DNA of 61,814 nt, taken from positions 1 through 61,814 of the forward strand of contig JASKKH010000009.1 in the NCBI GenBank assembly GCA_030154265.1, read 5' to 3'. Made by a program: the position numbers and the translations under genes. This document shows, in pieces, positions 1-61,814 of the stretch. Source of the DNA: Clostridia bacterium. GTDB taxonomy: Bacteria > Bacillota > DSM-521 > Neomoorellales > Neomoorellaceae. Each line of letters starts with the position of its first letter. The first letter of the stretch is position 1. The notes under the pieces are model-generated. The model ran no database searches and had not been told where the DNA came from. It was given only the letters and a program-made list of their open reading frames with translations.

Positions 1-169
1 TGAAAACTGGAAATATATAATAGCGTTGGCAGAAAAAGTTGGCTTTAAATTGGAAAACTATTTTGCATCAGAAATTATTAAACATTTTATTAAAGTTCCA
101 CGGGAAGAACGTATAGATACTGATTGGATTTTAGTGTTAAAAAAAGGAGCTGAAACTAGTGAGCAGTGA
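1..169 (+). CDS. C-terminal end of a probable DNA methyltransferase (partial)
   Basis: The reading frame is open from base 2 to a TGA at 167-169 and gives about 55 residues ending in ...TDWILVLKKGAETSEQ. The hydrophobic strand followed by lysines (DWILVLKK) resembles the last strand of SAM-dependent DNA methylases. The stop overlaps the GTG start of the next gene (159), so the two were probably co-translated. The pairing with a downstream restriction-enzyme-like protein is the main support for a modification methylase; the sequence alone is too short to prove it. The 5' part lies outside the window. Confidence 0.45.
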   Translation, partial: ENWKYIIALAEKVGFKLENYFASEIIKHFIKVPREERIDTDWILVLKKGAETSEQ

Positions 170-680
170 TGAAATGAGGGGGCGCCAAGCTTCAGTAGAA
201 GGCTTTGCTCATGAACATATAGCTGCTGGTATTTTAATGAAGAAATATCAAAACGTATCTCTGGTTGACTTGCCTTTATCTCCTTATGATGTAATTGTTG
301 TATTTAAAAAAGAAGATGGTTCAGAAGATATTATTCGTGCACAAGTTAAAACTGCAAGAACATCTATAAGATTTACTGGTGGAACCAGGGGTGGTGTTGA
401 TAGAGTATATAAATCAGGAATCAAAGTTTATACACAATCAACAAAAACATCTGATGTAGTAATTGGTTTAACTCCTCTATCCAGTGATTCTTTTGAACTT
501 TATTTCGTTCCTACTGTTTTAATTGAAGAATTAAAACAAAAAAGTATTTCTATAAATAGAATACAAGCGTTAAAAAATAATTATGAAATCTTTGAAAGAT
601 GTAAAGATAGAGATTTTGTACTGAGGTCGAATACTCCCGGTGTGTATTCCTTGCAACGACATGCTTTTCTGTTTTTGTAA
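159..680 (+). CDS. Restriction-endonuclease-like protein, 3' end disrupted
   Basis: A 173-residue product starts at GTG with AAAGGAG about 10 nt upstream, inside the end of the methylase-like gene. Residues 43-66 contain an acidic residue in SPYDVIVV followed by a strand with QVKTA, the D...(E/Q)xK pattern of PD-(D/E)XK nucleases, consistent with a type II restriction enzyme. I infer this from pattern and neighbour, not from a named family. From about base 615-650 the frame runs into sequence that on the other strand codes for a transposase fragment, so the last 10-20 residues are foreign and the protein is probably truncated. Confidence 0.5.
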   Translation: MSSDEMRGRQASVEGFAHEHIAAGILMKKYQNVSLVDLPLSPYDVIVVFKKEDGSEDIIRAQVKTARTSIRFTGGTRGGVDRVYKSGIKVYTQSTKTSDVVIGLTPLSSDSFELYFVPTVLIEELKQKSISINRIQALKNNYEIFERCKDRDFVLRSNTPGVYSLQRHAFLFL

Positions 681-904
681 TGAATAGAGCAGCAGCGATA
701 ACGAGTGTAAAGTTTACGGCACTTGTACACTTCCATAGCACAGCCGCACCAAGGGCATTTGATGTTAAGTTGTTTGCGTTGATTTGCTTCAGGTACAAAT
801 TGAGTACGGCATTGCTTGCAGAAATACTTTTGACGACCTTTATGGTCGCAACCGTACTTCCACAAAAAGTTACTTGAGCACTTAGGACAAGATAAGTTAA
901 CCAT
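630..904 (-). pseudogene. Transposase N-terminal zinc-ribbon fragment
   Basis: Read on the minus strand from ATG at 904 (AAAGGAGG just upstream), the peptide has two zinc-ribbon motifs: CPKC...CKQC (about residues 7-36) and CPWC...CC/CRC (about residues 51-84). Tandem ribbons like this occur at the N-terminus of IS1/IS1595-like transposases. No DDE catalytic domain follows: after about 85 residues the frame continues into the antisense of the restriction-like gene. This is therefore the 5' part of an insertion sequence whose remainder was deleted when it joined that gene. The family assignment is tentative. Confidence 0.55.
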
Positions 905-907
905 CTT

Positions 908-986
908 CGTAGAACCTCCTTTGTTTATGCCTGGGGGGGTGAAGCTGGTAACTTACACCAACAGCATAAACACTAGTGTTCTACGA
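908..986. repeat. Inverted repeat upstream of the transposase fragment
   Basis: CGTAGAAC...TGTTTATGC near 908-930 is repeated in inverted form as GCATAAACA...GTTCTACG at 964-986, enclosing about 35 bases. It lies in the 5' leader of the transposase fragment and may be the insertion-sequence end or a leader hairpin. Confidence 0.5.
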
Positions 987-1040
987 TTGCAAATATGATT
1001 TAAGTTAACAGAACTGAAATCACTAGGGGAGTGAACTACC

Positions 1041-1403
1041 GTGACAGTATCACGTAGAAAGAAAACAGTTATCCTAGTCTTAATTGTACTTGCATTAGTT
1101 GTTGCCATATTTAATATAAAAATTCTTTACCTTTTTCAAGAAGGTAATCCCTTTCCTGTATTATGGGGAATCATAAAACTGGAATTTACTGACGCTAATA
1201 TAGTTCCATTTGCAAAAGATAAACTTATTCAGAAAGATGGTCCTGAAACTCCACTCACTGACTATCTAGCTGAGCGTGGCTATACTTTTAAGGATAGGCT
1301 AGGAGCAGGAATCTTCTACACAAAAGATAACAATGACCTTCTTGTAAAAGCCCGTATGCTTACTCGTTATTATGTAGTATATGAGCTTGAACATCCTTTG
1401 TAA
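1041..1403 (+). CDS. Small membrane-anchored protein of unknown function
   Basis: A 120-residue protein starts at GTG (AGGGGAG about 12 nt upstream). Residues 2-8 are basic (TVSRRKK) and residues 9-31 form one hydrophobic segment, so it should be anchored by its N-terminus with about 90 residues outside. I do not recognise the family. It lies just before a decayed serine recombinase and may belong to the same mobile element. Confidence 0.6.
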   Translation: MTVSRRKKTVILVLIVLALVVAIFNIKILYLFQEGNPFPVLWGIIKLEFTDANIVPFAKDKLIQKDGPETPLTDYLAERGYTFKDRLGAGIFYTKDNNDLLVKARMLTRYYVVYELEHPL

Positions 1404-1430
1404 ACATAGGATAAGAAAGAAGGTGAAACT

Positions 1431-2680
1431 ATGAAAACACTACCAAAACATGCCGCCGTCCTCTGTCGGGTATCCACAGAAGACCAGGCTGACGGAACTT
1501 CTCTTGATACTCAAGCAGAAATCTGTGTGGAGGAAGCACGAAAACGAGGTTATCAGGTTACAAAATAAGACATTTTCAAAGAAGACGGTTACAGCGGAGC
1601 ACTGGATATTGATGAGAGACCAGTGCTCCATCAACTTTGGGAGAAATATCAAGCGGGAGAATATGACGCTATCTTTGTTTACCGTCAGGATAGACTGTCC
1701 CGCTCTATGGCAGTGTTCGCGGCATTACGTGACGAAGCGCGTAAAGTTAGACGTTGCGGTATTAAAGGAGACGGGTTTATCTTTGTGCAGGGATCTAATG
1801 ATGATACACCGGAAGGGAATCTCCACTCAAACATTCTCGGTGCTTTCGCTGAATACGAGAGGGAAGTTATCAAGCTACGAACGGTAAGTAGTAAAAAAGT
1901 TAGCGAAAGCTGGAAAGTTCACCGGAGGGTCTCAACCTTTAGGTTACAGATAGGACAATGAAAAAGAAAAATGGGAAATTGTTGAGGAAGAAGCGAAGAT
2001 AGTCAAGCTCACTTACCAGTGGTACGTCTATGGAGACAAGTCAGGACAACCTATCGGTATGGTAAGAATCGCGGAGAAGTTAACCGAGTTAGGGATACCC
2101 ACACCTAATCAACTTCGTAAAACTCGAAAAGGACACGCTGGTAAAATGCAGGCTCATTGGGGTGAGGCTGCCATCCAGCGTATTTTAACTCACACTGCAT
2201 ACGCCGGAACAAATTATCTTTGGAGGGGTGATAAAGTGCAGTTAAGTCCGGAACAGGTTGAAAAAGTGAAAAAAGAAAAAGTTGATAGATGGCATGAAGT
2301 AGACTTCCCACCTATTATTGATAAGATGCTGTGGGAGAAAGTGCAGGAAAAAAGGGTTAAATCCAGAAGTGGGTTTAACCGCAAGAGACTCAAGCCGATA
2401 CTCGCTGGACGTATCTTCTGCGGTCTCTGTCAACGCCCATTTCACGATAATAAATATTGTGATAAAAAATAAATAAAAAAAATGCATCCGTGTTGCATGT
2501 GTCGAACTTTGAAAGTTGTCCAGACCAACAAAGTTAAAGTGACACATAACGGATGCAGCATTATAATACCACACATTTTGTGGTAACAAAACCGACTACA
2601 TTCACCAGCGCCGTAAGCAACCTGTAAAAGATTTACCCATTCGAAACAAAAAGTTTATCTGGTGCTGATAAAGAGACGTT
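1431..2680 (+). pseudogene. Large serine recombinase, decayed
   Basis: Starting at ATG 1431 (GAAGGTGAA upstream) the peptide opens with the serine-recombinase active-site strand AAVLCRVSTEDQ, the nucleophile being the serine of RVST. A TAA at 1566-1568 interrupts it. The frame resumes with DGYSG, YRQDRLSRS and FAEYEREVIKLR (catalytic domain), then shifts near 1750 and again near 1890-1965, continuing with the recombinase domain (PIGMVRIAEKLTELGIP) and the start of the zinc ribbon (FCGLCQRPFHDN) to 2472. Sequence RRKQPVKD near 2606 looks like the continuation after an inserted hairpin. At least one nonsense codon, two frameshifts and one insertion make it non-functional. It probably once mobilised an element here. 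Confidence 0.85.
2481..2562. repeat. Hairpin/MITE-like insert in the recombinase gene
   Basis: AATGCATCCG...TGTGTC at 2481-2503 pairs with GACACAT..CGGATGCAGCATT at 2541-2562, and an inner pair AACTTTG (2505-2511)/CAAAGTT (2529-2535) extends the stem. It splits the zinc-ribbon region of the recombinase, as expected for a small non-autonomous element. No transposase is present in it. Confidence 0.5.
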
Positions 2681-2847
2681 TCGCTGTTTAAATCCTGAAT
2701 ACAATAAAGTTTTCACTGAAGTTTATCAATCTATTGGTAAATATCAGCGAATAACTAAGCTAGACGCTTCAGTCTATCACAACATTTGACATTGAGCCGA
2801 ACGCAGCGCTCCAGCCAAATATTATTACTCATGTAATCTATCACTTC

Positions 2848-3030
2848 CTAATCTTTTTCGAAAACACCTTTACCTGCATTCTCTTTTAAATAATATTGAA
2901 CAATTAATTCGTCTAATTCCTGGCTTAAAGATAAAACTTCAGGTTTTAATAAAGCATTTTTCTTATTAATTAATTCGTGAAGCAGCAGCCTTTTCCTGTT
3001 TATTTTATTTATTATTTCTTTTCTGTTCAT
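2848..3030 (-). CDS. Spo0E-like sporulation regulatory phosphatase
   Basis: A 60-residue protein with the Spo0E signature SQELDELIVQYY at about residues 35-46, preceded by the helix KINRKRLLLHELINKK. Spo0E-family aspartyl phosphatases remove phosphate from Spo0A and delay sporulation; the SQELD motif holds the catalytic aspartate region. The length is normal for clostridial members. AAAGGAG lies upstream of the ATG. It stands alone and is the clearest sign that this organism belongs to a spore-forming lineage. Confidence 0.85.
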   Translation of the reverse strand: MNRKEIINKINRKRLLLHELINKKNALLKPEVLSLSQELDELIVQYYLKENAGKGVFEKD

Positions 3031-3226
3031 TTGGTTACTCCTTTATATCATTTGAGCTTTTAGGATTATATACTATTTTTCCATTAGCAGCAATAATAAT
3101 TTGAAAGTTTAATATATTTATTTGCAATTTAACTTTCGAATGATATGGAACGAATGTTCTGTATTTTATATTTAACCTATTACCTGCAAATTCCTCCCTT
3201 AACTGATATGTTTTTATTAAGAAAAA

Positions 3227-3265
3227 AAGGAGTCAGGATATCTTATCTTTCTTACCTAACTCCTT
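3227..3265 (-). terminator. Rho-independent terminator after mscS
   Basis: On the minus strand AAGGAGTTAGG (3265-3255) pairs with CCTGACTCCTT (3237-3227) and is followed by a run of T (TTTTTTTC). It lies about 50 bases past the mscS stop. Confidence 0.75.
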
Positions 3266-3310
3266 CAATTTAATATATTTAAATTCTATGGGTTGTTTTA
3301 GCAAGGTTTG

Positions 3311-4378
3311 TTATCCTTCTTTGTTAATATAGATACTCTGGGTCGGGAAGGCAATTGAAACCCCTTCCTGCTCAAGTATTTCCATGATTTTAAAGTTAAT
3401 ATCTTCCCTCACATTCAGATATTCTCCCCAGTCAGTTGTGTTGGTGAAAAAATATAATAAAATATCCAGACTACTATCATTAAATCTCTCAAAGTTAACA
3501 AATATCTTTTTTTTGTTTATCTGAGGATGTTCATTTAACATTTTTCTTAAAGCTTGAATACATTTTTCTAACTTTTCTTTAGAAGTATCATAGGTTACTC
3601 CTAAATGAAAAGTTATTCGGCGTTTCCCCATCCGTGACCAATTTGTTATTGGTTCATTAGCCAACGTTGAATTCGGAACAGTAACTAAGGCTTGAGCAAA
3701 AGTCCGAATTTTAGTACTTCTAAAAGTTATATCTTCGACAATACCTTCTACACTGGGAGTTTTTATCCAGTCCCTAATGCCAAAAGGCTTATCTGCAATA
3801 ATCACAATTCCTCCAAAAATATTCGATAAGGTATCTTTTGCAGCTAAAGCAAACGCTAATCCACCAAGACCTAACCCTGTAATAAGACCATTAATGTTAT
3901 AGTTCCATTCAACAGCTATGATCATAATAGCCAGGATAACAACAGTAAATCTTAGAGATTTTGATAAGAAAGGAACTAAAATATTATTTACATCAAATTT
4001 ATTTTTTATCTGAGTTGACGATAGAATAGTTTCAGAAGAAGTTAAATTATACAATCCCCACGCAATTAAAGCTACAATGCCGGAACGAAAGATTTTTGAA
4101 ACTAAAATATCTTGATAAGTATTAAGGGGAAGGACTCTTAGTGCTAAGTAAGCACCTAATAAAATAATAAACTTTCTTAAAGGCTTTTCAAAAGCTTCTA
4201 CTATCTCATCGTCTAGTTTTGTATCTGTTCGTTCAGTTACTTTTGATATAATCTTAAATACTTTTTTTAAAAATAAATTTCTTGTTAAAATAAAAAAGAA
4301 AAAGATAGCTACTGCCTCTAAAATTTTAAACAAAACATACTTGCCAAAATAGTGATATAAAAACATTAAAACTTCCAT
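3311..4378 (-). CDS. Small-conductance mechanosensitive channel, MscS family
   Basis: A 355-residue membrane protein. Hydrophobic segments occupy about residues 8-30, 70-90, 100-115 and 140-165. The pore-lining helix follows as GLGLGGLAFALAAKDTLSNI (about 168-187), the glycine/alanine-rich TM3 typical of MscS, and then the beta domain (FGIRDWIKTPSVEGIVEDI, about 198-216) and a C-terminal alpha/beta domain. The family opens under membrane tension and releases solutes in hypo-osmotic shock, which fits a cell that also makes ectoine. It is monocistronic with its own terminator. Confidence 0.93.
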   Translation of the reverse strand: MEVLMFLYHYFGKYVLFKILEAVAIFFFFILTRNLFLKKVFKIISKVTERTDTKLDDEIVEAFEKPLRKFIILLGAYLALRVLPLNTYQDILVSKIFRSGIVALIAWGLYNLTSSETILSSTQIKNKFDVNNILVPFLSKSLRFTVVILAIMIIAVEWNYNINGLITGLGLGGLAFALAAKDTLSNIFGGIVIIADKPFGIRDWIKTPSVEGIVEDITFRSTKIRTFAQALVTVPNSTLANEPITNWSRMGKRRITFHLGVTYDTSKEKLEKCIQALRKMLNEHPQINKKKIFVNFERFNDSSLDILLYFFTNTTDWGEYLNVREDINFKIMEILEQEGVSIAFPTQSIYINKEG

Positions 4379-4451
4379 ATAACCCCTTCTTAATTCAACA
4401 TTTTTATCTATTATACTACGATTAAAAACTTATTTTTATTTTTATTTTTTA

Positions 4452-4895
4452 TCATTTACCCGAACTTACAAGTCTATCTTTCATACATTCCTTGCAATAA
4501 CCGTAAATTTCCAATTTATGCTCAACAATTGTAAAATCTTGAAAGTTTTCAGTGTCAATATATTCAAGTGGGCAAAAATGGATACTTTTGGTTTTACCAC
4601 ACAGTTTACATATTAAATGATGGTGATGGTCTTTATTATTTAACGAGTAGTAATAGACACCCTGTCCTTTATCTATTTTACAAAGGATACTTATTCTTGT
4701 TAATATATCCAGATTTCTATATACTGTTGAGAAATTAATTTTTGGATTTTTTTCTATTACTATTTCATAAAGTTCCTGAGCAGTTATCCACCTTTTCTTT
4801 AATCTGGCGAAAGTATCTAAAATTATCTTCCTTTGTCTGGTAATTTTATAGCCTTTTTGTACTAATTCTTTTTCAAGGTCTTTATTCTTTATCAA
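4452..4895 (-). CDS. zur: Fur-family metalloregulator, probably Zur
   Basis: A 147-residue Fur-type repressor: winged helix at about residues 10-85 (KITRQRKIILD, STVYRNLDIL), then the metal region HHHHLICKLCGK (about 89-100) and a second CxxC (YGYCKECM) near the C-terminus, the usual structural zinc pair. It follows znuB by about 30 bases in the same direction (znuA-znuC-znuB-zur), so zinc is the likely signal. Iron-type Fur or PerR is possible from sequence alone; gene context decides for Zur. It probably binds the palindromes upstream of znuA. Confidence 0.85.
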   Translation of the reverse strand: MIKNKDLEKELVQKGYKITRQRKIILDTFARLKKRWITAQELYEIVIEKNPKINFSTVYRNLDILTRISILCKIDKGQGVYYYSLNNKDHHHHLICKLCGKTKSIHFCPLEYIDTENFQDFTIVEHKLEIYGYCKECMKDRLVSSGK

Positions 4896-4923
4896 AATAA
4901 TTTCCCCTAAAAATTAATTAACA

Positions 4924-5790
4924 TTATATAGATTCTTTTATTGATCGATATTTCCTTTTAAATAAATTATGTTCAGAAGAAAATTTCTGTCTAAAAGTGT
5001 GCTTATAACAAATACATATTAAATAAGTAATACCAGAGGTTAAAATTATTGTTGCACCAGATGGTATTTTAAAAACAATTGATAGCCATAACCCTAGAGT
5101 TGTAAAGACCACGCCCAGCAAAACTGACATAATCATCATCTTTTTCAGGCTGGCAGTAAACATTCTACTGATAGCTGCCGGGATAGTTAACAGAGCTATT
5201 ACTAAAATAATACCGACTACCCTTATTAATAGTACTACCGTTAATGCAATTAAGCACAAAAGAATAAGATAAAGTATTTCAGGAGAAATTCCAACTATTG
5301 AAGTGAATTCCTCATCAAAACAAAGGGCTAAAAATTCTTTATACAATAAAAATACCACAGTAAAAATAGTTATATCTAAAATACCCATGATAATAATATC
5401 ACTAGTTGGCACAGTTAAAACATTACCAAAGAGATAGCTCATAAGATCAGGAGCATACCCTGGAGTTAAATTAACAAAAATTATTCCTAACGCCATTCCT
5501 ATAGCCCACATGACACCAATAACAGTATCCTCATACTGACTTTCTTTGTTGCTCATAATTCCAATACCTAATGCAGCACTTAAACTAAATAACACCGCTC
5601 CAATAATAGGATTTATACCTAAGAAATAACCTAAACCAATACCTCCATAGGCACAATGGGATATTCCCCCACTTATAAACACAATCCTTTTAACAACAAC
5701 ATAGGTACCTATAATGCCACAAGCTATACTCGCCAGTAAACCTCCTAAAAGGGCATTTCTTATAAACTCAAATTGTAACATTTCTAACAT
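4924..5790 (-). CDS. znuB: Zinc/manganese ABC transporter permease
   Basis: A 288-residue polytopic membrane protein of the ABC-3 family with about eight to nine hydrophobic segments and the family pattern GGISHCAYGGIGLGY near residue 35 and SPEILYLI near 168. It should form the homodimeric channel of a zinc (or manganese) importer with the ATPase and the binding lipoprotein encoded just upstream. The gaps to its neighbours are about 20-30 bases, so one transcript is likely. Confidence 0.92.
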   Translation of the reverse strand: MLEMLQFEFIRNALLGGLLASIACGIIGTYVVVKRIVFISGGISHCAYGGIGLGYFLGINPIIGAVLFSLSAALGIGIMSNKESQYEDTVIGVMWAIGMALGIIFVNLTPGYAPDLMSYLFGNVLTVPTSDIIIMGILDITIFTVVFLLYKEFLALCFDEEFTSIVGISPEILYLILLCLIALTVVLLIRVVGIILVIALLTIPAAISRMFTASLKKMMIMSVLLGVVFTTLGLWLSIVFKIPSGATIILTSGITYLICICYKHTFRQKFSSEHNLFKRKYRSIKESI

Positions 5791-5808
5791 AACATAACCA
5801 CGCCCCCA

Positions 5809-6558
5809 TTACCTTAGGGTTAATCCTTTTAGGGTGGAACCCTTAACTACTTTTTGTTCTGGGTAATGATAGGTTAACTCATTCGAATTTTGATGATAAA
5901 GACGCCTATTTAAATAAATAACTTTATTTACATAAAAATTAACAAAGCCTATATCATGGGAAACTAAAATAATTGGGATTTTCTTATTTATTTCTTTAAA
6001 CAGCTCATACAGTTTTTTTGAAGCCTTTTTATCGACATTTGCCGTTGGTTCATCTAGTATTAATAGTTTAGGTTCAGTCACCAATGCTCTTGCAATTAAT
6101 ACCCTCTGTATTTGGCCTCCCGATAGTTTACCAATCTGTCTATCTCGAAACTCATACATATCTACTTCTTTTAATGCTTCAGCGGCTATTTGCTTATCCT
6201 TTTTTGTATATCTTTTAAATAGACCGACGTGACCTAAACGCCCTGTTAAAACTACCTCCCAGACGCTAATAGGAAAATCAAAATTGAACTGAAAATGTTG
6301 GGGAACATAACCGATATATTTTCTGTTTTCCCCCGGGGAACCGCCCAAAAAAATAACATTTCCACGATCCGGGCTAACCATTCCTAAAATAATTTTAAGT
6401 AAAGTTGTTTTACCTCCCCCATTAGGTCCAATAATAGCTATAAAATCATTTTTTTTGACAGAAAGGTTAACCCTCTCTAAAACGGGGACTTCGTTATAAC
6501 TAAACCAAACATTTTCTAATCGAAGGATTTCATCTTTCATCTGAGTTATCTCAACCAT
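5809..6558 (-). CDS. znuC: Zinc/manganese ABC transporter ATP-binding protein
   Basis: A 249-residue ABC ATPase with Walker A GPNGGGKTT (about residues 43-51), signature LSGGQIQRV (about 144-152), Walker B LLILDEPTA and the switch histidine (LVSHD). It energises metal uptake with the ZnuB permease. The start may be at the second methionine (MKDEILRLENV, residue 7). Confidence 0.93.
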   Translation of the reverse strand: MVEITQMKDEILRLENVWFSYNEVPVLERVNLSVKKNDFIAIIGPNGGGKTTLLKIILGMVSPDRGNVIFLGGSPGENRKYIGYVPQHFQFNFDFPISVWEVVLTGRLGHVGLFKRYTKKDKQIAAEALKEVDMYEFRDRQIGKLSGGQIQRVLIARALVTEPKLLILDEPTANVDKKASKKLYELFKEINKKIPIILVSHDIGFVNFYVNKVIYLNRRLYHQNSNELTYHYPEQKVVKGSTLKGLTLR

Positions 6559-6580
6559 AAATTAAACTCCCATGTGTCAT

Positions 6581-7441
6581 TTATTTTAAAGATTGAGCCA
6601 ATGTTTTTGAAATCGCTTTCATATTTTTTATATAGTCTTGTGCCAGGGGATCAGCAAAAACCACCTTGCCGTTAATTTCTTTTGCTATAACTTCTGCACT
6701 TTCCGTATTAAATTGAGGCGATACAAAAATTGCTTTTATCTCATTTTTCTTTGCCAACTCAATAAACTTGATAATATCCTCAGGACTGGGTTCCTTCCCT
6801 TCAACTTCAATTGCAATCTCTTCTAACCCATAATCTTTAGCAAAATACCCCCAAGCAGGATGAAAAACCATGAACTTTTTATTCTTAATGTTTTTAACAG
6901 CTTCTCTGATTTCTTTATCCAGTTCATCTAAATCTTTTATGTATTTTTCTTTATTCACAGCATAATAATCTTTATTTTTGGGGTCGACTTCTACTAAACC
7001 TTCATAAATATTATCTATTTGTTTTTTGACCAAGGTAGGTGAAAGCCAAATGTGAGGATTATCACCAATAATTTTAATCCCTTCTGATGAATTAACTACT
7101 TTCATTTTGTTGTTGGCAGATATTATCTTATTTAACCAAGCTTTCTCAAAGGGAAGATTTCCTATCTTAACATACATATCAGCTTGACTAAGTTCTTTTA
7201 ACTGACTTGGAGTTGGTTCATAAGTAGCAGGACTCGCTCCAGGTGGTATCATTACAACAACTCTCACCTTATCTTTGCCAATACTCTTAACAAAATCAGC
7301 CTGTGGCAAGATACTTACAGCTACCTGAATTTTATCGTCTTTTCTTTCTAATTGATTTGAGTTAAGTGTAGGTTGGCTGGATTTACCACAACCTGCACAC
7401 AAAACAATTATAAATAGGGTCAAAATAAGACGTTTTAGCAA
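6581..7441 (-). CDS. znuA: Zinc/manganese-binding lipoprotein of the ABC importer
   Basis: A TroA/ZnuA-type cluster A-I solute-binding protein. The N-terminus is a lipoprotein signal: basic LLKR, a hydrophobic core, and lipobox LCAGC. Metal-ligand regions include PHIWLSP and VFHPAWGYF, which supply histidines, and a late acidic ligand region VFADPLAQD. There is no His-rich loop. I prefer the TTG start at 7441: AGGAAGGTGG sits 5 nt upstream and the signal peptide then begins with MLKR. A GTG at 7459 in frame has no ribosome site. It is first gene of znuA-znuC-znuB-zur. Confidence 0.9.
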   Translation of the reverse strand: MLKRLILTLFIIVLCAGCGKSSQPTLNSNQLERKDDKIQVAVSILPQADFVKSIGKDKVRVVVMIPPGASPATYEPTPSQLKELSQADMYVKIGNLPFEKAWLNKIISANNKMKVVNSSEGIKIIGDNPHIWLSPTLVKKQIDNIYEGLVEVDPKNKDYYAVNKEKYIKDLDELDKEIREAVKNIKNKKFMVFHPAWGYFAKDYGLEEIAIEVEGKEPSPEDIIKFIELAKKNEIKAIFVSPQFNTESAEVIAKEINGKVVFADPLAQDYIKNMKAISKTLAQSLK

Positions 7442-7470
7442 AGAATCCACCTTCCTCACTATTTAATAAT

Positions 7471-7492
7471 TGCAAAATGTAAAATATTTGCA
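7471..7492. promoter_or_regulatory. Predicted Zur operator 1
   Basis: TGCAAA-N10-TTTGCA forms an interrupted palindrome 30 bases upstream of the znuA start. It shares half-sites with the second palindrome at 7520-7539. Autoregulation by the Zur encoded in the operon is inferred. Confidence 0.6.
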
Positions 7493-7519
7493 TTGACTAG
7501 TATAAAACCAATTGTGCCT

Positions 7520-7539
7520 AAATGCAAGTATTTGCATTT
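7520..7539. promoter_or_regulatory. Predicted Zur operator 2
   Basis: AAATGCAA-GTAT-TTGCATTT is an 8+8 perfect palindrome. Spacing from the first site is about 49 bases centre to centre. Fur-family operators are AT-rich palindromes of this size. Confidence 0.65.
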
Positions 7540-7596
7540 AATTATACGAGAATAGCTCCACTATATATTCATTCCATTTAAAACCTTTGGAGTATC

Positions 7597-7623
7597 TATC
7601 CTATACCTTTTATCCTATACCTT
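7597..7623. promoter_or_regulatory. Tandem 13-bp repeat at the feo promoter
   Basis: TATCCTATACCTT occurs twice (7597-7609, 7611-7623), 14 bases apart. The second copy overlaps a possible -35 (TTGAAA, 7622-7627), with AATAAT at 7646-7651 as a -10 after an 18-bp spacer. On the minus strand it reads AAGGTATAGGATA, with AGG half-sites like those of DtxR-family operators, and a DtxR-type gene closes the feo cluster. A repressor site is inferred. Confidence 0.4.
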
Positions 7624-7779
7624 GAAAAATTAACCATTATCAATGAATAATAAACCATTGGTTGCTGGTTTTATGGTACTTGCACCACAATTACTCTTTT
7701 TTAATATATTGCTATCAAATAAAACTTAGCCGTAGTTAACACTGTTTTCCGCTGTTATAAGCTGACAGGAGGTAATATT

Positions 7780-8013
7780 ATGGCAAATATTATCCCTTTA
7801 AATACACTGGCTAACGGCAAATCTGGATTGGTTACTTCAATTTTAAGTGAAGGATTAACCAGGCGCCGTTTACTGGATTTAGGATTAGTACCCGGTTCAA
7901 AAGTAGAAGTAATCCAACGTAGTCCTTCAGGAGATCCTACCGCCTTTAATATCCGTGGAGCAATCATTGCTTTACGCAATGAAGATGCCAAACAAATCCT
8001 TGTCAAGATTTAA
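7780..8013 (+). CDS. feoA: FeoA, ferrous iron transport accessory protein
   Basis: A 77-residue SH3-like FeoA with the usual features: GLTRRRLLDLGLVPGSKVEV in the first half and a C-terminal strand IIALRNEDAKQILV. FeoA acts in the cytoplasm with FeoB and is needed for Fe2+ uptake in anaerobes. Strong ribosome site ACAGGAGGT about 9 nt before ATG. First gene of feoA-feoB(N)-feoB(C)-dtxR-like. Confidence 0.93.
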   Translation: MANIIPLNTLANGKSGLVTSILSEGLTRRRLLDLGLVPGSKVEVIQRSPSGDPTAFNIRGAIIALRNEDAKQILVKI

Positions 8014-8046
8014 TTAACCACCAGAATGGAGAGGAGAAGATTATAA

Positions 8047-8835
8047 ATGGGATTAACACGCCAATCATGTAGTAATAATGCCTGCCGTGAAATAGTTGCA
8101 GACAAAAAACTAAAAGATGGATTTGTAATTGCCCTGGCTGGTAATCCCAATACAGGCAAAAGTACAGTATTTAATGCTTTGACGGGATTAAATCAGCATA
8201 CCGGTAATTGGCCTGGGAAAACCGTTTTAAAAGCAGAAGGAAGTTTTTCTCACCGAGATAAAAGATTTACCTTAGTTGACCTACCGGGGACATATTCCTT
8301 ATTAGCAAATTCAGTAGATGAGCAAGTAGCCCGTGATTTTATTTGCTTTGCCAGGCCTGATGTTACCATAGTAGTAACGGATAGTACTTGCCTGGAACGA
8401 AACCTAAACCTGGTACTACAGGTCATGGAAATAACTCCCCGTGTCGTTGTGTGTGCCAACCTTATTGATGAGGCCGAGAGGAAAAAAATCAGAGTGGATA
8501 TAGATAAGCTGGCCAAAGAACTGGGTGTTCCTGTAATAGCTACTGCTGCAAGAGAGGGAAGAGGGCTTAGCAAACTAAAGGATATCGTATATGAACTTGC
8601 TAATGGTTCTCTTAAAACATCTCCAAAAATGGTTTATTATGACTCAGAAGTAGAGAAATCCATAGAAAAAATTGAAAACCAACTTCGACCCCTGCTACCA
8701 AAGTGGTTAAACTCACGTTGGGTCGCATTGCGCCTTTTAGAAGGTGACCAAAGCATTATTGATTCAATTATTAAGTATTCTAACGAGTTACCGGAAGTCA
8801 CCGTCGGAAGGGATGTTAATATATGTCCGCAATAA
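8047..8835 (+). CDS. feoB: FeoB N-terminal GTPase part (split FeoB)
   Basis: 262 residues: G1 AGNPNTGKST (about 31-40), switch I HTGNWPGKTV, G3 DLPGTYSL, G4-like NLIDE and G5 ATAAREGRG, followed by the helical GDI domain (SRWVALRLLEGD). This is the cytosolic regulatory half of the ferrous iron transporter. It ends with TAA at 8833-8835, overlapping the next start by 13 bases. Fused FeoB proteins carry the membrane domain in the same chain; here it is a separate polypeptide. Confidence 0.92.
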   Translation: MGLTRQSCSNNACREIVADKKLKDGFVIALAGNPNTGKSTVFNALTGLNQHTGNWPGKTVLKAEGSFSHRDKRFTLVDLPGTYSLLANSVDEQVARDFICFARPDVTIVVTDSTCLERNLNLVLQVMEITPRVVVCANLIDEAERKKIRVDIDKLAKELGVPVIATAAREGRGLSKLKDIVYELANGSLKTSPKMVYYDSEVEKSIEKIENQLRPLLPKWLNSRWVALRLLEGDQSIIDSIIKYSNELPEVTVGRDVNICPQ

Positions 8836-10211
8836 ATAATCAACTTAACAATATAATCAATGAGATTAATAACTACCTTCCTGAAGAAAGAAATAATATA
8901 CGAGATCACATTGTTACTACCATCTATAAAAATGCCGAAAATATTGCTAACAAAGTGGTTACCCAGGAAAACAAAAATATTAACTGGGACCGTAAAATCG
9001 ATAGTATTGTCACTTCACGTCTTTTGGGATTACCTATCATGTTGGCTCTTTTGGGAATTGTCCTTTGGTTAACTATTACCGGAGCCAATTATCCCTCACA
9101 ACTTCTTGCTGCCGGACTATTTTGGATAGAAGAACAGTTAACCCATTTCTTCCAATGGGTCGGAGCTCCTGATTGGCTCCACGGTTTACTGGTACTGGGA
9201 ATGTATAGGACTTTAGCATGGGTAGTGTCAGTAATGCTACCCCCTATGGCTATTTTTTTCCCGCTTTTCACTTTATTTGAAGACCTTGGTTATTTACCCC
9301 GAGTAGCTTTTAATTTAGACGGTTTCTTTAAAAGAGCTGGTACCCATGGCAAACAATGTCTGACAATGTGCATGGGTTTCGGCTGTAATGCAGCTGGGGT
9401 TACTTCCTGCCGCATTATTGAATCACCACGCGAAAGACTGATTGCTATTTTAACTAATAACTTTGTGCCATGTAACGGCCGTTTTCCTACTTTAATTGCA
9501 CTAGCCACTATATTTATGGGTAGTCTTGTCGCCAAATCATACAGCTCTTTTGCAGCTACAGCAACAGTTGTCATTGTAATATTAATTGGAATAGCTATGA
9601 CTCTATTTATTTCCTGGTTACTTTCTAAGACACTATTAAAAGGGGTTCCCTCTTTTTTCACACTGGAACTCCCACCATACCGCAAACCACAAATTGGACG
9701 TATCCTTATCCGCTCACTAATAGACAGGACCATATTTGTCTTATGTCGGGCAATAGTTGTAGCAGGACCAGCTGGTGCTGTTATTTGGATCTTAGCTAAT
9801 GTTCATATCGAGGGTTTTAGCATCATTGCTCATATGGCCAATTTCTTTAATCCTTTAGGTCTGCGCTTGGGACTTGATGGATTTATTCTTATGGCCTTTA
9901 TTCTAGGTTTTCCAGCCAATGAGATTGTTTTACCAATCTTAATAATGAGCTATGTATCTGCAGGTACTATGCTGGAACTAGATAACTTAGAAGCTTTAAG
10001 GTCGCTATTAGTAAGTCATGGTTGGACCTGGACCACTGCTTTATCAATGATGCTCTTTTCATTACTTCATTACCCCTGTGGAACTACCATATTAACTATT
10101 TTCAAAGAAACTAAAAGTTTCAAATGGACTGTTTTTTCTGTACTAATGCCTCTAGCTGTAGCGATAATCGTAACCTTTGCTGTTAATCAAATTCTAGGTT
10201 TCTTAGGTTAA
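8823..10211 (+). CDS. feoB: FeoB C-terminal membrane part (split FeoB)
   Basis: 462 residues beginning inside the GTPase gene with its own ribosome site (GGAAGGGATG about 8 nt before ATG), which argues for a genuine split, not a sequencing error. It contains the Gate motifs of FeoB: MCMGFGCNAAGVTSCRIIE (about 180-198), NNFVPCNGRFPT, and the second gate near GFPANEIVLPI, with about 8-10 transmembrane segments. The conserved cysteines in the gates are present. It should assemble with the separate GTPase to import Fe2+. Confidence 0.92.
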   Translation: MSAINNQLNNIINEINNYLPEERNNIRDHIVTTIYKNAENIANKVVTQENKNINWDRKIDSIVTSRLLGLPIMLALLGIVLWLTITGANYPSQLLAAGLFWIEEQLTHFFQWVGAPDWLHGLLVLGMYRTLAWVVSVMLPPMAIFFPLFTLFEDLGYLPRVAFNLDGFFKRAGTHGKQCLTMCMGFGCNAAGVTSCRIIESPRERLIAILTNNFVPCNGRFPTLIALATIFMGSLVAKSYSSFAATATVVIVILIGIAMTLFISWLLSKTLLKGVPSFFTLELPPYRKPQIGRILIRSLIDRTIFVLCRAIVVAGPAGAVIWILANVHIEGFSIIAHMANFFNPLGLRLGLDGFILMAFILGFPANEIVLPILIMSYVSAGTMLELDNLEALRSLLVSHGWTWTTALSMMLFSLLHYPCGTTILTIFKETKSFKWTVFSVLMPLAVAIIVTFAVNQILGFLG

Positions 10212-10328
10212 ACCAGTCACTTATAACTAAACCCTGGCTTTTTTAGGCTAAGGTGTTGTGAATAAATTTAAGGTTTTAAACGTAAAAATTTCTTATAGGT
10301 ATTTTACCAATTTGAGTGGTGAATTAAT

Positions 10329-10799
10329 TTGGATAACTGTGATAAAGAATTTTATACCGTTAGGGGATATGAACTTTTAAGGCAGGAAAATAATCCCCTT
10401 ACCTCAAGCATGGAAGATTATTTGGAAATGGCTTATCGCCTTTCAAAAGGTAAGGGGTATACAAGAATAGGTGATTTAGCTAATGCTTTAAACGTTCAAC
10501 CGCCTTCGGTAAGTAAGATGGTACAAAAATTAGCTGAATTATCTTATTTAAAATATGAAAAATATGGGCTTGTTGAACTTACTGAGGACGGAAAGCAAAT
10601 CGGTTATTACCTGCTAAATAGACATGAAACAATTGAAAAGTTTCTTAGACTCATAGGTGTTAAAAATAGCATTTTAGAAGAAACAGAAAAAATAGAACAC
10701 AGCATTAACAAAGAAACCTTAGAACAAATAAGAAAGCTAGTTAAATTCATGGAAAAAAATAAAGCATGCCGGGAGGGCTTTTTTAATTCAAACTATTAA
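10329..10799 (+). CDS. DtxR-family metal-dependent regulator
   Basis: 156 residues with a DtxR/MntR-type N-terminus: SSMEDYLEMAYRLSKG, winged helix IGDLANALNVQPPSVSKMVQ (about 48-67), then the dimerisation helices with metal-ligand-type E/H residues (NRHETIEKFLRLIGV, EKIEHSI). The C-terminal SH3 domain is absent, as in MntR-like members. The start is TTG at 10329 with GAGTGGTG upstream. Placed at the end of the feo cluster, it is the likely iron-responsive repressor of feoAB. Confidence 0.85.
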   Translation: MDNCDKEFYTVRGYELLRQENNPLTSSMEDYLEMAYRLSKGKGYTRIGDLANALNVQPPSVSKMVQKLAELSYLKYEKYGLVELTEDGKQIGYYLLNRHETIEKFLRLIGVKNSILEETEKIEHSINKETLEQIRKLVKFMEKNKACREGFFNSNY

Positions 10800-10817
10800 A
10801 AATTAAAACTCTTATTC

Positions 10818-11546
10818 TTATCCAATCTGCTTTTTCTCTTCCATATTGAAATTACCAATGACCATAGGTCTATAGCCTAAAGTTGCTTCTAAAACATCTA
10901 CTATATCTTTCAAAACGCTTTCAGAATAAGGTTCAATATCACCTAAATCAGGATTGATTAGTGTCTCACAAGGCCGAAATTGCTGTAATGTATATTTCTT
11001 AGCACCTACTAACCAGTTACCAATGGCTATAAAGTCAGAAACGTTTAAAAGACCAGGAACTATTGTTGTACGAAATTCATAAGAAATTGAACTATTCTTA
11101 ATAAGGTTTATACTCTCATTTATGGCTTTAAGGCCTACTTCAACACCCGTTAGAATATGATATTTTTTAGGTGGAGCCTTTATATCCATAGCAATATAAT
11201 CGATTAATCCTGCTGCTAAAACTTCACCTAAAACTTGGGGTTGACTACCATTAGTATCTAATTTAACCTTAAAACCGTTTTCCTTAAGTTTCTCAAGCAT
11301 CAAGAGTAAGTCTTTGTCTAAGGTAGGTTCACCACCCGAAAGGCATACAGCTTTTATCCAGGACTTGCGTTTTAATAATAATGCCATAGCTTCTTCTATA
11401 GATATCTCTGGTAAGGTAAAAGGCCGCTTAACTAAATCAGCATTATGACACCAAGGACAAGAAAAATTACAACCCCCATAAAAGAGGGTTGTACAAACAT
11501 TACCTGGATAGTCTACCATGCTGGTTTGTTGAATTGCTCTAATCAC
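10818..11546 (-). CDS. nrdG: Anaerobic ribonucleotide reductase activase
   Basis: 242 residues. The radical-SAM cluster motif CNFSCPWCHN (about 26-35) and the glycine-rich SAM motif SGGEPTL (about 70-76) are present. NrdG uses a [4Fe-4S] cluster and SAM to form the glycyl radical on NrdD. It starts 31 bases after nrdD stops, in the same operon. The form is the longer pyruvate-formate-lyase-activase-like one typical of clostridia. Confidence 0.92.
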   Translation of the reverse strand: MIRAIQQTSMVDYPGNVCTTLFYGGCNFSCPWCHNADLVKRPFTLPEISIEEAMALLLKRKSWIKAVCLSGGEPTLDKDLLLMLEKLKENGFKVKLDTNGSQPQVLGEVLAAGLIDYIAMDIKAPPKKYHILTGVEVGLKAINESINLIKNSSISYEFRTTIVPGLLNVSDFIAIGNWLVGAKKYTLQQFRPCETLINPDLGDIEPYSESVLKDIVDVLEATLGYRPMVIGNFNMEEKKQIG

Positions 11547-11577
11547 TTAGTAGAACACTCCTAAAAACTTTCACTTT

Positions 11578-13680
11578 TTAAGAAGCCACTTCTTCTTCAA
11601 AGACAGGCTTATAGCTTTTTCTCTCCTTAAACTCTTCTTTTTTACCTCTATTCCAGTTATTCACCGGACGATAATAACCTACAATCCGACTCCATATTTC
11701 AGTTTCCCGTTTACAAGTAGGACAGGTTGGTTGCTCCCCTACCAAATAACCATGTTCGGGGCAAATACTAAAAGTAGGTGAGATTGTAAAATAAGGTAAT
11801 TGGGAATTATTCATTACCACCTGCAGAAAGTTTCGACAGGTTTTGACATCGCTTATTCTTTCTCCTAAGTAAGCATGAAAAACTGTCCCACCGGTATATC
11901 TAATTTGCAGGCTTTCTTGATGTTCTATTGCAGTAAACACATCATCTGTGTACCCTACCGGCAGATAAGTTGAATTAGTATAATAAGGTTCTTTCGTTCC
12001 TGAAGTAATAATATCCGGGTATAATTTTTTATCTAATCTCGCTAAACGATAAGAAGTCCCCTCAGCAGGTGTAGCTTCCAGGTTAAATAGATGACCGGTT
12101 TCAACCTGATAGTTCTTTAGGATTTCTCGCATATAATCTAATATTTCTAAGGCTAAACCTCTGCCTTCTTTTGTTTCTATCCCTTTACCCATAAAGTTCA
12201 GCAGAGCCTCATGCATACCAATAATGCCAATTGTATTAAAATGATTTTCCCAATATTTACCGAATCTTTCTTTTACTCTACGTAAATAAAATAAGGAATA
12301 GGGATAAAGTCCTTGTTCAGTCAGTTTCTCTAAAACATTACGTTTTAGTAGTAAACTCTCCTTAGCTAAATCCATTTGAGCCTTTAAGTTTTGGAAAAAC
12401 TCTTCTTTTGTCTTGCTAAGATAACCAAGCCGAGGTAGATTAATTGTGACAACCCCTATAGAACCAGTTAAGGGGTTAGCCCCAAAGAGCCCTCCACCGC
12501 GTCTTTTTAGTTCACGATTATCTAACCTTAAGCGGCAACACATACTCCGAACATCTTCTGGTGATAAGTCGGAGTTAATAAAATTAGCAAAGTAAGGTAT
12601 TCCATATTTGGCTGTCATGGCCATGATTTTATCGTTAACGGGACTATCCCAGGGATAATCAGGAGAAATATTATATGTAGGAATTGGAAAAGTAAAGATA
12701 CGGCCTTTGGCATCCCCTTCCATCATTACCTCACAAAAAGCCGTATTTAACCAATCCATTTCTTTTTGGAAATCGCCATAACATTCTGACTGACGTTGTC
12801 CACCGATTATTACCGGTTCATCAGCTAATGTCTTAGGCACAACTACGTCCATTGTTAAATTGACAAAAGGTGTTTGGAAGCCAACCCGGGTTGGTACATT
12901 TAAATTAAAGATAAATTCTTGCATAGCTTGTTTAACTTCTGAGTACTCCAGATTGTCATACCGAATAAAAGGTGCTAAGTAAGTATCAAAACTAGAAAAC
13001 GCCTGGGCTCCAGCAGCCTCACCCTGAAGTGTATAAAAAAAGTTGGCTATTTGCCCTAAAGCAGTCCGAAAGTGTTTAGGTGGAGCACTCTCCACTTTCT
13101 GGCCCACACCAGCAAAACCCTGTTCCAATAAGTCAGCAAGATCCCATCCGCAACAATATGGTGCCAATAACCCTAAGTCATGGATATGAAAATCTCCGCT
13201 TTCATGGCGTTCACGGATAGCAGGAGGGTAAACCTTTTCTAACCAATATTTGGAGCTAACCGCGGCAATAATATGATTATTAAGACCCTGAAGAGAATAA
13301 TTCATGTTACTATTCTCATTAATACGCCAATCGAAACCATCAAGATAACCCTGAACCATTTCCTGAATATTAACTAAAACGTTACGAAAATCGCGCCATT
13401 GAGCATGTTGCTCCCGGTATAGTATGTATGCCTTGGCTGTCCGAGCATGTCCATTCTCAATTAACACCTTTTCCACTAAATCCTGAACATCTTCAACAGT
13501 GGGCAGACGATCAACGAATTTTTTAGCTAATAATGCTGTAACCTCATTAGCCAAACGACTTGCTAATGACCGGTCACGTCCGGATACAGCCACAGCTGCT
13601 TTATAAATAGCATTTATAATCCGTTCTTCATCAAAATCCACTACCCGTCCATCACGTTTTATAATCTTTTTGGGCATCAT
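11578..13680 (-). CDS. nrdD: Anaerobic ribonucleoside-triphosphate reductase
   Basis: About 700 residues. An ATP-cone domain opens the protein (KIIKRDGRVVDFDEERI), the central barrel contains NPLTGSIGVVTINLPR with the active-site region, and the C-terminus has the zinc site CPEHGY...CPTC followed by the glycyl radical loop RIVGYYRP (glycine near residue 668). It makes dNTPs without oxygen. I place the start at ATG 13680 (MMPKKIIKRDG) because AAAGGAG lies 11 nt upstream; an in-frame upstream start at 13710 lacks such a site. The operon is DUF503-trmL-nrdD-nrdG. Confidence 0.95.
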   Translation of the reverse strand: MMPKKIIKRDGRVVDFDEERIINAIYKAAVAVSGRDRSLASRLANEVTALLAKKFVDRLPTVEDVQDLVEKVLIENGHARTAKAYILYREQHAQWRDFRNVLVNIQEMVQGYLDGFDWRINENSNMNYSLQGLNNHIIAAVSSKYWLEKVYPPAIRERHESGDFHIHDLGLLAPYCCGWDLADLLEQGFAGVGQKVESAPPKHFRTALGQIANFFYTLQGEAAGAQAFSSFDTYLAPFIRYDNLEYSEVKQAMQEFIFNLNVPTRVGFQTPFVNLTMDVVVPKTLADEPVIIGGQRQSECYGDFQKEMDWLNTAFCEVMMEGDAKGRIFTFPIPTYNISPDYPWDSPVNDKIMAMTAKYGIPYFANFINSDLSPEDVRSMCCRLRLDNRELKRRGGGLFGANPLTGSIGVVTINLPRLGYLSKTKEEFFQNLKAQMDLAKESLLLKRNVLEKLTEQGLYPYSLFYLRRVKERFGKYWENHFNTIGIIGMHEALLNFMGKGIETKEGRGLALEILDYMREILKNYQVETGHLFNLEATPAEGTSYRLARLDKKLYPDIITSGTKEPYYTNSTYLPVGYTDDVFTAIEHQESLQIRYTGGTVFHAYLGERISDVKTCRNFLQVVMNNSQLPYFTISPTFSICPEHGYLVGEQPTCPTCKRETEIWSRIVGYYRPVNNWNRGKKEEFKERKSYKPVFEEEVAS

Positions 13681-13733
13681 ATCCGATTTTTCTCCTTTCT
13701 GCTCCCCCAAAAAAACAAATGTTTTTTATATCT

Positions 13734-14204
13734 CTATTGTAAATCAGGAAAACCAATTTGCCGTAAAGCTTCATACAGAACAAGAGCTACAGTGTTTGCT
13801 AAATTTAATGAACGCAGTCCTTGCCGCATAGGGATTCTTAAAACCCTGTCCCCTGCCGGCTCCAAGATAGTTTGTGGTAACCCCCTTGTTTCCGGGCCAA
13901 AAATAATGAAATCTTCCTTTGTATAAGATACTTCGGTATAAAATTTTCGTCCTTTAGTTGAAAGATAATAGCAGTTAGCCCCCTCAGTCTTTTCCAAAAA
14001 ATCCTTCCAACTGTTATGTTCAATGATATCAACCTTATCCCAGTAATCCAAACCAGCTCGTTTTACATGCTTTTCATCCAGGCTAAAACCGAGTGGATGA
14101 ATAAGATGCAAAGTCGTACCTGTTGCTGCACAGGTACGAGCTATATTGCCAGTATTCTGGGGTATATCAGGTTCAAAAAGAACAACATTCATTGGTAAAA
14201 ACAT
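13734..14204 (-). CDS. trmL: tRNA (cytidine(34)-2'-O)-methyltransferase
   Basis: 156 residues of the SPOUT methyltransferase family. Signature segments: FEPDIPQNTGNIARTCAATG (about 10-29), FGPETRGLP (about 99-107) and the knot motif IPMRQGLRSLNLANTVALVL (about 124-143). TrmL modifies the wobble base of some leucine tRNAs. ATG with AGGAGG upstream; 30 bases separate it from the DUF503 gene before it. Confidence 0.92.
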   Translation of the reverse strand: MFLPMNVVLFEPDIPQNTGNIARTCAATGTTLHLIHPLGFSLDEKHVKRAGLDYWDKVDIIEHNSWKDFLEKTEGANCYYLSTKGRKFYTEVSYTKEDFIIFGPETRGLPQTILEPAGDRVLRIPMRQGLRSLNLANTVALVLYEALRQIGFPDLQ

Positions 14205-14236
14205 ATCCTCCTAGCAAGTTTACCCTAAGGTGAATT

Positions 14237-14518
14237 CTAAATTAATTCCGTGTTATAAGTCAATAATTCAATTTCGCCTTCAGCTTCTAAAAATCTCATA
14301 ACAGCTGCTAGTATCTTATCAGCATGAGCTGCTTCGTTAGATATACAGGCAACACCGATTTCTGCTTCTTGACGGCTATCCTGATGACCAACCTCAGCAA
14401 CAGCTATATTAAAACGATTATGAAGACGTGTTATAATACTTTTTAATACACGTCTTTTATCTTTTAAACTTTTGGATCCAGCAATCCGAAAAAATGCTGT
14501 ACCAATGCCTATAACCAT
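14237..14518 (-). CDS. DUF503 (YlxP-like) family protein
   Basis: A 93-residue protein starting MVIGIGTAFFRI with GGAGGGG 6 nt upstream. The DUF503 hallmark SKSLKDKRRVLKSIITRLHN follows, then FNIAVAEVGHQD. The family is small, widespread in Firmicutes and of uncertain function, often near translation-related genes. A longer in-frame extension upstream exists but overlaps the divergent aconitase gene and is not believed. Confidence 0.85.
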   Translation of the reverse strand: MVIGIGTAFFRIAGSKSLKDKRRVLKSIITRLHNRFNIAVAEVGHQDSRQEAEIGVACISNEAAHADKILAAVMRFLEAEGEIELLTYNTELI

Positions 14519-14605
14519 ATGGTCCCCTCCGTTCCAGGGGTTCACATGCCCCTGAACTTCTGTTATAGTATAAAGGATCATGACATAGTGAGAGGAGGAA
14601 CTTGA

Positions 14606-16531
14606 ATGGGCCAAAATATAGCCCAAAAAATAATCAGCCAGCACCTGGTAGACGGTAAAATGGTGACTGGTGAAGAAATTGGTATTCGTATTGACCAAAC
14701 TCTTACCCAAGATGCTACTGGCACAATGACCTACCTTCAGTTAGAAGCAATGGATATCCCTCGTGTAAAAACTAAACTTTCAGTCAGCTATGTAGATCAT
14801 AATACCCTACAAGCTGGATTTGAAAACGCTGATGACCACTTATTCCTACAAAGCATCGCTGCCAAGTACGGTATTGTTTTTTCCCGTGCAGGTAATGGTA
14901 TCTGTCACCAGGTTCACCTGGAACGTTTTGCAGTACCAGGTACAACCTTACTTGGTGCTGACAGTCACACCCCTACAGCTGGTGGAGCAGGTGCTTTAGC
15001 CATTGGTGCCGGCGGTCTTGAAGTAGCCGTAGCCATGGCTGGTGGTCCACTCTATCTTAACATGCCAGCAGTTGTCCGTGTAAATTTACATGGTCGTTTA
15101 GCACCCTGGGTCAGCGCTAAAGATATTATCTTAGAAGTACTTAGACGTTTAAGTGTCAAAGGCGGAGTTGGCAAGATTATCGAATATGGCGGTGAAGGAG
15201 TAGCTACCCTTTCCGTACCTGAAAGAGCTACTATTACTAACATGGGTGCCGAATTAGGTGCCACCAGCTCGATTTTTCCCAGTGATGAAGTAACCAAAGC
15301 CTTCCTCACTGCCCAGGGACGTGCTGAAGATTGGGTAGAATTGCTGCCTGACCCCGATGCCAGTTATGACCAAGTTATTGATATTCAACTAGACGATTTG
15401 GTACCTATGGTAGCTCAACCCCATATGCCAGATAATGTCGCAACCGTTGAAGAAGTAGGACCGATTAAAGTCAACCAGGTAGCTATTGGCAGCTGTACAA
15501 ATTCTTCATATACTGATTTAATGCGGGTAGCTTCAATACTTAAAGGTAAACAGGTTCACCCAGAGGTTAGTCTAGTTATTTCACCGGGTTCGCGTCAGGT
15601 TTACCGTATGCTAGCCGCAAATGGTGCCCTGGATGATTTGGCTACTGCCGGGGCCAGAATTCTTGAATGTGCCTGTGGTCCTTGTATTGGCATGGGACAA
15701 GCACCTCCATCCAAAGGTGTATCTCTTCGCACCTTTAACCGTAACTTTAAAGGACGGAGTGGTACAGCTGATGCCTCAATTTACCTGGCCAGTCCCGAAG
15801 TTGCCGCTGCCACAGCCCTTAACGGTTACCTAACTGATCCACGGGAACTTGGTGAACCTATTAATATAACTTTACCAGAAAAATTCCCTGTAGACGATGG
15901 AATGCTAATCTTCCCTCCAGATGATGGTTCTAAGGTAGAAATCCGTAGAGGGCCAAATATTCAACCTTTACCTTTGGCCAGCAAGCCTGACCAAATAATT
16001 AAAGCACCGGCAATTCTAAAAACCGGTGATAACATTACTACTGATGATATTTCACCAGCTGGAGCCAAATATCTACCTTTGCGTTCCAATGTTCCGGCAC
16101 TAGCCGAACATGCCTTTGAGGGGATCGACCCCACCTTTGCCAAACGAGCACAGGAAGCAAAGAAAGGTATTATAGTTGGTGGTCAAAACTATGGCCAGGG
16201 CTCCAGTCGTGAACACGCAGCCCTTTGTCCTATGTATTTGGGCATTAAAGCCGTTATCGCTAAATCTTTTGCCAGAATTCACCGTACTAACCTGGTAAAC
16301 GTTGGTATTTTACCGCTAACCTTTGCTAATCCAGAAGACTATGATCGTATTGATGTTAATGATACCCTATTAATTGATTTAAGTAACGGTTTAAAAGACG
16401 AAGAACTTACCGTTACCAATGAAACAAAAGGCTATAAATTTAAAGTACAACACAACCTGTCTTCTCGCCAGAAAGCTGTTATACTGGCAGGTGGACTCCT
16501 AAATTACACCAAACAGCAGGTAAGTGATTAA
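14606..16531 (+). CDS. acnA: Aconitate hydratase
   Basis: 641 residues, the short clostridial-type aconitase. Cluster-binding cysteines lie in IGSCTNSSYTD (about 297-307) and CACGPCIGMG (about 353-362). Substrate-binding segments LGADSHTPTAGG and the swivelling C-terminal domain with GQNYGQGSSREHAAL are intact. It interconverts citrate and isocitrate. ATG with GAGAGGAGG upstream. Divergent from the DUF503-nrdDG operon; ends in a strong terminator. Confidence 0.95.
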   Translation: MGQNIAQKIISQHLVDGKMVTGEEIGIRIDQTLTQDATGTMTYLQLEAMDIPRVKTKLSVSYVDHNTLQAGFENADDHLFLQSIAAKYGIVFSRAGNGICHQVHLERFAVPGTTLLGADSHTPTAGGAGALAIGAGGLEVAVAMAGGPLYLNMPAVVRVNLHGRLAPWVSAKDIILEVLRRLSVKGGVGKIIEYGGEGVATLSVPERATITNMGAELGATSSIFPSDEVTKAFLTAQGRAEDWVELLPDPDASYDQVIDIQLDDLVPMVAQPHMPDNVATVEEVGPIKVNQVAIGSCTNSSYTDLMRVASILKGKQVHPEVSLVISPGSRQVYRMLAANGALDDLATAGARILECACGPCIGMGQAPPSKGVSLRTFNRNFKGRSGTADASIYLASPEVAAATALNGYLTDPRELGEPINITLPEKFPVDDGMLIFPPDDGSKVEIRRGPNIQPLPLASKPDQIIKAPAILKTGDNITTDDISPAGAKYLPLRSNVPALAEHAFEGIDPTFAKRAQEAKKGIIVGGQNYGQGSSREHAALCPMYLGIKAVIAKSFARIHRTNLVNVGILPLTFANPEDYDRIDVNDTLLIDLSNGLKDEELTVTNETKGYKFKVQHNLSSRQKAVILAGGLLNYTKQQVSD

Positions 16532-16565
16532 TTAACAACCTTTAATTTAAAATATGGATTAAGCA

Positions 16566-16609
16566 GGGATAGAATTCATAGTTTTATATGGAATTCTATC
16601 CCTCTTTTT
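16566..16609 (+). terminator. Rho-independent terminator after acnA
   Basis: GGGATAGAATTC (16566-16577) and GAATTCTATCCC (16591-16602) form a 12-bp perfect stem followed by TCTTTTT. Confidence 0.9.
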
Positions 16610-16749
16610 ATGTGGAACTTAATTTTGAGGTAACAAGTATCTTCTTAATCCTTCTTATACCCATTTCTTTGAATTCAAACTTGTATCCTTAAGTGAATTT
16701 AGTTGTTATTTGCAGAAAACTGGCAAAAGAAAATTGGCGAATATAAAAA

Positions 16750-16770
16750 GAGGGCCTGATCTTGGCTCTC
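16750..16770 (-). terminator. Terminator after the ferredoxin gene
   Basis: On the minus strand GAGAGCC/GGCCCTC form a 7-bp stem with one mismatch, followed by TTTTTATA. It lies 15 bases past the stop. Confidence 0.65.
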
Positions 16771-16784
16771 TACTTAAGACTTAG

Positions 16785-17159
16785 TTATCCATGAATTAAT
16801 CTAGGTAGACAACGGGTACAAACCCAACTATTTTCACCCTTATGACGAGTCATGATAAGTACTGCCTCCGTTTCACCGCTACCGCAATGTTCACAAAGAA
16901 GACCCTCTTGCTTCCCCTTTTTAGCTGCTAAATTTCTCTCTGCTGCTTCTTTATCAAAAGCTGGTGCCTCACGTTCCACAATACTTAAGGCACCAGTTGG
17001 GCAAACATTTAAACAAACACCTGCACCATCACATAGTTCCTCTCTTAATACCTTGGCTTTACCATCGATTATTTCAATAGCACCTTCAGCACAAGGTGTT
17101 ACACATAAACCACAACCATTACATTTTTCTTCATCAATATGTACAATCTTACGCTTCAT
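16785..17159 (-). CDS. Ferredoxin-type iron-sulfur protein with C-terminal zinc-ribbon
   Basis: 124 residues. The first cluster site is [11 protein letters not shown] (about 13-23). The second reads [12 protein letters not shown] (about 43-54): the second cysteine of the canonical CxxCxxCxxxCP is alanine, a variant common in hydrogenase- and heterodisulfide-reductase-linked ferredoxins. The C-terminus adds CEHCG...VCTRC, a probable metal-binding ribbon. It is an electron carrier of unknown partner. It lies 20 bases after nth in the same direction. Confidence 0.85.
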
Positions 17160-17179
17160 AATTCTCTCCCTTTTCTTTT

Positions 17180-17824
17180 TTAAGTATTGTCTAAATTTCT
17201 CTTCTTAGCATCCTTACAGTACCTGCTAACAACACAATCCTGGCATCTGGGTTGCCTTGCCCGGCAGACCTCTCGTCCATGAAAAATTAATAAATGATGA
17301 GCTTCACCCCGGGTCCCAGGTGGTAGTTTAACCATAAGCTGCATTTCCGTCTCTTTAGCATCCCTCCCATTGGCTAAGCCTATTCGGTTAGCAACCCTAA
17401 AAACATGTGTATCAACAGCAATTACATCTTTACCGAAAGCATTACTTAACACCACATTAGCAACCTTTCGGCCAACACCCGGAAGACTAATAAGCTCTTC
17501 CAGTGTATCCGGTACCTTACCCTCAAATTTATCTATTAAAACCCTACAAGCAGAAACTAGATTTTTACTTTTAACCCGATAGAGACCCAGACTCTTAATG
17601 TACTCCGCTACTTCCTCAGGACTTGCTTTAGCTAATGCTTCGGGAGTTGGGTATTGCTTGAATAAACGTTTGGTGACCTTATTTACCTGGTCATCAGTTG
17701 TTTGAGCTGAAAGGATAGCCGCTACTAAAAGTTCAAAAACATTATTATACTGCAACCGTGTACCTGCTCCTGGATAAGCAGACCGTAAAGACTTTAAAAC
17801 TGATTCAACCCAGTCCCTTTGCAT
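17180..17824 (-). CDS. nth: Endonuclease III (DNA glycosylase/AP lyase)
   Basis: 214 residues. Helix-hairpin-helix [13 protein letters not shown] (about 110-122) carries the catalytic lysine, and [15 protein letters not shown] supplies the catalytic aspartate. The C-terminal cluster loop C-x6-C-x2-C-x5-C ([17 protein letters not shown]) binds [4Fe-4S]. It removes oxidised pyrimidines. Followed closely by the ferredoxin gene. Confidence 0.95.
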
Positions 17825-17878
17825 AATTAATCACCCTGAGAAAAAAATAATATTATCTGAAAGGAGGTAAAAGAATTC

Positions 17879-18115
17879 ATGCTTAGTGCGGAAGTAAGTC
17901 TTTATCCACAAAAAACGATAAGGGCAAGCGAAATCATTAATGAATCTCTACAATCTCTTACCCAACAGAACATTGAATATACCGTTGGACCCATTAGTAC
18001 CGAAATTCATGGCTCAGAAGAAGAAGTCTGGGCCGGTATTCGTTCTCTTTTTGAGAAGGCCAGTACCAACGGTGAAGTTAGCATGGTGGTAACTCTATCT
18101 AATTCAGCAAGATAA
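17879..18115 (+). CDS. Thiamine-binding (YkoF/MTH1187-like) protein
   Basis: 78 residues with the fold pattern of the thiamine-binding domain family: AEVSLYPQ strand, helix AIINES-type, YTVGPISTEIHG, and MVVTLSNS at the end. AAAGGAGGT lies about 9 nt before ATG. Divergent from nth. The role in vivo is unclear, proposed for thiamine or HMP salvage. Confidence 0.8.
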   Translation: MLSAEVSLYPQKTIRASEIINESLQSLTQQNIEYTVGPISTEIHGSEEEVWAGIRSLFEKASTNGEVSMVVTLSNSAR

Positions 18116-18241
18116 CAAGCCAATATTAAAAAGTATCGGATAGATTAAAGGGTGTTGACGTAGTCAAAAAGGTTATTGGTAACGATAAGTAAGGGGACTA
18201 GCCCAAATGGGTTAAAATGAATGAATTTAAGCCTAAAAAGT

Positions 18242-18272
18242 ATCCCGTATCACTACAAAAGTGATACGGGAT
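18242..18272. terminator. Strong hairpin between convergent genes
   Basis: ATCCCGTATCAC (18242-18253) pairs perfectly with GTGATACGGGAT (18261-18272). It lies between the thiamine-binding gene and pckA, which converge, so it may serve both. The rest of 18116-18369 shows no gene. Confidence 0.65.
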
Positions 18273-18369
18273 TAGCTATTTATTAACGCGATAGTTAATG
18301 AAAACAGTGGGCCAAAATTTTATAAAAATACTTTTGGGACAGTCCCTTCATAAAAATTATATTCACAAA

Positions 18370-19947
18370 CTAAATCCTTGGCCCTGCATTACGAATTGCA
18401 TCGGGTACATTTTTAAATTTACTAAAGTTCTCGATGAAAAGCCCTGCTAGTTTCCTGGCAGTAGCATCGTACTTTTCTTTATCTGCCCAAGTATTTCTCG
18501 GATTTAGGACTTCTGACGGTACACCCGGGCAACTCTGAGGAATCATAATCCCAAAAACAGGATCCGGCCTAAACTCTACATTTTCCAACTCTCCATTTAA
18601 AGCAGCACTAACCATTGCTCTGGTATATTTCAATTTCATCCGATTCCCAACACCATATGGCCCTCCGGTCCAGCCGGTGTTAACTAGAAATACCTGAGAA
18701 TTGTGTTTTTCTATCCTTTCTCCAAGAAGATTGGCATAAACTATTGGACTTCTTGGTAAAAAGGGTGCTCCAAAACAAGTTGAAAAGGTAGCTTCAGGCT
18801 CAGTAATTCCTCTCTCTGTCCCAGCAAGCTTACTGGTATAACCGGAAAGGAAATGATACATAGCCTGTTCTCGGTTTAACTTAGCTATTGGAGGCATAAC
18901 ACCAAAGGCATCTGCTGTTAAGAAAACTACCGCCTTTGGATGATCTCCAACTCCGGGAATTACAGCATTGGGAATATGATAAATAGGATAAGCAGCACGT
19001 GTATTCTCAGTCAAGGCACTACTATCATAATCAACAGAACGGCTTTCAAAGTCAATATCCACATTCTCTATAACACTGCCAAAGCGGATAGCATTCCAAA
19101 TCTGAGGTTCACTTTCGGCTGATAGCTTGATACATTTAGCATAACAACCGCCTTCAAAGTTAAAAATACCTTTATCGGACCAACCATGTTCATCGTCACC
19201 TATAAGATAACGCTCAGGATCTGCAGATAAAGTCGTCTTACCGGTACCTGATAAACCAAAGAATAAAGCTGTATCGCCATTGGGGCTCATGTTTGCTGAA
19301 CAATGCATTGGGCAAACGCCCTTCTCAGGTAAAAGATAATTCATAGCCGTAAACATTGATTTTTTTATTTCCCCGGCATATTGTGAACCACCAATAATTA
19401 TGACTTTACGATCAAAATTGAGTACAATAAAGGCTTCTGAACGTGTGTTATCTATCTCAGGTAAAGCATTAAAACCCGGAGCACAAATAACAGTAAACTG
19501 GGGAACATGCTCTGCTAATTCCTCAGCTGTAGGCCTTACAAAAAGCTGATGGACAAAAACCCCCTGCCAGGCCAACTGATTAATAAACCTGATTGGCATT
19601 CTATATTCTTTATCAGCTCCAATAAAACCGTCAAAAACAAAAAGATCCTGGCCCTGTAGGTAGGCTACTAAACGGTTATAGAGCCGTTCAAAGGTTTCTT
19701 CAGACATTGGTTTATTACTGTCACCCCAGGCAATATTTGAATGCACTGAAGGGGTGTCAACAAAATATCTGTCTTTAGGAGAACGCCCGGTATATTTACC
19801 GGTCTCAACCCTAAGGGCACCGTTTTCAGCAAGCACGCCTTCTCCTCGCTCTAAAGCAATCTCTACTAGCCTGGCAACAGGCAGGTTATGGTAAATAGTT
19901 CCTGTGTTTATAATACCCAATTCGTCTAAGCTGACAGCACTCCCCAT
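18370..19947 (-). CDS. pckA: Phosphoenolpyruvate carboxykinase (ATP)
   Basis: 525 residues. P-loop [14 protein letters not shown] (about 229-242), metal motif [20 protein letters not shown], and the arginine region near EVLNPR at the C-terminus are conserved. It interconverts oxaloacetate and PEP using ATP. ATG preceded by GGAAGGAAGG. Monocistronic. Confidence 0.96.
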
Positions 19948-20074
19948 GAGATTACCTTCCTTCCTTCTTCTCTAACTTTATGTAATGCAATATAACACAA
20001 TATCCAAAAAAAGGTCAATCAAAACCTATAAAAAAGTAAATATATTTAAAAATAGCTCCGATTTTAATAAAAAC

Positions 20075-21853
20075 CTATATATCCTTTTTGCGCATTCTTA
20101 AAGATTTGGGGGTTACTTCTAATAATTCATCAGAAGCAATAAACTCAAGACATTGCTCTAAACTCATGTCCCTGTGAGGAACTAATTTTACAGCAATATC
20201 CGCAGTGGAACTACGAATATTGGTAAGTTGTTTTTTCTTGCATACATTAATTTTTAAATCACCTGGTCGGGAATGTTCTCCAACAATCATCCCACGGTAT
20301 ACAGGAACCCCTGGGCCTACAAAAAGTTCCCCTCGTTCCTGGGCATTTTCTAAGCCATAACCTGTTGTTTGACCAGTTTCAAATGCCACTAAAGAACCTC
20401 TTGAACGCGGAGAAATTTCACCAGTATATGGAGCATAATGATGGAACACATGGTGCATTATTCCCAAGCCCTTGGTATCGGTAAGAAACTCGGAACGGAA
20501 ACCAAAAAGGCCTCTAGTTGGTATATGGAATGTCAGGCGTGCCTGCCCATCTCCCTTATTCTCTAAATTAACCATCTCACCTTTACGAGAGCCTAATCTT
20601 TCAATTACAATACCCATATAGTCTTCAGGTACCTCTATAACCAGTTCCTCAATAGGCTCACACTTTACACCGTCAATTTCTTTGGTTATTGCCCTTGGTC
20701 TAGAAACTTCAAACTCATAACCTTCGCGGCGCAAGGTTTCTATAAGTATAGAAAGATGAAGTTCACCACGACCTGATACTGTTAATGCATCAGGAGAATC
20801 TGTCTCTTCTACCTTAAGACTAACATCAGATTGAGCCTCATGAAAAAGGCGCTCCCTAAGTTTCCGTGAGGTTACATATTGACCTTCCCTGCCAGCAAAA
20901 GGACTTTTATTAACTAAAAAAGTCATTGCTACTGTAGGTTCATCAATACTTACAAAATCTAAGGGTTTAGGATTATCTGGCAAAGTAATGGTATTTGCAA
21001 CATTAATATCCTCTAAACCACTAACAACAACAATTTCACCAGCTGCTGCTTCCTCGACAGGTACTTTATTGAGACCATTAAAAACATGAAGAGCTGCTAC
21101 ATGGCCTTTTTTCATACTACCATCGGGAGCAACAACAGTTACATTCTGTTTGGTGCGAATAGTACCGTTATATACCCTGCCAATAGCCTGACGACCGACA
21201 TAATTATCGTAATCGATTATATTAACTCCAACCTGTAAAACTGCTTCGGGATTACCTTTCGGAGCTGGAATATGCTCAATAATGGTCTCAAAAAGAGGCT
21301 GTAAATCCTTCCCAACCTTATCGGCTGCTAAGCTTGCCGTACCATTACGAGCAATAGTATAAACAACCGGAAAATCAAGCTGCTCCTCGTTTGCCCCTAA
21401 GTCAATGAAAAGATCCAGAATTTCATCAACTACTTCCATCGGCCGGGCATTAGGTCTATCCATTTTATTAATTACTACAATGGGCTTCAAACCTACCGCA
21501 AGGGCTTTCTTTAAAACAAAACGCGTCTGAGGCATAGGTCCTTCAAAAGCATCAATTAATAACAATGCTCCATCAACCATCTGGACTATACGTTCCACTT
21601 CCCCACCAAAATCTGCATGACCAGGAGTATCTACAATATTTAATTTATACCCCTTGTAAAAAACAGCAGTATTTTTGGACATAATGGTTATGCCCCGTTC
21701 GCGTTCCAAATCATTACGGTCCATTATGCGTTCCTGGACGACTTGTTTCTCATGGAAAATACCACTTTGTTTTAACATCCCATCGACTAAAGTCGTCTTA
21801 CCGTGGTCAACATGAGCAATTATTGCTATATTACGTAATTTTTGTTGTTCCAT
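20075..21853 (-). CDS. typA: Ribosome-associated GTPase TypA/BipA
   Basis: 592 residues, a translation-factor GTPase. G1 AHVDHGKTT (about 14-22), switch region [15 protein letters not shown]3 [12 protein letters not shown]4 NKMDRP. EF-G-like domains III and V follow, with the BipA-specific C-terminus ending in LRMRKKDI. It helps 50S assembly and stress growth. Standalone gene. Confidence 0.95.
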
Positions 21854-22003
21854 ATAAGTCCTTCCGTTCTTGGTATTTGCCTAATAGAGTATAACGCAAG
21901 GACTTAAAGCATGCAAGAAAAATAACCTACAATAGAAAGTATGATGGTTAGATAAATTATATTATATTAAATCTATACAAAGATTGTTTACCAAACTTTA
22001 ATT

Positions 22004-23002
22004 TTAAATATCAGTGACTTTCCCTTTGCTATAATGGTGGAGAGCTAAAATTAAAATACCAGCTTCCGCACTATGGTACGGCCAAGGGTGTCCTTTAGAT
22101 AAAATATTTTCCTTTAAACTCTCAATGTATTGACGTACCCGCCAGCGATCTTCCATAAGAGCAGCTGTATAAACAACAAGCGGTGATTTAAAGTTCTGAG
22201 GCAAGGTATGATTATACCAATCAGGATAATTTCTTAAAAAATTTCCGTAAAGTTGCCTTGCAGTTTCACTTCCTGGATCTAAAACTCCTGTTAAAATGGG
22301 GAAAAGTTGGGCCATGGCATCGGGATACCATTTCCTCCAGTTGGGCCTTTTACGAAACCCTGCCAGGTAGATAGCTGGAGAGTATCCTCCATTTACCCGC
22401 ATTTTCTTTTCTATTGCTTCCTTTACTTTCTGAGCCAGTGTTTCAAATCTTTTTGCCCATTCCTGATCCTTAAAAACCTCTTCGAGAAGCCATGCATAAT
22501 CCTTTAACCCCTTATATACTTCGCAATTATCCATTAGGTACTTTACCTTCCAGTCGGGCTTTGCTAAAGTTAGGCTGTCCTTTTCTAAAGTTGACAGTAC
22601 TGCTCCAGCTATCAAATCTAATTCCTGACGATGATTTTTAATCCATTCGCTGTCACCGCTCGAAGTATAATAGAGCCTTACAAGTGTCAGAAAGGTTGCT
22701 CCATAGGAATCTGATGAATCATAGTTCATCGTAGGAATTTCTTTCTCATCATCATTTATTAAATAGTCGTAAACAGTACCATTTACCCCAAATCGATCTG
22801 GATTTTCCAGGTGAGTTATATACCAATTCAAATAATGCCTAACCTTCTCTAAGTGTTGACCGTAACTTGCTACACCATAAAGGGCAAGGTTTGCAAAATA
22901 AGGGATAATTTTAGGTTGTGCAGGGTAATCCGTAATTACCGCCCCACTAGATAACTGTTGGGCCAACACCCAGGCAATTTCCTGATTAATGATTGACTCC
23001 AT
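22004..23002 (-). CDS. Uncharacterised alpha-helical protein, six-hairpin glycosidase-like
   Basis: About 332 residues from MESIINQEIA, chosen because GGAGGGG lies upstream of ATG 23002. Paired helices rich in aromatic residues and patterns such as NYDSSDSYGATFLTLVRLYY and DNCEVYKGLKDYAWLLEEV resemble (alpha/alpha)6 toroid glycosidases. No signal peptide. It may act on intracellular sugars, but I do not recognise a family or catalytic pair with confidence. Confidence 0.6.
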   Translation of the reverse strand: MESIINQEIAWVLAQQLSSGAVITDYPAQPKIIPYFANLALYGVASYGQHLEKVRHYLNWYITHLENPDRFGVNGTVYDYLINDDEKEIPTMNYDSSDSYGATFLTLVRLYYTSSGDSEWIKNHRQELDLIAGAVLSTLEKDSLTLAKPDWKVKYLMDNCEVYKGLKDYAWLLEEVFKDQEWAKRFETLAQKVKEAIEKKMRVNGGYSPAIYLAGFRKRPNWRKWYPDAMAQLFPILTGVLDPGSETARQLYGNFLRNYPDWYNHTLPQNFKSPLVVYTAALMEDRWRVRQYIESLKENILSKGHPWPYHSAEAGILILALHHYSKGKVTDI

Positions 23003-23119
23003 AATAACCCCTCCACCAATTATCATATGTAGAGGGTTATTAATAAACAACTGAAAAAATATAAAACTCTTCTATAAATTCACCTTAATTTAATAATGGA
23101 AAATTAATCTAACTATTTT

Positions 23120-23536
23120 TTATTCACCTATTATTTTAACTAAAACTCTTTTTCTTCTTTTACCATCAAATTCACCATAAAAAATCTGTTCCCATGGACC
23201 AAAATCCAGTTTACCATCAGTAATGGCAACAACAACTTCTCTTCCCATTATTGTTCTTTTAAGGTGGGCATCAGCATTATCTTCAAAACCGTTGTGTTCA
23301 TATTGACTGTAAGGTTTTTCAGGTGCTAATTTTTCTAAGAACCTTTCAAAATCATGGTGAAGACCACTTTCATCATCATTAATAAATACACTGGCAGTTA
23401 TATGCATTGCATTACATAAAACTAACCCTTCCTTCACCCCACTTTCTTTTACACATTCTTCAATCTGTGGGGTAATATTGATAAACTCTCTTCTAGAGGC
23501 AGTATTAAACCACAACTCTTTTCTATAACTTTTCAT
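23120..23536 (-). CDS. YjbQ/UPF0047 family protein
   Basis: About 138 residues starting [10 protein letters not shown] (TTGGAGG before ATG 23536; an in-frame TTG lies 15 bases earlier). The UPF0047 signature is clear: [19 protein letters not shown] and the later [13 protein letters not shown] plus [14 protein letters not shown] with conserved H/E. Members have been annotated as thiamine-phosphate synthase-like by complementation; the true role is unsettled. Confidence 0.88.
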
Positions 23537-23713
23537 TACTTTTTCCTCCAACTACCTTTTTGTTTTTTTGGCTTTGTATGTTGAATAAAGAATACAAAAA
23601 AATAGTATTTTTTAGTAATTATAATAACAGGACACTTGCATTTTATGCAAGTGTCCCTAAATAATATGAACTCAAAATACTTCTTTACTTGTTTTATGGA
23701 TTGTTAAAACTTT

Positions 23714-24250
23714 TTATTTATATGGGTTGTTGTATTTATTAGAAAAAACTTTTTCAAACTGTAACTCGTCTTCAGTATGCGGTGCCTTTTCTTCATCGGG
23801 ATAACCTATAGCAATCATGTTTTCTACTTTATAGTTATCGGGAATATCTAATAATTTCTTAATGTAATTTTCGGCAGCCGGTTCTGTTGCATTATGTGGT
23901 CTATTACGAATTTGAATCCAACAGGATCCAAGGCCCATACTCTTTGCTGTTAGTTGAATGATGATTGAAGCAATAGATGCATCCTCAATCCATACATCAG
24001 TTTTGTTTTCATCAGCCAAAACAACAATTCCCAGCGGTGCATTTTTTAAGAATGCTGACCCGTGTTCTCTGGATTTTGAAAGTTGCTCTAAAATATTTTT
24101 ATCAGTAACTACTATAAATTCCCAAGGGTTAATTCTCCTTCCGGAAGGGGCTAGAAGTGCAGCTTTAACCAACTTTTCAATTTTATCACTCTCAACCGGA
24201 GTGTCCTTAAATTTACGAATACTTCTTCTACTCTTTAAAAGATCTAACAT
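23714..24250 (-). CDS. Nitroreductase family protein
   Basis: About 178 residues from MLDLLKSRRSIRKF (GGAGGT before ATG 24250). RRSIRKF opens the FMN-binding fold, LLAPSGRRINPWEFIVV is the phosphate-binding loop, and GLGSCWIQIRNR is typical of the small clostridial clade. It should be an FMN-dependent NAD(P)H oxidoreductase of unknown substrate. Confidence 0.9.
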   Translation of the reverse strand: MLDLLKSRRSIRKFKDTPVESDKIEKLVKAALLAPSGRRINPWEFIVVTDKNILEQLSKSREHGSAFLKNAPLGIVVLADENKTDVWIEDASIASIIIQLTAKSMGLGSCWIQIRNRPHNATEPAAENYIKKLLDIPDNYKVENMIAIGYPDEEKAPHTEDELQFEKVFSNKYNNPYK

Positions 24251-24437
24251 TGATATTACCTCCATTCAAACTAAGACTAAGCACATAGTACATAGATAAA
24301 TCTACCATAATATATTCGTTTTTTTATATATTTTTCCTTTTAAAATTACCTGTTTTTTTTAATACTTACCATTTCTTACTCAGTCATATATCATTTTAGG
24401 TTTTTATTTGAATTTTTATACCGTTATTATAAAGAAA

Positions 24438-24458
24438 CACCGGCCTATCAGGCCGGTG
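24438..24458 (-). terminator. Terminator after ectC
   Basis: CACCGGCCT (24438-24446) and AGGCCGGTG (24450-24458) form a 9-bp GC-rich stem with a 3-base loop; reading the minus strand it is followed by TTTCTTTAT. Confidence 0.8.
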
Positions 24459-24485
24459 CAATTATATTAACCTGGTTTACTTTAT

Positions 24486-24875
24486 TTAATCCTCAATGAG
24501 GGGATAGACTCCCTCTTCATCATGTACTTCCCGACCTGTGAGAGGTGGATTAAAAACACAAACCATTCTCATATCGGATTTTGTAGCACGTAAATAATGT
24601 TTTTCATGACCGTCAAGGGCATACATGGTACCAGCCTTGATGGGGTATACAGTACCATCATCAGCTAACTCAATCTCGCCTTCACCTTCAATACAGTACA
24701 CTGCTTCAACGTGGTTTTTATACCAAATCATAGTTTCAGTTCCTTTTTTGATAATGGTATCATTCAAAGAGAAACCCATACCGTCTTTTTTTAGAAGAAA
24801 TCTACGACTATTCCAAGTCTCAGTATCGACATCATTCTCAGTACCAATAATATCTTCAAGCTTCCTTACTATCAT
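24486..24875 (-). CDS. ectC: L-ectoine synthase
   Basis: 129 residues. A single cupin domain with the EctC opening [17 protein letters not shown](N)[18 protein letters not shown], and metal-site residues in [20 protein letters not shown] and [14 protein letters not shown]. It cyclises N-gamma-acetyl-diaminobutyrate to ectoine, the osmoprotectant. Last gene of ectABC; 64 bases follow ectB. Confidence 0.96.
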
Positions 24876-24939
24876 GTTATTTACCCCTTTTTATTATATC
24901 CGGATATTTTTAATTAGCTATTTTTATTAGAGCAGCGAC

Positions 24940-26244
24940 TTATGCTACTACTTCTTTTCTCTTCTTAAGTGACAATATACTTTGTTCTAAAATTGCCAGT
25001 CCCTTTTCAAGTCCAGCATCATCAATAATTAGAGGTGGCATTAACTTAACTACTTCACTGTTAGGTCCAGCAGTCTCCATTATTAAACCGTTCTTAAAGG
25101 CAATGGAACATATCTCTTTGGCCAGACCTTCAACATCACAGGCGATGCCTTGCATCATACCTTTTCCGCGAACTTCACCCTTTAGTTCCGGATGCTCTTT
25201 AACTAACTTCTCAAGATAAGCTCTAATTTTTTCACCTTTTTGTTGAACTTGACGCTCAAAAGTATCATCTTCCCAATAGGAAGCCAATGTCTCAGTAGCA
25301 GTGATAAAAGCCGGATTATTACCACGGAAGGTCCCATTATGCTCGCCAGGTTCCCATTTATCAAGTTCAGGTTTTATAAGGGTTAAGGCCATTGGGAGAC
25401 CATACCCGCTGATTGATTTAGACAAACAGATGATGTCTGGCTTGATACCTGCAGGCTCAAAACTAAAGAATGTACCGGTGCGGCCGCAACCAACTTGAAT
25501 ATCATCAACTATAAGCAGGATACCGCGCCGCTTACAAAGTTCCTCGATCTTTTTAAGCCATTCAACACTCGCAACGTTAATACCGCCCTCGGCCTGCAAG
25601 GTTTCAAGAATTATGGCCGCAGGAACAGCTACACCGCTGCCATCATCTTCAAGATAACGCTCGAGATATTCTGCAGTATCAACGTCATCACCCATATAAT
25701 TATCAAAAGGCATTGATACACTATTATTTAGAGGAACACCTGCACCATCTCGTTTAAACATATTACCTGATATTGCCAAAGAACCAAGGGTCATACCATG
25801 AAATGCATTGGTAAAACTGATAACCAACTCTCGGCCTGTTACTTTTCTGGCTAATTTTAAGGCACTTTCAACTGAATTGGTACCTGTTGGACCAGGAAAC
25901 ATAACTTTATAGTCCATTTTTCTTGGTTTAAGGATGACCTCGTTAAAACGTTTTAGAAATTCTTCTTTTGCTTTTGTTGCCATATCAAGACCATGAGTAA
26001 TACCGTCATTAGCAATATAGTCAATAAGCTTTTCTTTCAATTTGGGATTATTATGACCATAGTTTAAAGCACCTGCACCTGCAAAAAAGTCAATATACTC
26101 TTTCCCGTCAACATCCCATAGCCTGTAATCCTTGGCTTTGGTGAAAATTGTTGGGAAACTCCGACAGTAACTTCTTACCCGGGATTCTAATTTGTCAAAA
26201 ACTTTCATTTTACCTGATTGTTTGGAAGATTTGATAAATATCAC
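24940..26244 (-). CDS. ectB: Diaminobutyrate--2-oxoglutarate aminotransferase
   Basis: Class III PLP aminotransferase. [19 protein letters not shown] matches EctB N-termini; [18 protein letters not shown] is the cofactor region, [20 protein letters not shown] the aspartate, and [15 protein letters not shown] the PLP lysine (SKS). It converts aspartate semialdehyde to diaminobutyrate. The ORF opens with GTG at 26244 only 2 nt after AAGGAG; the family start would be [10 protein letters not shown] (ATG 26208), so the true start is uncertain. Confidence 0.95.
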
Positions 26245-26296
26245 ATCTCCTTATAACTTATTTGCTTTTGCTTCATTTTTCTATATTAAGTTGAAA

Positions 26297-26788
26297 TTAG
26301 AAAGGTCCAATTCGATACATTAATTCAGCTTCATGTTTTTCTCCAGGAAACAGGTCCTCAGAAAAACATTCTGAAACATCACAATTAACATCAAGATCTC
26401 GCGCCAATCCGGTGAATAAAGACCTGGAAGGTATATTTGAGGGAGTAATAGTGGTTTCCAAGTAGTGAACTTTAGCGCATGCAGTCCGGCGAAGTAACTC
26501 TTTTAGAAGAGCAGTCCCTAACCCTTTACCGCGTTGGGACTCATCAACTGCTACCTGCCACACAAAAATAACATCGGGCTTATCAGGTGGGCAAAAAGCA
26601 GATACAAAACCGACGATTTTCCCTTCAGTTTCCGCTACTACACAAGTATCAGGAAAGTACTTGCACAACATAAGATAACTATAGGCAGAATTCAAATCCA
26701 ATACACGAGTACTTTTAACTAAATTCCAAATACCGGGGCCATCATCCTCAACAGGTTTACGGAACGTAAATCGTTCGAAACTACTAAT
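26297..26788 (-). CDS. ectA: Diaminobutyrate acetyltransferase, apparent AUU start
   Basis: A GNAT enzyme that acetylates diaminobutyrate in ectoine synthesis. The conserved body runs FTFRKPVEDDGPGIWNLVK, LDLNSAYSYLML, VWQVAVDESQRGKGLG (acetyl-CoA loop) and ends MYRIGPF. The family N-terminus (FRKP...LVK) is encoded in frame upstream of 26701, but between an in-frame TGA (26822-26824) and that region there is no ATG, GTG or TTG. The best ribosome site, AGGAGG (26797-26802), sits 8 nt before an ATT at 26788, giving 163 residues, a normal length. An AUU start or a lost start by indel are the two readings. First gene of ectABC. Confidence 0.85.
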   Translation of the reverse strand: MSSFERFTFRKPVEDDGPGIWNLVKSTRVLDLNSAYSYLMLCKYFPDTCVVAETEGKIVGFVSAFCPPDKPDVIFVWQVAVDESQRGKGLGTALLKELLRRTACAKVHYLETTITPSNIPSRSLFTGLARDLDVNCDVSECFSEDLFPGEKHEAELMYRIGPF

Positions 26789-26824
26789 ATCAATTTCCTC
26801 CTCATTACTTTCTCTCTCTTCTCA

Positions 26825-27020
26825 ATACTTTCTATACATCATACCATTAACATAAGAACATGTCAAAAAGCCATATATATGGTGAGTAAGGCATATATGG
26901 TCTGACTAGCACTCTCGGACAGTAAGGAAGAGATCCTAATAAATACTGTCCATACCTGAATTATCCTATACAATTCATAGAATAGCTGTCGTATTTTTCT
27001 AACAAATACGATTTTTCGAC
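26825..27020. other. ect upstream region with hairpins, no gene
   Basis: This stretch holds GGACAGTA (26917-26924)/TACTGTCC (26944-26951) with an inner AGGA/TCCT pair, and nearby near-repeats CCATATATATGG and GCATATATGG (about 26870-26900). It should contain the ect promoter and any osmotic control element. A further stem CGTATTT/AAATACG lies near 26990-27011. Confidence 0.4.
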
Positions 27021-27027
27021 ACAATAA

Positions 27028-27049
27028 AGGCCCGCTTAGAAGCGGGCCT
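27028..27049 (-). terminator. Terminator after the GH26-like gene
   Basis: AGGCCCGCTT (27028-27037)/AAGCGGGCCT (27040-27049) make a GC-rich stem; the minus strand continues TTTATTGT. Confidence 0.8.
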
Positions 27050-27095
27050 GTTGGTTCTTAATAATGATGTCTGGCACTTTCTATACCTTGTTCAT

Positions 27096-28421
27096 CTATT
27101 CTGCATAAACAAATACACTATTGTTTTTAGGGTCATATTTAATCATATAACCAAATGCATTGGCAACTTCTCTTATGGAAATACCTCTTACGCGTTTCCA
27201 AGAATTATAATAACCCTTATAAATATTTTTATATTTAACTGAGAAAGTTGCCTGGACTTTACCATTACTTAAAGTTAATTTGCCATTCTTATACGAAATT
27301 ACTTTTAGTGATAAATAGTTTTTGAAGAAATCAATGTCAGCATAAGACTTGCCATTTTGACAGAAGACATATCCCCTATAGGATAAAAGCTCCTTATCAA
27401 CATGGTTGCCATTATCCTCTTTAATATCACTTAAATAGTCAGGTTGCTGAATACAGTCAGAATAACATTTTAAAATAGTTGGGTCATTTGTAATAGAATA
27501 ATCATTGATTTTTCTTCCTGGAAGTGCATTAGAAAGGTTATTTACATCAAAATAGAAAATTGATTTTACTCGAGGATATTTTCTGGGAATATTTTCGTAC
27601 ATTCGTTGTATTTTTCTTCTTGCAAAATCTACATGATATGCATCATCTGTAATTGTATAATGTGTAGCACCATATTCCGATATTTGTATAGGTTTTTTAT
27701 AGCTGTATGTATTATAAACAAAGTCTAATAATTTCAGCGGATCTTCATGATCAGCGCGCTCTCTTAAACTGTTATTATGATAAACAACGTTATAAATATT
27801 TACGCCAACCCAATCGACATAACCATCCCCTGGATAAAAACTTTCTATTGTATTATCCGGAAAAGTAAAAACTGTCCATACCATAATTACTTTGGGTGCT
27901 TCTTGTTCCATCACATCATGAACAAGTCGCCATTTTTTTATATATAGAGAAGGGTTCCCTGAGTATTCAGTCCATGTACCATTCATCTCACTGGCAAATC
28001 TTAAAAATATGGGTACATTGGCCTTGTTGGCTTCTCTGGCAAAATTTCTAAGATACTCATCATCTTTTACTTGATCTAATCCATTATTAGGTTCCCAGGC
28101 AATATGGGGAATAGCTCCAACAGCTTTACATTGATTGACCCATTCTGTAGGAAACGGTCGTCCATAGCCTACATATTTGAAAAAACTTGCATGTTTCTTA
28201 CCGGTTATTGCATTAAAATTAGACATACTATAATCAATTTTCTTATCCTGTAAAACATATGCACCTAAATAAATGCCTTCATCAGGTTCATATTTGGCTT
28301 TTACATAATCTTTTTTTATTGTATAAACAGTAAGGTCTTCGTTTGCCTGGGCATAACTAATAGTTCCCATAAAAGACCATAACAATAAAATAAAAGCCAG
28401 GATTTTCAGTTTTCTAATCAT
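27096..28421 (-). CDS. Secreted GH26-like glycoside hydrolase with C-terminal stalk domain
   Basis: About 441 residues from MIRKLKILAF (GGAGGAGATA before ATG 28421). An export signal covers about residues 1-26 (hydrophobic, ends SYAQA). The catalytic part matches GH26: PHIAWEPNN, then FLRFASEMNGTW with the acid/base glutamate, VDWVGVNIYN, and ISEYGA with the nucleophile glutamate. The last 100 residues (YRGYVFCQNGKSYADIDFF ... GISIREVANAFGYMIKYDP) resemble copper-amine-oxidase-N/stalk domains of clostridial surface proteins. Likely acts on mannan-like or other beta-glycans outside the cell. Confidence 0.82.
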   Translation of the reverse strand: MIRKLKILAFILLLWSFMGTISYAQANEDLTVYTIKKDYVKAKYEPDEGIYLGAYVLQDKKIDYSMSNFNAITGKKHASFFKYVGYGRPFPTEWVNQCKAVGAIPHIAWEPNNGLDQVKDDEYLRNFAREANKANVPIFLRFASEMNGTWTEYSGNPSLYIKKWRLVHDVMEQEAPKVIMVWTVFTFPDNTIESFYPGDGYVDWVGVNIYNVVYHNNSLRERADHEDPLKLLDFVYNTYSYKKPIQISEYGATHYTITDDAYHVDFARRKIQRMYENIPRKYPRVKSIFYFDVNNLSNALPGRKINDYSITNDPTILKCYSDCIQQPDYLSDIKEDNGNHVDKELLSYRGYVFCQNGKSYADIDFFKNYLSLKVISYKNGKLTLSNGKVQATFSVKYKNIYKGYYNSWKRVRGISIREVANAFGYMIKYDPKNNSVFVYAE

Positions 28422-28757
28422 TATCTCCTCCATGTTTAAACATAAGAAGTGCACCCTCCATGATTTTCTAATCTGATGGTGCCAAAGACTCCGTTTAATT
28501 TTATATTAAATATACACTAAATTATTCCACGAAAAAAGCATCTATCCCAAAATGCCTGCCACCATTATATCCGTTCTAAGTTTATAAACCATTATACATT
28601 GATAGAATATTGAACTATTTCTTTTAATCTCTGATTATTTCAAAACGACACATAGCTAATGTTATTATAGCGGACTAGTTATATACTGTCATAGAAAAAG
28701 TCATACAAATTGGCCATTTTCTAATCAGAAGAGGTATGCTAAACAAAACACCTTCGG

Positions 28758-28910
28758 CTATTCATTATTAACGCTTGCTTTTTCAAACGCTTCCATATAC
28801 TCATTTCTTTCTTCTATTTTTATTACAGTAATAGGATAGCCATTTCTCATAAGTATTAAATTCATAAGTAGCCTTGCAGGCTGACCCCCTAATATCGGAG
28901 AATATCCACT
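28758..28910 (-). pseudogene. Fic-family protein, C-terminal remnant
   Basis: On the minus strand 45-50 codons read ...PARLLMNLILMRNGYPITVIKIEERNEYMEAFEKA..., written here in parts: PARLLMNLILMRNGYPITV matches the helix after the Fic motif (HPFxxGNGRxxR LLMN), and EERNEYMEAFEKA is the next conserved helix. The motif itself is degraded to LGGQPAR and nothing recognisable precedes it. It ends in TAG at 28758-28760. The remainder of the 680-base gap (28422-28757, 28911-29105) shows no gene. Confidence 0.6.
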
Positions 28911-29105
28911 TAAAACTTAGACATTCGCAATAATACCCGGTAATTTATACTTACCCAACCCTTAAAAAATAATAGCTGTCTTTATCATGGCATCAAGGGC
29001 AGGGGTTAACGCCTGCTTCGCACCCTTAACACCATTACGTCAGCCAGCTTTTGAAAAACTTAAGGGTTAGATAATTACCTGGTAGCTATAAAAGGAGGTC
29101 ATTAA

Positions 29106-29972
29106 ATGAGTGATTTATATAAGCTGGGACAATCCCAGCAGGGAGAGATCCAAAACGTTGGTGAAGAAATTAGATTAGATGTACAGCTTTCAGAAGATCC
29201 ATTTCTAAGTACTGGCTCTGTTACAGGTACCATAACCGATCCCAATGGTAATACTGTTCAGGGGGCTCTGGTGAAAATCATGGATAATAACCATAATCCA
29301 TTGTACCATGCGTTAACTGATGTAAATGGTAAATATAATATATCTGCAATAGCTCCAGGCTCTGAATATCATTTTCATGTAGTAAAAGATGGCTATCTTA
29401 TCAGTGAAGAAACAAGCTTTTCTATAGTTGCCGGTCAAACTTTAGAAATAAATTCTATAATAATCCCTGATCCCAATGCAGCATTATCAACTATTGCAGG
29501 TCATGTAACTGACCCTGATGGTAATCCAGTAGAGAACCTAGTAGCCACTCTAGTAAAGATTGAACAAGGTGAAGAAAATCCGGTTGCAGTAACTACTACT
29601 AATGAATATGGTCAGTATGTGTTTGTGAATATTCAAACAGGTGACTATATTATAAGAATAACAGGATTAGGATATAAGGCTGCTGAAGTACAAGTTACGA
29701 TAACTCAACCGGGGTCAATAGTTAAGGTTGAAACAGTAATACAAATATCTCCTGTGGATTCGCAGGGAACCATAAATGGTATTATTTCTGACGAAAATGG
29801 AAATCCAATAGTAGGGGCAGCAGTTATATTATATGAAGTGACCGGAGATCCTGATAATCCAACATTAACTCCAATAAGATATACAAGGACAATAGAGGGT
29901 GGAGTATACCTCTTTGGAGAGGTTCCTCAAGGTAAGTATGTTGTAAAATCAACTAAAGAGCGAACCGCATAA
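29106..29972 (+). CDS. Carboxypeptidase-regulatory-like domain protein, paralogue 1
   Basis: 288 residues, AAAGGAGGT before ATG. Three beta-sandwich repeats of the CarboxypepD_reg/CNA-B type start near residues 38 (GSVTGTITDPNGNTVQGA), 130 (IAGHVTDPDGNPVENL) and 222 (GTINGIISDENGNPIVGA). Each ends in a pattern like G.Y.......G.Y. Ahead of them is a special N-terminus, YKLGQSQQGEIQNVGEEIRL, shared by the next two genes. No signal peptide or membrane anchor is visible, which is odd for such domains. Function unknown; structural or adhesive assembly is a guess. Confidence 0.8.
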   Translation: MSDLYKLGQSQQGEIQNVGEEIRLDVQLSEDPFLSTGSVTGTITDPNGNTVQGALVKIMDNNHNPLYHALTDVNGKYNISAIAPGSEYHFHVVKDGYLISEETSFSIVAGQTLEINSIIIPDPNAALSTIAGHVTDPDGNPVENLVATLVKIEQGEENPVAVTTTNEYGQYVFVNIQTGDYIIRITGLGYKAAEVQVTITQPGSIVKVETVIQISPVDSQGTINGIISDENGNPIVGAAVILYEVTGDPDNPTLTPIRYTRTIEGGVYLFGEVPQGKYVVKSTKERTA

Positions 29973-29986
29973 AGTAGGGAGGGAAT

Positions 29987-30868
29987 ATGATGGCAGAAAT
30001 TAAAGATATGTATAAATTAGGTCAATCGCAAACGGGCTCAATAGCAGAAATAGGACAGGAAATTCGTATAGATTTACAGCTCGAAGACAGTGTTGCAATT
30101 GATACGGGTACAGTTTTTGGTAAAGTATTAGATGGAAATGGAGATCCAATATCCGGGGCAACCATAAAAATAACCGATACAGATTATAATCCGTTATATC
30201 ATGCTTTTACCGATTCTAATGGAGACTATACTATAAATAATGTAGCAGCAGGAAAGCAGTATCTAATATTTGCAGTTAAGAACGAGTACAATTTGACCGC
30301 AGGAACTCAATTTATAATACAGGCAAATCAGCAGATAGAGAGAAACTTTGTAATGACTCCTGACACTAATGCAGCGAACCTGGTAGCCGGTGAAATATTT
30401 AACGAAGCTGGAGAGAAACTCGAAGGAGCTATTGTAAGGTTATATGATAATTACAATGAAGAACCGGTCTTACTGAAAGAAACACATACTAACCAGTTCG
30501 GACAATATGCTTTCTTTGATGTTCCTCAGGGAATGTATCTCATAACCAGTTCGTTGTTGGGTTACAAAACAGCCGAATCATCCTTTGTCTTGTATGATCC
30601 GGAGAAAGTGATAAATATTAACCTGACGATGGTAGAAGACCCCATAAGCAAACAGGGAACAATAAGCGGCATTATAAAGGATAAAGATGGAATACCAATC
30701 GAAGGTGCATATGTTATACTATTCGAAGTAATAACAGATGAACAGGGAAATGAAACATTAAATCCAATAAGAAAAACTGCGACCAACGCCGAAGGATTAT
30801 ATTTATTTGAGCAAGTACCTCAGGGTAATTATAAGATTAAAGCTAATAAACTAAAGAATGCAGTGTAA
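29987..30868 (+). CDS. Carboxypeptidase-regulatory-like domain protein, paralogue 2
   Basis: 293 residues, GGGAGGG before the ATG, 14 bases after paralogue 1. Same plan: N-terminal MYKLGQSQTGSIAEIGQEIR, then three beta-sandwich repeats (GTVFGKVLDGNGDPISGA, VAGEIFNEAGEKLEGA, GTISGIIKDKDGIPIEGA). NPLYHAFTD in repeat 1 is nearly identical to NPLYHALTD in paralogue 1, so the pair arose by tandem duplication. No export signal is visible. Confidence 0.8.
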   Translation: MMAEIKDMYKLGQSQTGSIAEIGQEIRIDLQLEDSVAIDTGTVFGKVLDGNGDPISGATIKITDTDYNPLYHAFTDSNGDYTINNVAAGKQYLIFAVKNEYNLTAGTQFIIQANQQIERNFVMTPDTNAANLVAGEIFNEAGEKLEGAIVRLYDNYNEEPVLLKETHTNQFGQYAFFDVPQGMYLITSSLLGYKTAESSFVLYDPEKVININLTMVEDPISKQGTISGIIKDKDGIPIEGAYVILFEVITDEQGNETLNPIRKTATNAEGLYLFEQVPQGNYKIKANKLKNAV

Positions 30869-30882
30869 AATATTAATTTCAC

Positions 30883-30908
30883 GGGCATATAGAAATATCT
30901 ATATGCCC
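30883..30908 (+). repeat. Hairpin between paralogues 2 and 3
   Basis: GGGCATATAGA (30883-30893) and TCTATATGCCC (30898-30908) form an 11-bp perfect stem with a 4-base loop. No T-run follows, so it may attenuate or protect mRNA, or terminate weakly. Confidence 0.6.
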
Positions 30909-30951
30909 ATTATACTCATAAAAAAATCTATTATCTACGGAGTCATTTTAT

Positions 30952-31449
30952 ATGGATAAGTACGTATCGGGACAATCAAAAATTGGTAGAATTACTGAGG
31001 ATAACCGTGAAGTTAGACTCGATTTACAACTTGAAAATAATATTTACTCCGATAATGTTCTTATATATGGCTATATAACCGATTCATATGAAAAACCTAT
31101 ACAGAATGCCAGTGTGAGTTTTTTTAATCAGAATAATAAAGAAATAGGTTCGATATATAGTTCTGAGGAAGGTTTTTATTCTTACGGTGGAATCAAATTA
31201 AATAGTAAAATAACAGACAAAATTTTTGATATAGATATAAAGCTTAGTAAAAGAGATACAGAAACGAAGATAACCGGTCAAATTCAAGATAATACCGGTA
31301 AACTGATTTCAAATGCTATAGTATTATTATATAGGGTTGAAGAAAATGGAAAAATCATTCCGGTTAAACATACTATAAGTGATAAAGAAGGAAGATACAT
31401 TTTTACAAACATTCCTTATAACAAATATATAGTGAAGGCTAAGCTATAA
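30952..31449 (+). CDS. Carboxypeptidase-regulatory-like domain protein, paralogue 3 (short)
   Basis: 165 residues. The shared N-terminus is present in divergent form (YVSGQSKIGRITEDNREVRL). Only two repeats remain (LIYGYITDSYEKPIQNA, ITGQIQDNTGKLISNA); the central repeat of the longer paralogues is missing, with the join near residue 85 (LNSKITDKIFDIDIKL). It is also more lysine-rich. Separated from paralogue 2 by a hairpin. Confidence 0.75.
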   Translation: MDKYVSGQSKIGRITEDNREVRLDLQLENNIYSDNVLIYGYITDSYEKPIQNASVSFFNQNNKEIGSIYSSEEGFYSYGGIKLNSKITDKIFDIDIKLSKRDTETKITGQIQDNTGKLISNAIVLLYRVEENGKIIPVKHTISDKEGRYIFTNIPYNKYIVKAKL

Positions 31450-31831
31450 TCTACTGAGTCTGTTTGGCAAGTATAAAATACTGTATTCGGCTGCCATCAC
31501 GCTCAAAGATATGCTTTTAGAAATTTGAAATCTCAGTTCGCTAATTAGATCCCTCAAGGTTCCGTTTGGCTTACTTCATCTGGTACAGCCGACAGTGCTT
31601 TCTGTAAACGATAACTTTCACCTTTCATCTAAATTTTTTTCGCCTTTTTTAGTCAGTGAATATCCCGGTATTTTACGCCCAACCCGCTTTTTTGAGGGGG
31701 GTCTCATGACCTTTATTTTCTTTTGTAATGTTGTAATAGCAGGTGGAAGCAGCCAGGCCGTAACATATACAAGTATTTTCTCCAAAACTTCTAGGGGCTA
31801 TATAGTAAACACTACTTGCTATTAGTACACA
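31450..31831. other. Gap without a supported gene
   Basis: No convincing ORF on either strand. The minus strand contains a stretch ending PGYSLTKKGEKNLDE, reminiscent of a winged-helix C-terminus, but without start or domain. I treat it as decayed sequence. Confidence 0.4.
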
Positions 31832-33088
31832 TCATATAAATATCGCTTCATTATCATTTACAATAACAACATTCGCAAATTTATCTATAAAACGTTCAGG
31901 ATACTCTGTATGAATAGGAATAATCCGTTCTGGAGAACAAGACTTTGCTATATTCTGCAAAGTCTTGATACCTGCATGCCCGCTTGTATGTAAATGGATT
32001 ATTTCCATATTCATCTTGGCAGCGTAATTCATCATTCGCTCCAGCCGTTCGGTTTTAAGGTATCCAGACCACATGGAATAGATAATCCCTGCACCTTCTA
32101 AATTGTTGATATGTTGCAAATCAGATAGCATTGTGTCCCGAACCAACATGCAATAATCTTTTCTTTCACCTAGTTCCTTTCGCGAAATCAAGTGCTGACT
32201 AAATTGTTTCATTAGTTCTTTACCATCAGGCTCTTTAAACATTCTCCGGGTTAAATGAAAAGGATAAAATACGCGAACATCTTTAAATGTATACGGGTTT
32301 GGAATCCTTCCTCCAACTTGCGATACTATATTTGCCGTAAAAATGTCCATTACAAAGATGCGTCCGCTGCGCTTGGTTGCCCTGTACATTCCTACAAGGC
32401 GATCAATATTTGCAGAGGATTGAATAACGAATATCGGTCTGTCTTTTCGACTTACCATAAAATCATATGCCTTTTGTTCGATTTGTTCCTCTGTTTCTAT
32501 TACTTCTGTGGTTCTACCCATCATTGTTCCTTCTATGAGTAATGCGTCTATTTCCTTGGGCAATTTTTGTCTAAAAAAATATGTTGATAATTTCTTTTTA
32601 CCATGTTCCCTTATATCACCCGTATAAACAATGCATTTGTTTTCAGCGTAAATTACAAAAGCATAAGCATCAAATGCCGAATGGTCAACAAGATAAGGAA
32701 CAATAGAGAAATCGCCCACCTTTATTTCTTGTCCGCTTACTAAATATCCGGCGGGACTCACACAAGCTTTTGAGCCGGTAAATTGTGCGGTCATATTGAG
32801 AATCTTTGCGGCTTTTTCTCCTATATAAATCGGAACATCAGGATGGACATTGCCGATAAGCCCTACATGGTCGCCATGGTAATGGGAGATAAAGAGTGCA
32901 TCAATTGCTTTTTCCCCACCGTTATAAAGGCCTTTAACCTGAGGCAATTGGGATTTATTCTGAAATTCTGTTTCATCAATGGACGGCAGTTCCTGACCAA
33001 TATCAAGAATAATCCTTGTGTTTTCAGTTGCCAGTTCGATGCAGCTGCCGCCGATTTGATGGGTACCGCGATGAACTATGATTTTCAT
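31832..33088 (-). CDS. RNase J-like metallo-beta-lactamase-fold nuclease
   Basis: 418 residues. Metal motif SHYHGDHVG (about 69-77), later ligands VDHSAFDAYAF (about 133-143) and YTGDIREHG (about 154-162), then a beta-CASP-like insertion (FVIQSSANIDRLVGMYRA) and HTSGHAG / IIPIHTEYPE near the end, matching the beta-CASP branch of RNase J and mRNA-processing enzymes. It is shorter than RNase J (about 550) and lacks its C-terminal domain. It follows the PD-(D/E)XK-like gene by 14 bases, so the two probably act together on nucleic acid. Confidence 0.8.
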   Translation of the reverse strand: MKIIVHRGTHQIGGSCIELATENTRIILDIGQELPSIDETEFQNKSQLPQVKGLYNGGEKAIDALFISHYHGDHVGLIGNVHPDVPIYIGEKAAKILNMTAQFTGSKACVSPAGYLVSGQEIKVGDFSIVPYLVDHSAFDAYAFVIYAENKCIVYTGDIREHGKKKLSTYFFRQKLPKEIDALLIEGTMMGRTTEVIETEEQIEQKAYDFMVSRKDRPIFVIQSSANIDRLVGMYRATKRSGRIFVMDIFTANIVSQVGGRIPNPYTFKDVRVFYPFHLTRRMFKEPDGKELMKQFSQHLISRKELGERKDYCMLVRDTMLSDLQHINNLEGAGIIYSMWSGYLKTERLERMMNYAAKMNMEIIHLHTSGHAGIKTLQNIAKSCSPERIIPIHTEYPERFIDKFANVVIVNDNEAIFI

Positions 33089-33102
33089 ACCTTTTCCCCG
33101 TA

Positions 33103-33960
33103 TTATAGAATAGGTTTAACGTTTTGCTTCCACATGGCAAATCCGGCATTAAAAATTCTGATTTGGGAGGCAAATTCCAATTTTCTTAACTCATTAAGTG
33201 CTTCTTTAAGCAAGGTGCTGTTAGGATTGTAATCAACCAGTACAATTATAAATTCATATTCATTTAGATTTTTAGAAAAATTAAGCGTCTTCAGGGCTTC
33301 CATTCTATTATCATCTTGGTTTAACAACCCTAATTCGACTTTTGTTTTAAACACCTTCTCATATTCTTCTGCAAGTTCTGACGTATGATTTTTTACATAA
33401 TCATAATATCTTTTAATCTGTTCATGAACTTCTTTAATATCATTGTTTAGTGCAAATTTTACTTCTAGGAAAGTGAGCGGAACTGTCTGGCCTTTTTCGC
33501 GATTGTCTCTATCCCAAAAGAAACCTGTTAAATCAAATCTATTCTCTTTACCCGTTTGATACTGACGGTCAATAATAAAATATTCGCTTGCATTTCTTTT
33601 TTCTAAATTATTTGCCCGAATGAGCAATTGTTCATATTCCGCTTCCAATGTTTTTTTACTCTCATTTGCATATCTTATAATATTGTCCTTGATTAACGGT
33701 ATTGCTTTAATGAAACTTTCTGTTGCTGCCTCACAATCCAAATATAAGGGAATATCCAACCCTAAAGTAAATTTTTTTGCTATGGTTACCTTTTTATCAG
33801 CGTCAAGTTTTAACAACGAATTACCCTTATAATAAATATTAATGCTGTCTTCACGTATTTGGAAATCGAGGTCCTTATCTTTCCTCACACGCTGTATCAG
33901 GGCATTTAAATAGCCTTCCTTAAAACACTCATAAAACTTATCACTTAATCCTCTCATCAT
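33103..33960 (-). CDS. Putative PD-(D/E)XK-type nuclease, unknown family
   Basis: 285 residues, strong ribosome site (AAGAGGAG) before ATGATG. Around residues 140-176 the pattern RFDLTGFFW ... PLTFLEVKFA gives D-x(n)-ExK, the core of PD-(D/E)XK nucleases, followed by a helix with conserved-looking HEQIKRYYDYV. The N-terminal 130 residues are helical and not recognised. The start overlaps a TGA of an upstream small frame (33957-33959), suggesting translational coupling. Restriction, repair or defence role is inferred only. Confidence 0.55.
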   Translation of the reverse strand: MMRGLSDKFYECFKEGYLNALIQRVRKDKDLDFQIREDSINIYYKGNSLLKLDADKKVTIAKKFTLGLDIPLYLDCEAATESFIKAIPLIKDNIIRYANESKKTLEAEYEQLLIRANNLEKRNASEYFIIDRQYQTGKENRFDLTGFFWDRDNREKGQTVPLTFLEVKFALNNDIKEVHEQIKRYYDYVKNHTSELAEEYEKVFKTKVELGLLNQDDNRMEALKTLNFSKNLNEYEFIIVLVDYNPNSTLLKEALNELRKLEFASQIRIFNAGFAMWKQNVKPIL

Positions 33961-34185
33961 AATAACTCCTCTTTATTGTGTTTTTTCCTCAATGCGTTTT
34001 TTACTTCCTTTATAAATCTTATATACGCTTTCCTGCAATCACAAGAAGCTCTCACTTTATCTTCCAATAGCCATCCAAGTCTACCCCTCTCCCTCTATTT
34101 CCAGGAGTTTATCTCTTAAAACCTTAAAAGTTTGATTCTCTCTATTCAATTGGAGGTAGCGTCTAACAAATGAATAGTTGGCCAT
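33957..34185 (-). pseudogene. Small coupled ORF, frameshifted, upstream of the nuclease pair
   Basis: ATG at 34185 (AAGGGGGT upstream) opens MANYSFVRRYLQLNRENQ... and stops at TAG 34081-34083 after 34 codons. The next frame carries on without an obvious break (RLGWLLEDKVRASCDCRK... to ...NKEELL) and its TGA overlaps the nuclease start. One indel in the G-rich run near 34085-34092 would join them into a basic protein of about 75 residues. Either a decayed first gene of the operon, a frameshifting gene or a sequence error. Confidence 0.5.
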
Positions 34186-34200
34186 TTGCCCTACCCCCTT

Positions 34201-34326
34201 TCAAAACTTATCAATAATAATTTTAATATCTTTTTTATCTAATCTTGACCACCTTTCCAGTACATCCAGTGTATCTGTTAAAAAGCGTTTCCATAAAATC
34301 CAGAGCGGTTCGTCATAACATAAAGA
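34201..34326 (-). pseudogene. C-terminal fragment of an unknown protein
   Basis: About 40 codons end at TGA 34201-34203 and read LCYDEPLWILWKRFLTDTLD then VLERWSRLDKKDIKIIIDKF. The peptide is protein-like, but there is no start codon and the frame ends at a terminator-like hairpin (34328-34354). It stops 16 bases before the small ORF's ATG, so it may be what is left of the operon's original first gene. Confidence 0.4.
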
Positions 34327-34327
34327 T

Positions 34328-34354
34328 AAACCTGGAGCGAAAAACTCCAGGTTT
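34328..34354 (-). terminator. Hairpin after the oxygen-defence operon
   Basis: AAACCTGGAG (34328-34337) and CTCCAGGTTT (34345-34354) form a 10-bp stem. It lies about 90 bases past the rubrerythrin-like stop; the minus strand continues TATCTTTAT, a weak U-tract. Confidence 0.6.
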
Positions 34355-34443
34355 GTCAGCAATCTAGGGAGAAACCTTAAAATGAGGTTCCACCTTTTTA
34401 CGTAAGTCGTGCTACAAACAAAACCTAAAGAACCTGCCAGCCC

Positions 34444-34941
34444 TTATGAGCCGAAGCTCAGCGGACGAGCCACTGCGGACAATTTCTTAATATGTTTGCG
34501 TTCCTCGTCAATTAGCTTACCAATAACCTCTTTACCGCTTTCATCCGCCCCATTGTAAAATTCCTGAAAAATCATAATGGAATCTTTTTCAAAGCGGAAG
34601 GCAATGGCCAGCGCTTCGCGGATATCCACAATGTCCTTTACTAACTCATCGACATTTTTTTGGTTGAATATGTGGCTGTCAATAACGGCCCTGAGGTAGT
34701 CACCGTATTCCCCCACATAGCTTTCATTGGGAACCACGTCGCGGGTCAACTTTTCCCCTAACTTCTCAAAATCGGCAACGTGCTGTTCTTCTTCCCCAGC
34801 CAGGAAAGCAAAGAGTTCCTTGAATTCCGGGTTATCCACCTTTTGCTTCATAGCCTCATAAAAGGTCTTGCCGGCTTTTTCGATCTCGATGGCCAGGTTA
34901 ATGATTTCTTCACCGCTAAATTTGACAATACTCCAAGCCAT
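34444..34941 (-). CDS. Rubrerythrin-like ferritin-fold diiron protein (no rubredoxin domain)
   Basis: About 165 residues from MAWSIVKFSG (GGGAGG before ATG 34941). Four-helix bundle with diiron ligands: E in LAIEIEKAGKTFYEAM, EExxH in GEEEQHVADFEKLG, later E in FEKDSIMIFQEFY and EERKHIKKL. It lacks the C-terminal rubredoxin domain of classical rubrerythrin. Likely peroxide reductase or iron-handling protein taking electrons from the rubredoxins encoded upstream. Last gene of the operon. Confidence 0.85.
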   Translation of the reverse strand: MAWSIVKFSGEEIINLAIEIEKAGKTFYEAMKQKVDNPEFKELFAFLAGEEEQHVADFEKLGEKLTRDVVPNESYVGEYGDYLRAVIDSHIFNQKNVDELVKDIVDIREALAIAFRFEKDSIMIFQEFYNGADESGKEVIGKLIDEERKHIKKLSAVARPLSFGS

Positions 34942-35033
34942 GCGCAAACCTCCCAAATTTTACATGTTTGAGGGTCCCACTTCTCTGCTTTCAAAGGCCG
35001 GGGCAGGTACCACCCGTCTGCATTAACTCCATA

Positions 35034-36374
35034 CTAATATTTTTTGAAAGTTTTAGCGGGGGCACCGCAGATGGGGCACTTCTCGGGTGCCTGACCCTGA
35101 ACAACATAGCCGCATACCGGGCAAAGGTGAATGGCCTCATCGGAAATGTCATTGCCGTCCGCTACCTGCCGGACAGCTTTTTCATACAGATCTCCATGCA
35201 CTTTTTCTGCCTCATTGGCGAAATTGAAGCTGCGAAGAGCCGCTTTGTGACCATCGGCTTCGGCCTGCTTGATAAACTCAGGGTACATCTGGGTAAACTC
35301 GTAGTGCTCGCCCTGCTGCGCAGCTTTCAGGTTTTCCAACGTATCGCCCACTTGGCCTGCAACCTCCAAGTGTTTCAAAGCGTGAATGGTTTCGGCCTCG
35401 GCAACGGCCCTGAATAGACGGGCAATGTTTTTGAAACCTTCTTTTTCCGCCTTGGCAGCAAAGGCCAAATACTTGCGGTTGGCTTGGGATTCACCGCTAA
35501 AAGCACTCATCAGGTTCTCATTGGTTTTAACTGTCATAGCTAAATCAGACTCCTCCTGTACAAGTTCAAATTGCTCCCGTGGTGCGCCGCACAGGGGGCA
35601 TACCTCCGGTGGCTCCTCGCCTTCGTAGATATAACCACATACTTTGCACATCCAACGCTTTACATCAGGCTTGGAGGTGCCGGCCACCACATTGACATTG
35701 CGCCGATTTTTTCGGTAATAATCGTAGGTCATGGGATCAGCATCCCTGTTTATGCCGCCTTCCACTACTTCGCCCACAAACATAGTGTGAGTCCCCACGT
35801 CCACCGTGGCCTTTTCCTCCACCCGGCATTCCACCCAGGCAATACAGTCTTCAATTATCGGGGCGCCGGTAACCCCGCGGCGATAAGCGATGCCGTCAAA
35901 CTTGTCATGCTCACGGCCCGAGCGGAAGCCAAAGTTTTGTACCATCTTGAAGCCGTCCTTGCTTAGAACGCAAAGCGAGAAAAACCCGGTCTTCTTAATT
36001 AACTCGTTGGTATAGTTTTTATTGTTAATGCCAATGACCACGCGCATAGGCGTACTGGTAATCTGGAAGGCGGTGTTGCATACCTGACCGTTTAATTTGT
36101 CGCCGTCAAAGGAACCCACAATGTACAAGCCGTACGTTATTTTGAACAGCGCCGGTTCAATACGCTTTTTGTCTTCCGGGGTGAGTTCTTTGACAGGCAC
36201 AACTACAACTTCTTCATCCAATTTTTCTTCACCAAAACCATACTCGGGAGGATTCACCGGCACGAACTTTTCCGCCGGGGCGCCGCAACGCGGACAATGC
36301 GCAGGGGGAGTTTCGCCTTCATGCAACCAGCCGCACACCGTGCAACGCCAAAACTTGATATTCTCGATAAACAA
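35034..36374 (-). CDS. Four-module fusion: rubredoxin-flavin reductase-rubredoxin-rubrerythrin
   Basis: 446 residues. Residues 8-42: rubredoxin-like CTVCG...CPRCGAP. About 70-230: FMN-binding flavin reductase domain (TYGLYIVGSFDG, NKNYTNELIKKTGFFSLCVL). About 240-275: second rubredoxin CKVCG...CPLCGAP. About 284-446: rubrerythrin (FSGESQANRKYLAFA, ETIHALKHLE, then a third rubredoxin CPVCG...CPICGAP). The middle equals the high-molecular-weight rubredoxin (Hrb) that feeds flavo-diiron FprA in acetogens; fusing it to rubrerythrin would join both peroxide and oxygen reduction to one electron wire. Start is TTG at 36374. A fusion error is unlikely as the frame is continuous. Confidence 0.9.
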   Translation of the reverse strand: MFIENIKFWRCTVCGWLHEGETPPAHCPRCGAPAEKFVPVNPPEYGFGEEKLDEEVVVVPVKELTPEDKKRIEPALFKITYGLYIVGSFDGDKLNGQVCNTAFQITSTPMRVVIGINNKNYTNELIKKTGFFSLCVLSKDGFKMVQNFGFRSGREHDKFDGIAYRRGVTGAPIIEDCIAWVECRVEEKATVDVGTHTMFVGEVVEGGINRDADPMTYDYYRKNRRNVNVVAGTSKPDVKRWMCKVCGYIYEGEEPPEVCPLCGAPREQFELVQEESDLAMTVKTNENLMSAFSGESQANRKYLAFAAKAEKEGFKNIARLFRAVAEAETIHALKHLEVAGQVGDTLENLKAAQQGEHYEFTQMYPEFIKQAEADGHKAALRSFNFANEAEKVHGDLYEKAVRQVADGNDISDEAIHLCPVCGYVVQGQAPEKCPICGAPAKTFKKY

Positions 36375-36406
36375 TCAACCATCTTCTTTCCTTCGAAATA
36401 TAATAC

Positions 36407-36839
36407 TCAGCAACTTTTCAATTTGGCAAAACGCTCGTCAACGTCTTCCCAGTTAACCAGTTTCCCCCACGCCTCTATGCAGGCAGCCCGCTTGTTTCTG
36501 TATTCCAGATAGTAGGCGTGCTCCCAAACGTCCACGCAAAGCAGAGGTATTACACCCCACTGAGCCAAATCCTGACGTTTTTCAACTTGCAGAATGACCA
36601 TTGGTATACAGAATATGACCACTGCCATGGAAGGCCAGCTCTTTTTCCCAATGCTTGATTAAAGCATAATAACCCTTACCCCGCGCTTCGGCCAACTTGG
36701 CTTCGGCGTTGTTCAAGCCATCCACTCAGGCCTTATGGTGCGCATCGTGGTATAAACCCACCGTTCCCTCGTCATAGCAGGGCTTCAGGGCATTATAGGT
36801 AGAAGGTAAGTAGCAATTCATAGGGTACACCAGATACAT
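36407..36839 (-). pseudogene. sodA: Fe/Mn superoxide dismutase, inactivated
   Basis: Minus strand begins YLPSTYNALKPCYDEGTV then LYHDAHHKA, the SOD N-terminus, and meets TGA where tyrosine is expected. It continues VDGLNNAEAKLAEARGKG and [18 protein letters not shown], then loses the central part and changes frame, ending [20 protein letters not shown] (metal DVWEHAYY) and [12 protein letters not shown]. One nonsense codon plus a deletion/frameshift remove the activity. It lies between fprA and the fusion gene in the same direction, so it was once part of this operon. Confidence 0.9.
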
Positions 36840-36968
36840 CCAAAAATATCTTTCTACGATATTCATATCAACGATCCAGGCCAACGAGATACCGGCTTGT
36901 CTCGGGGTAACCCCGGCAATGCTGCATATTTCCACCCACTGCCTGTTCCCAGGCCTCATGGGGCCCAA

Positions 36969-38174
36969 CTATTTACCTTCCTTAACCGCCGCGGCAAACT
37001 GGCAGCCGAATTCTCCCGCCTGTTGCAGGGCAGTTTCATCCGGCGCGAAGTTGACCCGCAGTCCGGGTACCGGCACCCTAAACTGCAATTGCTTCAGGCG
37101 CTCTTCGATGTACTTTACCGCCTCACCGCTCCAACCAAAGGAGCCGAAGGCCCCGGCCGGTTTGCCCTTGCTTATGATGGCTGACACTCCGGCCAAAAGC
37201 TGCCATACCGGCGATACGGCGTCCCGGTTGATAGTGGGCGAACCGATCAACAAGCCGTTTGCAGCCTCGATTTTATCCAACAGTTCGGTTACCGGGTGTT
37301 GAGTAAGTTCCAGCACTTCCACCTCCACGCCGCCCCTTTCAAGACCTTTTCCCACGGCTTCTGCCAGTTGGGCGGTGTAACCATAGGCCGAGGTATAAAG
37401 CACCAGTACTTTTTTGCGCGTGCCAGCATCTTCCTGTCGGGACCAATCGGTGTAAGTCTGCACGTATTTCCAGGGATCCTGGCGCAGGATGGGGCCGTGC
37501 GAAGGAGCAATAACTTCAACATCCAGGTCCTTTATTTTTTCCGCCGCCGTCAGCACGTACTGCCGGTAAGGCTTGACAATCACATCAAAATAATACTTGT
37601 AGGCATCGCTGATGTCGCCGGCTTCGTCGTTGAAAATGGACTCGTTGCAGTAATGACAACCAAAGGAGTCGCAGGTAAACAATACTTTATCTTCCGGCAA
37701 GTAGGTAAACATGGTATCGGGCCAATGCAAGAAGGGCGCGTTGATGAATTGCAGGGTTTTGCCGCCCAAATCCAGCTTGTCGCCGTCACCTACCACCCGG
37801 TGGGGGAAATCTCTGTTTACCTGCTGCCGTAAAAATTTAATGGCTACTTTGGAGCCCACCACTGTAGTCCCGGGCATTTCCTGCAGCAGCCTGCCTAGCG
37901 AACCCGAATGATCCGGCTCGGTGTGGTTGACTATTATGTAATCAATTTGGTCAAGCAGCATTAATGTCTCTATTCTCTGTTTTAGTTCCTCGTAAAACCG
38001 TATTTTAACGGTTTCTATCAGTGCAGTCTTTTCTCGGCCCTTTACCAGATAGGCATTATACGTGGTACCGTACTTAGTTTCCATGACAATATCGAAAATA
38101 CGCAAATCCGGATCCTTGGCACCCACCCAGTAAACACCAGAAACAATCTGTACAGCATCCCTCACTTTTTTCAC
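36969..38174 (-). CDS. fprA: Flavo-diiron protein (oxygen/NO reductase)
   Basis: 401 residues. Metallo-beta-lactamase-like half with diiron ligands HTEPDHSG (about 84-91), FLHWPD (about 148-153), CDSFG and PSHGPI; then a flavodoxin half with the FMN loop YTSAYGYTAQLAEAV (about 260-274) and GSPTINRD. It reduces O2 to water (or NO to N2O) with electrons from rubredoxin or Hrb. It starts 8 bases after the rubredoxin stop. The codon usage is richer in G/C than the zinc and iron operons, suggesting acquisition by transfer. Confidence 0.95.
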   Translation of the reverse strand: MKKVRDAVQIVSGVYWVGAKDPDLRIFDIVMETKYGTTYNAYLVKGREKTALIETVKIRFYEELKQRIETLMLLDQIDYIIVNHTEPDHSGSLGRLLQEMPGTTVVGSKVAIKFLRQQVNRDFPHRVVGDGDKLDLGGKTLQFINAPFLHWPDTMFTYLPEDKVLFTCDSFGCHYCNESIFNDEAGDISDAYKYYFDVIVKPYRQYVLTAAEKIKDLDVEVIAPSHGPILRQDPWKYVQTYTDWSRQEDAGTRKKVLVLYTSAYGYTAQLAEAVGKGLERGGVEVEVLELTQHPVTELLDKIEAANGLLIGSPTINRDAVSPVWQLLAGVSAIISKGKPAGAFGSFGWSGEAVKYIEERLKQLQFRVPVPGLRVNFAPDETALQQAGEFGCQFAAAVKEGK

Positions 38175-38182
38175 CCTACCCT

Positions 38183-38335
38183 TTACTCTTTGCTAAACTG
38201 ACTCTTGTCCGCACCGCATACGGGGCACACCCAGTCTTCGGGCAACTGCTCAAAGGGCGTGCTGGGAGGAATCCCTTCGGCCCCTTCCGTCGGGTCGTAA
38301 ACATAACTGCAAACGTCACATATCCACTTTTCCAT
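38183..38335 (-). CDS. Rubredoxin
   Basis: A 50-residue protein, [18 protein letters not shown] at the start and [13 protein letters not shown] at the end: two CxxC pairs that bind one iron. The usual [17 protein letters not shown] core is present. It is the first gene of the operon and the natural electron donor for FprA, whose start lies 8 bases beyond. Ribosome site AGGGGAG before ATG. Confidence 0.95.
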
Positions 38336-38487
38336 ACAAAAATTCTCCCCTCTTATCAATTTTTTGGTTGGCCTTACTGCATCCCCGTTTGGTTTTCATT
38401 CAACAGTTGTTTTTTAATTTTTTTACTTACAACGACTTTAAAATAATAATTCAACATTTTCTACCATTTTCCTCTTATAATTGCAAA

Positions 38488-38533
38488 AAATATATCGATA
38501 GTTATCGACATATATCGATAACTATCGATATAT
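38488..38533. promoter_or_regulatory. Long palindrome upstream of the rubredoxin-fprA operon
   Basis: AATATATCGATAGTTATCGA (38489-38508) is repeated in inverted form as TCGATAACTATCGATATATT (38513-38532), four bases apart. Inside are several TATCGATA units. It is about 150 bases upstream of the rubredoxin start and is a good candidate operator for an oxygen or redox regulator. No rho-independent tail. Confidence 0.65.
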
Positions 38534-38591
38534 TTTATAAAGACTTTTATTGTCCATTGAAAAACAGAAACTAGCAATTCGATTATTGTCG

Positions 38592-39028
38592 TTATACTAT
38601 AAAAGCAAGGGCGATGATAAGCGGGAATGCGGGAATACTAATACCGATATGAATTGCTGTAAACTTCAGTCCCAAAGAAACAGTTTCATATAATACTATT
38701 GGGAGTTTGGTACTGGTCCAGACTCCCAGGAAAAATAATACATAAGCTAACCTGGCTCCTTTCTCTAATAAAAGGGGAAGGACATGAAATTTCGTAGAAT
38801 TGCTGTGGATTTATTAAAGTATTTTATTTCTGCAGGTAGAGTTACTATCCCTACTGACATAAGAATTGTAGAAACAAGAGCAGCAATCTGAGGATATCCT
38901 GCCCCGCCATTAAGTAAGGAGGCCGCCAGGTGAAATGTAACAAAACCGGGTATTAACGTAAAGGAACCAACCGTAAGCGCAATTATTATACCTAACAGTC
39001 CCGTAGTGTATAAAACTGTACCGCTCAT
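38592..39028 (-). pseudogene. Half-size permease (COG0701-like), frameshifted
   Basis: ATG at 39028 opens a membrane protein: TLIPGFVTFHLAASLLNGGA and SVGIVTLPAEIKYFNK are typical of the second half of COG0701/DUF318 permeases. The frame ends early at 38765; the next frame continues with LAYVLFFLGVWTSTKLPIVL and GISIPAFPLIIALAF to TAA at 38592, which is the expected C-terminus. A single indel near 38770 explains this. Its ATG overlaps the stop of the PadR-like fragment. Related permeases occur beside metal or arsenic genes; its substrate here is unknown. Confidence 0.75.
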
Positions 39029-39216
39029 CTTTTGCTCTCCTTATTTTTGTTTAATAATTTATCGTAGCTAGTCAAAAAGAATTCCAGGTTCTTCTTTCTC
39101 ATTTCGATGTCCGCTCTATATTCGGATAATTTTTCAAATCCTACCCTGGTTATCCTGTACCATTTTTTAGCTGGCCCCGGTTGTGTAGTATCCCAATAGG
39201 ACTCAACTGCCTTCAT
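39025..39216 (-). pseudogene. PadR-family regulator, N-terminally truncated
   Basis: 63 residues, KAVESYWDTTQPGPAKKWYR then ITRVGFEKLSEYRAD, match the wing and following helix of PadR-type regulators, but the DNA-binding helices that should precede them are missing: upstream sequence is unrelated. Its TGA overlaps the permease ATG. A remnant of a regulator-permease operon. Confidence 0.7.
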
Positions 39217-39337
39217 TTTCAGATTAATAACAAAAGTTTTTCTCTTATTGCATAAATGGGAAATTTTTGTTAGACTTAGTTAAGTAAATGTATGCAAGGA
39301 TGGTCGGTAAAGGCGGACTTTGCCAGAAAAAAAAGTA

Positions 39338-39430
39338 AATTTCAGGGATAAGGAACTGGTTATCCGGCCGGGACACCCGAAATGATGAAAAACTCCCCTG
39401 CCGGAGGGAGTAAGCATGTCCCGGACAAAG
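39338..39430 (+). ncRNA. Structured 5' leader of the pseudopilin gene (candidate RNA element)
   Basis: Three stems precede the gene: GGATAA (39346-39351)/TTATCC (39360-39365); an outer CCGGGACA (39368-39375)/TGTCCCGG (39417-39424); and, inside the latter, ACTCCC (39392-39397)/GGGAGT (39406-39411). The unpaired segment between reads CCCGAAATGATGAAAA. This could be a riboswitch or attenuator. It does not match the class I c-di-GMP riboswitch consensus that I know, and the resemblance to class II (AUGAUGAA next to a stem) is weak. Confidence 0.4.
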
Positions 39431-39516
39431 CAAAAGATTTCTGACCCAACCGGACAAGTACGCTGGCCGGCGGTTTAAAAAAATGATAAAAAAACATGAC
39501 AAGGGGGATTTTTTAC

Positions 39517-40035
39517 ATGCGCCTGCGTAAAGCAATACGCGACCAGAGAGGTTTTACTTTGATCGAGCTGCTGGTGGTCATAAGTATCATCGGCATTTTG
39601 ACAGCAATGCTGGTACCAAGGTTGCTGGGTTATACAGACAAGGCCCGCGTGAGCCGCGCCATGGCCGACCTGGCGACAATGAAAAACGTCGTTGAGCTCT
39701 ATTGTGCGGATGAGGGAGAAGGACATTATCCGAGTACTGACAGCGATGTGGAAACTGATGGATCCATAGCAAAAGTTCTCAAGGATAATGGCATCAACTG
39801 GACCGGTGACGCGAACGGCATAAAAGATCCGTGGGGTACTCCCTACAAATATGGTACTGGAAAAGAAGGTGATTCTATAGATCGAAAATTCGTTTTCGAG
39901 TGTGCAGGTCCCGACAAGGATTTTAATGATACGCAAGACAACATCTGGTGCTCCAGTGAAAGTGCGACCGTACAGAACGGCGGCGATCCTGATGTGACTG
40001 TAGATGATAAAGACTGGGTATCTTCCTCAAACTAA
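39517..40035 (+). CDS. Type II secretion / type IV pilus pseudopilin
   Basis: About 172 residues from MRLRKAIRDQRG, start chosen because AAGGGGG lies 11 nt before ATG 39517. The prepilin peptidase site RGFTLIELLVV is followed by a 20-residue hydrophobic helix. The C-terminal half has DPWGTPYKYG, the GspG major-pseudopilin motif, with Asp/Asn/Gly-rich calcium-type loops (GPDKDFNDTQDN). No other secretion genes are near, so it is an orphan that must use machinery encoded elsewhere. The codon use is GC-richer than the first 34 kb. Confidence 0.88.
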   Translation: MRLRKAIRDQRGFTLIELLVVISIIGILTAMLVPRLLGYTDKARVSRAMADLATMKNVVELYCADEGEGHYPSTDSDVETDGSIAKVLKDNGINWTGDANGIKDPWGTPYKYGTGKEGDSIDRKFVFECAGPDKDFNDTQDNIWCSSESATVQNGGDPDVTVDDKDWVSSSN

Positions 40036-40915
40036 TCGCCGGTGATGAAGGACTAGATTCGGGAACCATTTTTAGTTGAATTTATGGCTTTCCCAACGGG
40101 CAATTCCCTTCCTCCACACCTGCAGGCTTTATATAGACGAGCGAAAATCACTGGTGTCGGGGCCGGTGCCAAAAGGAAAACCGCCTTGACCACCAGCTTT
40201 TTTTCTCCAGAAGACAGGCCATCCAGCATGTCCGGCATGTTTATTGTAAGACCGCTTACCTTCTCCGACCTGTATTTTCAGTTATATGCCTCACTTATTT
40301 TCGTCTTTTCGTCAACTTGAAGAACCATTACTTCTGCTTCAGCACCACATCGGACTGCCCCGGACTCCAATTTCCCTATACAGTACCCCGAATTTTTCTC
40401 TGTCATCGGGAAATCAACCGTGTGGGAAAGATAAGCTACTGTCAGCATAAAAAGTTGCAGCCAGTCTTTTCAATGCTTCAGCTTTGATTAGTGTTTACAT
40501 TACAGCTCGTCCTTTAAGGAATAATTCTTTGGGCAATTCAAATTCTATTTTTATGGTCTCACCTGACATCTTATTCTTCTCCCTGATGGCAACAACGACT
40601 CTTTGTAAGATTATAAAACACCCCAAACCTCAACTGCGGTCTTATTTTGCCTCTGGTATCTACAGATTATATATGTATTAATAACTGCCCAAAAATTAAG
40701 GCCCAACAGAATTTGTTGGGCCATAGGCAGCTTATCGGACCCCATTATTTGGTAAAATGTGTTGATACACAACACTCACGTGCTTTGAGCGGCGAAAAGG
40801 CATCAAAAGAAAACACTTGATATGTTTCCTGATAATAATTAAAACTGCATTTGACCGGGAAGTTTTCAACCTATGCAAAAACCCCGGCATAACCCGGGGT
40901 TACTAACACCTGCAT
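40036..40915. other. 880-base stretch without an intact gene
   Basis: Only a short minus-strand frame (40495-40569) reading MSGETIKIEFELPKELF is protein-like: it resembles the start of UPF0175-type antitoxins, but stops after 24 codons. A hairpin GGCCCAACA (40700-40708)/TGTTGGGCC (40714-40722) lies further on. The rest looks decayed. Confidence 0.4.
40880..40901 (-). terminator. Terminator after the REC-PAS-GGDEF gene
   Basis: AACCCCGG (40880-40887) and CCGGGGTT (40894-40901) pair; the minus strand continues TTTGC. Confidence 0.75.
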
Positions 40916-42598
40916 CTATAGACATTCGCCTGTATACCTGACACAGTTTCTCCCGGAAGACTTTGCTTCGTAAAGCATATTGTCAGCACGCATAACGATG
41001 GTGTCCACCGTATCCGCAGGGCAGTAACCGGCCACTCCGAAGCTGGCAGTCACATTACCCACGCCTGGAATATTCATGCTGCTCAACTGCCCTCGGAGCT
41101 CTTCCGCTAAACCGGCTGCCTTATCCACCGGGGTATTTGGTAAAAGTATTACAAATTCTTCTCCGCCCCAGCGGGCCAGGCAGTCTGTTTTACGGATTCT
41201 CCCATTTATCAAGTCTACTAAACTTTTAAGAACCAGATCGCCGGCAGCGTGCCCGAAACGGTCGTTTACACTTTTAAAGTGGTCCAAGTCCACCATGATT
41301 ATTGAAAAGGGTAGTCCGGTCCGCCCCGTGCGTTCAATTTCCTGTTCCAGCACCTGCATAAAATAGCGCCGGTTGTAAGCATTTGTCAGGGGATCGGTTA
41401 TGGACAGACAGTAAAGCTGTTCTTCTATTTTTTTGCGTTCGCTGATATCACGCACAATTCCCACCGCATGCCAGGCGTCCCTAATCCTCAAAGCAGACAA
41501 TGAGAGCTCCACATCAAGCTCACGCCCGTCTTTATGTTTAGCTTTCAACTCAATTGTTTTCCCTATGACATTTCCTTCTCCGGTTGATTGAAAATGCTTG
41601 AAAGCCTGATTATAAACCTTATAAAGACGCTCATCAGGCACCACCAGCCGGTGCAGATCCTTCCCCAGGATTTCTTCCCGTGAGTAGCCGAAGAGCTGTT
41701 CCGCTGCCGGGTTCCAAAAAGTGACGTTCCCCTGCCCGTCAAGCATGATGATGGCATCCATGACCGAACTTATAATAGCATTTAAAGTCGCCTCACTGCT
41801 CCGCAGCTCTTCTTCCATCTGTCTGCGCTCTGTCAGATCAATAATCAGTGCTACGCATACTTTTTCTCCTCTGTGTTCAAACAGCTGCAAGTGTACTTCT
41901 ACAGGATAAAGGGAGCCGTCTTTCCGGTAGTGTACCGTATTAAAAACAGTCTTCTCCTGCTCCCCACAGGCCAGAGAGTCCAGGATTCCCCTTAAGCTCT
42001 GCAGGTCAAGTTCGGGTTTGAGGTCAAGAGGTGTCATGGTGCTCAGTTCTTCGATTGTATAACCCAGATTTTCCCTGGCACCGCGGTTCACCGCAATAAA
42101 TTTTAAGGTCTCCGGGTGAAAAATATAGATCTCATTCAATGAATTTTCAAATATCTGCCGGTACATGTTCGCATGGGCATTTGCTTCATAAAGCTGCAGT
42201 GCCATTTCAACTGTGGATACCAGCACATGTTCGCCGGCACCTTTCAGCACATATCCGTAGCCTGTAATCGAACAGATTTTCTCCACAACTTCCTTTTCAG
42301 TATGAGCAGTGAGAAAGACAATCGGTATATCTGTAAACTGCTGTATTGTCCGGGCTGCCTGCGCCCCGTCCATTCCTTCTCCCAGTTCTATATCCATCAG
42401 AATGAGGTCGGGGTACTGGCTGCCACAGACTTTTTCCACAGCCTCTTCGCCCGTCAGGGCAATTTCGGTCATATACCCGTACTTATTCAGGATATTTGCC
42501 GTTATTTGTGCAAGGAACCTGCTGTCTTCTACAATAAGAATCCTCTTGCCTTTAAATGCGTTCACCGATAAACCTCCAATTAATGAATAGCTTGACAA
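40916..42598 (-). CDS. Response regulator-PAS-PAS-GGDEF diguanylate cyclase
   Basis: 560 residues. REC domain at about 14-130 (RILIVEDS, LILMDIELGEGMDG with the phospho-acceptor aspartate, FLTAHT). PAS domains at about 146-260 and 270-390 (TERRQMEEEL and ISERKKIEEQL linkers). GGDEF domain at about 395-556 with RWGGEEFVILLP, an active site; the upstream RxxD inhibitory site is not obvious. The protein would make c-di-GMP in response to phosphorylation and PAS signals. No histidine kinase is adjacent. Confidence 0.92.
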   Translation of the reverse strand: MSSYSLIGGLSVNAFKGKRILIVEDSRFLAQITANILNKYGYMTEIALTGEEAVEKVCGSQYPDLILMDIELGEGMDGAQAARTIQQFTDIPIVFLTAHTEKEVVEKICSITGYGYVLKGAGEHVLVSTVEMALQLYEANAHANMYRQIFENSLNEIYIFHPETLKFIAVNRGARENLGYTIEELSTMTPLDLKPELDLQSLRGILDSLACGEQEKTVFNTVHYRKDGSLYPVEVHLQLFEHRGEKVCVALIIDLTERRQMEEELRSSEATLNAIISSVMDAIIMLDGQGNVTFWNPAAEQLFGYSREEILGKDLHRLVVPDERLYKVYNQAFKHFQSTGEGNVIGKTIELKAKHKDGRELDVELSLSALRIRDAWHAVGIVRDISERKKIEEQLYCLSITDPLTNAYNRRYFMQVLEQEIERTGRTGLPFSIIMVDLDHFKSVNDRFGHAAGDLVLKSLVDLINGRIRKTDCLARWGGEEFVILLPNTPVDKAAGLAEELRGQLSSMNIPGVGNVTASFGVAGYCPADTVDTIVMRADNMLYEAKSSGRNCVRYTGECL

Positions 42599-42616
42599 TT
42601 TTGGAGTCTTAGGGCC

Positions 42617-42790
42617 TTATAACTTAAACTTCTGCGCCAAAAGGTTCAACCTTTCCGCCAATTCTGCCTATCCCTGGGCTGGGCATTTATTTCTTCCGCA
42701 GCAGCGGAAAGTTCTTCGCTGGAATCACTTATTTCACCAGTTGTGACAATAACTTGCTTCAGTAATCTAAGGTCTTGTCTAATACTGACC
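42617..42790 (-). pseudogene. Methyl-accepting chemotaxis protein, C-terminal remnant
   Basis: Minus strand: VTTGEISDSSEELSAAAEEI and then, after a shift of frame, AELAERLNLLAQKFKL ending at TAA 42617-42619. This is the coiled-coil tail of a chemoreceptor signalling domain. The remainder has been lost; it lies directly after the larger sensor gene. Confidence 0.65.
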
Positions 42791-45085
42791 TTCATGAAAA
42801 TTTTTATCATTGTAGCAGCTGCTTTCAATAACACTTACTACCTCCGGGTCAAACTGCGTCCCCGCATTCCTTTTTATTTCAGCTATTGCTTCCTCCCTGC
42901 TCATTGCTTTCCGGTATGTCCTGTCATTGGTCATAGCATCAAAGGCGTCAGCCACGGCCAAAATGCGGCACAGCAGTGGAATTTCCTCTCCCTTCAGTCC
43001 CTGGGGATAGCCTTTGCCGTCCCAACGTTCGTGATGGCAGAGGATGTATTCAGCAATGGAAGCCAGCTCTGACGTACTTTGGGCAATGCGGTAGCCGACT
43101 TCCGGGTGTTTCTTCATCTCCTCCCATTCTTTCTCCGTCAAAGGGCCGGGTTTTAGCAGAATACTTTCCTTGATAGCCACCTTCCCGATATCGTGGAGCA
43201 CTGCCAAAAGCTCCAGCTCGTCCAGCTGTTTGTCGGTAAGCCCCAGCTCTTTTCCTGTTTTCAGGCTTAAGCTTTTTAACCTTTCGGCATGTTCCTCTGT
43301 TTCCATGCTTTTTTCAAAAAGTGTGGCCTTCAGGGATGAAATAACGGCATTTCTGTAACTTTTGCTCTGCAGAAGCTTATGGCGGTACATCCATTCCTCG
43401 GCTTCCTTCAATACCTGCCAAATGTTTTCTTCGGCTCTGATTTTTGTGGCATAGCCCAGGGCAATACTCACCTGAATGGGCCCCTCACTGTCCAAAGCAC
43501 ACTCGTTTTTAATCCTCCTGACAATTTCTTCCGCTACTTTCAAATCGGTCCGGGGCAGCAAAATGACAAATTCGTCCCCGCCCCAGCGGGCGATGATATC
43601 CTCCCGGCGGCAGTTTTTCTTTATTACCTCTGTCGCTTTCTTCAAAAGAAGATCCCCTGCCCTATGGCCGAAGACGTCATTGGTCAGCTTCAATCCGTTG
43701 ATATCACCCATGATAACCGATACAGGCAGCTGACGCGGCGTATCCAGCCGCTTGATTTCTTCTTCCATAAACCTGCGCTTGTAAAGCCCTGTCAGCTGGT
43801 CGTGATAGCTCAAAAAGAGGATTTTTTCTTCAAATTCCTTGCGCAAGATATACTCGGAAATAATCCTTGCGACAACCTGCAGTAAATCGATGTCGGCTTC
43901 AGACCATTCCCTGTTTTGAATACAGTCGTCAAAACCGATAAAGCCGTAATATTCCCCTTCTACATATACAGGCAGTACCAGCAGGGATTTGATCTCCTGA
44001 GGCCTTAAGATTTCCTTTGTCTTTTTGTCGGGAATGTCTTCAATATCCCTGTAGTTTATCACTTCCCTGTTTTTCAGCCTGTCCACCCACCAGGTAAATT
44101 CAGCCTCAGGGATTTCCTGAAGGTTTTCTTTCTGTGGCGTTACACCGGGTGCCGTCCATTCAAAGGTGTTGCTCATTATCCCTTTTTCCCTGTCTGCTTC
44201 AAAGATATAGACCCGGCTTACCCCCATTCCCTCGCCCATAAGCCGCAGGGAGTCTGCGAGAAAAACTTCAAGGCTTCTTTCCTGTAAAGCCAGCTGGGAA
44301 ACACTACTGATAAGATTTTCGTATTCCAGCCTTTTTTTGAGTTCTTCTTCGGCCTTCTTTTGCTGGGTTATATCCTTGCTGGAGCCAACCAGGTATTTTA
44401 CCTTCCCCTTTTCAAGCACCGGTGTCAGGGTGGTCAGCCAGGTTCTTTTCCCGGCAGAGAAGGGTAGGGTCTCTTCATAGGTCATGGGCTTTTTACTCTC
44501 CGCGCACCTTTGATAATTGGTACTGACGGCTTCACCAATTTCTTTTCCTGCCAGTTCTATGGGGGTTTTGTCTTTTATATCCTTCAGGCTTAACCCTGTC
44601 AATTTCTGGTGGGCAGCATTATTCCTCATGTACAGGAATTCTCCGTCTTCTACCCTGACCAGGAACATAGCATCCTGGGTACCGTTGAAAATGGTTTCCA
44701 GTTCCAGTGACTGACTTATCTCCTTTGTTATATCATAAAAAAATGTCACAAAATACCCTTTGAGGGGGGAAAAGGCATGTACCCTGTACCAGCGCTGCAG
44801 TGTCTCCTCGTACTGCTGAAATTCTATCTCTTTGCCTTCAATGGCTACGCTGGCATAAACCCTGACCCAGTCAAAAGCGCCTTCTCTGATATGAGGCAGT
44901 ACCTCGGTTACTCTCTTTCCGATAATATCTGCGGCTTTCAGGCCAGTCAGCCGTTCAAAGGCAGGATTTACTTCCAGGAACTCGTAGTCTGCGGGCTCCC
45001 CAGAATGGTTGCAGATAATACGGTGGTATGCGTAGCCTGCCGACATTTCGCGAACTAATCTCCGATAAAAAGAAAGTTCATTCAT
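42779..45085 (-). CDS. PAS-PAS-GAF-GGDEF-HD-GYP c-di-GMP enzyme
   Basis: 768 residues. Two PAS domains (about 10-120 and 125-245), a GAF domain (about 260-410, with VLPVYVEGEYYGFIGFDD), a GGDEF domain with RWGGDEFVILLP (about 415-575), and an HD-GYP phosphodiesterase (about 590-760) with HDIGKVAIKE, HHERWDGKGYPQGL and ADAFDAMTNDR. Both opposing activities have intact motifs, so it may switch between making and breaking c-di-GMP. Followed by a chemoreceptor remnant. Confidence 0.93.
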   Translation of the reverse strand: MNELSFYRRLVREMSAGYAYHRIICNHSGEPADYEFLEVNPAFERLTGLKAADIIGKRVTEVLPHIREGAFDWVRVYASVAIEGKEIEFQQYEETLQRWYRVHAFSPLKGYFVTFFYDITKEISQSLELETIFNGTQDAMFLVRVEDGEFLYMRNNAAHQKLTGLSLKDIKDKTPIELAGKEIGEAVSTNYQRCAESKKPMTYEETLPFSAGKRTWLTTLTPVLEKGKVKYLVGSSKDITQQKKAEEELKKRLEYENLISSVSQLALQERSLEVFLADSLRLMGEGMGVSRVYIFEADREKGIMSNTFEWTAPGVTPQKENLQEIPEAEFTWWVDRLKNREVINYRDIEDIPDKKTKEILRPQEIKSLLVLPVYVEGEYYGFIGFDDCIQNREWSEADIDLLQVVARIISEYILRKEFEEKILFLSYHDQLTGLYKRRFMEEEIKRLDTPRQLPVSVIMGDINGLKLTNDVFGHRAGDLLLKKATEVIKKNCRREDIIARWGGDEFVILLPRTDLKVAEEIVRRIKNECALDSEGPIQVSIALGYATKIRAEENIWQVLKEAEEWMYRHKLLQSKSYRNAVISSLKATLFEKSMETEEHAERLKSLSLKTGKELGLTDKQLDELELLAVLHDIGKVAIKESILLKPGPLTEKEWEEMKKHPEVGYRIAQSTSELASIAEYILCHHERWDGKGYPQGLKGEEIPLLCRILAVADAFDAMTNDRTYRKAMSREEAIAEIKRNAGTQFDPEVVSVIESSCYNDKNFHEGQY

Positions 45086-45280
45086 AAACCTCCCCTCCTC
45101 TGAACAATCAATTTGAAATTCTACCTGGCTTTATTTTTTACCTGAACCAGCCAGGCTTATGGCAACAAATCAGGCAAGTTGCCCATTATTTCTTTTTCGC
45201 TTTTCGAAAAAACGGCTGCCAGGTCTAAAATCCTTTAAATTCTTATTCATTCTTCTAAAAGACGACCGACTGTTTACAAA

Positions 45281-45315
45281 AAAAGCCCTCTACGCAGAAA
45301 CATAGAAGGGCTTTT
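45281..45315. terminator. Hairpin downstream of the HsdR remnant
   Basis: AAAAGCCCT (45281-45289)/AGGGCTTTT (45307-45315), with flanking CTA/TAG extending the stem. The stem is flanked by T- or A-runs on both sides, so it may end transcripts on either strand. Confidence 0.65.
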
Positions 45316-45343
45316 GACAGAATTTTTTCTGCAACCGGCTGCC

Positions 45344-45870
45344 TTAGAAAACTGGTACTGTAGGCCCTTGGCTTTGCGTCCTTGCAATATCGGCTAGAAT
45401 ATTTTCATAATTATATATTTCCGGCTTTTCACTAACAGCTTCCGCTTTTTGAGCATCATAAACATCCTCTTCTTCAAGCACTTCTTTAATAACACCATAA
45501 AAAGCCTGGGCGTTAACATTATTCTTTATTTTTTCAGGGTATACCGTTCCTAATAACCTTTCCTGAAATCCTTCATAACAGTACGCATTTTTTCAAGGTA
45601 CTCTGCTTCTGAAATACGTTTATTTTTGTACTCATTTAATACTTCTTCAATACGCTCAGAAAATTTCTTGTAGTAAGCCGGATTCTCATCCCACTTTTCA
45701 TTAATATGTTTAGCCAAACGCGTTCTAATGGCATCGGCCTTTGCCCTTGGAGAACCTAATCTCATAAGCTCATCTTCAAATTCCTCTTCGTTTAAAATAT
45801 CCACTGGAGCAGTTATTTGAATAACATCTTCTACTAAATTAAAAATAACATTTAGAAATAAAAATTAAAG
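45344..45870 (-). pseudogene. hsdR: Type I restriction enzyme HsdR, C-terminal remnant
   Basis: Minus strand: IFNLVEDVIQITAPVDILNE, then EEEFEDELMRLGSPRAKADA, KFSERIEEVLNEYKNKRIS, then a one-base shift at about 45552, after which QERLLGTVYPEKIKNN and NAQAFYGVIKEVLEEEDVYD follow. This is the helical C-terminal domain of HsdR. The helicase and nuclease parts, HsdM and HsdS are absent. It is a leftover of a lost type I system between two signalling genes. Confidence 0.75.
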
Positions 45871-46339
45871 CACCTACATAATTGCTCTTTTACTGATCAA
45901 ATTACGTAGGTGTTTATGTTTCTTTGGCTTGTAAACACAGCCTGTTTATAACTTCTTCATTGTTAAAATTTACATAATTTGCAAATCTCTGACATTCGCA
46001 CGAATTTCCATTACTATTTTTTAGAATACATTGTATACTACCCAATAGTTATCTACTGTACTTCACCGGCACTGCCTGTAGCGGATGCCTGTAATGTTGA
46101 CATAAAAAAATACCATCTTTAAAGTATATTTCTATTATGCTAACGTAAAAGGTGGTAATAATAATGTATATATGGAGTTTAGAGATTGTAACTATCGCTA
46201 ACAGAAGCTACCGTGCATAGGCGATTTCGGGCTTAAAGCCAGATCTTTAGGTGTGGAGCATCTACAATCATTAAAAATGCATGCATTGCTTATTCAGGGC
46301 TCATTAATCAGTCCGGCCGCCCTCACCACCAAAGTCTGT
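45871..46339. other. Gap with a hairpin, no gene
   Basis: CACCTACATAAT (45871-45882) pairs with ATTACGTAGGTG (45901-45912). The remaining 420 bases have no credible ORF on either strand. Confidence 0.45.
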
Positions 46340-47533
46340 TTAGGCCAATTTGCCTCGCTCTATAAGCTTTTTCATTGCTTCTACAACTGCCGGGTCAAAC
46401 TGCTTCCCGGAACAACGGCTCAATTCCTCTATCACCCACTTTTGGGAAAACGCCTTACGATAAGGCCTGTCCGAATTCATGGCGTCATAAGAGTCCACCA
46501 CCCTGATGATCCGGGCCAGAAGGGGTATCTTTTCCCCAACGATGCCTTCCGGATAACCACCGCCATCATAGTCTTCGTGGTGGTAAAGAACCGCTTCAAC
46601 TACTTCTTGGGGGAGATTCGCCGGTTCCAGGATCTTGGCTCCCACGCTCGGATGAATCCGTATTTCTTTTTCTTCTTCCGGCGTAAGCTTACTGGTCTTG
46701 AGCAGTATATATTCCTTTACTCCCACCTTTCCTATATCATGCAAAAGCCCTCCTATATAAACCATTTCCTGTTCTTTATCAGAAAGCCCCATTTCTTCAG
46801 CTACTGCCTTAGCCCACAATGCTACCCGCAGCGAATGGCCCTGGGTATACTTATCTTTTGCTTCTAACGCTGCAGCTAGCGCATTTACAACGTTCATGTA
46901 ATATTCCCGTAACGATTCGTAAAGCTGTGCGTTCTCTATTGCCAGGCCTACCTGACTGGCGATGATCGACAGGTAACCCATCTCATTTTCTTCCCGGTGC
47001 AGAGTGAAAGGCGTACATACTATCAAGGCCCCCAGTATATTTCCCCCGGCCTTGACGGGAAACACAGCAACCGACCGTATGCCATTGCTGCAATCCGGTA
47101 AACATAAAGAACCATCATAATTCGCCAGATCTTCTATTACCAGGGGCTGCCCTGTTTTCATCACCTTACCTAAGATCGTTCCTTCTGCCTGCACATGCTC
47201 AGCACTTACCTGTGAGCCCTTGCTGAGTTCCGGGCTTTGTTTCAGCACAATTTCTCCCGTTTCTTTGTCGCGCAACAGCCCCAGCGCGCACCACTTCGCA
47301 CCTACTACATCCTTCAGGCTTTTCAACGTAGTTTCAATAATCACATCCATTTCTAAACTGGAAGATATCATCTGCCCCATTTCAATAAGTTTCCTGAGCA
47401 TCGCTGCGTTTTCCTCTTGACCACGGTCAATAGCAAGGTCAAGGCTTGCACGGAGGACGCTCAAGAAGCGAGCTTCATCTTCGCCGAACTCTGCGCCTTT
47501 AGTTTTATCGTCCAATGTCAACACCCCTCTCAC
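46340..47533 (-). CDS. GAF-HD-GYP c-di-GMP phosphodiesterase
   Basis: 397 residues. The start looks like the end of a GAF domain (TLDDKTKGAEFGEDEARFLS), a full GAF follows (about 45-200), then HD-GYP (about 210-390) with GLLHDIGKVGVKE, HHEDYDGGGYPEGI and VDSYDAMNSDRPYR. An in-frame TGA about 70 bases upstream precedes more GAF-like residues without a start, so the N-terminus may be shortened by mutation. The ORF opens with GTG at 47533; a TTG shortly after may be used, since GAGAGGGG lies just before it. Confidence 0.88.
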   Translation of the reverse strand: MRGVLTLDDKTKGAEFGEDEARFLSVLRASLDLAIDRGQEENAAMLRKLIEMGQMISSSLEMDVIIETTLKSLKDVVGAKWCALGLLRDKETGEIVLKQSPELSKGSQVSAEHVQAEGTILGKVMKTGQPLVIEDLANYDGSLCLPDCSNGIRSVAVFPVKAGGNILGALIVCTPFTLHREENEMGYLSIIASQVGLAIENAQLYESLREYYMNVVNALAAALEAKDKYTQGHSLRVALWAKAVAEEMGLSDKEQEMVYIGGLLHDIGKVGVKEYILLKTSKLTPEEEKEIRIHPSVGAKILEPANLPQEVVEAVLYHHEDYDGGGYPEGIVGEKIPLLARIIRVVDSYDAMNSDRPYRKAFSQKWVIEELSRCSGKQFDPAVVEAMKKLIERGKLA

Positions 47534-47634
47534 AATCTTTGTGACCGCGTCAATGGCGCCTTTACCGCTTCAATCCGGGAAGCCTTAAAAACACTTGATC
47601 CGGGTCCGTTTTAAGACAATTCAAGGTAATATTG

Positions 47635-49053
47635 TTACGATGGGGCCAAGCAAAAGTGGTTTTTCCCTTGTTTCTTCGCTTGATATAAGGACTGATCTGC
47701 CCTTTTGAGCAAGGAATCAACAGAATCACTGTTCTTTGCTAAAGCTATACCCAGGCTTGCAGTAACTTTGCAATGTGGGAAAGGATAAGTTTCTATAGAT
47801 TTTCGTATTCTTTCTGCAACTGCAACTGCACCTTCTTCTTTTGTCCCGGGAAGAATAATTACAAATTCCTCGCCTCCGTAGCGCCCCGCAATATCCACAG
47901 TCCTGATGGAGTTTTTTATTATCTCTGCCGTCTTTTGCAGCACCACATCGCCAGCTACATGACCAAAGGTATCATTGTAACACTTAAAGTTATCGATATC
48001 CAGAAAAATAACCGCCAAAGGGGTACCATACCTGATTTTCCTCTCAAGTTCATTAGCCAGTATGTTGCGCAGGGCACGCTTATTAAAGAAACCGGTCAAA
48101 AAGTCGGTTTCGGCTTCTCTTTCCAGGCGGCTTACAAGTTTTGCGTTAGCCAAAGCTATCGCAGCAAAGTTCGCATATATCTGCAGGTTTCTGGCAGCGC
48201 TGTCATCTATCGACTCAGGAGAAAACACTATACCTAACAGGCCAACAGCGCCCACAGAAGACCATAGGGGATAAAACATGATTTTATTCGCGGAATCAAC
48301 CTTCAAATCAGCAAGACCAGGTAAGGTCCTTAATTCATCAATACTCAGAAATGATGGCTCAACTTTTGAAAAAAACTTCTCCATCAACGGCTGAGCCATA
48401 GGCCATTGCTTCCCTATCAAAAGGTGGCCGTAATCACCTTTTGCCTGAGCTATCCTGATTTTACCACCCTCGTGAAGGCCAACAAAAGCCAACTCGGCCT
48501 TATATATTATGATCAGAGAATTCGTTATGAGGTCCATAACCTTATCCAATTCAACGGTCGAGGTCAGCAGGCGGCTGATTTCATAAATACTGCCCAGTTC
48601 AAGCCTTCGTAGTCCTAAAAGACTTTTTTCAAGGATGGCTTTAAGAACCTCATTGATAGTCTGGTAAATGCTGTGCGCTTTGGTGACAAAAGTATTCTCT
48701 TCTTCGCTGTCTACCCGAGGGCTTATCCTGGTAGGAGCAATGATAAGGAAGCCTATATTTTGGGCGTATGTGCCCAGGCGGTAGGCATAAAGTCTCATCC
48801 CGTAAGGACAGGTAAATGTGCCTTTATCTTCTAACGAACCAAAGATATCTTTATAAAAACGGATGCACTTCTCGTTGCAGATCTTTCCTCCTTCATTTAC
48901 CTTCCTGCATAGCTCGACTTCTCGACTGAATCGGGAAAAAGAGCCGCCGTTTATATCAAATATATAAATGTTTGCATCCATCACCTTGGCAAGAGTATCC
49001 TGAAAATCCTGCCAGTATTTTAACGAAACACTGAGTAAAAGGCTCGCTGGCAT
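47635..49053 (-). CDS. PocR-GAF-GGDEF diguanylate cyclase
   Basis: 472 residues. An N-terminal PocR-type sensor domain (about 8-130) with conserved cysteines in ELCRKVNEGGKICNEKC and FTCPYGMR, able to hold a metal or small ligand; GAF-like region (about 165-300); GGDEF (about 310-470) with RYGGEEFVIILP, an active site. Starts 11 bases after the KaiC-like gene. PocR domains often sense hydrocarbon or C1 compounds; the ligand here is unknown. Confidence 0.9.
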   Translation of the reverse strand: MPASLLLSVSLKYWQDFQDTLAKVMDANIYIFDINGGSFSRFSREVELCRKVNEGGKICNEKCIRFYKDIFGSLEDKGTFTCPYGMRLYAYRLGTYAQNIGFLIIAPTRISPRVDSEEENTFVTKAHSIYQTINEVLKAILEKSLLGLRRLELGSIYEISRLLTSTVELDKVMDLITNSLIIIYKAELAFVGLHEGGKIRIAQAKGDYGHLLIGKQWPMAQPLMEKFFSKVEPSFLSIDELRTLPGLADLKVDSANKIMFYPLWSSVGAVGLLGIVFSPESIDDSAARNLQIYANFAAIALANAKLVSRLEREAETDFLTGFFNKRALRNILANELERKIRYGTPLAVIFLDIDNFKCYNDTFGHVAGDVVLQKTAEIIKNSIRTVDIAGRYGGEEFVIILPGTKEEGAVAVAERIRKSIETYPFPHCKVTASLGIALAKNSDSVDSLLKRADQSLYQAKKQGKNHFCLAPS

Positions 49054-49064
49054 TTAGTAGCACC

Positions 49065-50468
49065 TCATCTTAATATATTTCCTTTATCTAGTTTTTCGAG
49101 GATATTTATTCCATTCGGGGTAATCTCATACTCCCTAAGGTCCTTGTTGTGGTTAATCCCACGGGCTTTAAGGATTCCTAGAACTTTTTTAATGCTTGAA
49201 TTATCTTCCACGTAGCGCAGAATGATTATATTATCTGCCATTAAGGATATTTGAGCTTTAGTTACTACTACCGGCGAAAAAAGGTCCTCGTTTAGTACGG
49301 TAAATATAGTAGTAATATGCCGCTTTTTGAGCTGCTGTCCTATCGCCCACAGATAATCTCTATATTTTTGTATATCAGAAACGCTGCTTTCAAACAAAGA
49401 TATGCTGTCGATGACAAACCTATCCACCTTATTTTTATTGACCATGTCCAGTATTTCAAAAGCATGCTTATCTATGTCCAGTTCTATTGGAGAAACAAAC
49501 TTGATATCGAGCCGACCATCTGCCAGATATTTATCCAGCTCCCATCCCAGATGGCGAGCGTTATCTATAAGTTGAGAAGCTGGCTCTTCAAAAGAAAGAA
49601 ACAGCCCATTTTCACATTTTTCAGCCCCTTCAAGTAAAAATTTAAGTGCAAGAGCGGTTTTACCCGTGCCTGTACCTCCGGAAATGAGTGTAATAGTTCC
49701 TTCTGTTAATCCACCACTCAGCATTTCGTCCAGGCCTGTGATTCCGAATCCTTTTTTCCCCGGCTTGACCTCATACTGGAGTTCTTTACCTTCCGGCTTT
49801 ATCCTCGGATATACTTCTATCCCTGCAGGGCTGATTCGAAACAGGTGCTCTCCCTGTTCAAAATTTGTCCCTCTCATCTTAAGAATGCGCAAATACCTTT
49901 TTTGAAACCTTTTTTCTTCCTGACCGTAAAGGTGGAAGATCCCATCAGCAATAGCAAATTCACTTAAAATTGTCAGTTCTTTTTCTTCATACTCACCCAC
50001 GAGAAACACAGTAACCTCCCATATCGATAAAGCAGCAGCCAGATCAAAAACAAAAGCCTTAAAAGTTTTCTCATCAGGAAAGATGTCTCTTATGGCCTTG
50101 AAACTATCGATTACAAGTATATTGGGTTGATGTTTTTTAATCATTTCGGTTAGGTACCCCAAAACCTCGTCCGTGCCCTGTTTGCGAAGAACGGCTCCCA
50201 GATCACCGTAAATAAACTTGTCCCCCAGAAAATCGTCCGAAAAAAATTCAAACTCCTGCAAATGCCTTACCATCTTGAATTGTGATTCAGATATGGTTGT
50301 CAGGTATAAACTTTTAAGACCGTTCCTTGCGCTGTTAAAAATAATGTTTTGAACGAATATCGTTTTTCCGCTGCCCGGAGAACCGGAAACTATGTTCAGT
50401 GAATACACAGGTATGCCACCATTAAGAATACCATCGAGATTCTTTATGCCTGTTTTTAATTTATCCAT
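49065..50468 (-). CDS. Double-domain KaiC/RAD55-like ATPase
   Basis: 467 residues in two KaiC-type domains. Domain 1 Walker A GSPGSGKT (about 29-36), Walker B ILVIDS; domain 2 Walker A GGTGTGKT (about 262-269), Walker B FVIDS. The paired catalytic glutamates of KaiC are present only in domain 2 (LFLSFEEPAS); the equivalent in domain 1 is LYLTTISES, so it may bind but not hydrolyse ATP well. No kaiA or kaiB is present. Lying inside a c-di-GMP operon, 3 bases after a small helical protein, it may act as a signalling scaffold and not a clock. Confidence 0.88.
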   Translation of the reverse strand: MDKLKTGIKNLDGILNGGIPVYSLNIVSGSPGSGKTIFVQNIIFNSARNGLKSLYLTTISESQFKMVRHLQEFEFFSDDFLGDKFIYGDLGAVLRKQGTDEVLGYLTEMIKKHQPNILVIDSFKAIRDIFPDEKTFKAFVFDLAAALSIWEVTVFLVGEYEEKELTILSEFAIADGIFHLYGQEEKRFQKRYLRILKMRGTNFEQGEHLFRISPAGIEVYPRIKPEGKELQYEVKPGKKGFGITGLDEMLSGGLTEGTITLISGGTGTGKTALALKFLLEGAEKCENGLFLSFEEPASQLIDNARHLGWELDKYLADGRLDIKFVSPIELDIDKHAFEILDMVNKNKVDRFVIDSISLFESSVSDIQKYRDYLWAIGQQLKKRHITTIFTVLNEDLFSPVVVTKAQISLMADNIIILRYVEDNSSIKKVLGILKARGINHNKDLREYEITPNGINILEKLDKGNILR

Positions 50469-50471
50469 CTC

Positions 50472-50840
50472 TTATTCCTCCTTCGAGTTAAATGGAATAT
50501 TTCCGAATTCTTTGTTCAGTTTCTTCGCTATTTTTTCTGTTTTTTCATGACCAATGAGCCTGGCCAGAATTTCTACATATCTGGCAATAAACTTCATGAA
50601 CATATCATCGACCGACAATTCAGGGTTTTTCTTCATACTGGCTGCTATTTCTGCACACGATATCCCACTCTCATCGAAGTGCAGCAGTTCTATTTCCCTA
50701 TATTCTTGAGAAAGATCCCACACAACCCTTTCCACCAAAAGTTTCACAGAAAACGTCCCAAGGTACTTCTCAGACGCAGTCCAAATCTCCCCCAGCAAAT
50801 TTTCATACCGCTTGATCTTCTTCTCCACTAGGCCATTCAA
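50472..50840 (-). CDS. Small helical protein next to KaiC-like ATPase, unknown
   Basis: 122 residues, mostly helices: YENLLGEIWTASEKYLGTF, KLLVERVVWDLSQEYREIEL, then MFMKFIARYVEILARLIGHE. Not recognised, and clearly not KaiB (no thioredoxin-like pattern). The stop is 3 bases before the KaiC-like start, so the two products probably interact. ATG at 50840 with GGAGGG upstream. Confidence 0.65.
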   Translation of the reverse strand: MNGLVEKKIKRYENLLGEIWTASEKYLGTFSVKLLVERVVWDLSQEYREIELLHFDESGISCAEIAASMKKNPELSVDDMFMKFIARYVEILARLIGHEKTEKIAKKLNKEFGNIPFNSKEE

Positions 50841-50937
50841 AATTATCCCTCCAAGCTTATTTTATTATAGCCTGATACAAACCCCTACAAATATTGATTT
50901 TAAGCCTGCTTTTCAAAAAAAAGCAGCCTGTACCGCG

Positions 50938-52668
50938 CTAACTTCCTTTACCAGGGCACCGCGATGGCTTTCCTAAATAGTAGCCCTGCCCGTAGCGAAT
51001 ACCTGCGTTTTTCAATACTTTAGCCACTTCACTGTTTTCTACGAATTCGGCTACTACTTCTATTGAAAGCTTCTGCAAAAGTTTTGCCATATTCTCTACT
51101 ATCATTCTTGAACGTCCGCTCCTTGTTATATCACGCACCAAAGAACCCTCAATCTTTGCAAAATAGCAGTCAAAGTATCGAAGATAAAGAAATGAAGAAA
51201 AACCGCTTCCGAAATCGTCTACTGCCAGCCGCACCCCGAGTTCTGTTAGCTCCCTGGCAAAATTGTGCACAGCATTAATATCTCTTACGGTTTCTCGTTC
51301 TGTAATTTCGGCCACAATTTCTCTCGAATCAATTCCATAGCGGTTTACCATGTCGGCTAAGAACTTTATGGTATCTCTGCTTTCTACTTCACGCATCGAA
51401 AGATTAATAAAAAAAAGTTTGTCTTTTGCCCAAGAGCTGTTTTTTTCTTTCATGGCCTGTTCTATGACTCTTTTGCCAATATCCTGCATAAGGCCGGATT
51501 TCTCAGCCGCATCTACAAAAAGCCCGGCAGAAAGAAACTTTTCTCCTCTCTTCACGCGAGCCAGCACTTCGTAACCTACAGGTTCGCCGGTCTCTAGATC
51601 TACAATCGGCTGATAGAAGGGGACTATGTCATTTTTCGAACTTAGAGCTTCTCGCAAAATAAGAATTCTCTCGTGAGTCACAGTAGGGTTTATATCGTCG
51701 CTAACCGCATCTACAACCTGCGCCCGGTTCCTTCCTTTCCTCTTGGAAGTTATACAAGCAACCTCGGCAGCCAACATAAGGTCATCTAACGCTTGTCCAT
51801 TGCGAGGGTACGAAGCAACGCCAATGCTGCTTGTAATAAAAATGCCGTCATCATCCAAAGGTTTAATTTCCATCTCAGCAATACTTTTGCATAGAAGCTG
51901 CGCCTTTGTCAGCGCTTCAGCAGGCCCCATATCCATTAATATAACCCCAAGCTCGTCATCACCTATGCGCGCAATTGCAAAAGCATCCGTGAATGACTCC
52001 TGCAAATGGGCAGCGACATTTTCAAGAACAATATCTCCTATGATATATCCATGAACATCGTTTATGAGTCTTAAATTATCAATGTCTATATAGTATAAAG
52101 AAAACTCCGTTTTTGTGTTCTTGGCAAATTCGATTGCCTGCCGCAGCTTTTCCTCAAACTTACGGCGGCTCATAAGGCCTGTCAGAACATCTACTGTTGT
52201 AAGCACTCGCCTGGTGTTGAATATCTCTCCTTCGTATCCCAAAAGATGCAGGCCAAAGTCAACAAACAATGATTTAGCACCGTACTTTAAGCTTTGTAGT
52301 TCTTTATTTGAAAAATGGCAAACTGAAGCCCGTTCGTCAAACCAACATCTGAATAAAGAGCCATAAGCTTTTATCAGCTGTTCGAGCGGTATTTCTGCAA
52401 CACCCAGCTTTCTTCCGAATTCTAAACGCCGCTTAAAGAGTTCCGGGTCATGATTCCCGGCAAACAAAGCCAATAAGTCGCTAAGTGCTTCCCTCAATTC
52501 TGCCTCGTTTGTTTCCTGCCCTGCCTGCTCAAATAAGGTTCGAAACTGGCCAACATATTCTTGCGTCAGTCTGCCGGTAGTTTCTTTCAAATTATCCAAG
52601 TCTAACTGCTCATCCCGGGATGTTAGTTCTTTAAAAAGCTCTAACATCCCCTTCTTGGGAAACCTCAC
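50938..52668 (-). CDS. GGDEF-EAL protein with degenerate cyclase motif
   Basis: 576 residues. N-terminal helical sensor (about 1-150) similar in outline to the N-terminal domain of RsbR-type proteins. GGDEF domain with IGDDELGVIL in place of GG(D/E)EF, so probably not a cyclase. EAL domain (about 340-570) with GYEVLAR (E of E-x-L), NLSMREVE, EITERE and DDFGSGFSSF, largely intact; KIE replaces KID near 510. It should hydrolyse c-di-GMP, possibly with GTP sensing by the GGDEF part. About 100 bases separate it from both neighbours. Confidence 0.88.
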   Translation of the reverse strand: MRFPKKGMLELFKELTSRDEQLDLDNLKETTGRLTQEYVGQFRTLFEQAGQETNEAELREALSDLLALFAGNHDPELFKRRLEFGRKLGVAEIPLEQLIKAYGSLFRCWFDERASVCHFSNKELQSLKYGAKSLFVDFGLHLLGYEGEIFNTRRVLTTVDVLTGLMSRRKFEEKLRQAIEFAKNTKTEFSLYYIDIDNLRLINDVHGYIIGDIVLENVAAHLQESFTDAFAIARIGDDELGVILMDMGPAEALTKAQLLCKSIAEMEIKPLDDDGIFITSSIGVASYPRNGQALDDLMLAAEVACITSKRKGRNRAQVVDAVSDDINPTVTHERILILREALSSKNDIVPFYQPIVDLETGEPVGYEVLARVKRGEKFLSAGLFVDAAEKSGLMQDIGKRVIEQAMKEKNSSWAKDKLFFINLSMREVESRDTIKFLADMVNRYGIDSREIVAEITERETVRDINAVHNFARELTELGVRLAVDDFGSGFSSFLYLRYFDCYFAKIEGSLVRDITRSGRSRMIVENMAKLLQKLSIEVVAEFVENSEVAKVLKNAGIRYGQGYYLGKPSRCPGKGS

Positions 52669-52769
52669 AAATATTCACTCCTTATCATAATCTGTCAAAC
52701 GCTCAATGTCGGTCCTTTTTTGCTTCTCTTAATGTAAGATCCTCCATCTTTTTAAGCACACTTCTCCAC

Positions 52770-53573
52770 TTATTTTTTGTCGTCTAGCTGGCCGTAAAAG
52801 ACGAGCCTGTTCTTGCCTTTTGCTTTAGCCTCATACATCGCAGCATCTGCAAATTCTATGAGCTCCTTCTCACTTAAAGGGCGATTATCCGGATACACCG
52901 CCGCACCTATGCTGGCAGTAATTTTAATCTTGTTTTCTGTAAATACTCCATCTTCTATCCGCTTTCTTATCCTCTCAAGAGGCTTTTTTGCTCCTGCACC
53001 GTCTGTTTTCGGTAACAAAATCAAAAACTCTTCTCCTCCAAACCTCATAACTTCGTCTCCATCCCTCAGACTCCTCTTGATAACACTACTTATTTCTTGC
53101 AAAAGTTGGTCTCCTATCATATGGCCGAAACTGTCATTGACATTTTTGAAATTGTCGAGATCAATCACTGCCATAGTAAGTGGTATTTTTGATTCCTGAG
53201 CATTCGCCCACATCCTTGAAAGCATTTTTTCAACTGCAAGCCTGTTATAAAGGCCTGTCAGAGGATCCCTTGCGACATTCTCTCTTAAAGACAGAAGCAG
53301 GGCATCAGTCGCAATAAGTATCTGGGCTAGGAATTCTGTAGCCCTTTCTATATATATCCACTGGACCATATCATTGTCATTTCTTATATTAAGCACATCT
53401 TTCAAAACCTGGTTGTGAATATCCAGGAGGTTTGCCGCCTGGGCAGACGACTCGTCCAGCAGTTTTACAAGATTTTGGTAAGCCTCAAACAACACATCGT
53501 CCTGACCGCCCCTTAAAATATATTTGGAAAGATAGTTTTTATACTCCGCAACAAAAAGTCCTAAGTCCTTCAA
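52770..53573 (-). CDS. Diguanylate cyclase (stressosome output)
   Basis: 267 residues. A helical N-terminal region (1-95) and a GGDEF domain (about 100-262) with DLDNFKNVNDSFGH and RFGGEEFLILLP, an active site. Its start overlaps the phosphatase gene by 4 bases, so it is part of the rsb operon. In Moorella-type stressosomes, RsbT acts on a cyclase in place of the sigma-B pathway; this gene is the likely target. Confidence 0.9.
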   Translation of the reverse strand: MKDLGLFVAEYKNYLSKYILRGGQDDVLFEAYQNLVKLLDESSAQAANLLDIHNQVLKDVLNIRNDNDMVQWIYIERATEFLAQILIATDALLLSLRENVARDPLTGLYNRLAVEKMLSRMWANAQESKIPLTMAVIDLDNFKNVNDSFGHMIGDQLLQEISSVIKRSLRDGDEVMRFGGEEFLILLPKTDGAGAKKPLERIRKRIEDGVFTENKIKITASIGAAVYPDNRPLSEKELIEFADAAMYEAKAKGKNRLVFYGQLDDKK

Positions 53574-54550
53574 AGCGATTTTCCTCCCCTTGCTATCAAA
53601 ACACTTGCATCATCTTCTTTAATTGCAAACTCCTGCAATATCTTTTCCGCTGCCTCCTCAATCTTCATCGTCTTCAGCCATTTCACGTCAGCCGCCTGAA
53701 TAAACCGCTTTTTTATGCCGTCAGTACATACAATTAAAACAAAACCCGGCGGTAAAATTTCTTTAAATATTTTTAGTCTAACAGGTGTTCTTCCAACAAC
53801 TCCATTCACTCCATTTAATTTCCTTACAGAACCGGAATTTATAAGCCATCCTTTTATATTGCCAACGTTCACGTACTCGAGCCCACTTTGGGAAACAGTC
53901 GCTAAGAAAGCCGCACAACCACGTGTGGCCTGCAATGTTTTCTCAAGACCGGCATATATTTTTTCAATATGTATTTCATTAAAATTTTTTAAGTATAATT
54001 CAATCTCCTTCGCAACAGCTCCAGCCTTTTTGCCGTGGCCGAGCACATCTGCAACAAACAGAAAATATTTGCCTCCCATCTCTTTGTAAAAGCAAATATC
54101 TCCGTTGTCTTCCTCCAGATAATGCGGTTTTGAGGCCGTTCCGACATGAAGAACAAAGCCTTTTTTCTTACGCTGCTGTGAAAGATTTAACACTGCATTT
54201 ACAACCATTCCTCCACCTGGTTTTTGCTCAATATCGAGCTTGTCGCAGTTTTTTTTAGTAACATCCAACCCTATTCCAAGACCTCTTTTTGATTTATTAA
54301 TTATGCCTTCACGATTTGCCATGCCTTCGTCCTCAGCAGAAATTATCAGCTTGTACCCCTCTCTTCTTACAGTAACAAAACCTTTTCCACCGTATTTTAA
54401 AATATTAGTGGCAAGTTCTCTTGCCACTAAAGTTACAAGAGGTGCCAAAGGCATGTCCGGACAGCTTTTTTGCAGATATTTATTGATTTTATGCTCTAAT
54501 ATGAACAGGTCTGCCTCCATCTCAATATCAACCTTCAGCCCTCCGCTCAA
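53570..54550 (-). CDS. RsbT-like kinase domain fused to SpoIIE/RsbX-type phosphatase
   Basis: 326 residues. HATPase (about 1-130): VARELATNILKYGGKG (N-box) and GLGIGLDVTKK. PP2C/SpoIIE domain (about 135-322): FVADVLGHGKKAG with the first metal aspartate, VCTDGIKKRF and EDDASVL near the end. Together these would bind RsbS/RsbR and dephosphorylate them, resetting the stressosome. It overlaps rsbT by 4 bases and the cyclase by 4 bases. Confidence 0.88.
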   Translation of the reverse strand: MSGGLKVDIEMEADLFILEHKINKYLQKSCPDMPLAPLVTLVARELATNILKYGGKGFVTVRREGYKLIISAEDEGMANREGIINKSKRGLGIGLDVTKKNCDKLDIEQKPGGGMVVNAVLNLSQQRKKKGFVLHVGTASKPHYLEEDNGDICFYKEMGGKYFLFVADVLGHGKKAGAVAKEIELYLKNFNEIHIEKIYAGLEKTLQATRGCAAFLATVSQSGLEYVNVGNIKGWLINSGSVRKLNGVNGVVGRTPVRLKIFKEILPPGFVLIVCTDGIKKRFIQAADVKWLKTMKIEEAAEKILQEFAIKEDDASVLIARGGKSL

Positions 54551-55005
54551 AATCTACGCCTCCTCTTTTCCACCACCACAACAGTACCCTTGCCCACCTC
54601 AGACTTTATATAAAAGCTGTCCATAAGTCTTCTGATACCGGACAATCCCAAACCCAAACTCCTTTGGGACGTCGTATAACCTCCGGCTACGGCTCGCTCC
54701 ACATTTTCTATGCCGGGCCCTCTGTCGTATGCAATAATTTCTATTGATATATCTTTACCTGGCTCCGTTTCTTTCTTTTTTATATAAATATACCCTTCTT
54801 TTGCATACCTGTATATGTTTCTTGAAAGTTCCGATATAGCTGTGGCTATTTTGGTGACGTCGGCAAGCGAAAAATTGTTTTTCTGGGCAAAGCTTTTCGC
54901 CATCTGTCTGGAAACTGCTATGTCATTTTCGTCTTTTATCTTTAAAACTATATCGTAATCGTGAACATTTATATCAATATCATTAAAATTTTTATCATCC
55001 ATCAT
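54547..55005 (-). CDS. rsbT: RsbT-type serine kinase
   Basis: About 152 residues from the MMDDKNFND region; ACGGAG lies upstream of the ATG cluster at 55002-55008, whereas the longer frame from 55038 has no ribosome site. HATPase motifs: AISELSRNIYRYAKEG (N-box), AYDRGPGIEN (G1) and SLGLGLSGIRRLMD (G2). It phosphorylates serine/threonine on STAS partners RsbS and RsbR; once released it activates the downstream output. Confidence 0.9.
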   Translation of the reverse strand: MMDDKNFNDIDINVHDYDIVLKIKDENDIAVSRQMAKSFAQKNNFSLADVTKIATAISELSRNIYRYAKEGYIYIKKKETEPGKDISIEIIAYDRGPGIENVERAVAGGYTTSQRSLGLGLSGIRRLMDSFYIKSEVGKGTVVVVEKRRRRF

Positions 55006-55038
55006 CATCACTCCGTCATCAAAAGCACAGTCAATCAT

Positions 55039-55404
55039 TTAATCAAGCTGGTTCAGTATATCAATAGCACCTTCCAGGCTGTTTGCTGTAAAAACATCCT
55101 TCAGTTTTATGCCCATCTGTGCAAGTGTAAGCGCCACCTGTGGTTGAATTTTGCAGATTACTGTATAACAGCCCATGGCTTTGGCCATAGCGGCAGTCTC
55201 CGAAAGCACAAATGATATGTAGCTGTCTATTACATCTACCATGCTTACATCTATAATTATTCCCCGGATTTTTCTCTCGCTTATTTCATTTAGCAGCTGC
55301 ATCTGGAGTTTTTCTATTGTTGAATCGTCCAGTTCAATCTGTATGGGGACAATCAGATAATCGTAAAGTTTTATCGTCGGCACAACCTTAGTTTTCATCT
55401 GCAT
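55039..55404 (-). CDS. rsbS: RsbS-like STAS antagonist
   Basis: 121 residues, one STAS domain. IIIDVSMVDVIDSYISFVLS holds the phosphorylatable serine region (DSYIS) typical of RsbS, and CKIQPQVALTLAQMGIKL the next strand-helix. No N-terminal sensor. It overlaps rsbR by 17 bases and ends directly at the next frame. Confidence 0.92.
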   Translation of the reverse strand: MQMKTKVVPTIKLYDYLIVPIQIELDDSTIEKLQMQLLNEISERKIRGIIIDVSMVDVIDSYISFVLSETAAMAKAMGCYTVICKIQPQVALTLAQMGIKLKDVFTANSLEGAIDILNQLD

Positions 55405-56125
55405 CCCCTCTTTTTGGGTTAGGCTGTTTTATTTCGGCGTCTTTAGCAAACTTTCTGATAGAGTACTTAAGTGCGCTTTCCAGGTCCCTCTTTATAATAA
55501 CCATATTAAAATCGATGCCGAGTTTTACAAGGGTATGGGCTATCTCCGGCTTTATGCCCGTCAGAATAACATCGCTTCCAAGAAGTTTTACGGCGGAAAA
55601 CATTTCGATCAAAAATTCCCCGACAATCGTATCTATCATAGACACGCCAGTCACATCGACAATTACAACTTTAGCCCTGGTGTCAGCGATGCTTTCAAGA
55701 AGTTTTTCAGCCATGTTCTGCGCCCTCTGGCTGTCGAGTGTGCCAATCACAGGGGCAAGAAGCACATCCTGCCACAGCTGTATAATCGGGGTGGAAAGTT
55801 CAGCAAGGGTATCATGAAGTTCTGCTATCCTCACCTGATTTTCATCATTCTTTTTCCCGAGCACTTCTACGAGTGCCTTATAAACATCGACTGCGGGAAA
55901 ATTGTCTATCTTAGTATACAAAAGTCCTATGCCGTCTGACAGTTCCTTTTCGCTTATATGCTGCAGGAGATTGGAAACAGGTGCTTTTAATTCTTCTTTA
56001 AAATCCGTTTTTCCGCAAACTTCGGCAAAATCTATCAGGAAATCCTCCCACGCCTTCTTCTGTTCATCATCTTTTGCCAGTTCCTCCACAAGTTCGCCGA
56101 GTCTTGAAATTACAAAATCTTTCAT
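55388..56125 (-). CDS. rsbR: RsbR-like STAS sensor of a stressosome
   Basis: About 245 residues from MKDFVISRLGELVEEL (GGGAGG before ATG 56125); a longer in-frame extension to 56191 covers a repeated sequence and has no better site. N-terminal helical sensor (1-120, RsbRD-like with no heme histidine pattern that I can confirm), then STAS (about 130-240) with IVDVTGVSMIDTIVGEFLIE and TGIKPEIAHTLVKLG. It builds the stressosome core with RsbS. First gene of the operon that runs to 52770 or beyond. Confidence 0.92.
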   Translation of the reverse strand: MKDFVISRLGELVEELAKDDEQKKAWEDFLIDFAEVCGKTDFKEELKAPVSNLLQHISEKELSDGIGLLYTKIDNFPAVDVYKALVEVLGKKNDENQVRIAELHDTLAELSTPIIQLWQDVLLAPVIGTLDSQRAQNMAEKLLESIADTRAKVVIVDVTGVSMIDTIVGEFLIEMFSAVKLLGSDVILTGIKPEIAHTLVKLGIDFNMVIIKRDLESALKYSIRKFAKDAEIKQPNPKRGDADEN

Positions 56126-56157
56126 GATTAATGAAACCTCCCGTATTCGCAAAATGC

Positions 56158-56252
56158 GGTTGTATCTTTCCATTGTAATAATTCTACCCAACTACTTCTA
56201 TAAATTGTTGAGCAGGGAAGTGGGTTGTATCTTTCCATTGTAATAATTCTAC
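56158..56252. repeat. Direct repeat pair with CRISPR-like spacing
   Basis: A 30-base sequence beginning GGTTGTATCTTTCC and ending AATAATTCTAC is exact at 56158-56187 and 56223-56252, with a unique 35-base sequence between them. Repeat and spacer lengths fit a one-spacer CRISPR array, but no cas genes are in the window and it sits just upstream of rsbR, where a duplicated control site is also possible. Confidence 0.45.
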
Positions 56253-56314
56253 TGCATTTTTCACAAATATCAATCGTTTTTGTGTTTTTCATCATCTTTC
56301 TCGTTTAATCTACA

Positions 56315-56530
56315 CTATATGACCTCCCTCACCTCAACCCCAGCCTTCAAAACAAACACTACTTCTGCCAGCAATTTTACCCGTATTTGCTCCACCAGTG
56401 CCACAAATAAATCCTCGTCAAACTCTTTCACAACGTCCTGTACCCGAAGCAGCTTTTCAATCTCCCGAACCCTTGAAAGCATTTCTTTCCGCATGAGTTC
56501 TTCAATTTCCATTTGGTCATTTTCTATTTA
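56315..56530 (-). pseudogene. Serine recombinase, C-terminal remnant
   Basis: About 70 codons on the minus strand: EELMRKEMLSRVREIEKLL (coiled-coil) followed by FDEDLFVALVEQIRV and VFVLKAGVEVREVI, the C-terminal end of large serine recombinases. No catalytic or recombinase domain precedes. A leftover of an excised mobile element. Confidence 0.65.
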
Positions 56531-56820
56531 TAAAATAATTGACCTTTGGAGCATCCCTTGAAACAATCACGGTAGAACCGATGGCAGGGCAGTTCAATTC
56601 CCCCTGCATTTACAAGTGCTTGTTAAGACTGCTCCCCGGGCCTGATGGCAACCGCTTACGCGCGGATTGCACGCCCAAAAAGGTTCTCCCTTCAGCAAGG
56701 AGCTTCACACCAATCTCTTTGGGTGAGTGCTCATCGGCAAGGTTGCTGTTACACCAAGTCCCCAGGGATACTCCAAAATTTTGGTTCTATAAGTTTCATC
56801 CGAAAGGAGATGTTTATAAC

Positions 56821-57065
56821 ATGGCGCAATTAACAGCATTGGGAACAGAAATTGCTGTAATTAACCCCAAGGTTGTTGACGGGTTTAAAAGTATCTACAC
56901 AGATATGGCCAAGACAGATACCCTGGACGCCAGGGTTATTGCTGATTGCTTGCGGTTTGGCAAGTCCATCCAACACCACCTCCCGACATGAGGTTTGCCC
57001 CTTTGCAACGGCTAATCCGATTTCGTTATCACATGGTGAGTAACCTGACCAGGAAGAAGAATAGG
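56821..57065 (+). pseudogene. IS110-family transposase fragment
   Basis: MAQLTALGTEIAVINPKVVD and then DMAKTDTLDARVIADCLRFG match the DEDD catalytic domain of IS110 transposases (KTDxxDAxxIA). After about 56990 the frame changes and LQRLIRFRYHMVSNLTRKKN follows, the next conserved helix. Both the N-terminus and the C-terminal Ser-motif domain are absent. Confidence 0.75.
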
Positions 57066-57241
57066 ACACTTTTTTCATGTTTTCTTTTAATTCTGAGAAT
57101 ACAGATAAAGTCAGTTTGTCATTTATGATATTAACAATACTATTGCTTTTACCTTTCAGCACACTATTTACTTTGGCAATCAGTTGCTCATTTGAATTGA
57201 TTATTCCGCCCACGGCTTATTTCCCCCAGTATTATTTAAGT

Positions 57242-57430
57242 CTATTTCTTCCTAGGAGACTTGCATACTGTTCTACTATCAACCGGTTTCTCAGCTTCTT
57301 TGGATATGAACCATACCGACGCACGTTTAATTGCACCCTCTATTCGCCCTTCAGCACATAAAACCTGGACTCGCCTTACTGTTACACCCCTTTTTTCAGC
57401 CGCTTCCTGCGTAGTCATATATTCCATCAT
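57242..57430 (-). CDS. Small helix-turn-helix (excisionase-like) DNA-binding protein
   Basis: About 62 residues from MMEYMTTQEAAEKRGVTVRR; AAAGGTG lies about 12 nt upstream. TTQEAAEKRGVTVRRVQVLC is a MerR/excisionase helix-turn-helix, then the wing GRIEGAIKRASVWFI. Such proteins accompany integrative elements or toxin modules in clostridia. It is surrounded by element remnants and AT-rich DNA. Confidence 0.75.
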   Translation of the reverse strand: MMEYMTTQEAAEKRGVTVRRVQVLCAEGRIEGAIKRASVWFISKEAEKPVDSRTVCKSPRKK

Positions 57431-57442
57431 AATATATCGCAC

Positions 57443-57763
57443 CTTTCAACGGACATGTATACACAATATTTTATTCTTTGAAACGAATTTTTTGAGATAA
57501 TTTACAAAAAATGTAACTGCTAAATTCTATCAGGTCATGTTGTTTTTATTGCAAGTTAATATTTATCTAAGTCTTATTTTATTCTTACTTTTTTTGGAAA
57601 TAACAAGACAATTTATTGCTTTATGAATTAATGTGTTACTACATGAACAAATAGACAATAATCATCCAATTTTATCCATGTTAACTATTTCAAAACTTCT
57701 GTCCCATTGTTATTAATACTATACTTTTTTCAATAACCCTATATTATCTTAAAGTGTATAGTT
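57443..57763. other. AT-rich gap with no gene
   Basis: No ORF or clear hairpin. It lies between the helix-turn-helix gene, which may be promoted from here, and the ParA-like fragment. Confidence 0.5.
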
Positions 57764-58108
57764 CTATGGAGGCACCAAATTGTCACCCTCCCCGCGACAG
57801 TTGATTTTAAAGACAATGAAATTGCAATCCCAGTTAAAAACGGCTAAAGTATCAATGTATTTAACACCTTTACATTCATAACCATTCTCTGTTTTGATCA
57901 TTTCTCGATAATATGAACCAATCACATCTAAATGTTTATTCTTATTGAATTCCACATAATAGACTTTGGCTCCCATGGAGGCTAGAAAATTGGCCATATT
58001 AAAAGCAGTTGTTGTCGTTCCTGCTTTTGAAGAAACGCCAGCAACTGCTATTTGAACATTCTCGCATATAAATGAATATTGTTTTTTATTATCTCCATAA
58101 AAAGAGTC
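57764..58108 (-). pseudogene. ParA/MinD-like ATPase fragment of a conjugative element
   Basis: Minus strand reads NVQIAVAGVSSKAGTTTTAF with the deviant Walker A (KAGTTT), then FLASMGAKVYYVEFNKNKHL. This resembles the P-loop proteins encoded in clostridial integrative conjugative elements. The frame has no start codon (TGA at 58109-58111) and the product is short, so it is a remnant. Confidence 0.6.
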
Positions 58109-58121
58109 TCATAAAGACTCT
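58103..58121 (-). terminator. Terminator of the XRE-ImmA-PIN operon
   Basis: AGAGTCT (58103-58109)/AGACTCT (58115-58121), five-base loop; on the minus strand TTTTTAT follows immediately. It lies 3 bases beyond the PIN-like stop. Confidence 0.8.
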
Positions 58122-58123
58122 CA

Positions 58124-59050
58124 TCAATAAATAATTCTAAACTCGTTTTCACTAATCACCCTATCAACTAATTCTTCAGCTGTAAATGAGTCTTTTTCCT
58201 GCTTAATATCATACTCACTTACAAAATAAACATTAATATTACCATTTGAAGATTTGCTTATTATATCTATCATATCATTTCTATTGCTAATAATACCTTC
58301 TTTGTACATCTTATAAAGTAACGCTGCAGTTGTTAATTGATAAGGTTCACTTACATTATGGTGTTTTTTTATATATTCTTTTATACTTATCACTTGGTGC
58401 CTAATTCTAAGATCGTTACTAATCAATATGTATTTTTTACCTGAAGGAATTTTGGTAAGCACTATTATGCATATGAAGATTAATTCTTCTGCTAAACTAT
58501 CGCCCTCTTCTTTTAAAGATCTAGCATATCCAAAAAAATTACTATACAACTCAGTCTTTCCAGGCTCAAGACTTTTTAATTTATTGGCAACTCTCTTATC
58601 CATTGAATTTAAAACTTCATAAGTTTTTGTTTTGAATTTGCTTACTTCTTTTACTGCAAAACCAAGTAATTTATTCGCTTCTTCTATAGTGATATTTAAT
58701 ATTTTTTTCAAACAAGCAAGTATAATTTCTTCATTGAATAGCAAGATACATAATCCATTATCATATAATTCTTTTAAGAAATTGATTTGCACTTGATGTA
58801 ACTCAAACGAATTAGCTGTTAACTCCATTAAAACTGTTCTCGTAATAATTATAATAGCTGATTTACTTTTCAAAAATTCAATTATATAATATCTATTCTC
58901 AGTATTTGAATGATGTAGAATTGAACAGGTATCATAGAAAAAATATTTTTTTCCTTTAAAAAATGCATCAATAACCTCTTGTTTTTTATATATTAAATAG
59001 TTTTCAAAATCTTTAAAATTCGAAGGAACCTCCCTGTACTTTTTTGCCAT
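58124..59050 (-). CDS. PIN-like nuclease domain protein, candidate toxin
   Basis: 308 residues. KKYFFYDTCSILHHS (about 33-47) has the first PIN aspartate; TRTVLMELTANS (about 71-82) the conserved glutamate; KKYILISNDLRIRHQV (about 207-222) a later aspartate in a strand-turn, the order expected in PIN ribonucleases. Extra helices make it larger than VapC (about 130). It begins 1 base after the peptidase stop. As the last gene of an XRE-ImmA/IrrE operon it is most simply a toxin or effector; no experimental family comes to mind. Confidence 0.65.
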   Translation of the reverse strand: MAKKYREVPSNFKDFENYLIYKKQEVIDAFFKGKKYFFYDTCSILHHSNTENRYYIIEFLKSKSAIIIITRTVLMELTANSFELHQVQINFLKELYDNGLCILLFNEEIILACLKKILNITIEEANKLLGFAVKEVSKFKTKTYEVLNSMDKRVANKLKSLEPGKTELYSNFFGYARSLKEEGDSLAEELIFICIIVLTKIPSGKKYILISNDLRIRHQVISIKEYIKKHHNVSEPYQLTTAALLYKMYKEGIISNRNDMIDIISKSSNGNINVYFVSEYDIKQEKDSFTAEELVDRVISENEFRIIY

Positions 59051-59051
59051 T

Positions 59052-59846
59052 CTATTTTTCCAACCTTATTTTAGAATATAATATTTTAATACGTTCAATT
59101 ATTTTATTAAAATTATATTCAGATATTAACTGCTCTTGAATAAGTTGGGTTCCTTCATTGTTAAGCATTTCAAAAACAAAAGGCATTTCATCTTTTAATG
59201 ATGGCTTTAGTATTTCTTTATCCAGCCAAAGCTTATCAAACAATTTTTCTACATCATCATTATTATATTCTAGCAAATTTTTTACAGCATCTATTTCTTG
59301 CAATATATTTAATTCATACAGTCGTATTAGGACTGCAACAAATGTAGAACTAAAATAATTCATCAATTTTGCCACTATAATTTCGATAGAATTATTATCT
59401 TCTCTGTATAATTCATACATTTTTTTAAACTCGACTTCTGGCATTAACAAATTTGCAGCAAAAAGATTTGCCTTACCTTCATTATCATTAGAAGTATAAT
59501 CCTGATTTAAATGTACTTCCCTTTTCTCATTGATATAATCTGGAGTTCCATTCAAAATATGATAAATATCATGACAGAACGAAAAGTACATTTTATTCCT
59601 AGGTTGATTAGAGTTTAGTAACAAGTATTTACTATATCCTGTTTCTAAAAACACTGCACCAAATTCAGGATCATTCATTGGAATTTCAATAATAAAAACA
59701 TCTAATTTCCTTCCAATTTCTTTCATTATCTTAGGAATATCTCCATCCCATTGAACACGATCACGAAATATTTTTAGTGATTCTTTTACATCTTTTTCGT
59801 ATTTCCTATTTCTGATTATAATTTCTCTAAACCTCTTAAATTCCAT
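59052..59846 (-). CDS. ImmA/IrrE-family metallopeptidase
   Basis: 264 residues. FCHDIYHILNG (about 90-100) supplies an HxxxH zinc site (the glutamate of HExxH is aspartate here), and NEGKANLFAANLLMP (about 121-135) the third ligand region typical of the family. Members cleave repressors or antitoxins and free downstream genes. Its start overlaps the XRE gene by 11 bases and it is followed directly by the PIN-like gene. The HDxxH variant could lower catalysis. Confidence 0.82.
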   Translation of the reverse strand: MEFKRFREIIIRNRKYEKDVKESLKIFRDRVQWDGDIPKIMKEIGRKLDVFIIEIPMNDPEFGAVFLETGYSKYLLLNSNQPRNKMYFSFCHDIYHILNGTPDYINEKREVHLNQDYTSNDNEGKANLFAANLLMPEVEFKKMYELYREDNNSIEIIVAKLMNYFSSTFVAVLIRLYELNILQEIDAVKNLLEYNNDDVEKLFDKLWLDKEILKPSLKDEMPFVFEMLNNEGTQLIQEQLISEYNFNKIIERIKILYSKIRLEK

Positions 59847-60219
59847 AATCTAAAACCTCAAGAGCATCCTTTTTTAACTTCTTACGAATACCAAGAATCG
59901 CATCAATATGTTCAAGAAAATCAAAAACATTATTTGCTAGTTCTTTCTTACTTTCATCTGCGGTTCCCATATAAAATGCAATAGAAGTAGAATCTTTATA
60001 ATCTGTAGAGAATAAGTCTAAATTTTCTTGCATAAAATAACTTATGTCTTTACCGAGAACTTTCGAAATAGTATACATATCTTCATATAATATGTCTTGT
60101 TTTTTGTTTAAGAGACGAGAAAACTTATTCTTTTCTATACCAGTTTGTTTTATAATAAACGATTTTTTTATACCATAATGATTAATATACTTATTTAAAT
60201 TATTAATAAAGTCTCCCAT
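59836..60219 (-). CDS. XRE-family helix-turn-helix regulator
   Basis: 127 residues. HTH region KKSFIIKQTGIEKNKFSRLL (about 18-37) and ISKVLGKDISYFMQ; the C-terminal half is helical and acidic. AAGGAGG precedes ATG. It probably represses the operon and is the substrate of the adjacent peptidase, as in ImmR/ImmA of ICEBs1. First of three tightly packed genes. Confidence 0.85.
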   Translation of the reverse strand: MGDFINNLNKYINHYGIKKSFIIKQTGIEKNKFSRLLNKKQDILYEDMYTISKVLGKDISYFMQENLDLFSTDYKDSTSIAFYMGTADESKKELANNVFDFLEHIDAILGIRKKLKKDALEVLDYGI

Positions 60220-60416
60220 TAAAATCCCTCCTTCTAAATATATTATATCATAAAATGATATTTGTATTCAAATTTTCTAACATCATTAATCATTTAATCT
60301 TTTTCGTGCTATCTTTCCTAAAAGATTGTATCATTATTTGATACTAATTTCAACCTCTCATTATTCATATATTCAAAAAATCTCAAAAATGTTACTTAAA
60401 TAATTCACTTTGCGTT

Positions 60417-61402
60417 CTACCTTCCACCAGCAGTTCCCATATACTCAAACTTATATTCAGGAATTTCAAAGATCACATGCAGTCGTTTAGATCCGATCAT
60501 CACAAGGGCATTACCCTTTTTCTTACTGGCTAATAATTCTTCTTCAGCATCCGTAAGGTTATAAAGCTCCTTTGTTTCAAGAAGATTTTTACCATCACAT
60601 CCCATCAGAATTTTAAAGCATGGAATATCTAAAAGGGCTTGACCATACATTTTAATCTGCGGATCTAAAAAATCTCCAACACTATGAAAAATAATGACTA
60701 TACCAGCTTCATATTTTCTTGCTCGTTTTTCAACACTCCTAAGAAAAACAAGACTTTGGGGCACGCACATTGGGATCAATCATAAGATACGCCTCATCAC
60801 AAATTAATAAGACTCGCTCATTTCGCTCCTTACTCATCTGTTGCCAGCACCAGGTCAATAGATTGAAATATTGCGTTCTCTTAATGCTATCTGAAGTATT
60901 TTGAAGATAATGGGTATCTAAGCAAATGCATCTTGTATTTGTCTGAATAGTGCTATGACCATTCCAAAGAAAACTGTCTGAACCAAGAGCAATATCCTTA
61001 AGTAGTAAGGCCAAATCGGCATAAACATTTTGCTCTACTTCTTTTCTTGTTTTCTCTTTTTCTTCAGCTTTCTTTACAATAAGATCATATAAATCCTTGA
61101 ATATTGGAAATTCCTCATTTTAAGCTTTGATACATTAGTATTCCAAGTGATATTGAAATTGTGATAAAGCCAATGAGTGTATCTTTTAAGATCGCCTTTT
61201 GCATATCATTTAATGAAGGTAAATACAGACTAAAGAAAATCTCTAAGTTCTTGATATAAAGAGCCATATCTCCCATACCGTGTCCTTCATCTTTGTAAAT
61301 ATCATCATTTCCATCAACAGGAGTTGGCCGAATCTGTAAAGGATTAATCCTACCATTTGATCCACCACCTGCATTAATCCAAAATGTCTCTACTGCAAAC
61401 AC
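60417..61402 (-). pseudogene. VirB4-like conjugation ATPase, frameshifted C-terminal part
   Basis: Pieces in three frames: NAGGGSNGRINPLQIRPTP (61350 region), a shifted stretch near 61190-61130, then EEFPIFKDLYDLIVKKA, ALLLKDIALGSDSFLWNGHS, RVLLICDEAYLMIDPNV (Walker B DE), a one-base shift near 60765, and QSLVFLRSVEKRARKYEAG to MGTAGGR. The order is that of the VirB4/TrbE ATPase of Gram-positive conjugative elements. The N-terminal P-loop is missing; the fragment abuts the IS30 element at 61403-61420. Confidence 0.82.
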
Positions 61403-61420
61403 TTGTTTTTAGTAAACCAA

Positions 61421-61476
61421 AAACCGGCAATTCATCCCACCACCTTTAGAGGTGGGGGAATTCTTGCCGGAGTTTT
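61421..61476. repeat. Hairpin at the end of the IS30-like element
   Basis: AAACCGGCAATTC (61421-61433) pairs with GAATTCTTGCCGG (61458-61470) and an inner CCACC/GGTGG loop makes a long stem; on the minus strand it follows the transposase stop by about 20 bases and could terminate transcription. Confidence 0.55.
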
Positions 61477-61491
61477 GTTTAAGACGGTTTG

Positions 61492-61814
61492 TCAAACCAA
61501 GTGCGACAGTTCTTCCATAAATGTTTCAAATGAAGTTTTCCATCCTAAGCATTTCTTTGGACGGTTATTGATTAACATAAGGGAGTTCATTAGCTTTTCT
61601 TCTGTGACTTTTGTCAAATCTGATGCCTTGGGAAAGAACTCACGTAGGAGTCCATTGGAGTTCTCGTTGGTACCTCTTTGCTAAGAAGAATAAGGGTCTG
61701 CAAAGTAGATGTTGTTTCCTAGTTCAGATTCCATGTTTTCATAGAGGGCAAATTCTTTTCCTCTGTCAACAGTGGCTGTTTTAAATGCTGCAAGAGGGAG
61801 AGCTTTAGCCACCT
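61492..61814 (-). pseudogene. IS30-family transposase, C-terminal part with nonsense codon (partial)
   Basis: On the minus strand: ATVDRGKEFALYENMESELG with a DDE aspartate, FADPYSS, then TAG where tryptophan is expected (SSWQRG), then QRGTNENSNGLLREFFPK with the catalytic glutamate and RPKKCLGWKTSFETF. The gene runs off the window end. The in-frame stop shows this copy is dead unless translation reads through. Confidence 0.85.

Follow-up and report, generated by a model that had tools for sequence, protein, structure and literature searches.

A stressosome cassette beside a KaiC-like triad, among c-di-GMP enzymes, in a Clostridia bacterium and other genomes

Gene content of the locus

The window, i.e., the whole 61,814-nucleotide stretch of Clostridia bacterium DNA that was analysed, contains ten minus-strand genes between 56125 and 46340, all of them open frames at the place given. 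They are listed below in gene order and are followed by two adjoining features.

55388..56125, minus strand: RsbR-type stressosome scaffold/sensor, helical N-terminus and STAS domain (Pfam STAS, E value 1.6e-15, residues 119-218)
55039..55404, minus strand: RsbS-type stressosome core, STAS only (Pfam STAS, E value 2.6e-14)
54547..55038, minus strand: RsbT-type switch kinase (HATPase_c, E value 1.7e-10)
53570..54550, minus strand: HATPase and PP2C (SpoIIE/RsbX-type) fusion (SpoIIE, E value 1e-10; HATPase_c, E value 9e-5)
52770..53573, minus strand: stressosome-linked diguanylate cyclase (DGC), putative divergent RsbU_N four-helix domain and GGDEF (GGDEF, E value 5e-44)
50938..52668, minus strand: GGDEF-EAL protein, predicted phosphodiesterase (EAL, E value 1e-57)
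50472..50840, minus strand: p122, small helical protein of 122 residues, first gene of the triad (no Pfam or NCBIfam match)
49065..50468, minus strand: double-domain KaiC-like ATPase (PF06745 twice, E value 3e-84)
47635..49053, minus strand: PocR-(GAF-like)-GGDEF cyclase, third gene of the triad (GGDEF, E value 1e-46; PocR, E value 2e-7)
46340..47533, minus strand: GAF-HD-GYP predicted phosphodiesterase (HD_5, E value 5e-36; GAF, E value 8e-16)
42779..45085, minus strand: PAS-GGDEF-HD-GYP protein adjoining the island (open frame, GGDEF match)
45327..45396, minus strand: c-di-GMP-I riboswitch candidate 5' of the PAS-GGDEF-HD-GYP gene (Rfam RF01051, 37.5 bits against a gathering score of 35)

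The genes, their strand and their tight junctions had been reported in a first-pass annotation, and the open frames together with the Pfam matches confirm them: the computed RsbR/RsbS overlap is 17 bases, the RsbS/RsbT junction is 0, and the RsbT/fusion and fusion/DGC overlaps are 4 bases each. That annotation also described the stressosome as fused to the KaiC-like ATPase, which has to be dropped, as these are adjacent, separate genes with no fusion between them. The genes it named are in place, but its lower bound was set too high, the island reaching 46340 with the HD-GYP protein. The remaining gaps are 101 bases (DGC/GGDEF-EAL), 97 bases (GGDEF-EAL/p122), 3 bases (p122/KaiC), 11 bases (KaiC/PocR-GGDEF) and 101 bases (PocR-GGDEF/GAF-HD-GYP). 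Given the 97- and 101-base gaps between blocks, the island possibly forms two or three transcripts. Promoter and terminator scans of the locus were near shuffled expectation. A terminator candidate between EAL and p122 (50936-50923) was rejected because its score was not above that expectation, and a promoter proper to the triad was rejected because the upstream DNA is conserved in close relatives alone. A riboswitch 5' of p122 was likewise discarded, as seven related loci gave none at the gathering thresholds and the island region of the window none at E values up to 1.

The source genome has 16 GGDEF matches, five of which lie inside 12.5 kb at this locus. In the GGDEF-EAL protein the GGDEF motif is degenerate (GDDEL), while the EAL domain has the EVL and DDFG motifs; searches with its helical N-terminus were without match and gave no support to a reading of this region as a non-haem globin. 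The GAF-HD-GYP protein has intact HDIGK and HHE...GYP motifs, and the position of its gene differs among genomes. The PAS-GGDEF-HD-GYP protein is probably associated with the island but outside the mobile unit, and a terminator-like hairpin (45309-45286) is near the riboswitch candidate that precedes it.

The stressosome block and its cyclase

The RsbR, RsbS and RsbT genes encode STAS, STAS and HATPase_c proteins in overlapping or abutting frames, the one-operon arrangement expected of a stressosome. RsbR orthologues were found at 10 other loci, and the intact proteins have IDT and AHT motifs, the Thr residues of which we take to be the counterparts of T171 and T205 in B. subtilis. The Asp60-Ser61 pair is invariant in the RsbS alignment, and Ser61 presumably corresponds to Ser59 of B. 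subtilis. The tree separates two RsbS lineages by a 100/100 branch of length 0.96, with triad-linked members in both. A HATPase-PP2C fusion with 87% identity to that of the window is present at locus L032, while elsewhere the PP2C half occurs alone, and the second stressosome lineage has a plain RsbX in its place.

A stressosome with a cyclase is known from Moorella thermoacetica, i.e., MtR-MtS-MtT-MtX with MtG (Quin et al. 2012, as described in PMC12143880 and PMC4976288). As in the window, RsbR, RsbS, RsbT and RsbX are there succeeded by a GGDEF protein, which in Moorella begins with an RsbU_N domain. However, the published MtG has a GAF domain inserted after RsbU_N and before GGDEF, whereas the window DGC (267 residues) has none by Pfam and its putative RsbU_N is divergent. 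Genome G006 has a cassette with the MtRSTX-MtG layout and a GAF match in its cyclase; its RsbS is only 35% identical to that of the window and belongs to another lineage. The Moorella system, as far as described in these sources, has no KaiC triad, GGDEF-EAL or HD-GYP protein. The combination of a KaiC triad with a stressosome was not found in the open-access literature searched, and within that literature the novelty claimed at first pass stands.

The GGEEF and RxxD I-site motifs of the DGC are intact. RsbU_N (PF08673) was matched in 7 of 12 DGC homologues (best E value 7.5e-4), while the window protein (E value 0.031) falls under the Pfam cut-off and gives a weak profile match to RsbU in the PDB (E value 0.6). 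Its model aligns with KaiA chains at TM 0.60-0.61, yet the Foldseek E values are above 3, and it does not include the response-regulator part of KaiA. The C-terminal domain of KaiA and the N-terminal domain of RsbU have been reported to be one common fold, and the place where RsbT is proposed to bind RsbU to be equivalent to the one where KaiC binds KaiA (PMC11372060). It is conceivable, though we consider it doubtful, that this domain of the DGC is a physical bridge, with RsbT bound as it is by RsbU and KaiC as it is by KaiA. The stressosome and the KaiC ring would then compete for one cyclase or gate it jointly. If so, RsbU and KaiA, whose likeness in fold has until now been no more than a structural curiosity, would be linked in a living system. 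As KaiC, RsbT and a cyclase with an RsbU_N-like domain are neighbours in the island, it becomes testable whether this likeness reflects a common binding mode.

The KaiC-like ATPase, p122 and their effectors

The closest PDB chains to the double-domain ATPase are those of KaiC. It has in common with circadian KaiABC a double RecA-type ATPase with Walker A in both halves, the CII FEE pair, and a Ser (S408) aligned with S431. It differs in that L409 replaces T432, the CI catalytic FEE is T-x-S-E (T-x-[S/G]-E-[P/S] family-wide), KaiB has no match in the source genome, and the partners are an invariant p122 and a cyclase. Both S408 and L409 are invariant in nine aligned KaiC sequences. By reason of the absent KaiB match, the replaced T432 and the altered CI motif, the protein is not a clock KaiC of the canonical kind. 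A reading of CI as a dead ATPase was withdrawn, since a single CI Glu (E61) is invariant throughout the family.

The AF2 model of p122 has a pLDDT of 86.7; it has no fold match in the PDB, and the protein has no match in phage families. Its assignment as an RsbR-type globin sensor was rejected, as the lone weak PDB profile match (2bnl, E value 0.11) was gone with a broader profile. The third protein of the triad has intact GGEEF and RxxD motifs, while its middle region has no Pfam GAF match, the GAF-like label being a reading of the sequence. Wherever a full-length KaiC reaches 60% identity, p122 is upstream of it and the PocR-GGDEF gene downstream, although the third gene of the Moorella stamsii triad has a 248-base deletion and p122 is split in G350.

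At other loci p122 and KaiC precede a different effector, a histidine kinase in L075, L076, L120 and L044, and an HD-GYP protein in L121. The p122 proteins of cyclase and histidine kinase triads are homologous (hhalign 98.7%, E value 2.5e-16). Because the same pair elsewhere precedes a histidine kinase, the triad resembles a switch that is driven by KaiC and whose output can be exchanged; in the window this output is a cyclase. KaiC-like ATPases reportedly also lie beside histidine kinases in archaeal 'signal transduction hubs'. Proteobacterial plasmid loci (L122, L123) have the same order of small protein, KaiC and kinase/effector, but their small proteins are weakly similar to p122 and the effector of such systems is a histidine kinase rather than PocR-GAF-GGDEF. 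Plasmid carriage of close relatives was rejected, as no KaiC protein on a plasmid exceeded 33% identity. BcsE, of a c-di-GMP pathway, also has a RecA-like domain that has been likened to KaiC, but it is a c-di-GMP-sensing regulator of cellulose secretion and not a KaiC ring beside cyclases (PMC7439463).

Linkage of the two blocks and a proposed switch

The adjacency is not restricted to one genome, and the refuting condition named in the first-pass annotation, adjacency in this genome alone, therefore does not hold. The triad is contiguous and on the same strand with the stressosome-DGC-EAL cassette in nine genomes of several families (the window and eight others), and in two more the distance between them is no greater than about 5 kb. 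In L034 and L037, FeoB-like genes on the opposite strand intervene between the two blocks. Three orders occur: stressosome-triad (window, G388), triad-HDGYP-stressosome (M. stamsii, G008, Desulfotruncus, G311) and HDGYP-triad-stressosome (G023, Desulforamulus putei, Ch29). The two halves differ in history, the DNA of Desulfotruncus and D. putei being 83% identical in the triad and 92.6% in stressosome-EAL. Contiguity holds in 6 of the 11 whole genomes known to have both, for which random same-strand placement within 10 kb would have a probability near 1e-12 if common descent and transfer are left out of account. Of 14 triad genomes, 9 have a stressosome of the window type, where 0.77 would be expected (P 1.4e-9, or 3e-7 when reckoned by family).

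We propose, with a probability of roughly 0.55, that this is a signalling island which can be transferred, and that its two switch modules, the stressosome and the KaiC triad, set the level of c-di-GMP. In the first, RsbT would be held by RsbR/RsbS and freed by stress. By analogy with Moorella MtG, freed RsbT may activate the small cyclase by binding to its RsbU_N-like domain. The PP2C fusion would reset the complex, and the GGDEF-EAL protein would break down c-di-GMP, with the HD-GYP protein as a second phosphodiesterase. In the second, the KaiC ring and p122 would form an ATP-dependent switch gating the PocR-GAF-GGDEF cyclase, and in relatives the same pair would gate a histidine kinase. This presumes contact between KaiC and that cyclase and one common c-di-GMP pool for both modules. 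The first-pass suggestion that KaiC may couple ATP state to c-di-GMP output is better grounded than before, because the constant partner of KaiC is the PocR-GAF-GGDEF protein and not the stressosome.

A less probable, though serious, alternative is that a mobile hot-spot has gathered c-di-GMP enzymes under common selection, for transfer or for a global output, without physical or regulatory contact. The island moves between families (those of Desulfotruncus and G311, where it is 94% alike, differ), and further GGDEF genes adjoin at 40.9-45.1 kb. Obligate coupling is not supported, given that M. mulderi, G003 and G022 have the triad and no window-type stressosome was found with it; RsbS of this type was also not found in G010 and G350, and G012, G013 and G014 have the stressosome-DGC without the triad. 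Both parts are present but separated in G007 (75 kb), G288 (38 kb) and G055 (a contig apart). On the KaiC tree the linked and unlinked labels switch about as often as in shuffles, therefore the linkage is labile. Against mere co-location, the same few genes come together again in three orders and beside two lineages of stressosome, the co-occurrence also holds by family, and in Ch29 a type-B RsbR precedes a type-A RsbRST, as if the slot beside the triad had been refilled.

A Kai-type timekeeper, in which a phosphorylation rhythm of KaiC would give a daily c-di-GMP output, is very improbable. The Synechococcus clock does respond to altered c-di-GMP (PMC13001216), and the double KaiC keeps both Walker A motifs and the Ser aligned with S431. 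The lack of a KaiB match, the Leu at T432 and the altered CI motif speak against it. So does the biology of the named relatives, which are anaerobes without photosynthesis. Chance adjacency or misassembly, to which a source genome in 70 contigs might point, is scarcely credible, as the neighbourhood recurs in assemblies independent of this one, among them the single-contig chromosome of G311 and a 1.2-Mb contig of G008.

The repeated occurrence of a KaiC relative beside a stressosome and c-di-GMP enzymes in heat-loving and other anaerobes suggests an undescribed switch joining two well-known systems that had until now stood apart. Non-cyanobacterial KaiC proteins are common and mostly without known output. 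The window type, whose small partner does not vary and whose output is a recognisable enzyme, with cyclase and histidine kinase interchangeable, makes non-clock KaiC signalling directly testable. Cultured carriers offer a natural comparison, M. stamsii with and M. mulderi without the stressosome block.

The outputs of the proposed two-module island are probably c-di-GMP-I riboswitches 5' of flagellar, pilus and chemotaxis genes. The source genome has eight of these riboswitches, some of them near flgB/flgC/fliE-like, prepilin-peptidase/TadE-like, PilC-like and chemoreceptor-like genes, as judged from neighbours read by eye.

Gene order of the island

In the window, ten consecutive open frames run along the minus strand, and a candidate riboswitch is found on the same strand:

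56125-46340, minus strand: ten genes whose Pfam domains are, in gene order, STAS, STAS, HATPase_c, HATPase_c with SpoIIE, GGDEF, GGDEF with EAL, none, two KaiC domains, PocR with GGDEF, and GAF with HD-GYP
45327-45396, minus strand: candidate c-di-GMP-I riboswitch, the weakest of the genome (score 37.5 bits against a gathering threshold of 35)

The computed junctions are, in order, -17, 0, -4, -4, 101, 97, 3, 11 and 101 bases, and the first four agree with those in the first-pass annotation. A stressosome cassette (RsbR-RsbS-RsbT, a HATPase-PP2C fusion, a diguanylate cyclase and a GGDEF-EAL protein) is followed by a triad consisting of a 122-residue helical protein (p122), a double-domain KaiC-like ATPase and a PocR-GAF-GGDEF cyclase. 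Most likely, stressosome and KaiC triad serve as two input arms acting on c-di-GMP. No report of this combination was found in the open-access literature searched.

The genome (1.99 Mb, 70 contigs, the window being the entire contig C44) belongs to a family (f1) which takes in M. mulderi as well as Moorella stamsii, a species assigned to Neomoorellaceae. By eye, TAGAATTATTACAATGGAAAGATACAACC occurs twice, approximately 67 bases apart, directly upstream of rsbR (56170-56250, minus strand). The low-GC stretch adjoining the island (58124-61014), whose genes by eye resemble a pair of metallopeptidase and repressor together with fragments of a conjugation ATPase, is possibly a mobile element.

The KaiC triad and its effectors

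KaiC relatives with 62-90% identity are present in about 22 other genomes, and at every such locus with a full-length KaiC, p122 is directly upstream and the PocR-GAF-GGDEF gene directly downstream. Some triads have decayed, including those of G133 and G350 (p122 split), and the third gene of M. stamsii (L030, 11840) has a 248-base deletion. Two genomes (G318 and G339) encode a remoter KaiC (~42% identity) flanked upstream by a p122 homologue and downstream by a sensor histidine kinase; the p122 proteins of the cyclase-type and kinase-type triads match with an hhalign probability of 98.7% (E value 2.5e-16). The third gene encodes a kinase with a receiver domain in G448 and Desulfonauticus, and a PAS-HD-GYP protein in G424, where no p122 was seen. 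KaiC is also encoded on proteobacterial plasmids, after a small hypothetical protein with only weak similarity to p122 and ahead of a kinase or GGDEF-kinase. The loci L075, L076, L120, L121, L044, L122 and L123 form a wider KaiC triad family with varying effectors (histidine kinases, HD-GYP, GGDEF-kinase), in which a small protein usually precedes KaiC.

The small protein and KaiC are thus constant whereas the output varies. It is chiefly this pattern that argues for an action of KaiC on the third protein, and from the constancy and the effector swap we infer that KaiC would gate it.

Walker A is present in both KaiC halves. The FEE pair is retained in CII, while in CI it is replaced by a T-x-S-E motif with one Glu that is invariant across the wider family. 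With respect to the phosphorylation pair of circadian KaiC, an S431-like Ser is retained, whereas T432 is replaced with Leu. No KaiB was found in the genome.

Linkage of the triad to the stressosome

The triad and RsbR-S-T-X-DGC-EAL are contiguous on the same strand in nine genomes: that of the window, G388 (cyclase mostly deleted), M. stamsii, G008, G023, Desulfotruncus alcoholivorax, G311, Desulforamulus putei and Ch29 (cassette partial). In Desulfovirgula sp. and Desulfofundulus, ~5 kb separates the two, and FeoB-like genes on the opposite strand occupy the interval. Three gene orders were seen among linked loci. FeoB-like genes adjoin the triad in L034 and L037, and one is downstream of KaiC in L119; those of L034 and L037 are split, as is the pair in the window (8047-10211, ~36 kb away). 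Their nearness to triads is perhaps due to chance.

One sample of the phylum, 398 genomes in all, contains 14 with the triad marker (an E value below 1e-40 for p122) and 22 with the island-type RsbS family. Both occur in 9 genomes, with 0.77 expected (P 1.4e-9; P 3e-7 counted by family), and random placement gives an estimate of 1e-12 for adjacency, all three values ignoring shared ancestry and transfer. The linked label switches at least six times across the KaiC tree, at about the same frequency as in shuffles, and the linkage is therefore readily gained and lost. It is favoured, not obligatory.

A 100/100 branch of the RsbS tree separates stressosome lineage A (window, G388 and Ch29) from lineage B (the other linked genomes, with plain RsbX); the HATPase-PP2C fusion accompanies lineage A in the window and G388. 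Both lineages are also found without a triad nearby. In Ch29, a type-A RsbRST comes after a type-B RsbR, an arrangement that suggests displacement in situ.

DNA comparisons reveal transfer: between Desulfotruncus and G311 the compared part of the island agrees at 94%, and between Desulfotruncus and D. putei the triad agrees at 83% but the stressosome half at 92.6%. Identity between M. mulderi and M. stamsii is 98% in the triad and 98.6% past the distal end of a HD-GYP-stressosome-EAL block of 7.9 kb in M. stamsii that is missing from M. mulderi, where no RsbS of island type was found. In G311 (L067, 15690-17377) an insert of ~1.7 kb splits rsbT, the rest of the island being 94% conserved. G350 (L069, 8263-9667, and L070) has a copy of p122 next to an out-of-frame junction between the first 48 codons of rsbR and the middle of the GGDEF-EAL gene, and its triad with the split p122 is 32 kb away. 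M. stamsii (L030, 16677-20622) has a truncated first cyclase followed by a second cyclase copy.

Cyclases and probable c-di-GMP outputs

By analogy with the Moorella precedent, RsbT would activate the stressosome cyclase, in which GGEEF and the I-site are intact. Its N-terminus, a predicted four-helix bundle, scores against RsbU_N in 7 of 12 homologues, the window's own score being below the curated cut-off. Foldseek matches of the N-terminal model include KaiA C-terminal chains (TM 0.60-0.61, E value above 3). According to PMC11372060, RsbU_N and KaiA have this fold in common, and the sites for RsbT and KaiC on it are in equivalent positions. The GGDEF-EAL protein has a degenerate GGDEF half, with all EAL motifs checked present, and motifs are retained in the PocR cyclase and the HD-GYP protein.

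The genome contains 16 GGDEF matches, fragments included, and five of these are within 12.5 kb at the island; it also has eight c-di-GMP-I riboswitches. The neighbours of the riboswitches, by eye, include flgB/flgC/fliE-like, prepilin-peptidase/TadE-like, PilC-like and chemoreceptor genes and an HD-GYP gene; the flagellar, Tad/type IV pilus, chemoreceptor and HD-GYP genes near the seven stronger riboswitches (L111-L117) are probably c-di-GMP outputs of the organism. The candidate at 45327-45396 seems to be missing one of the helices in the family model, is followed by a terminator-like hairpin, and lies ~240 bases ahead of the neighbouring PAS-GGDEF-HD-GYP gene.
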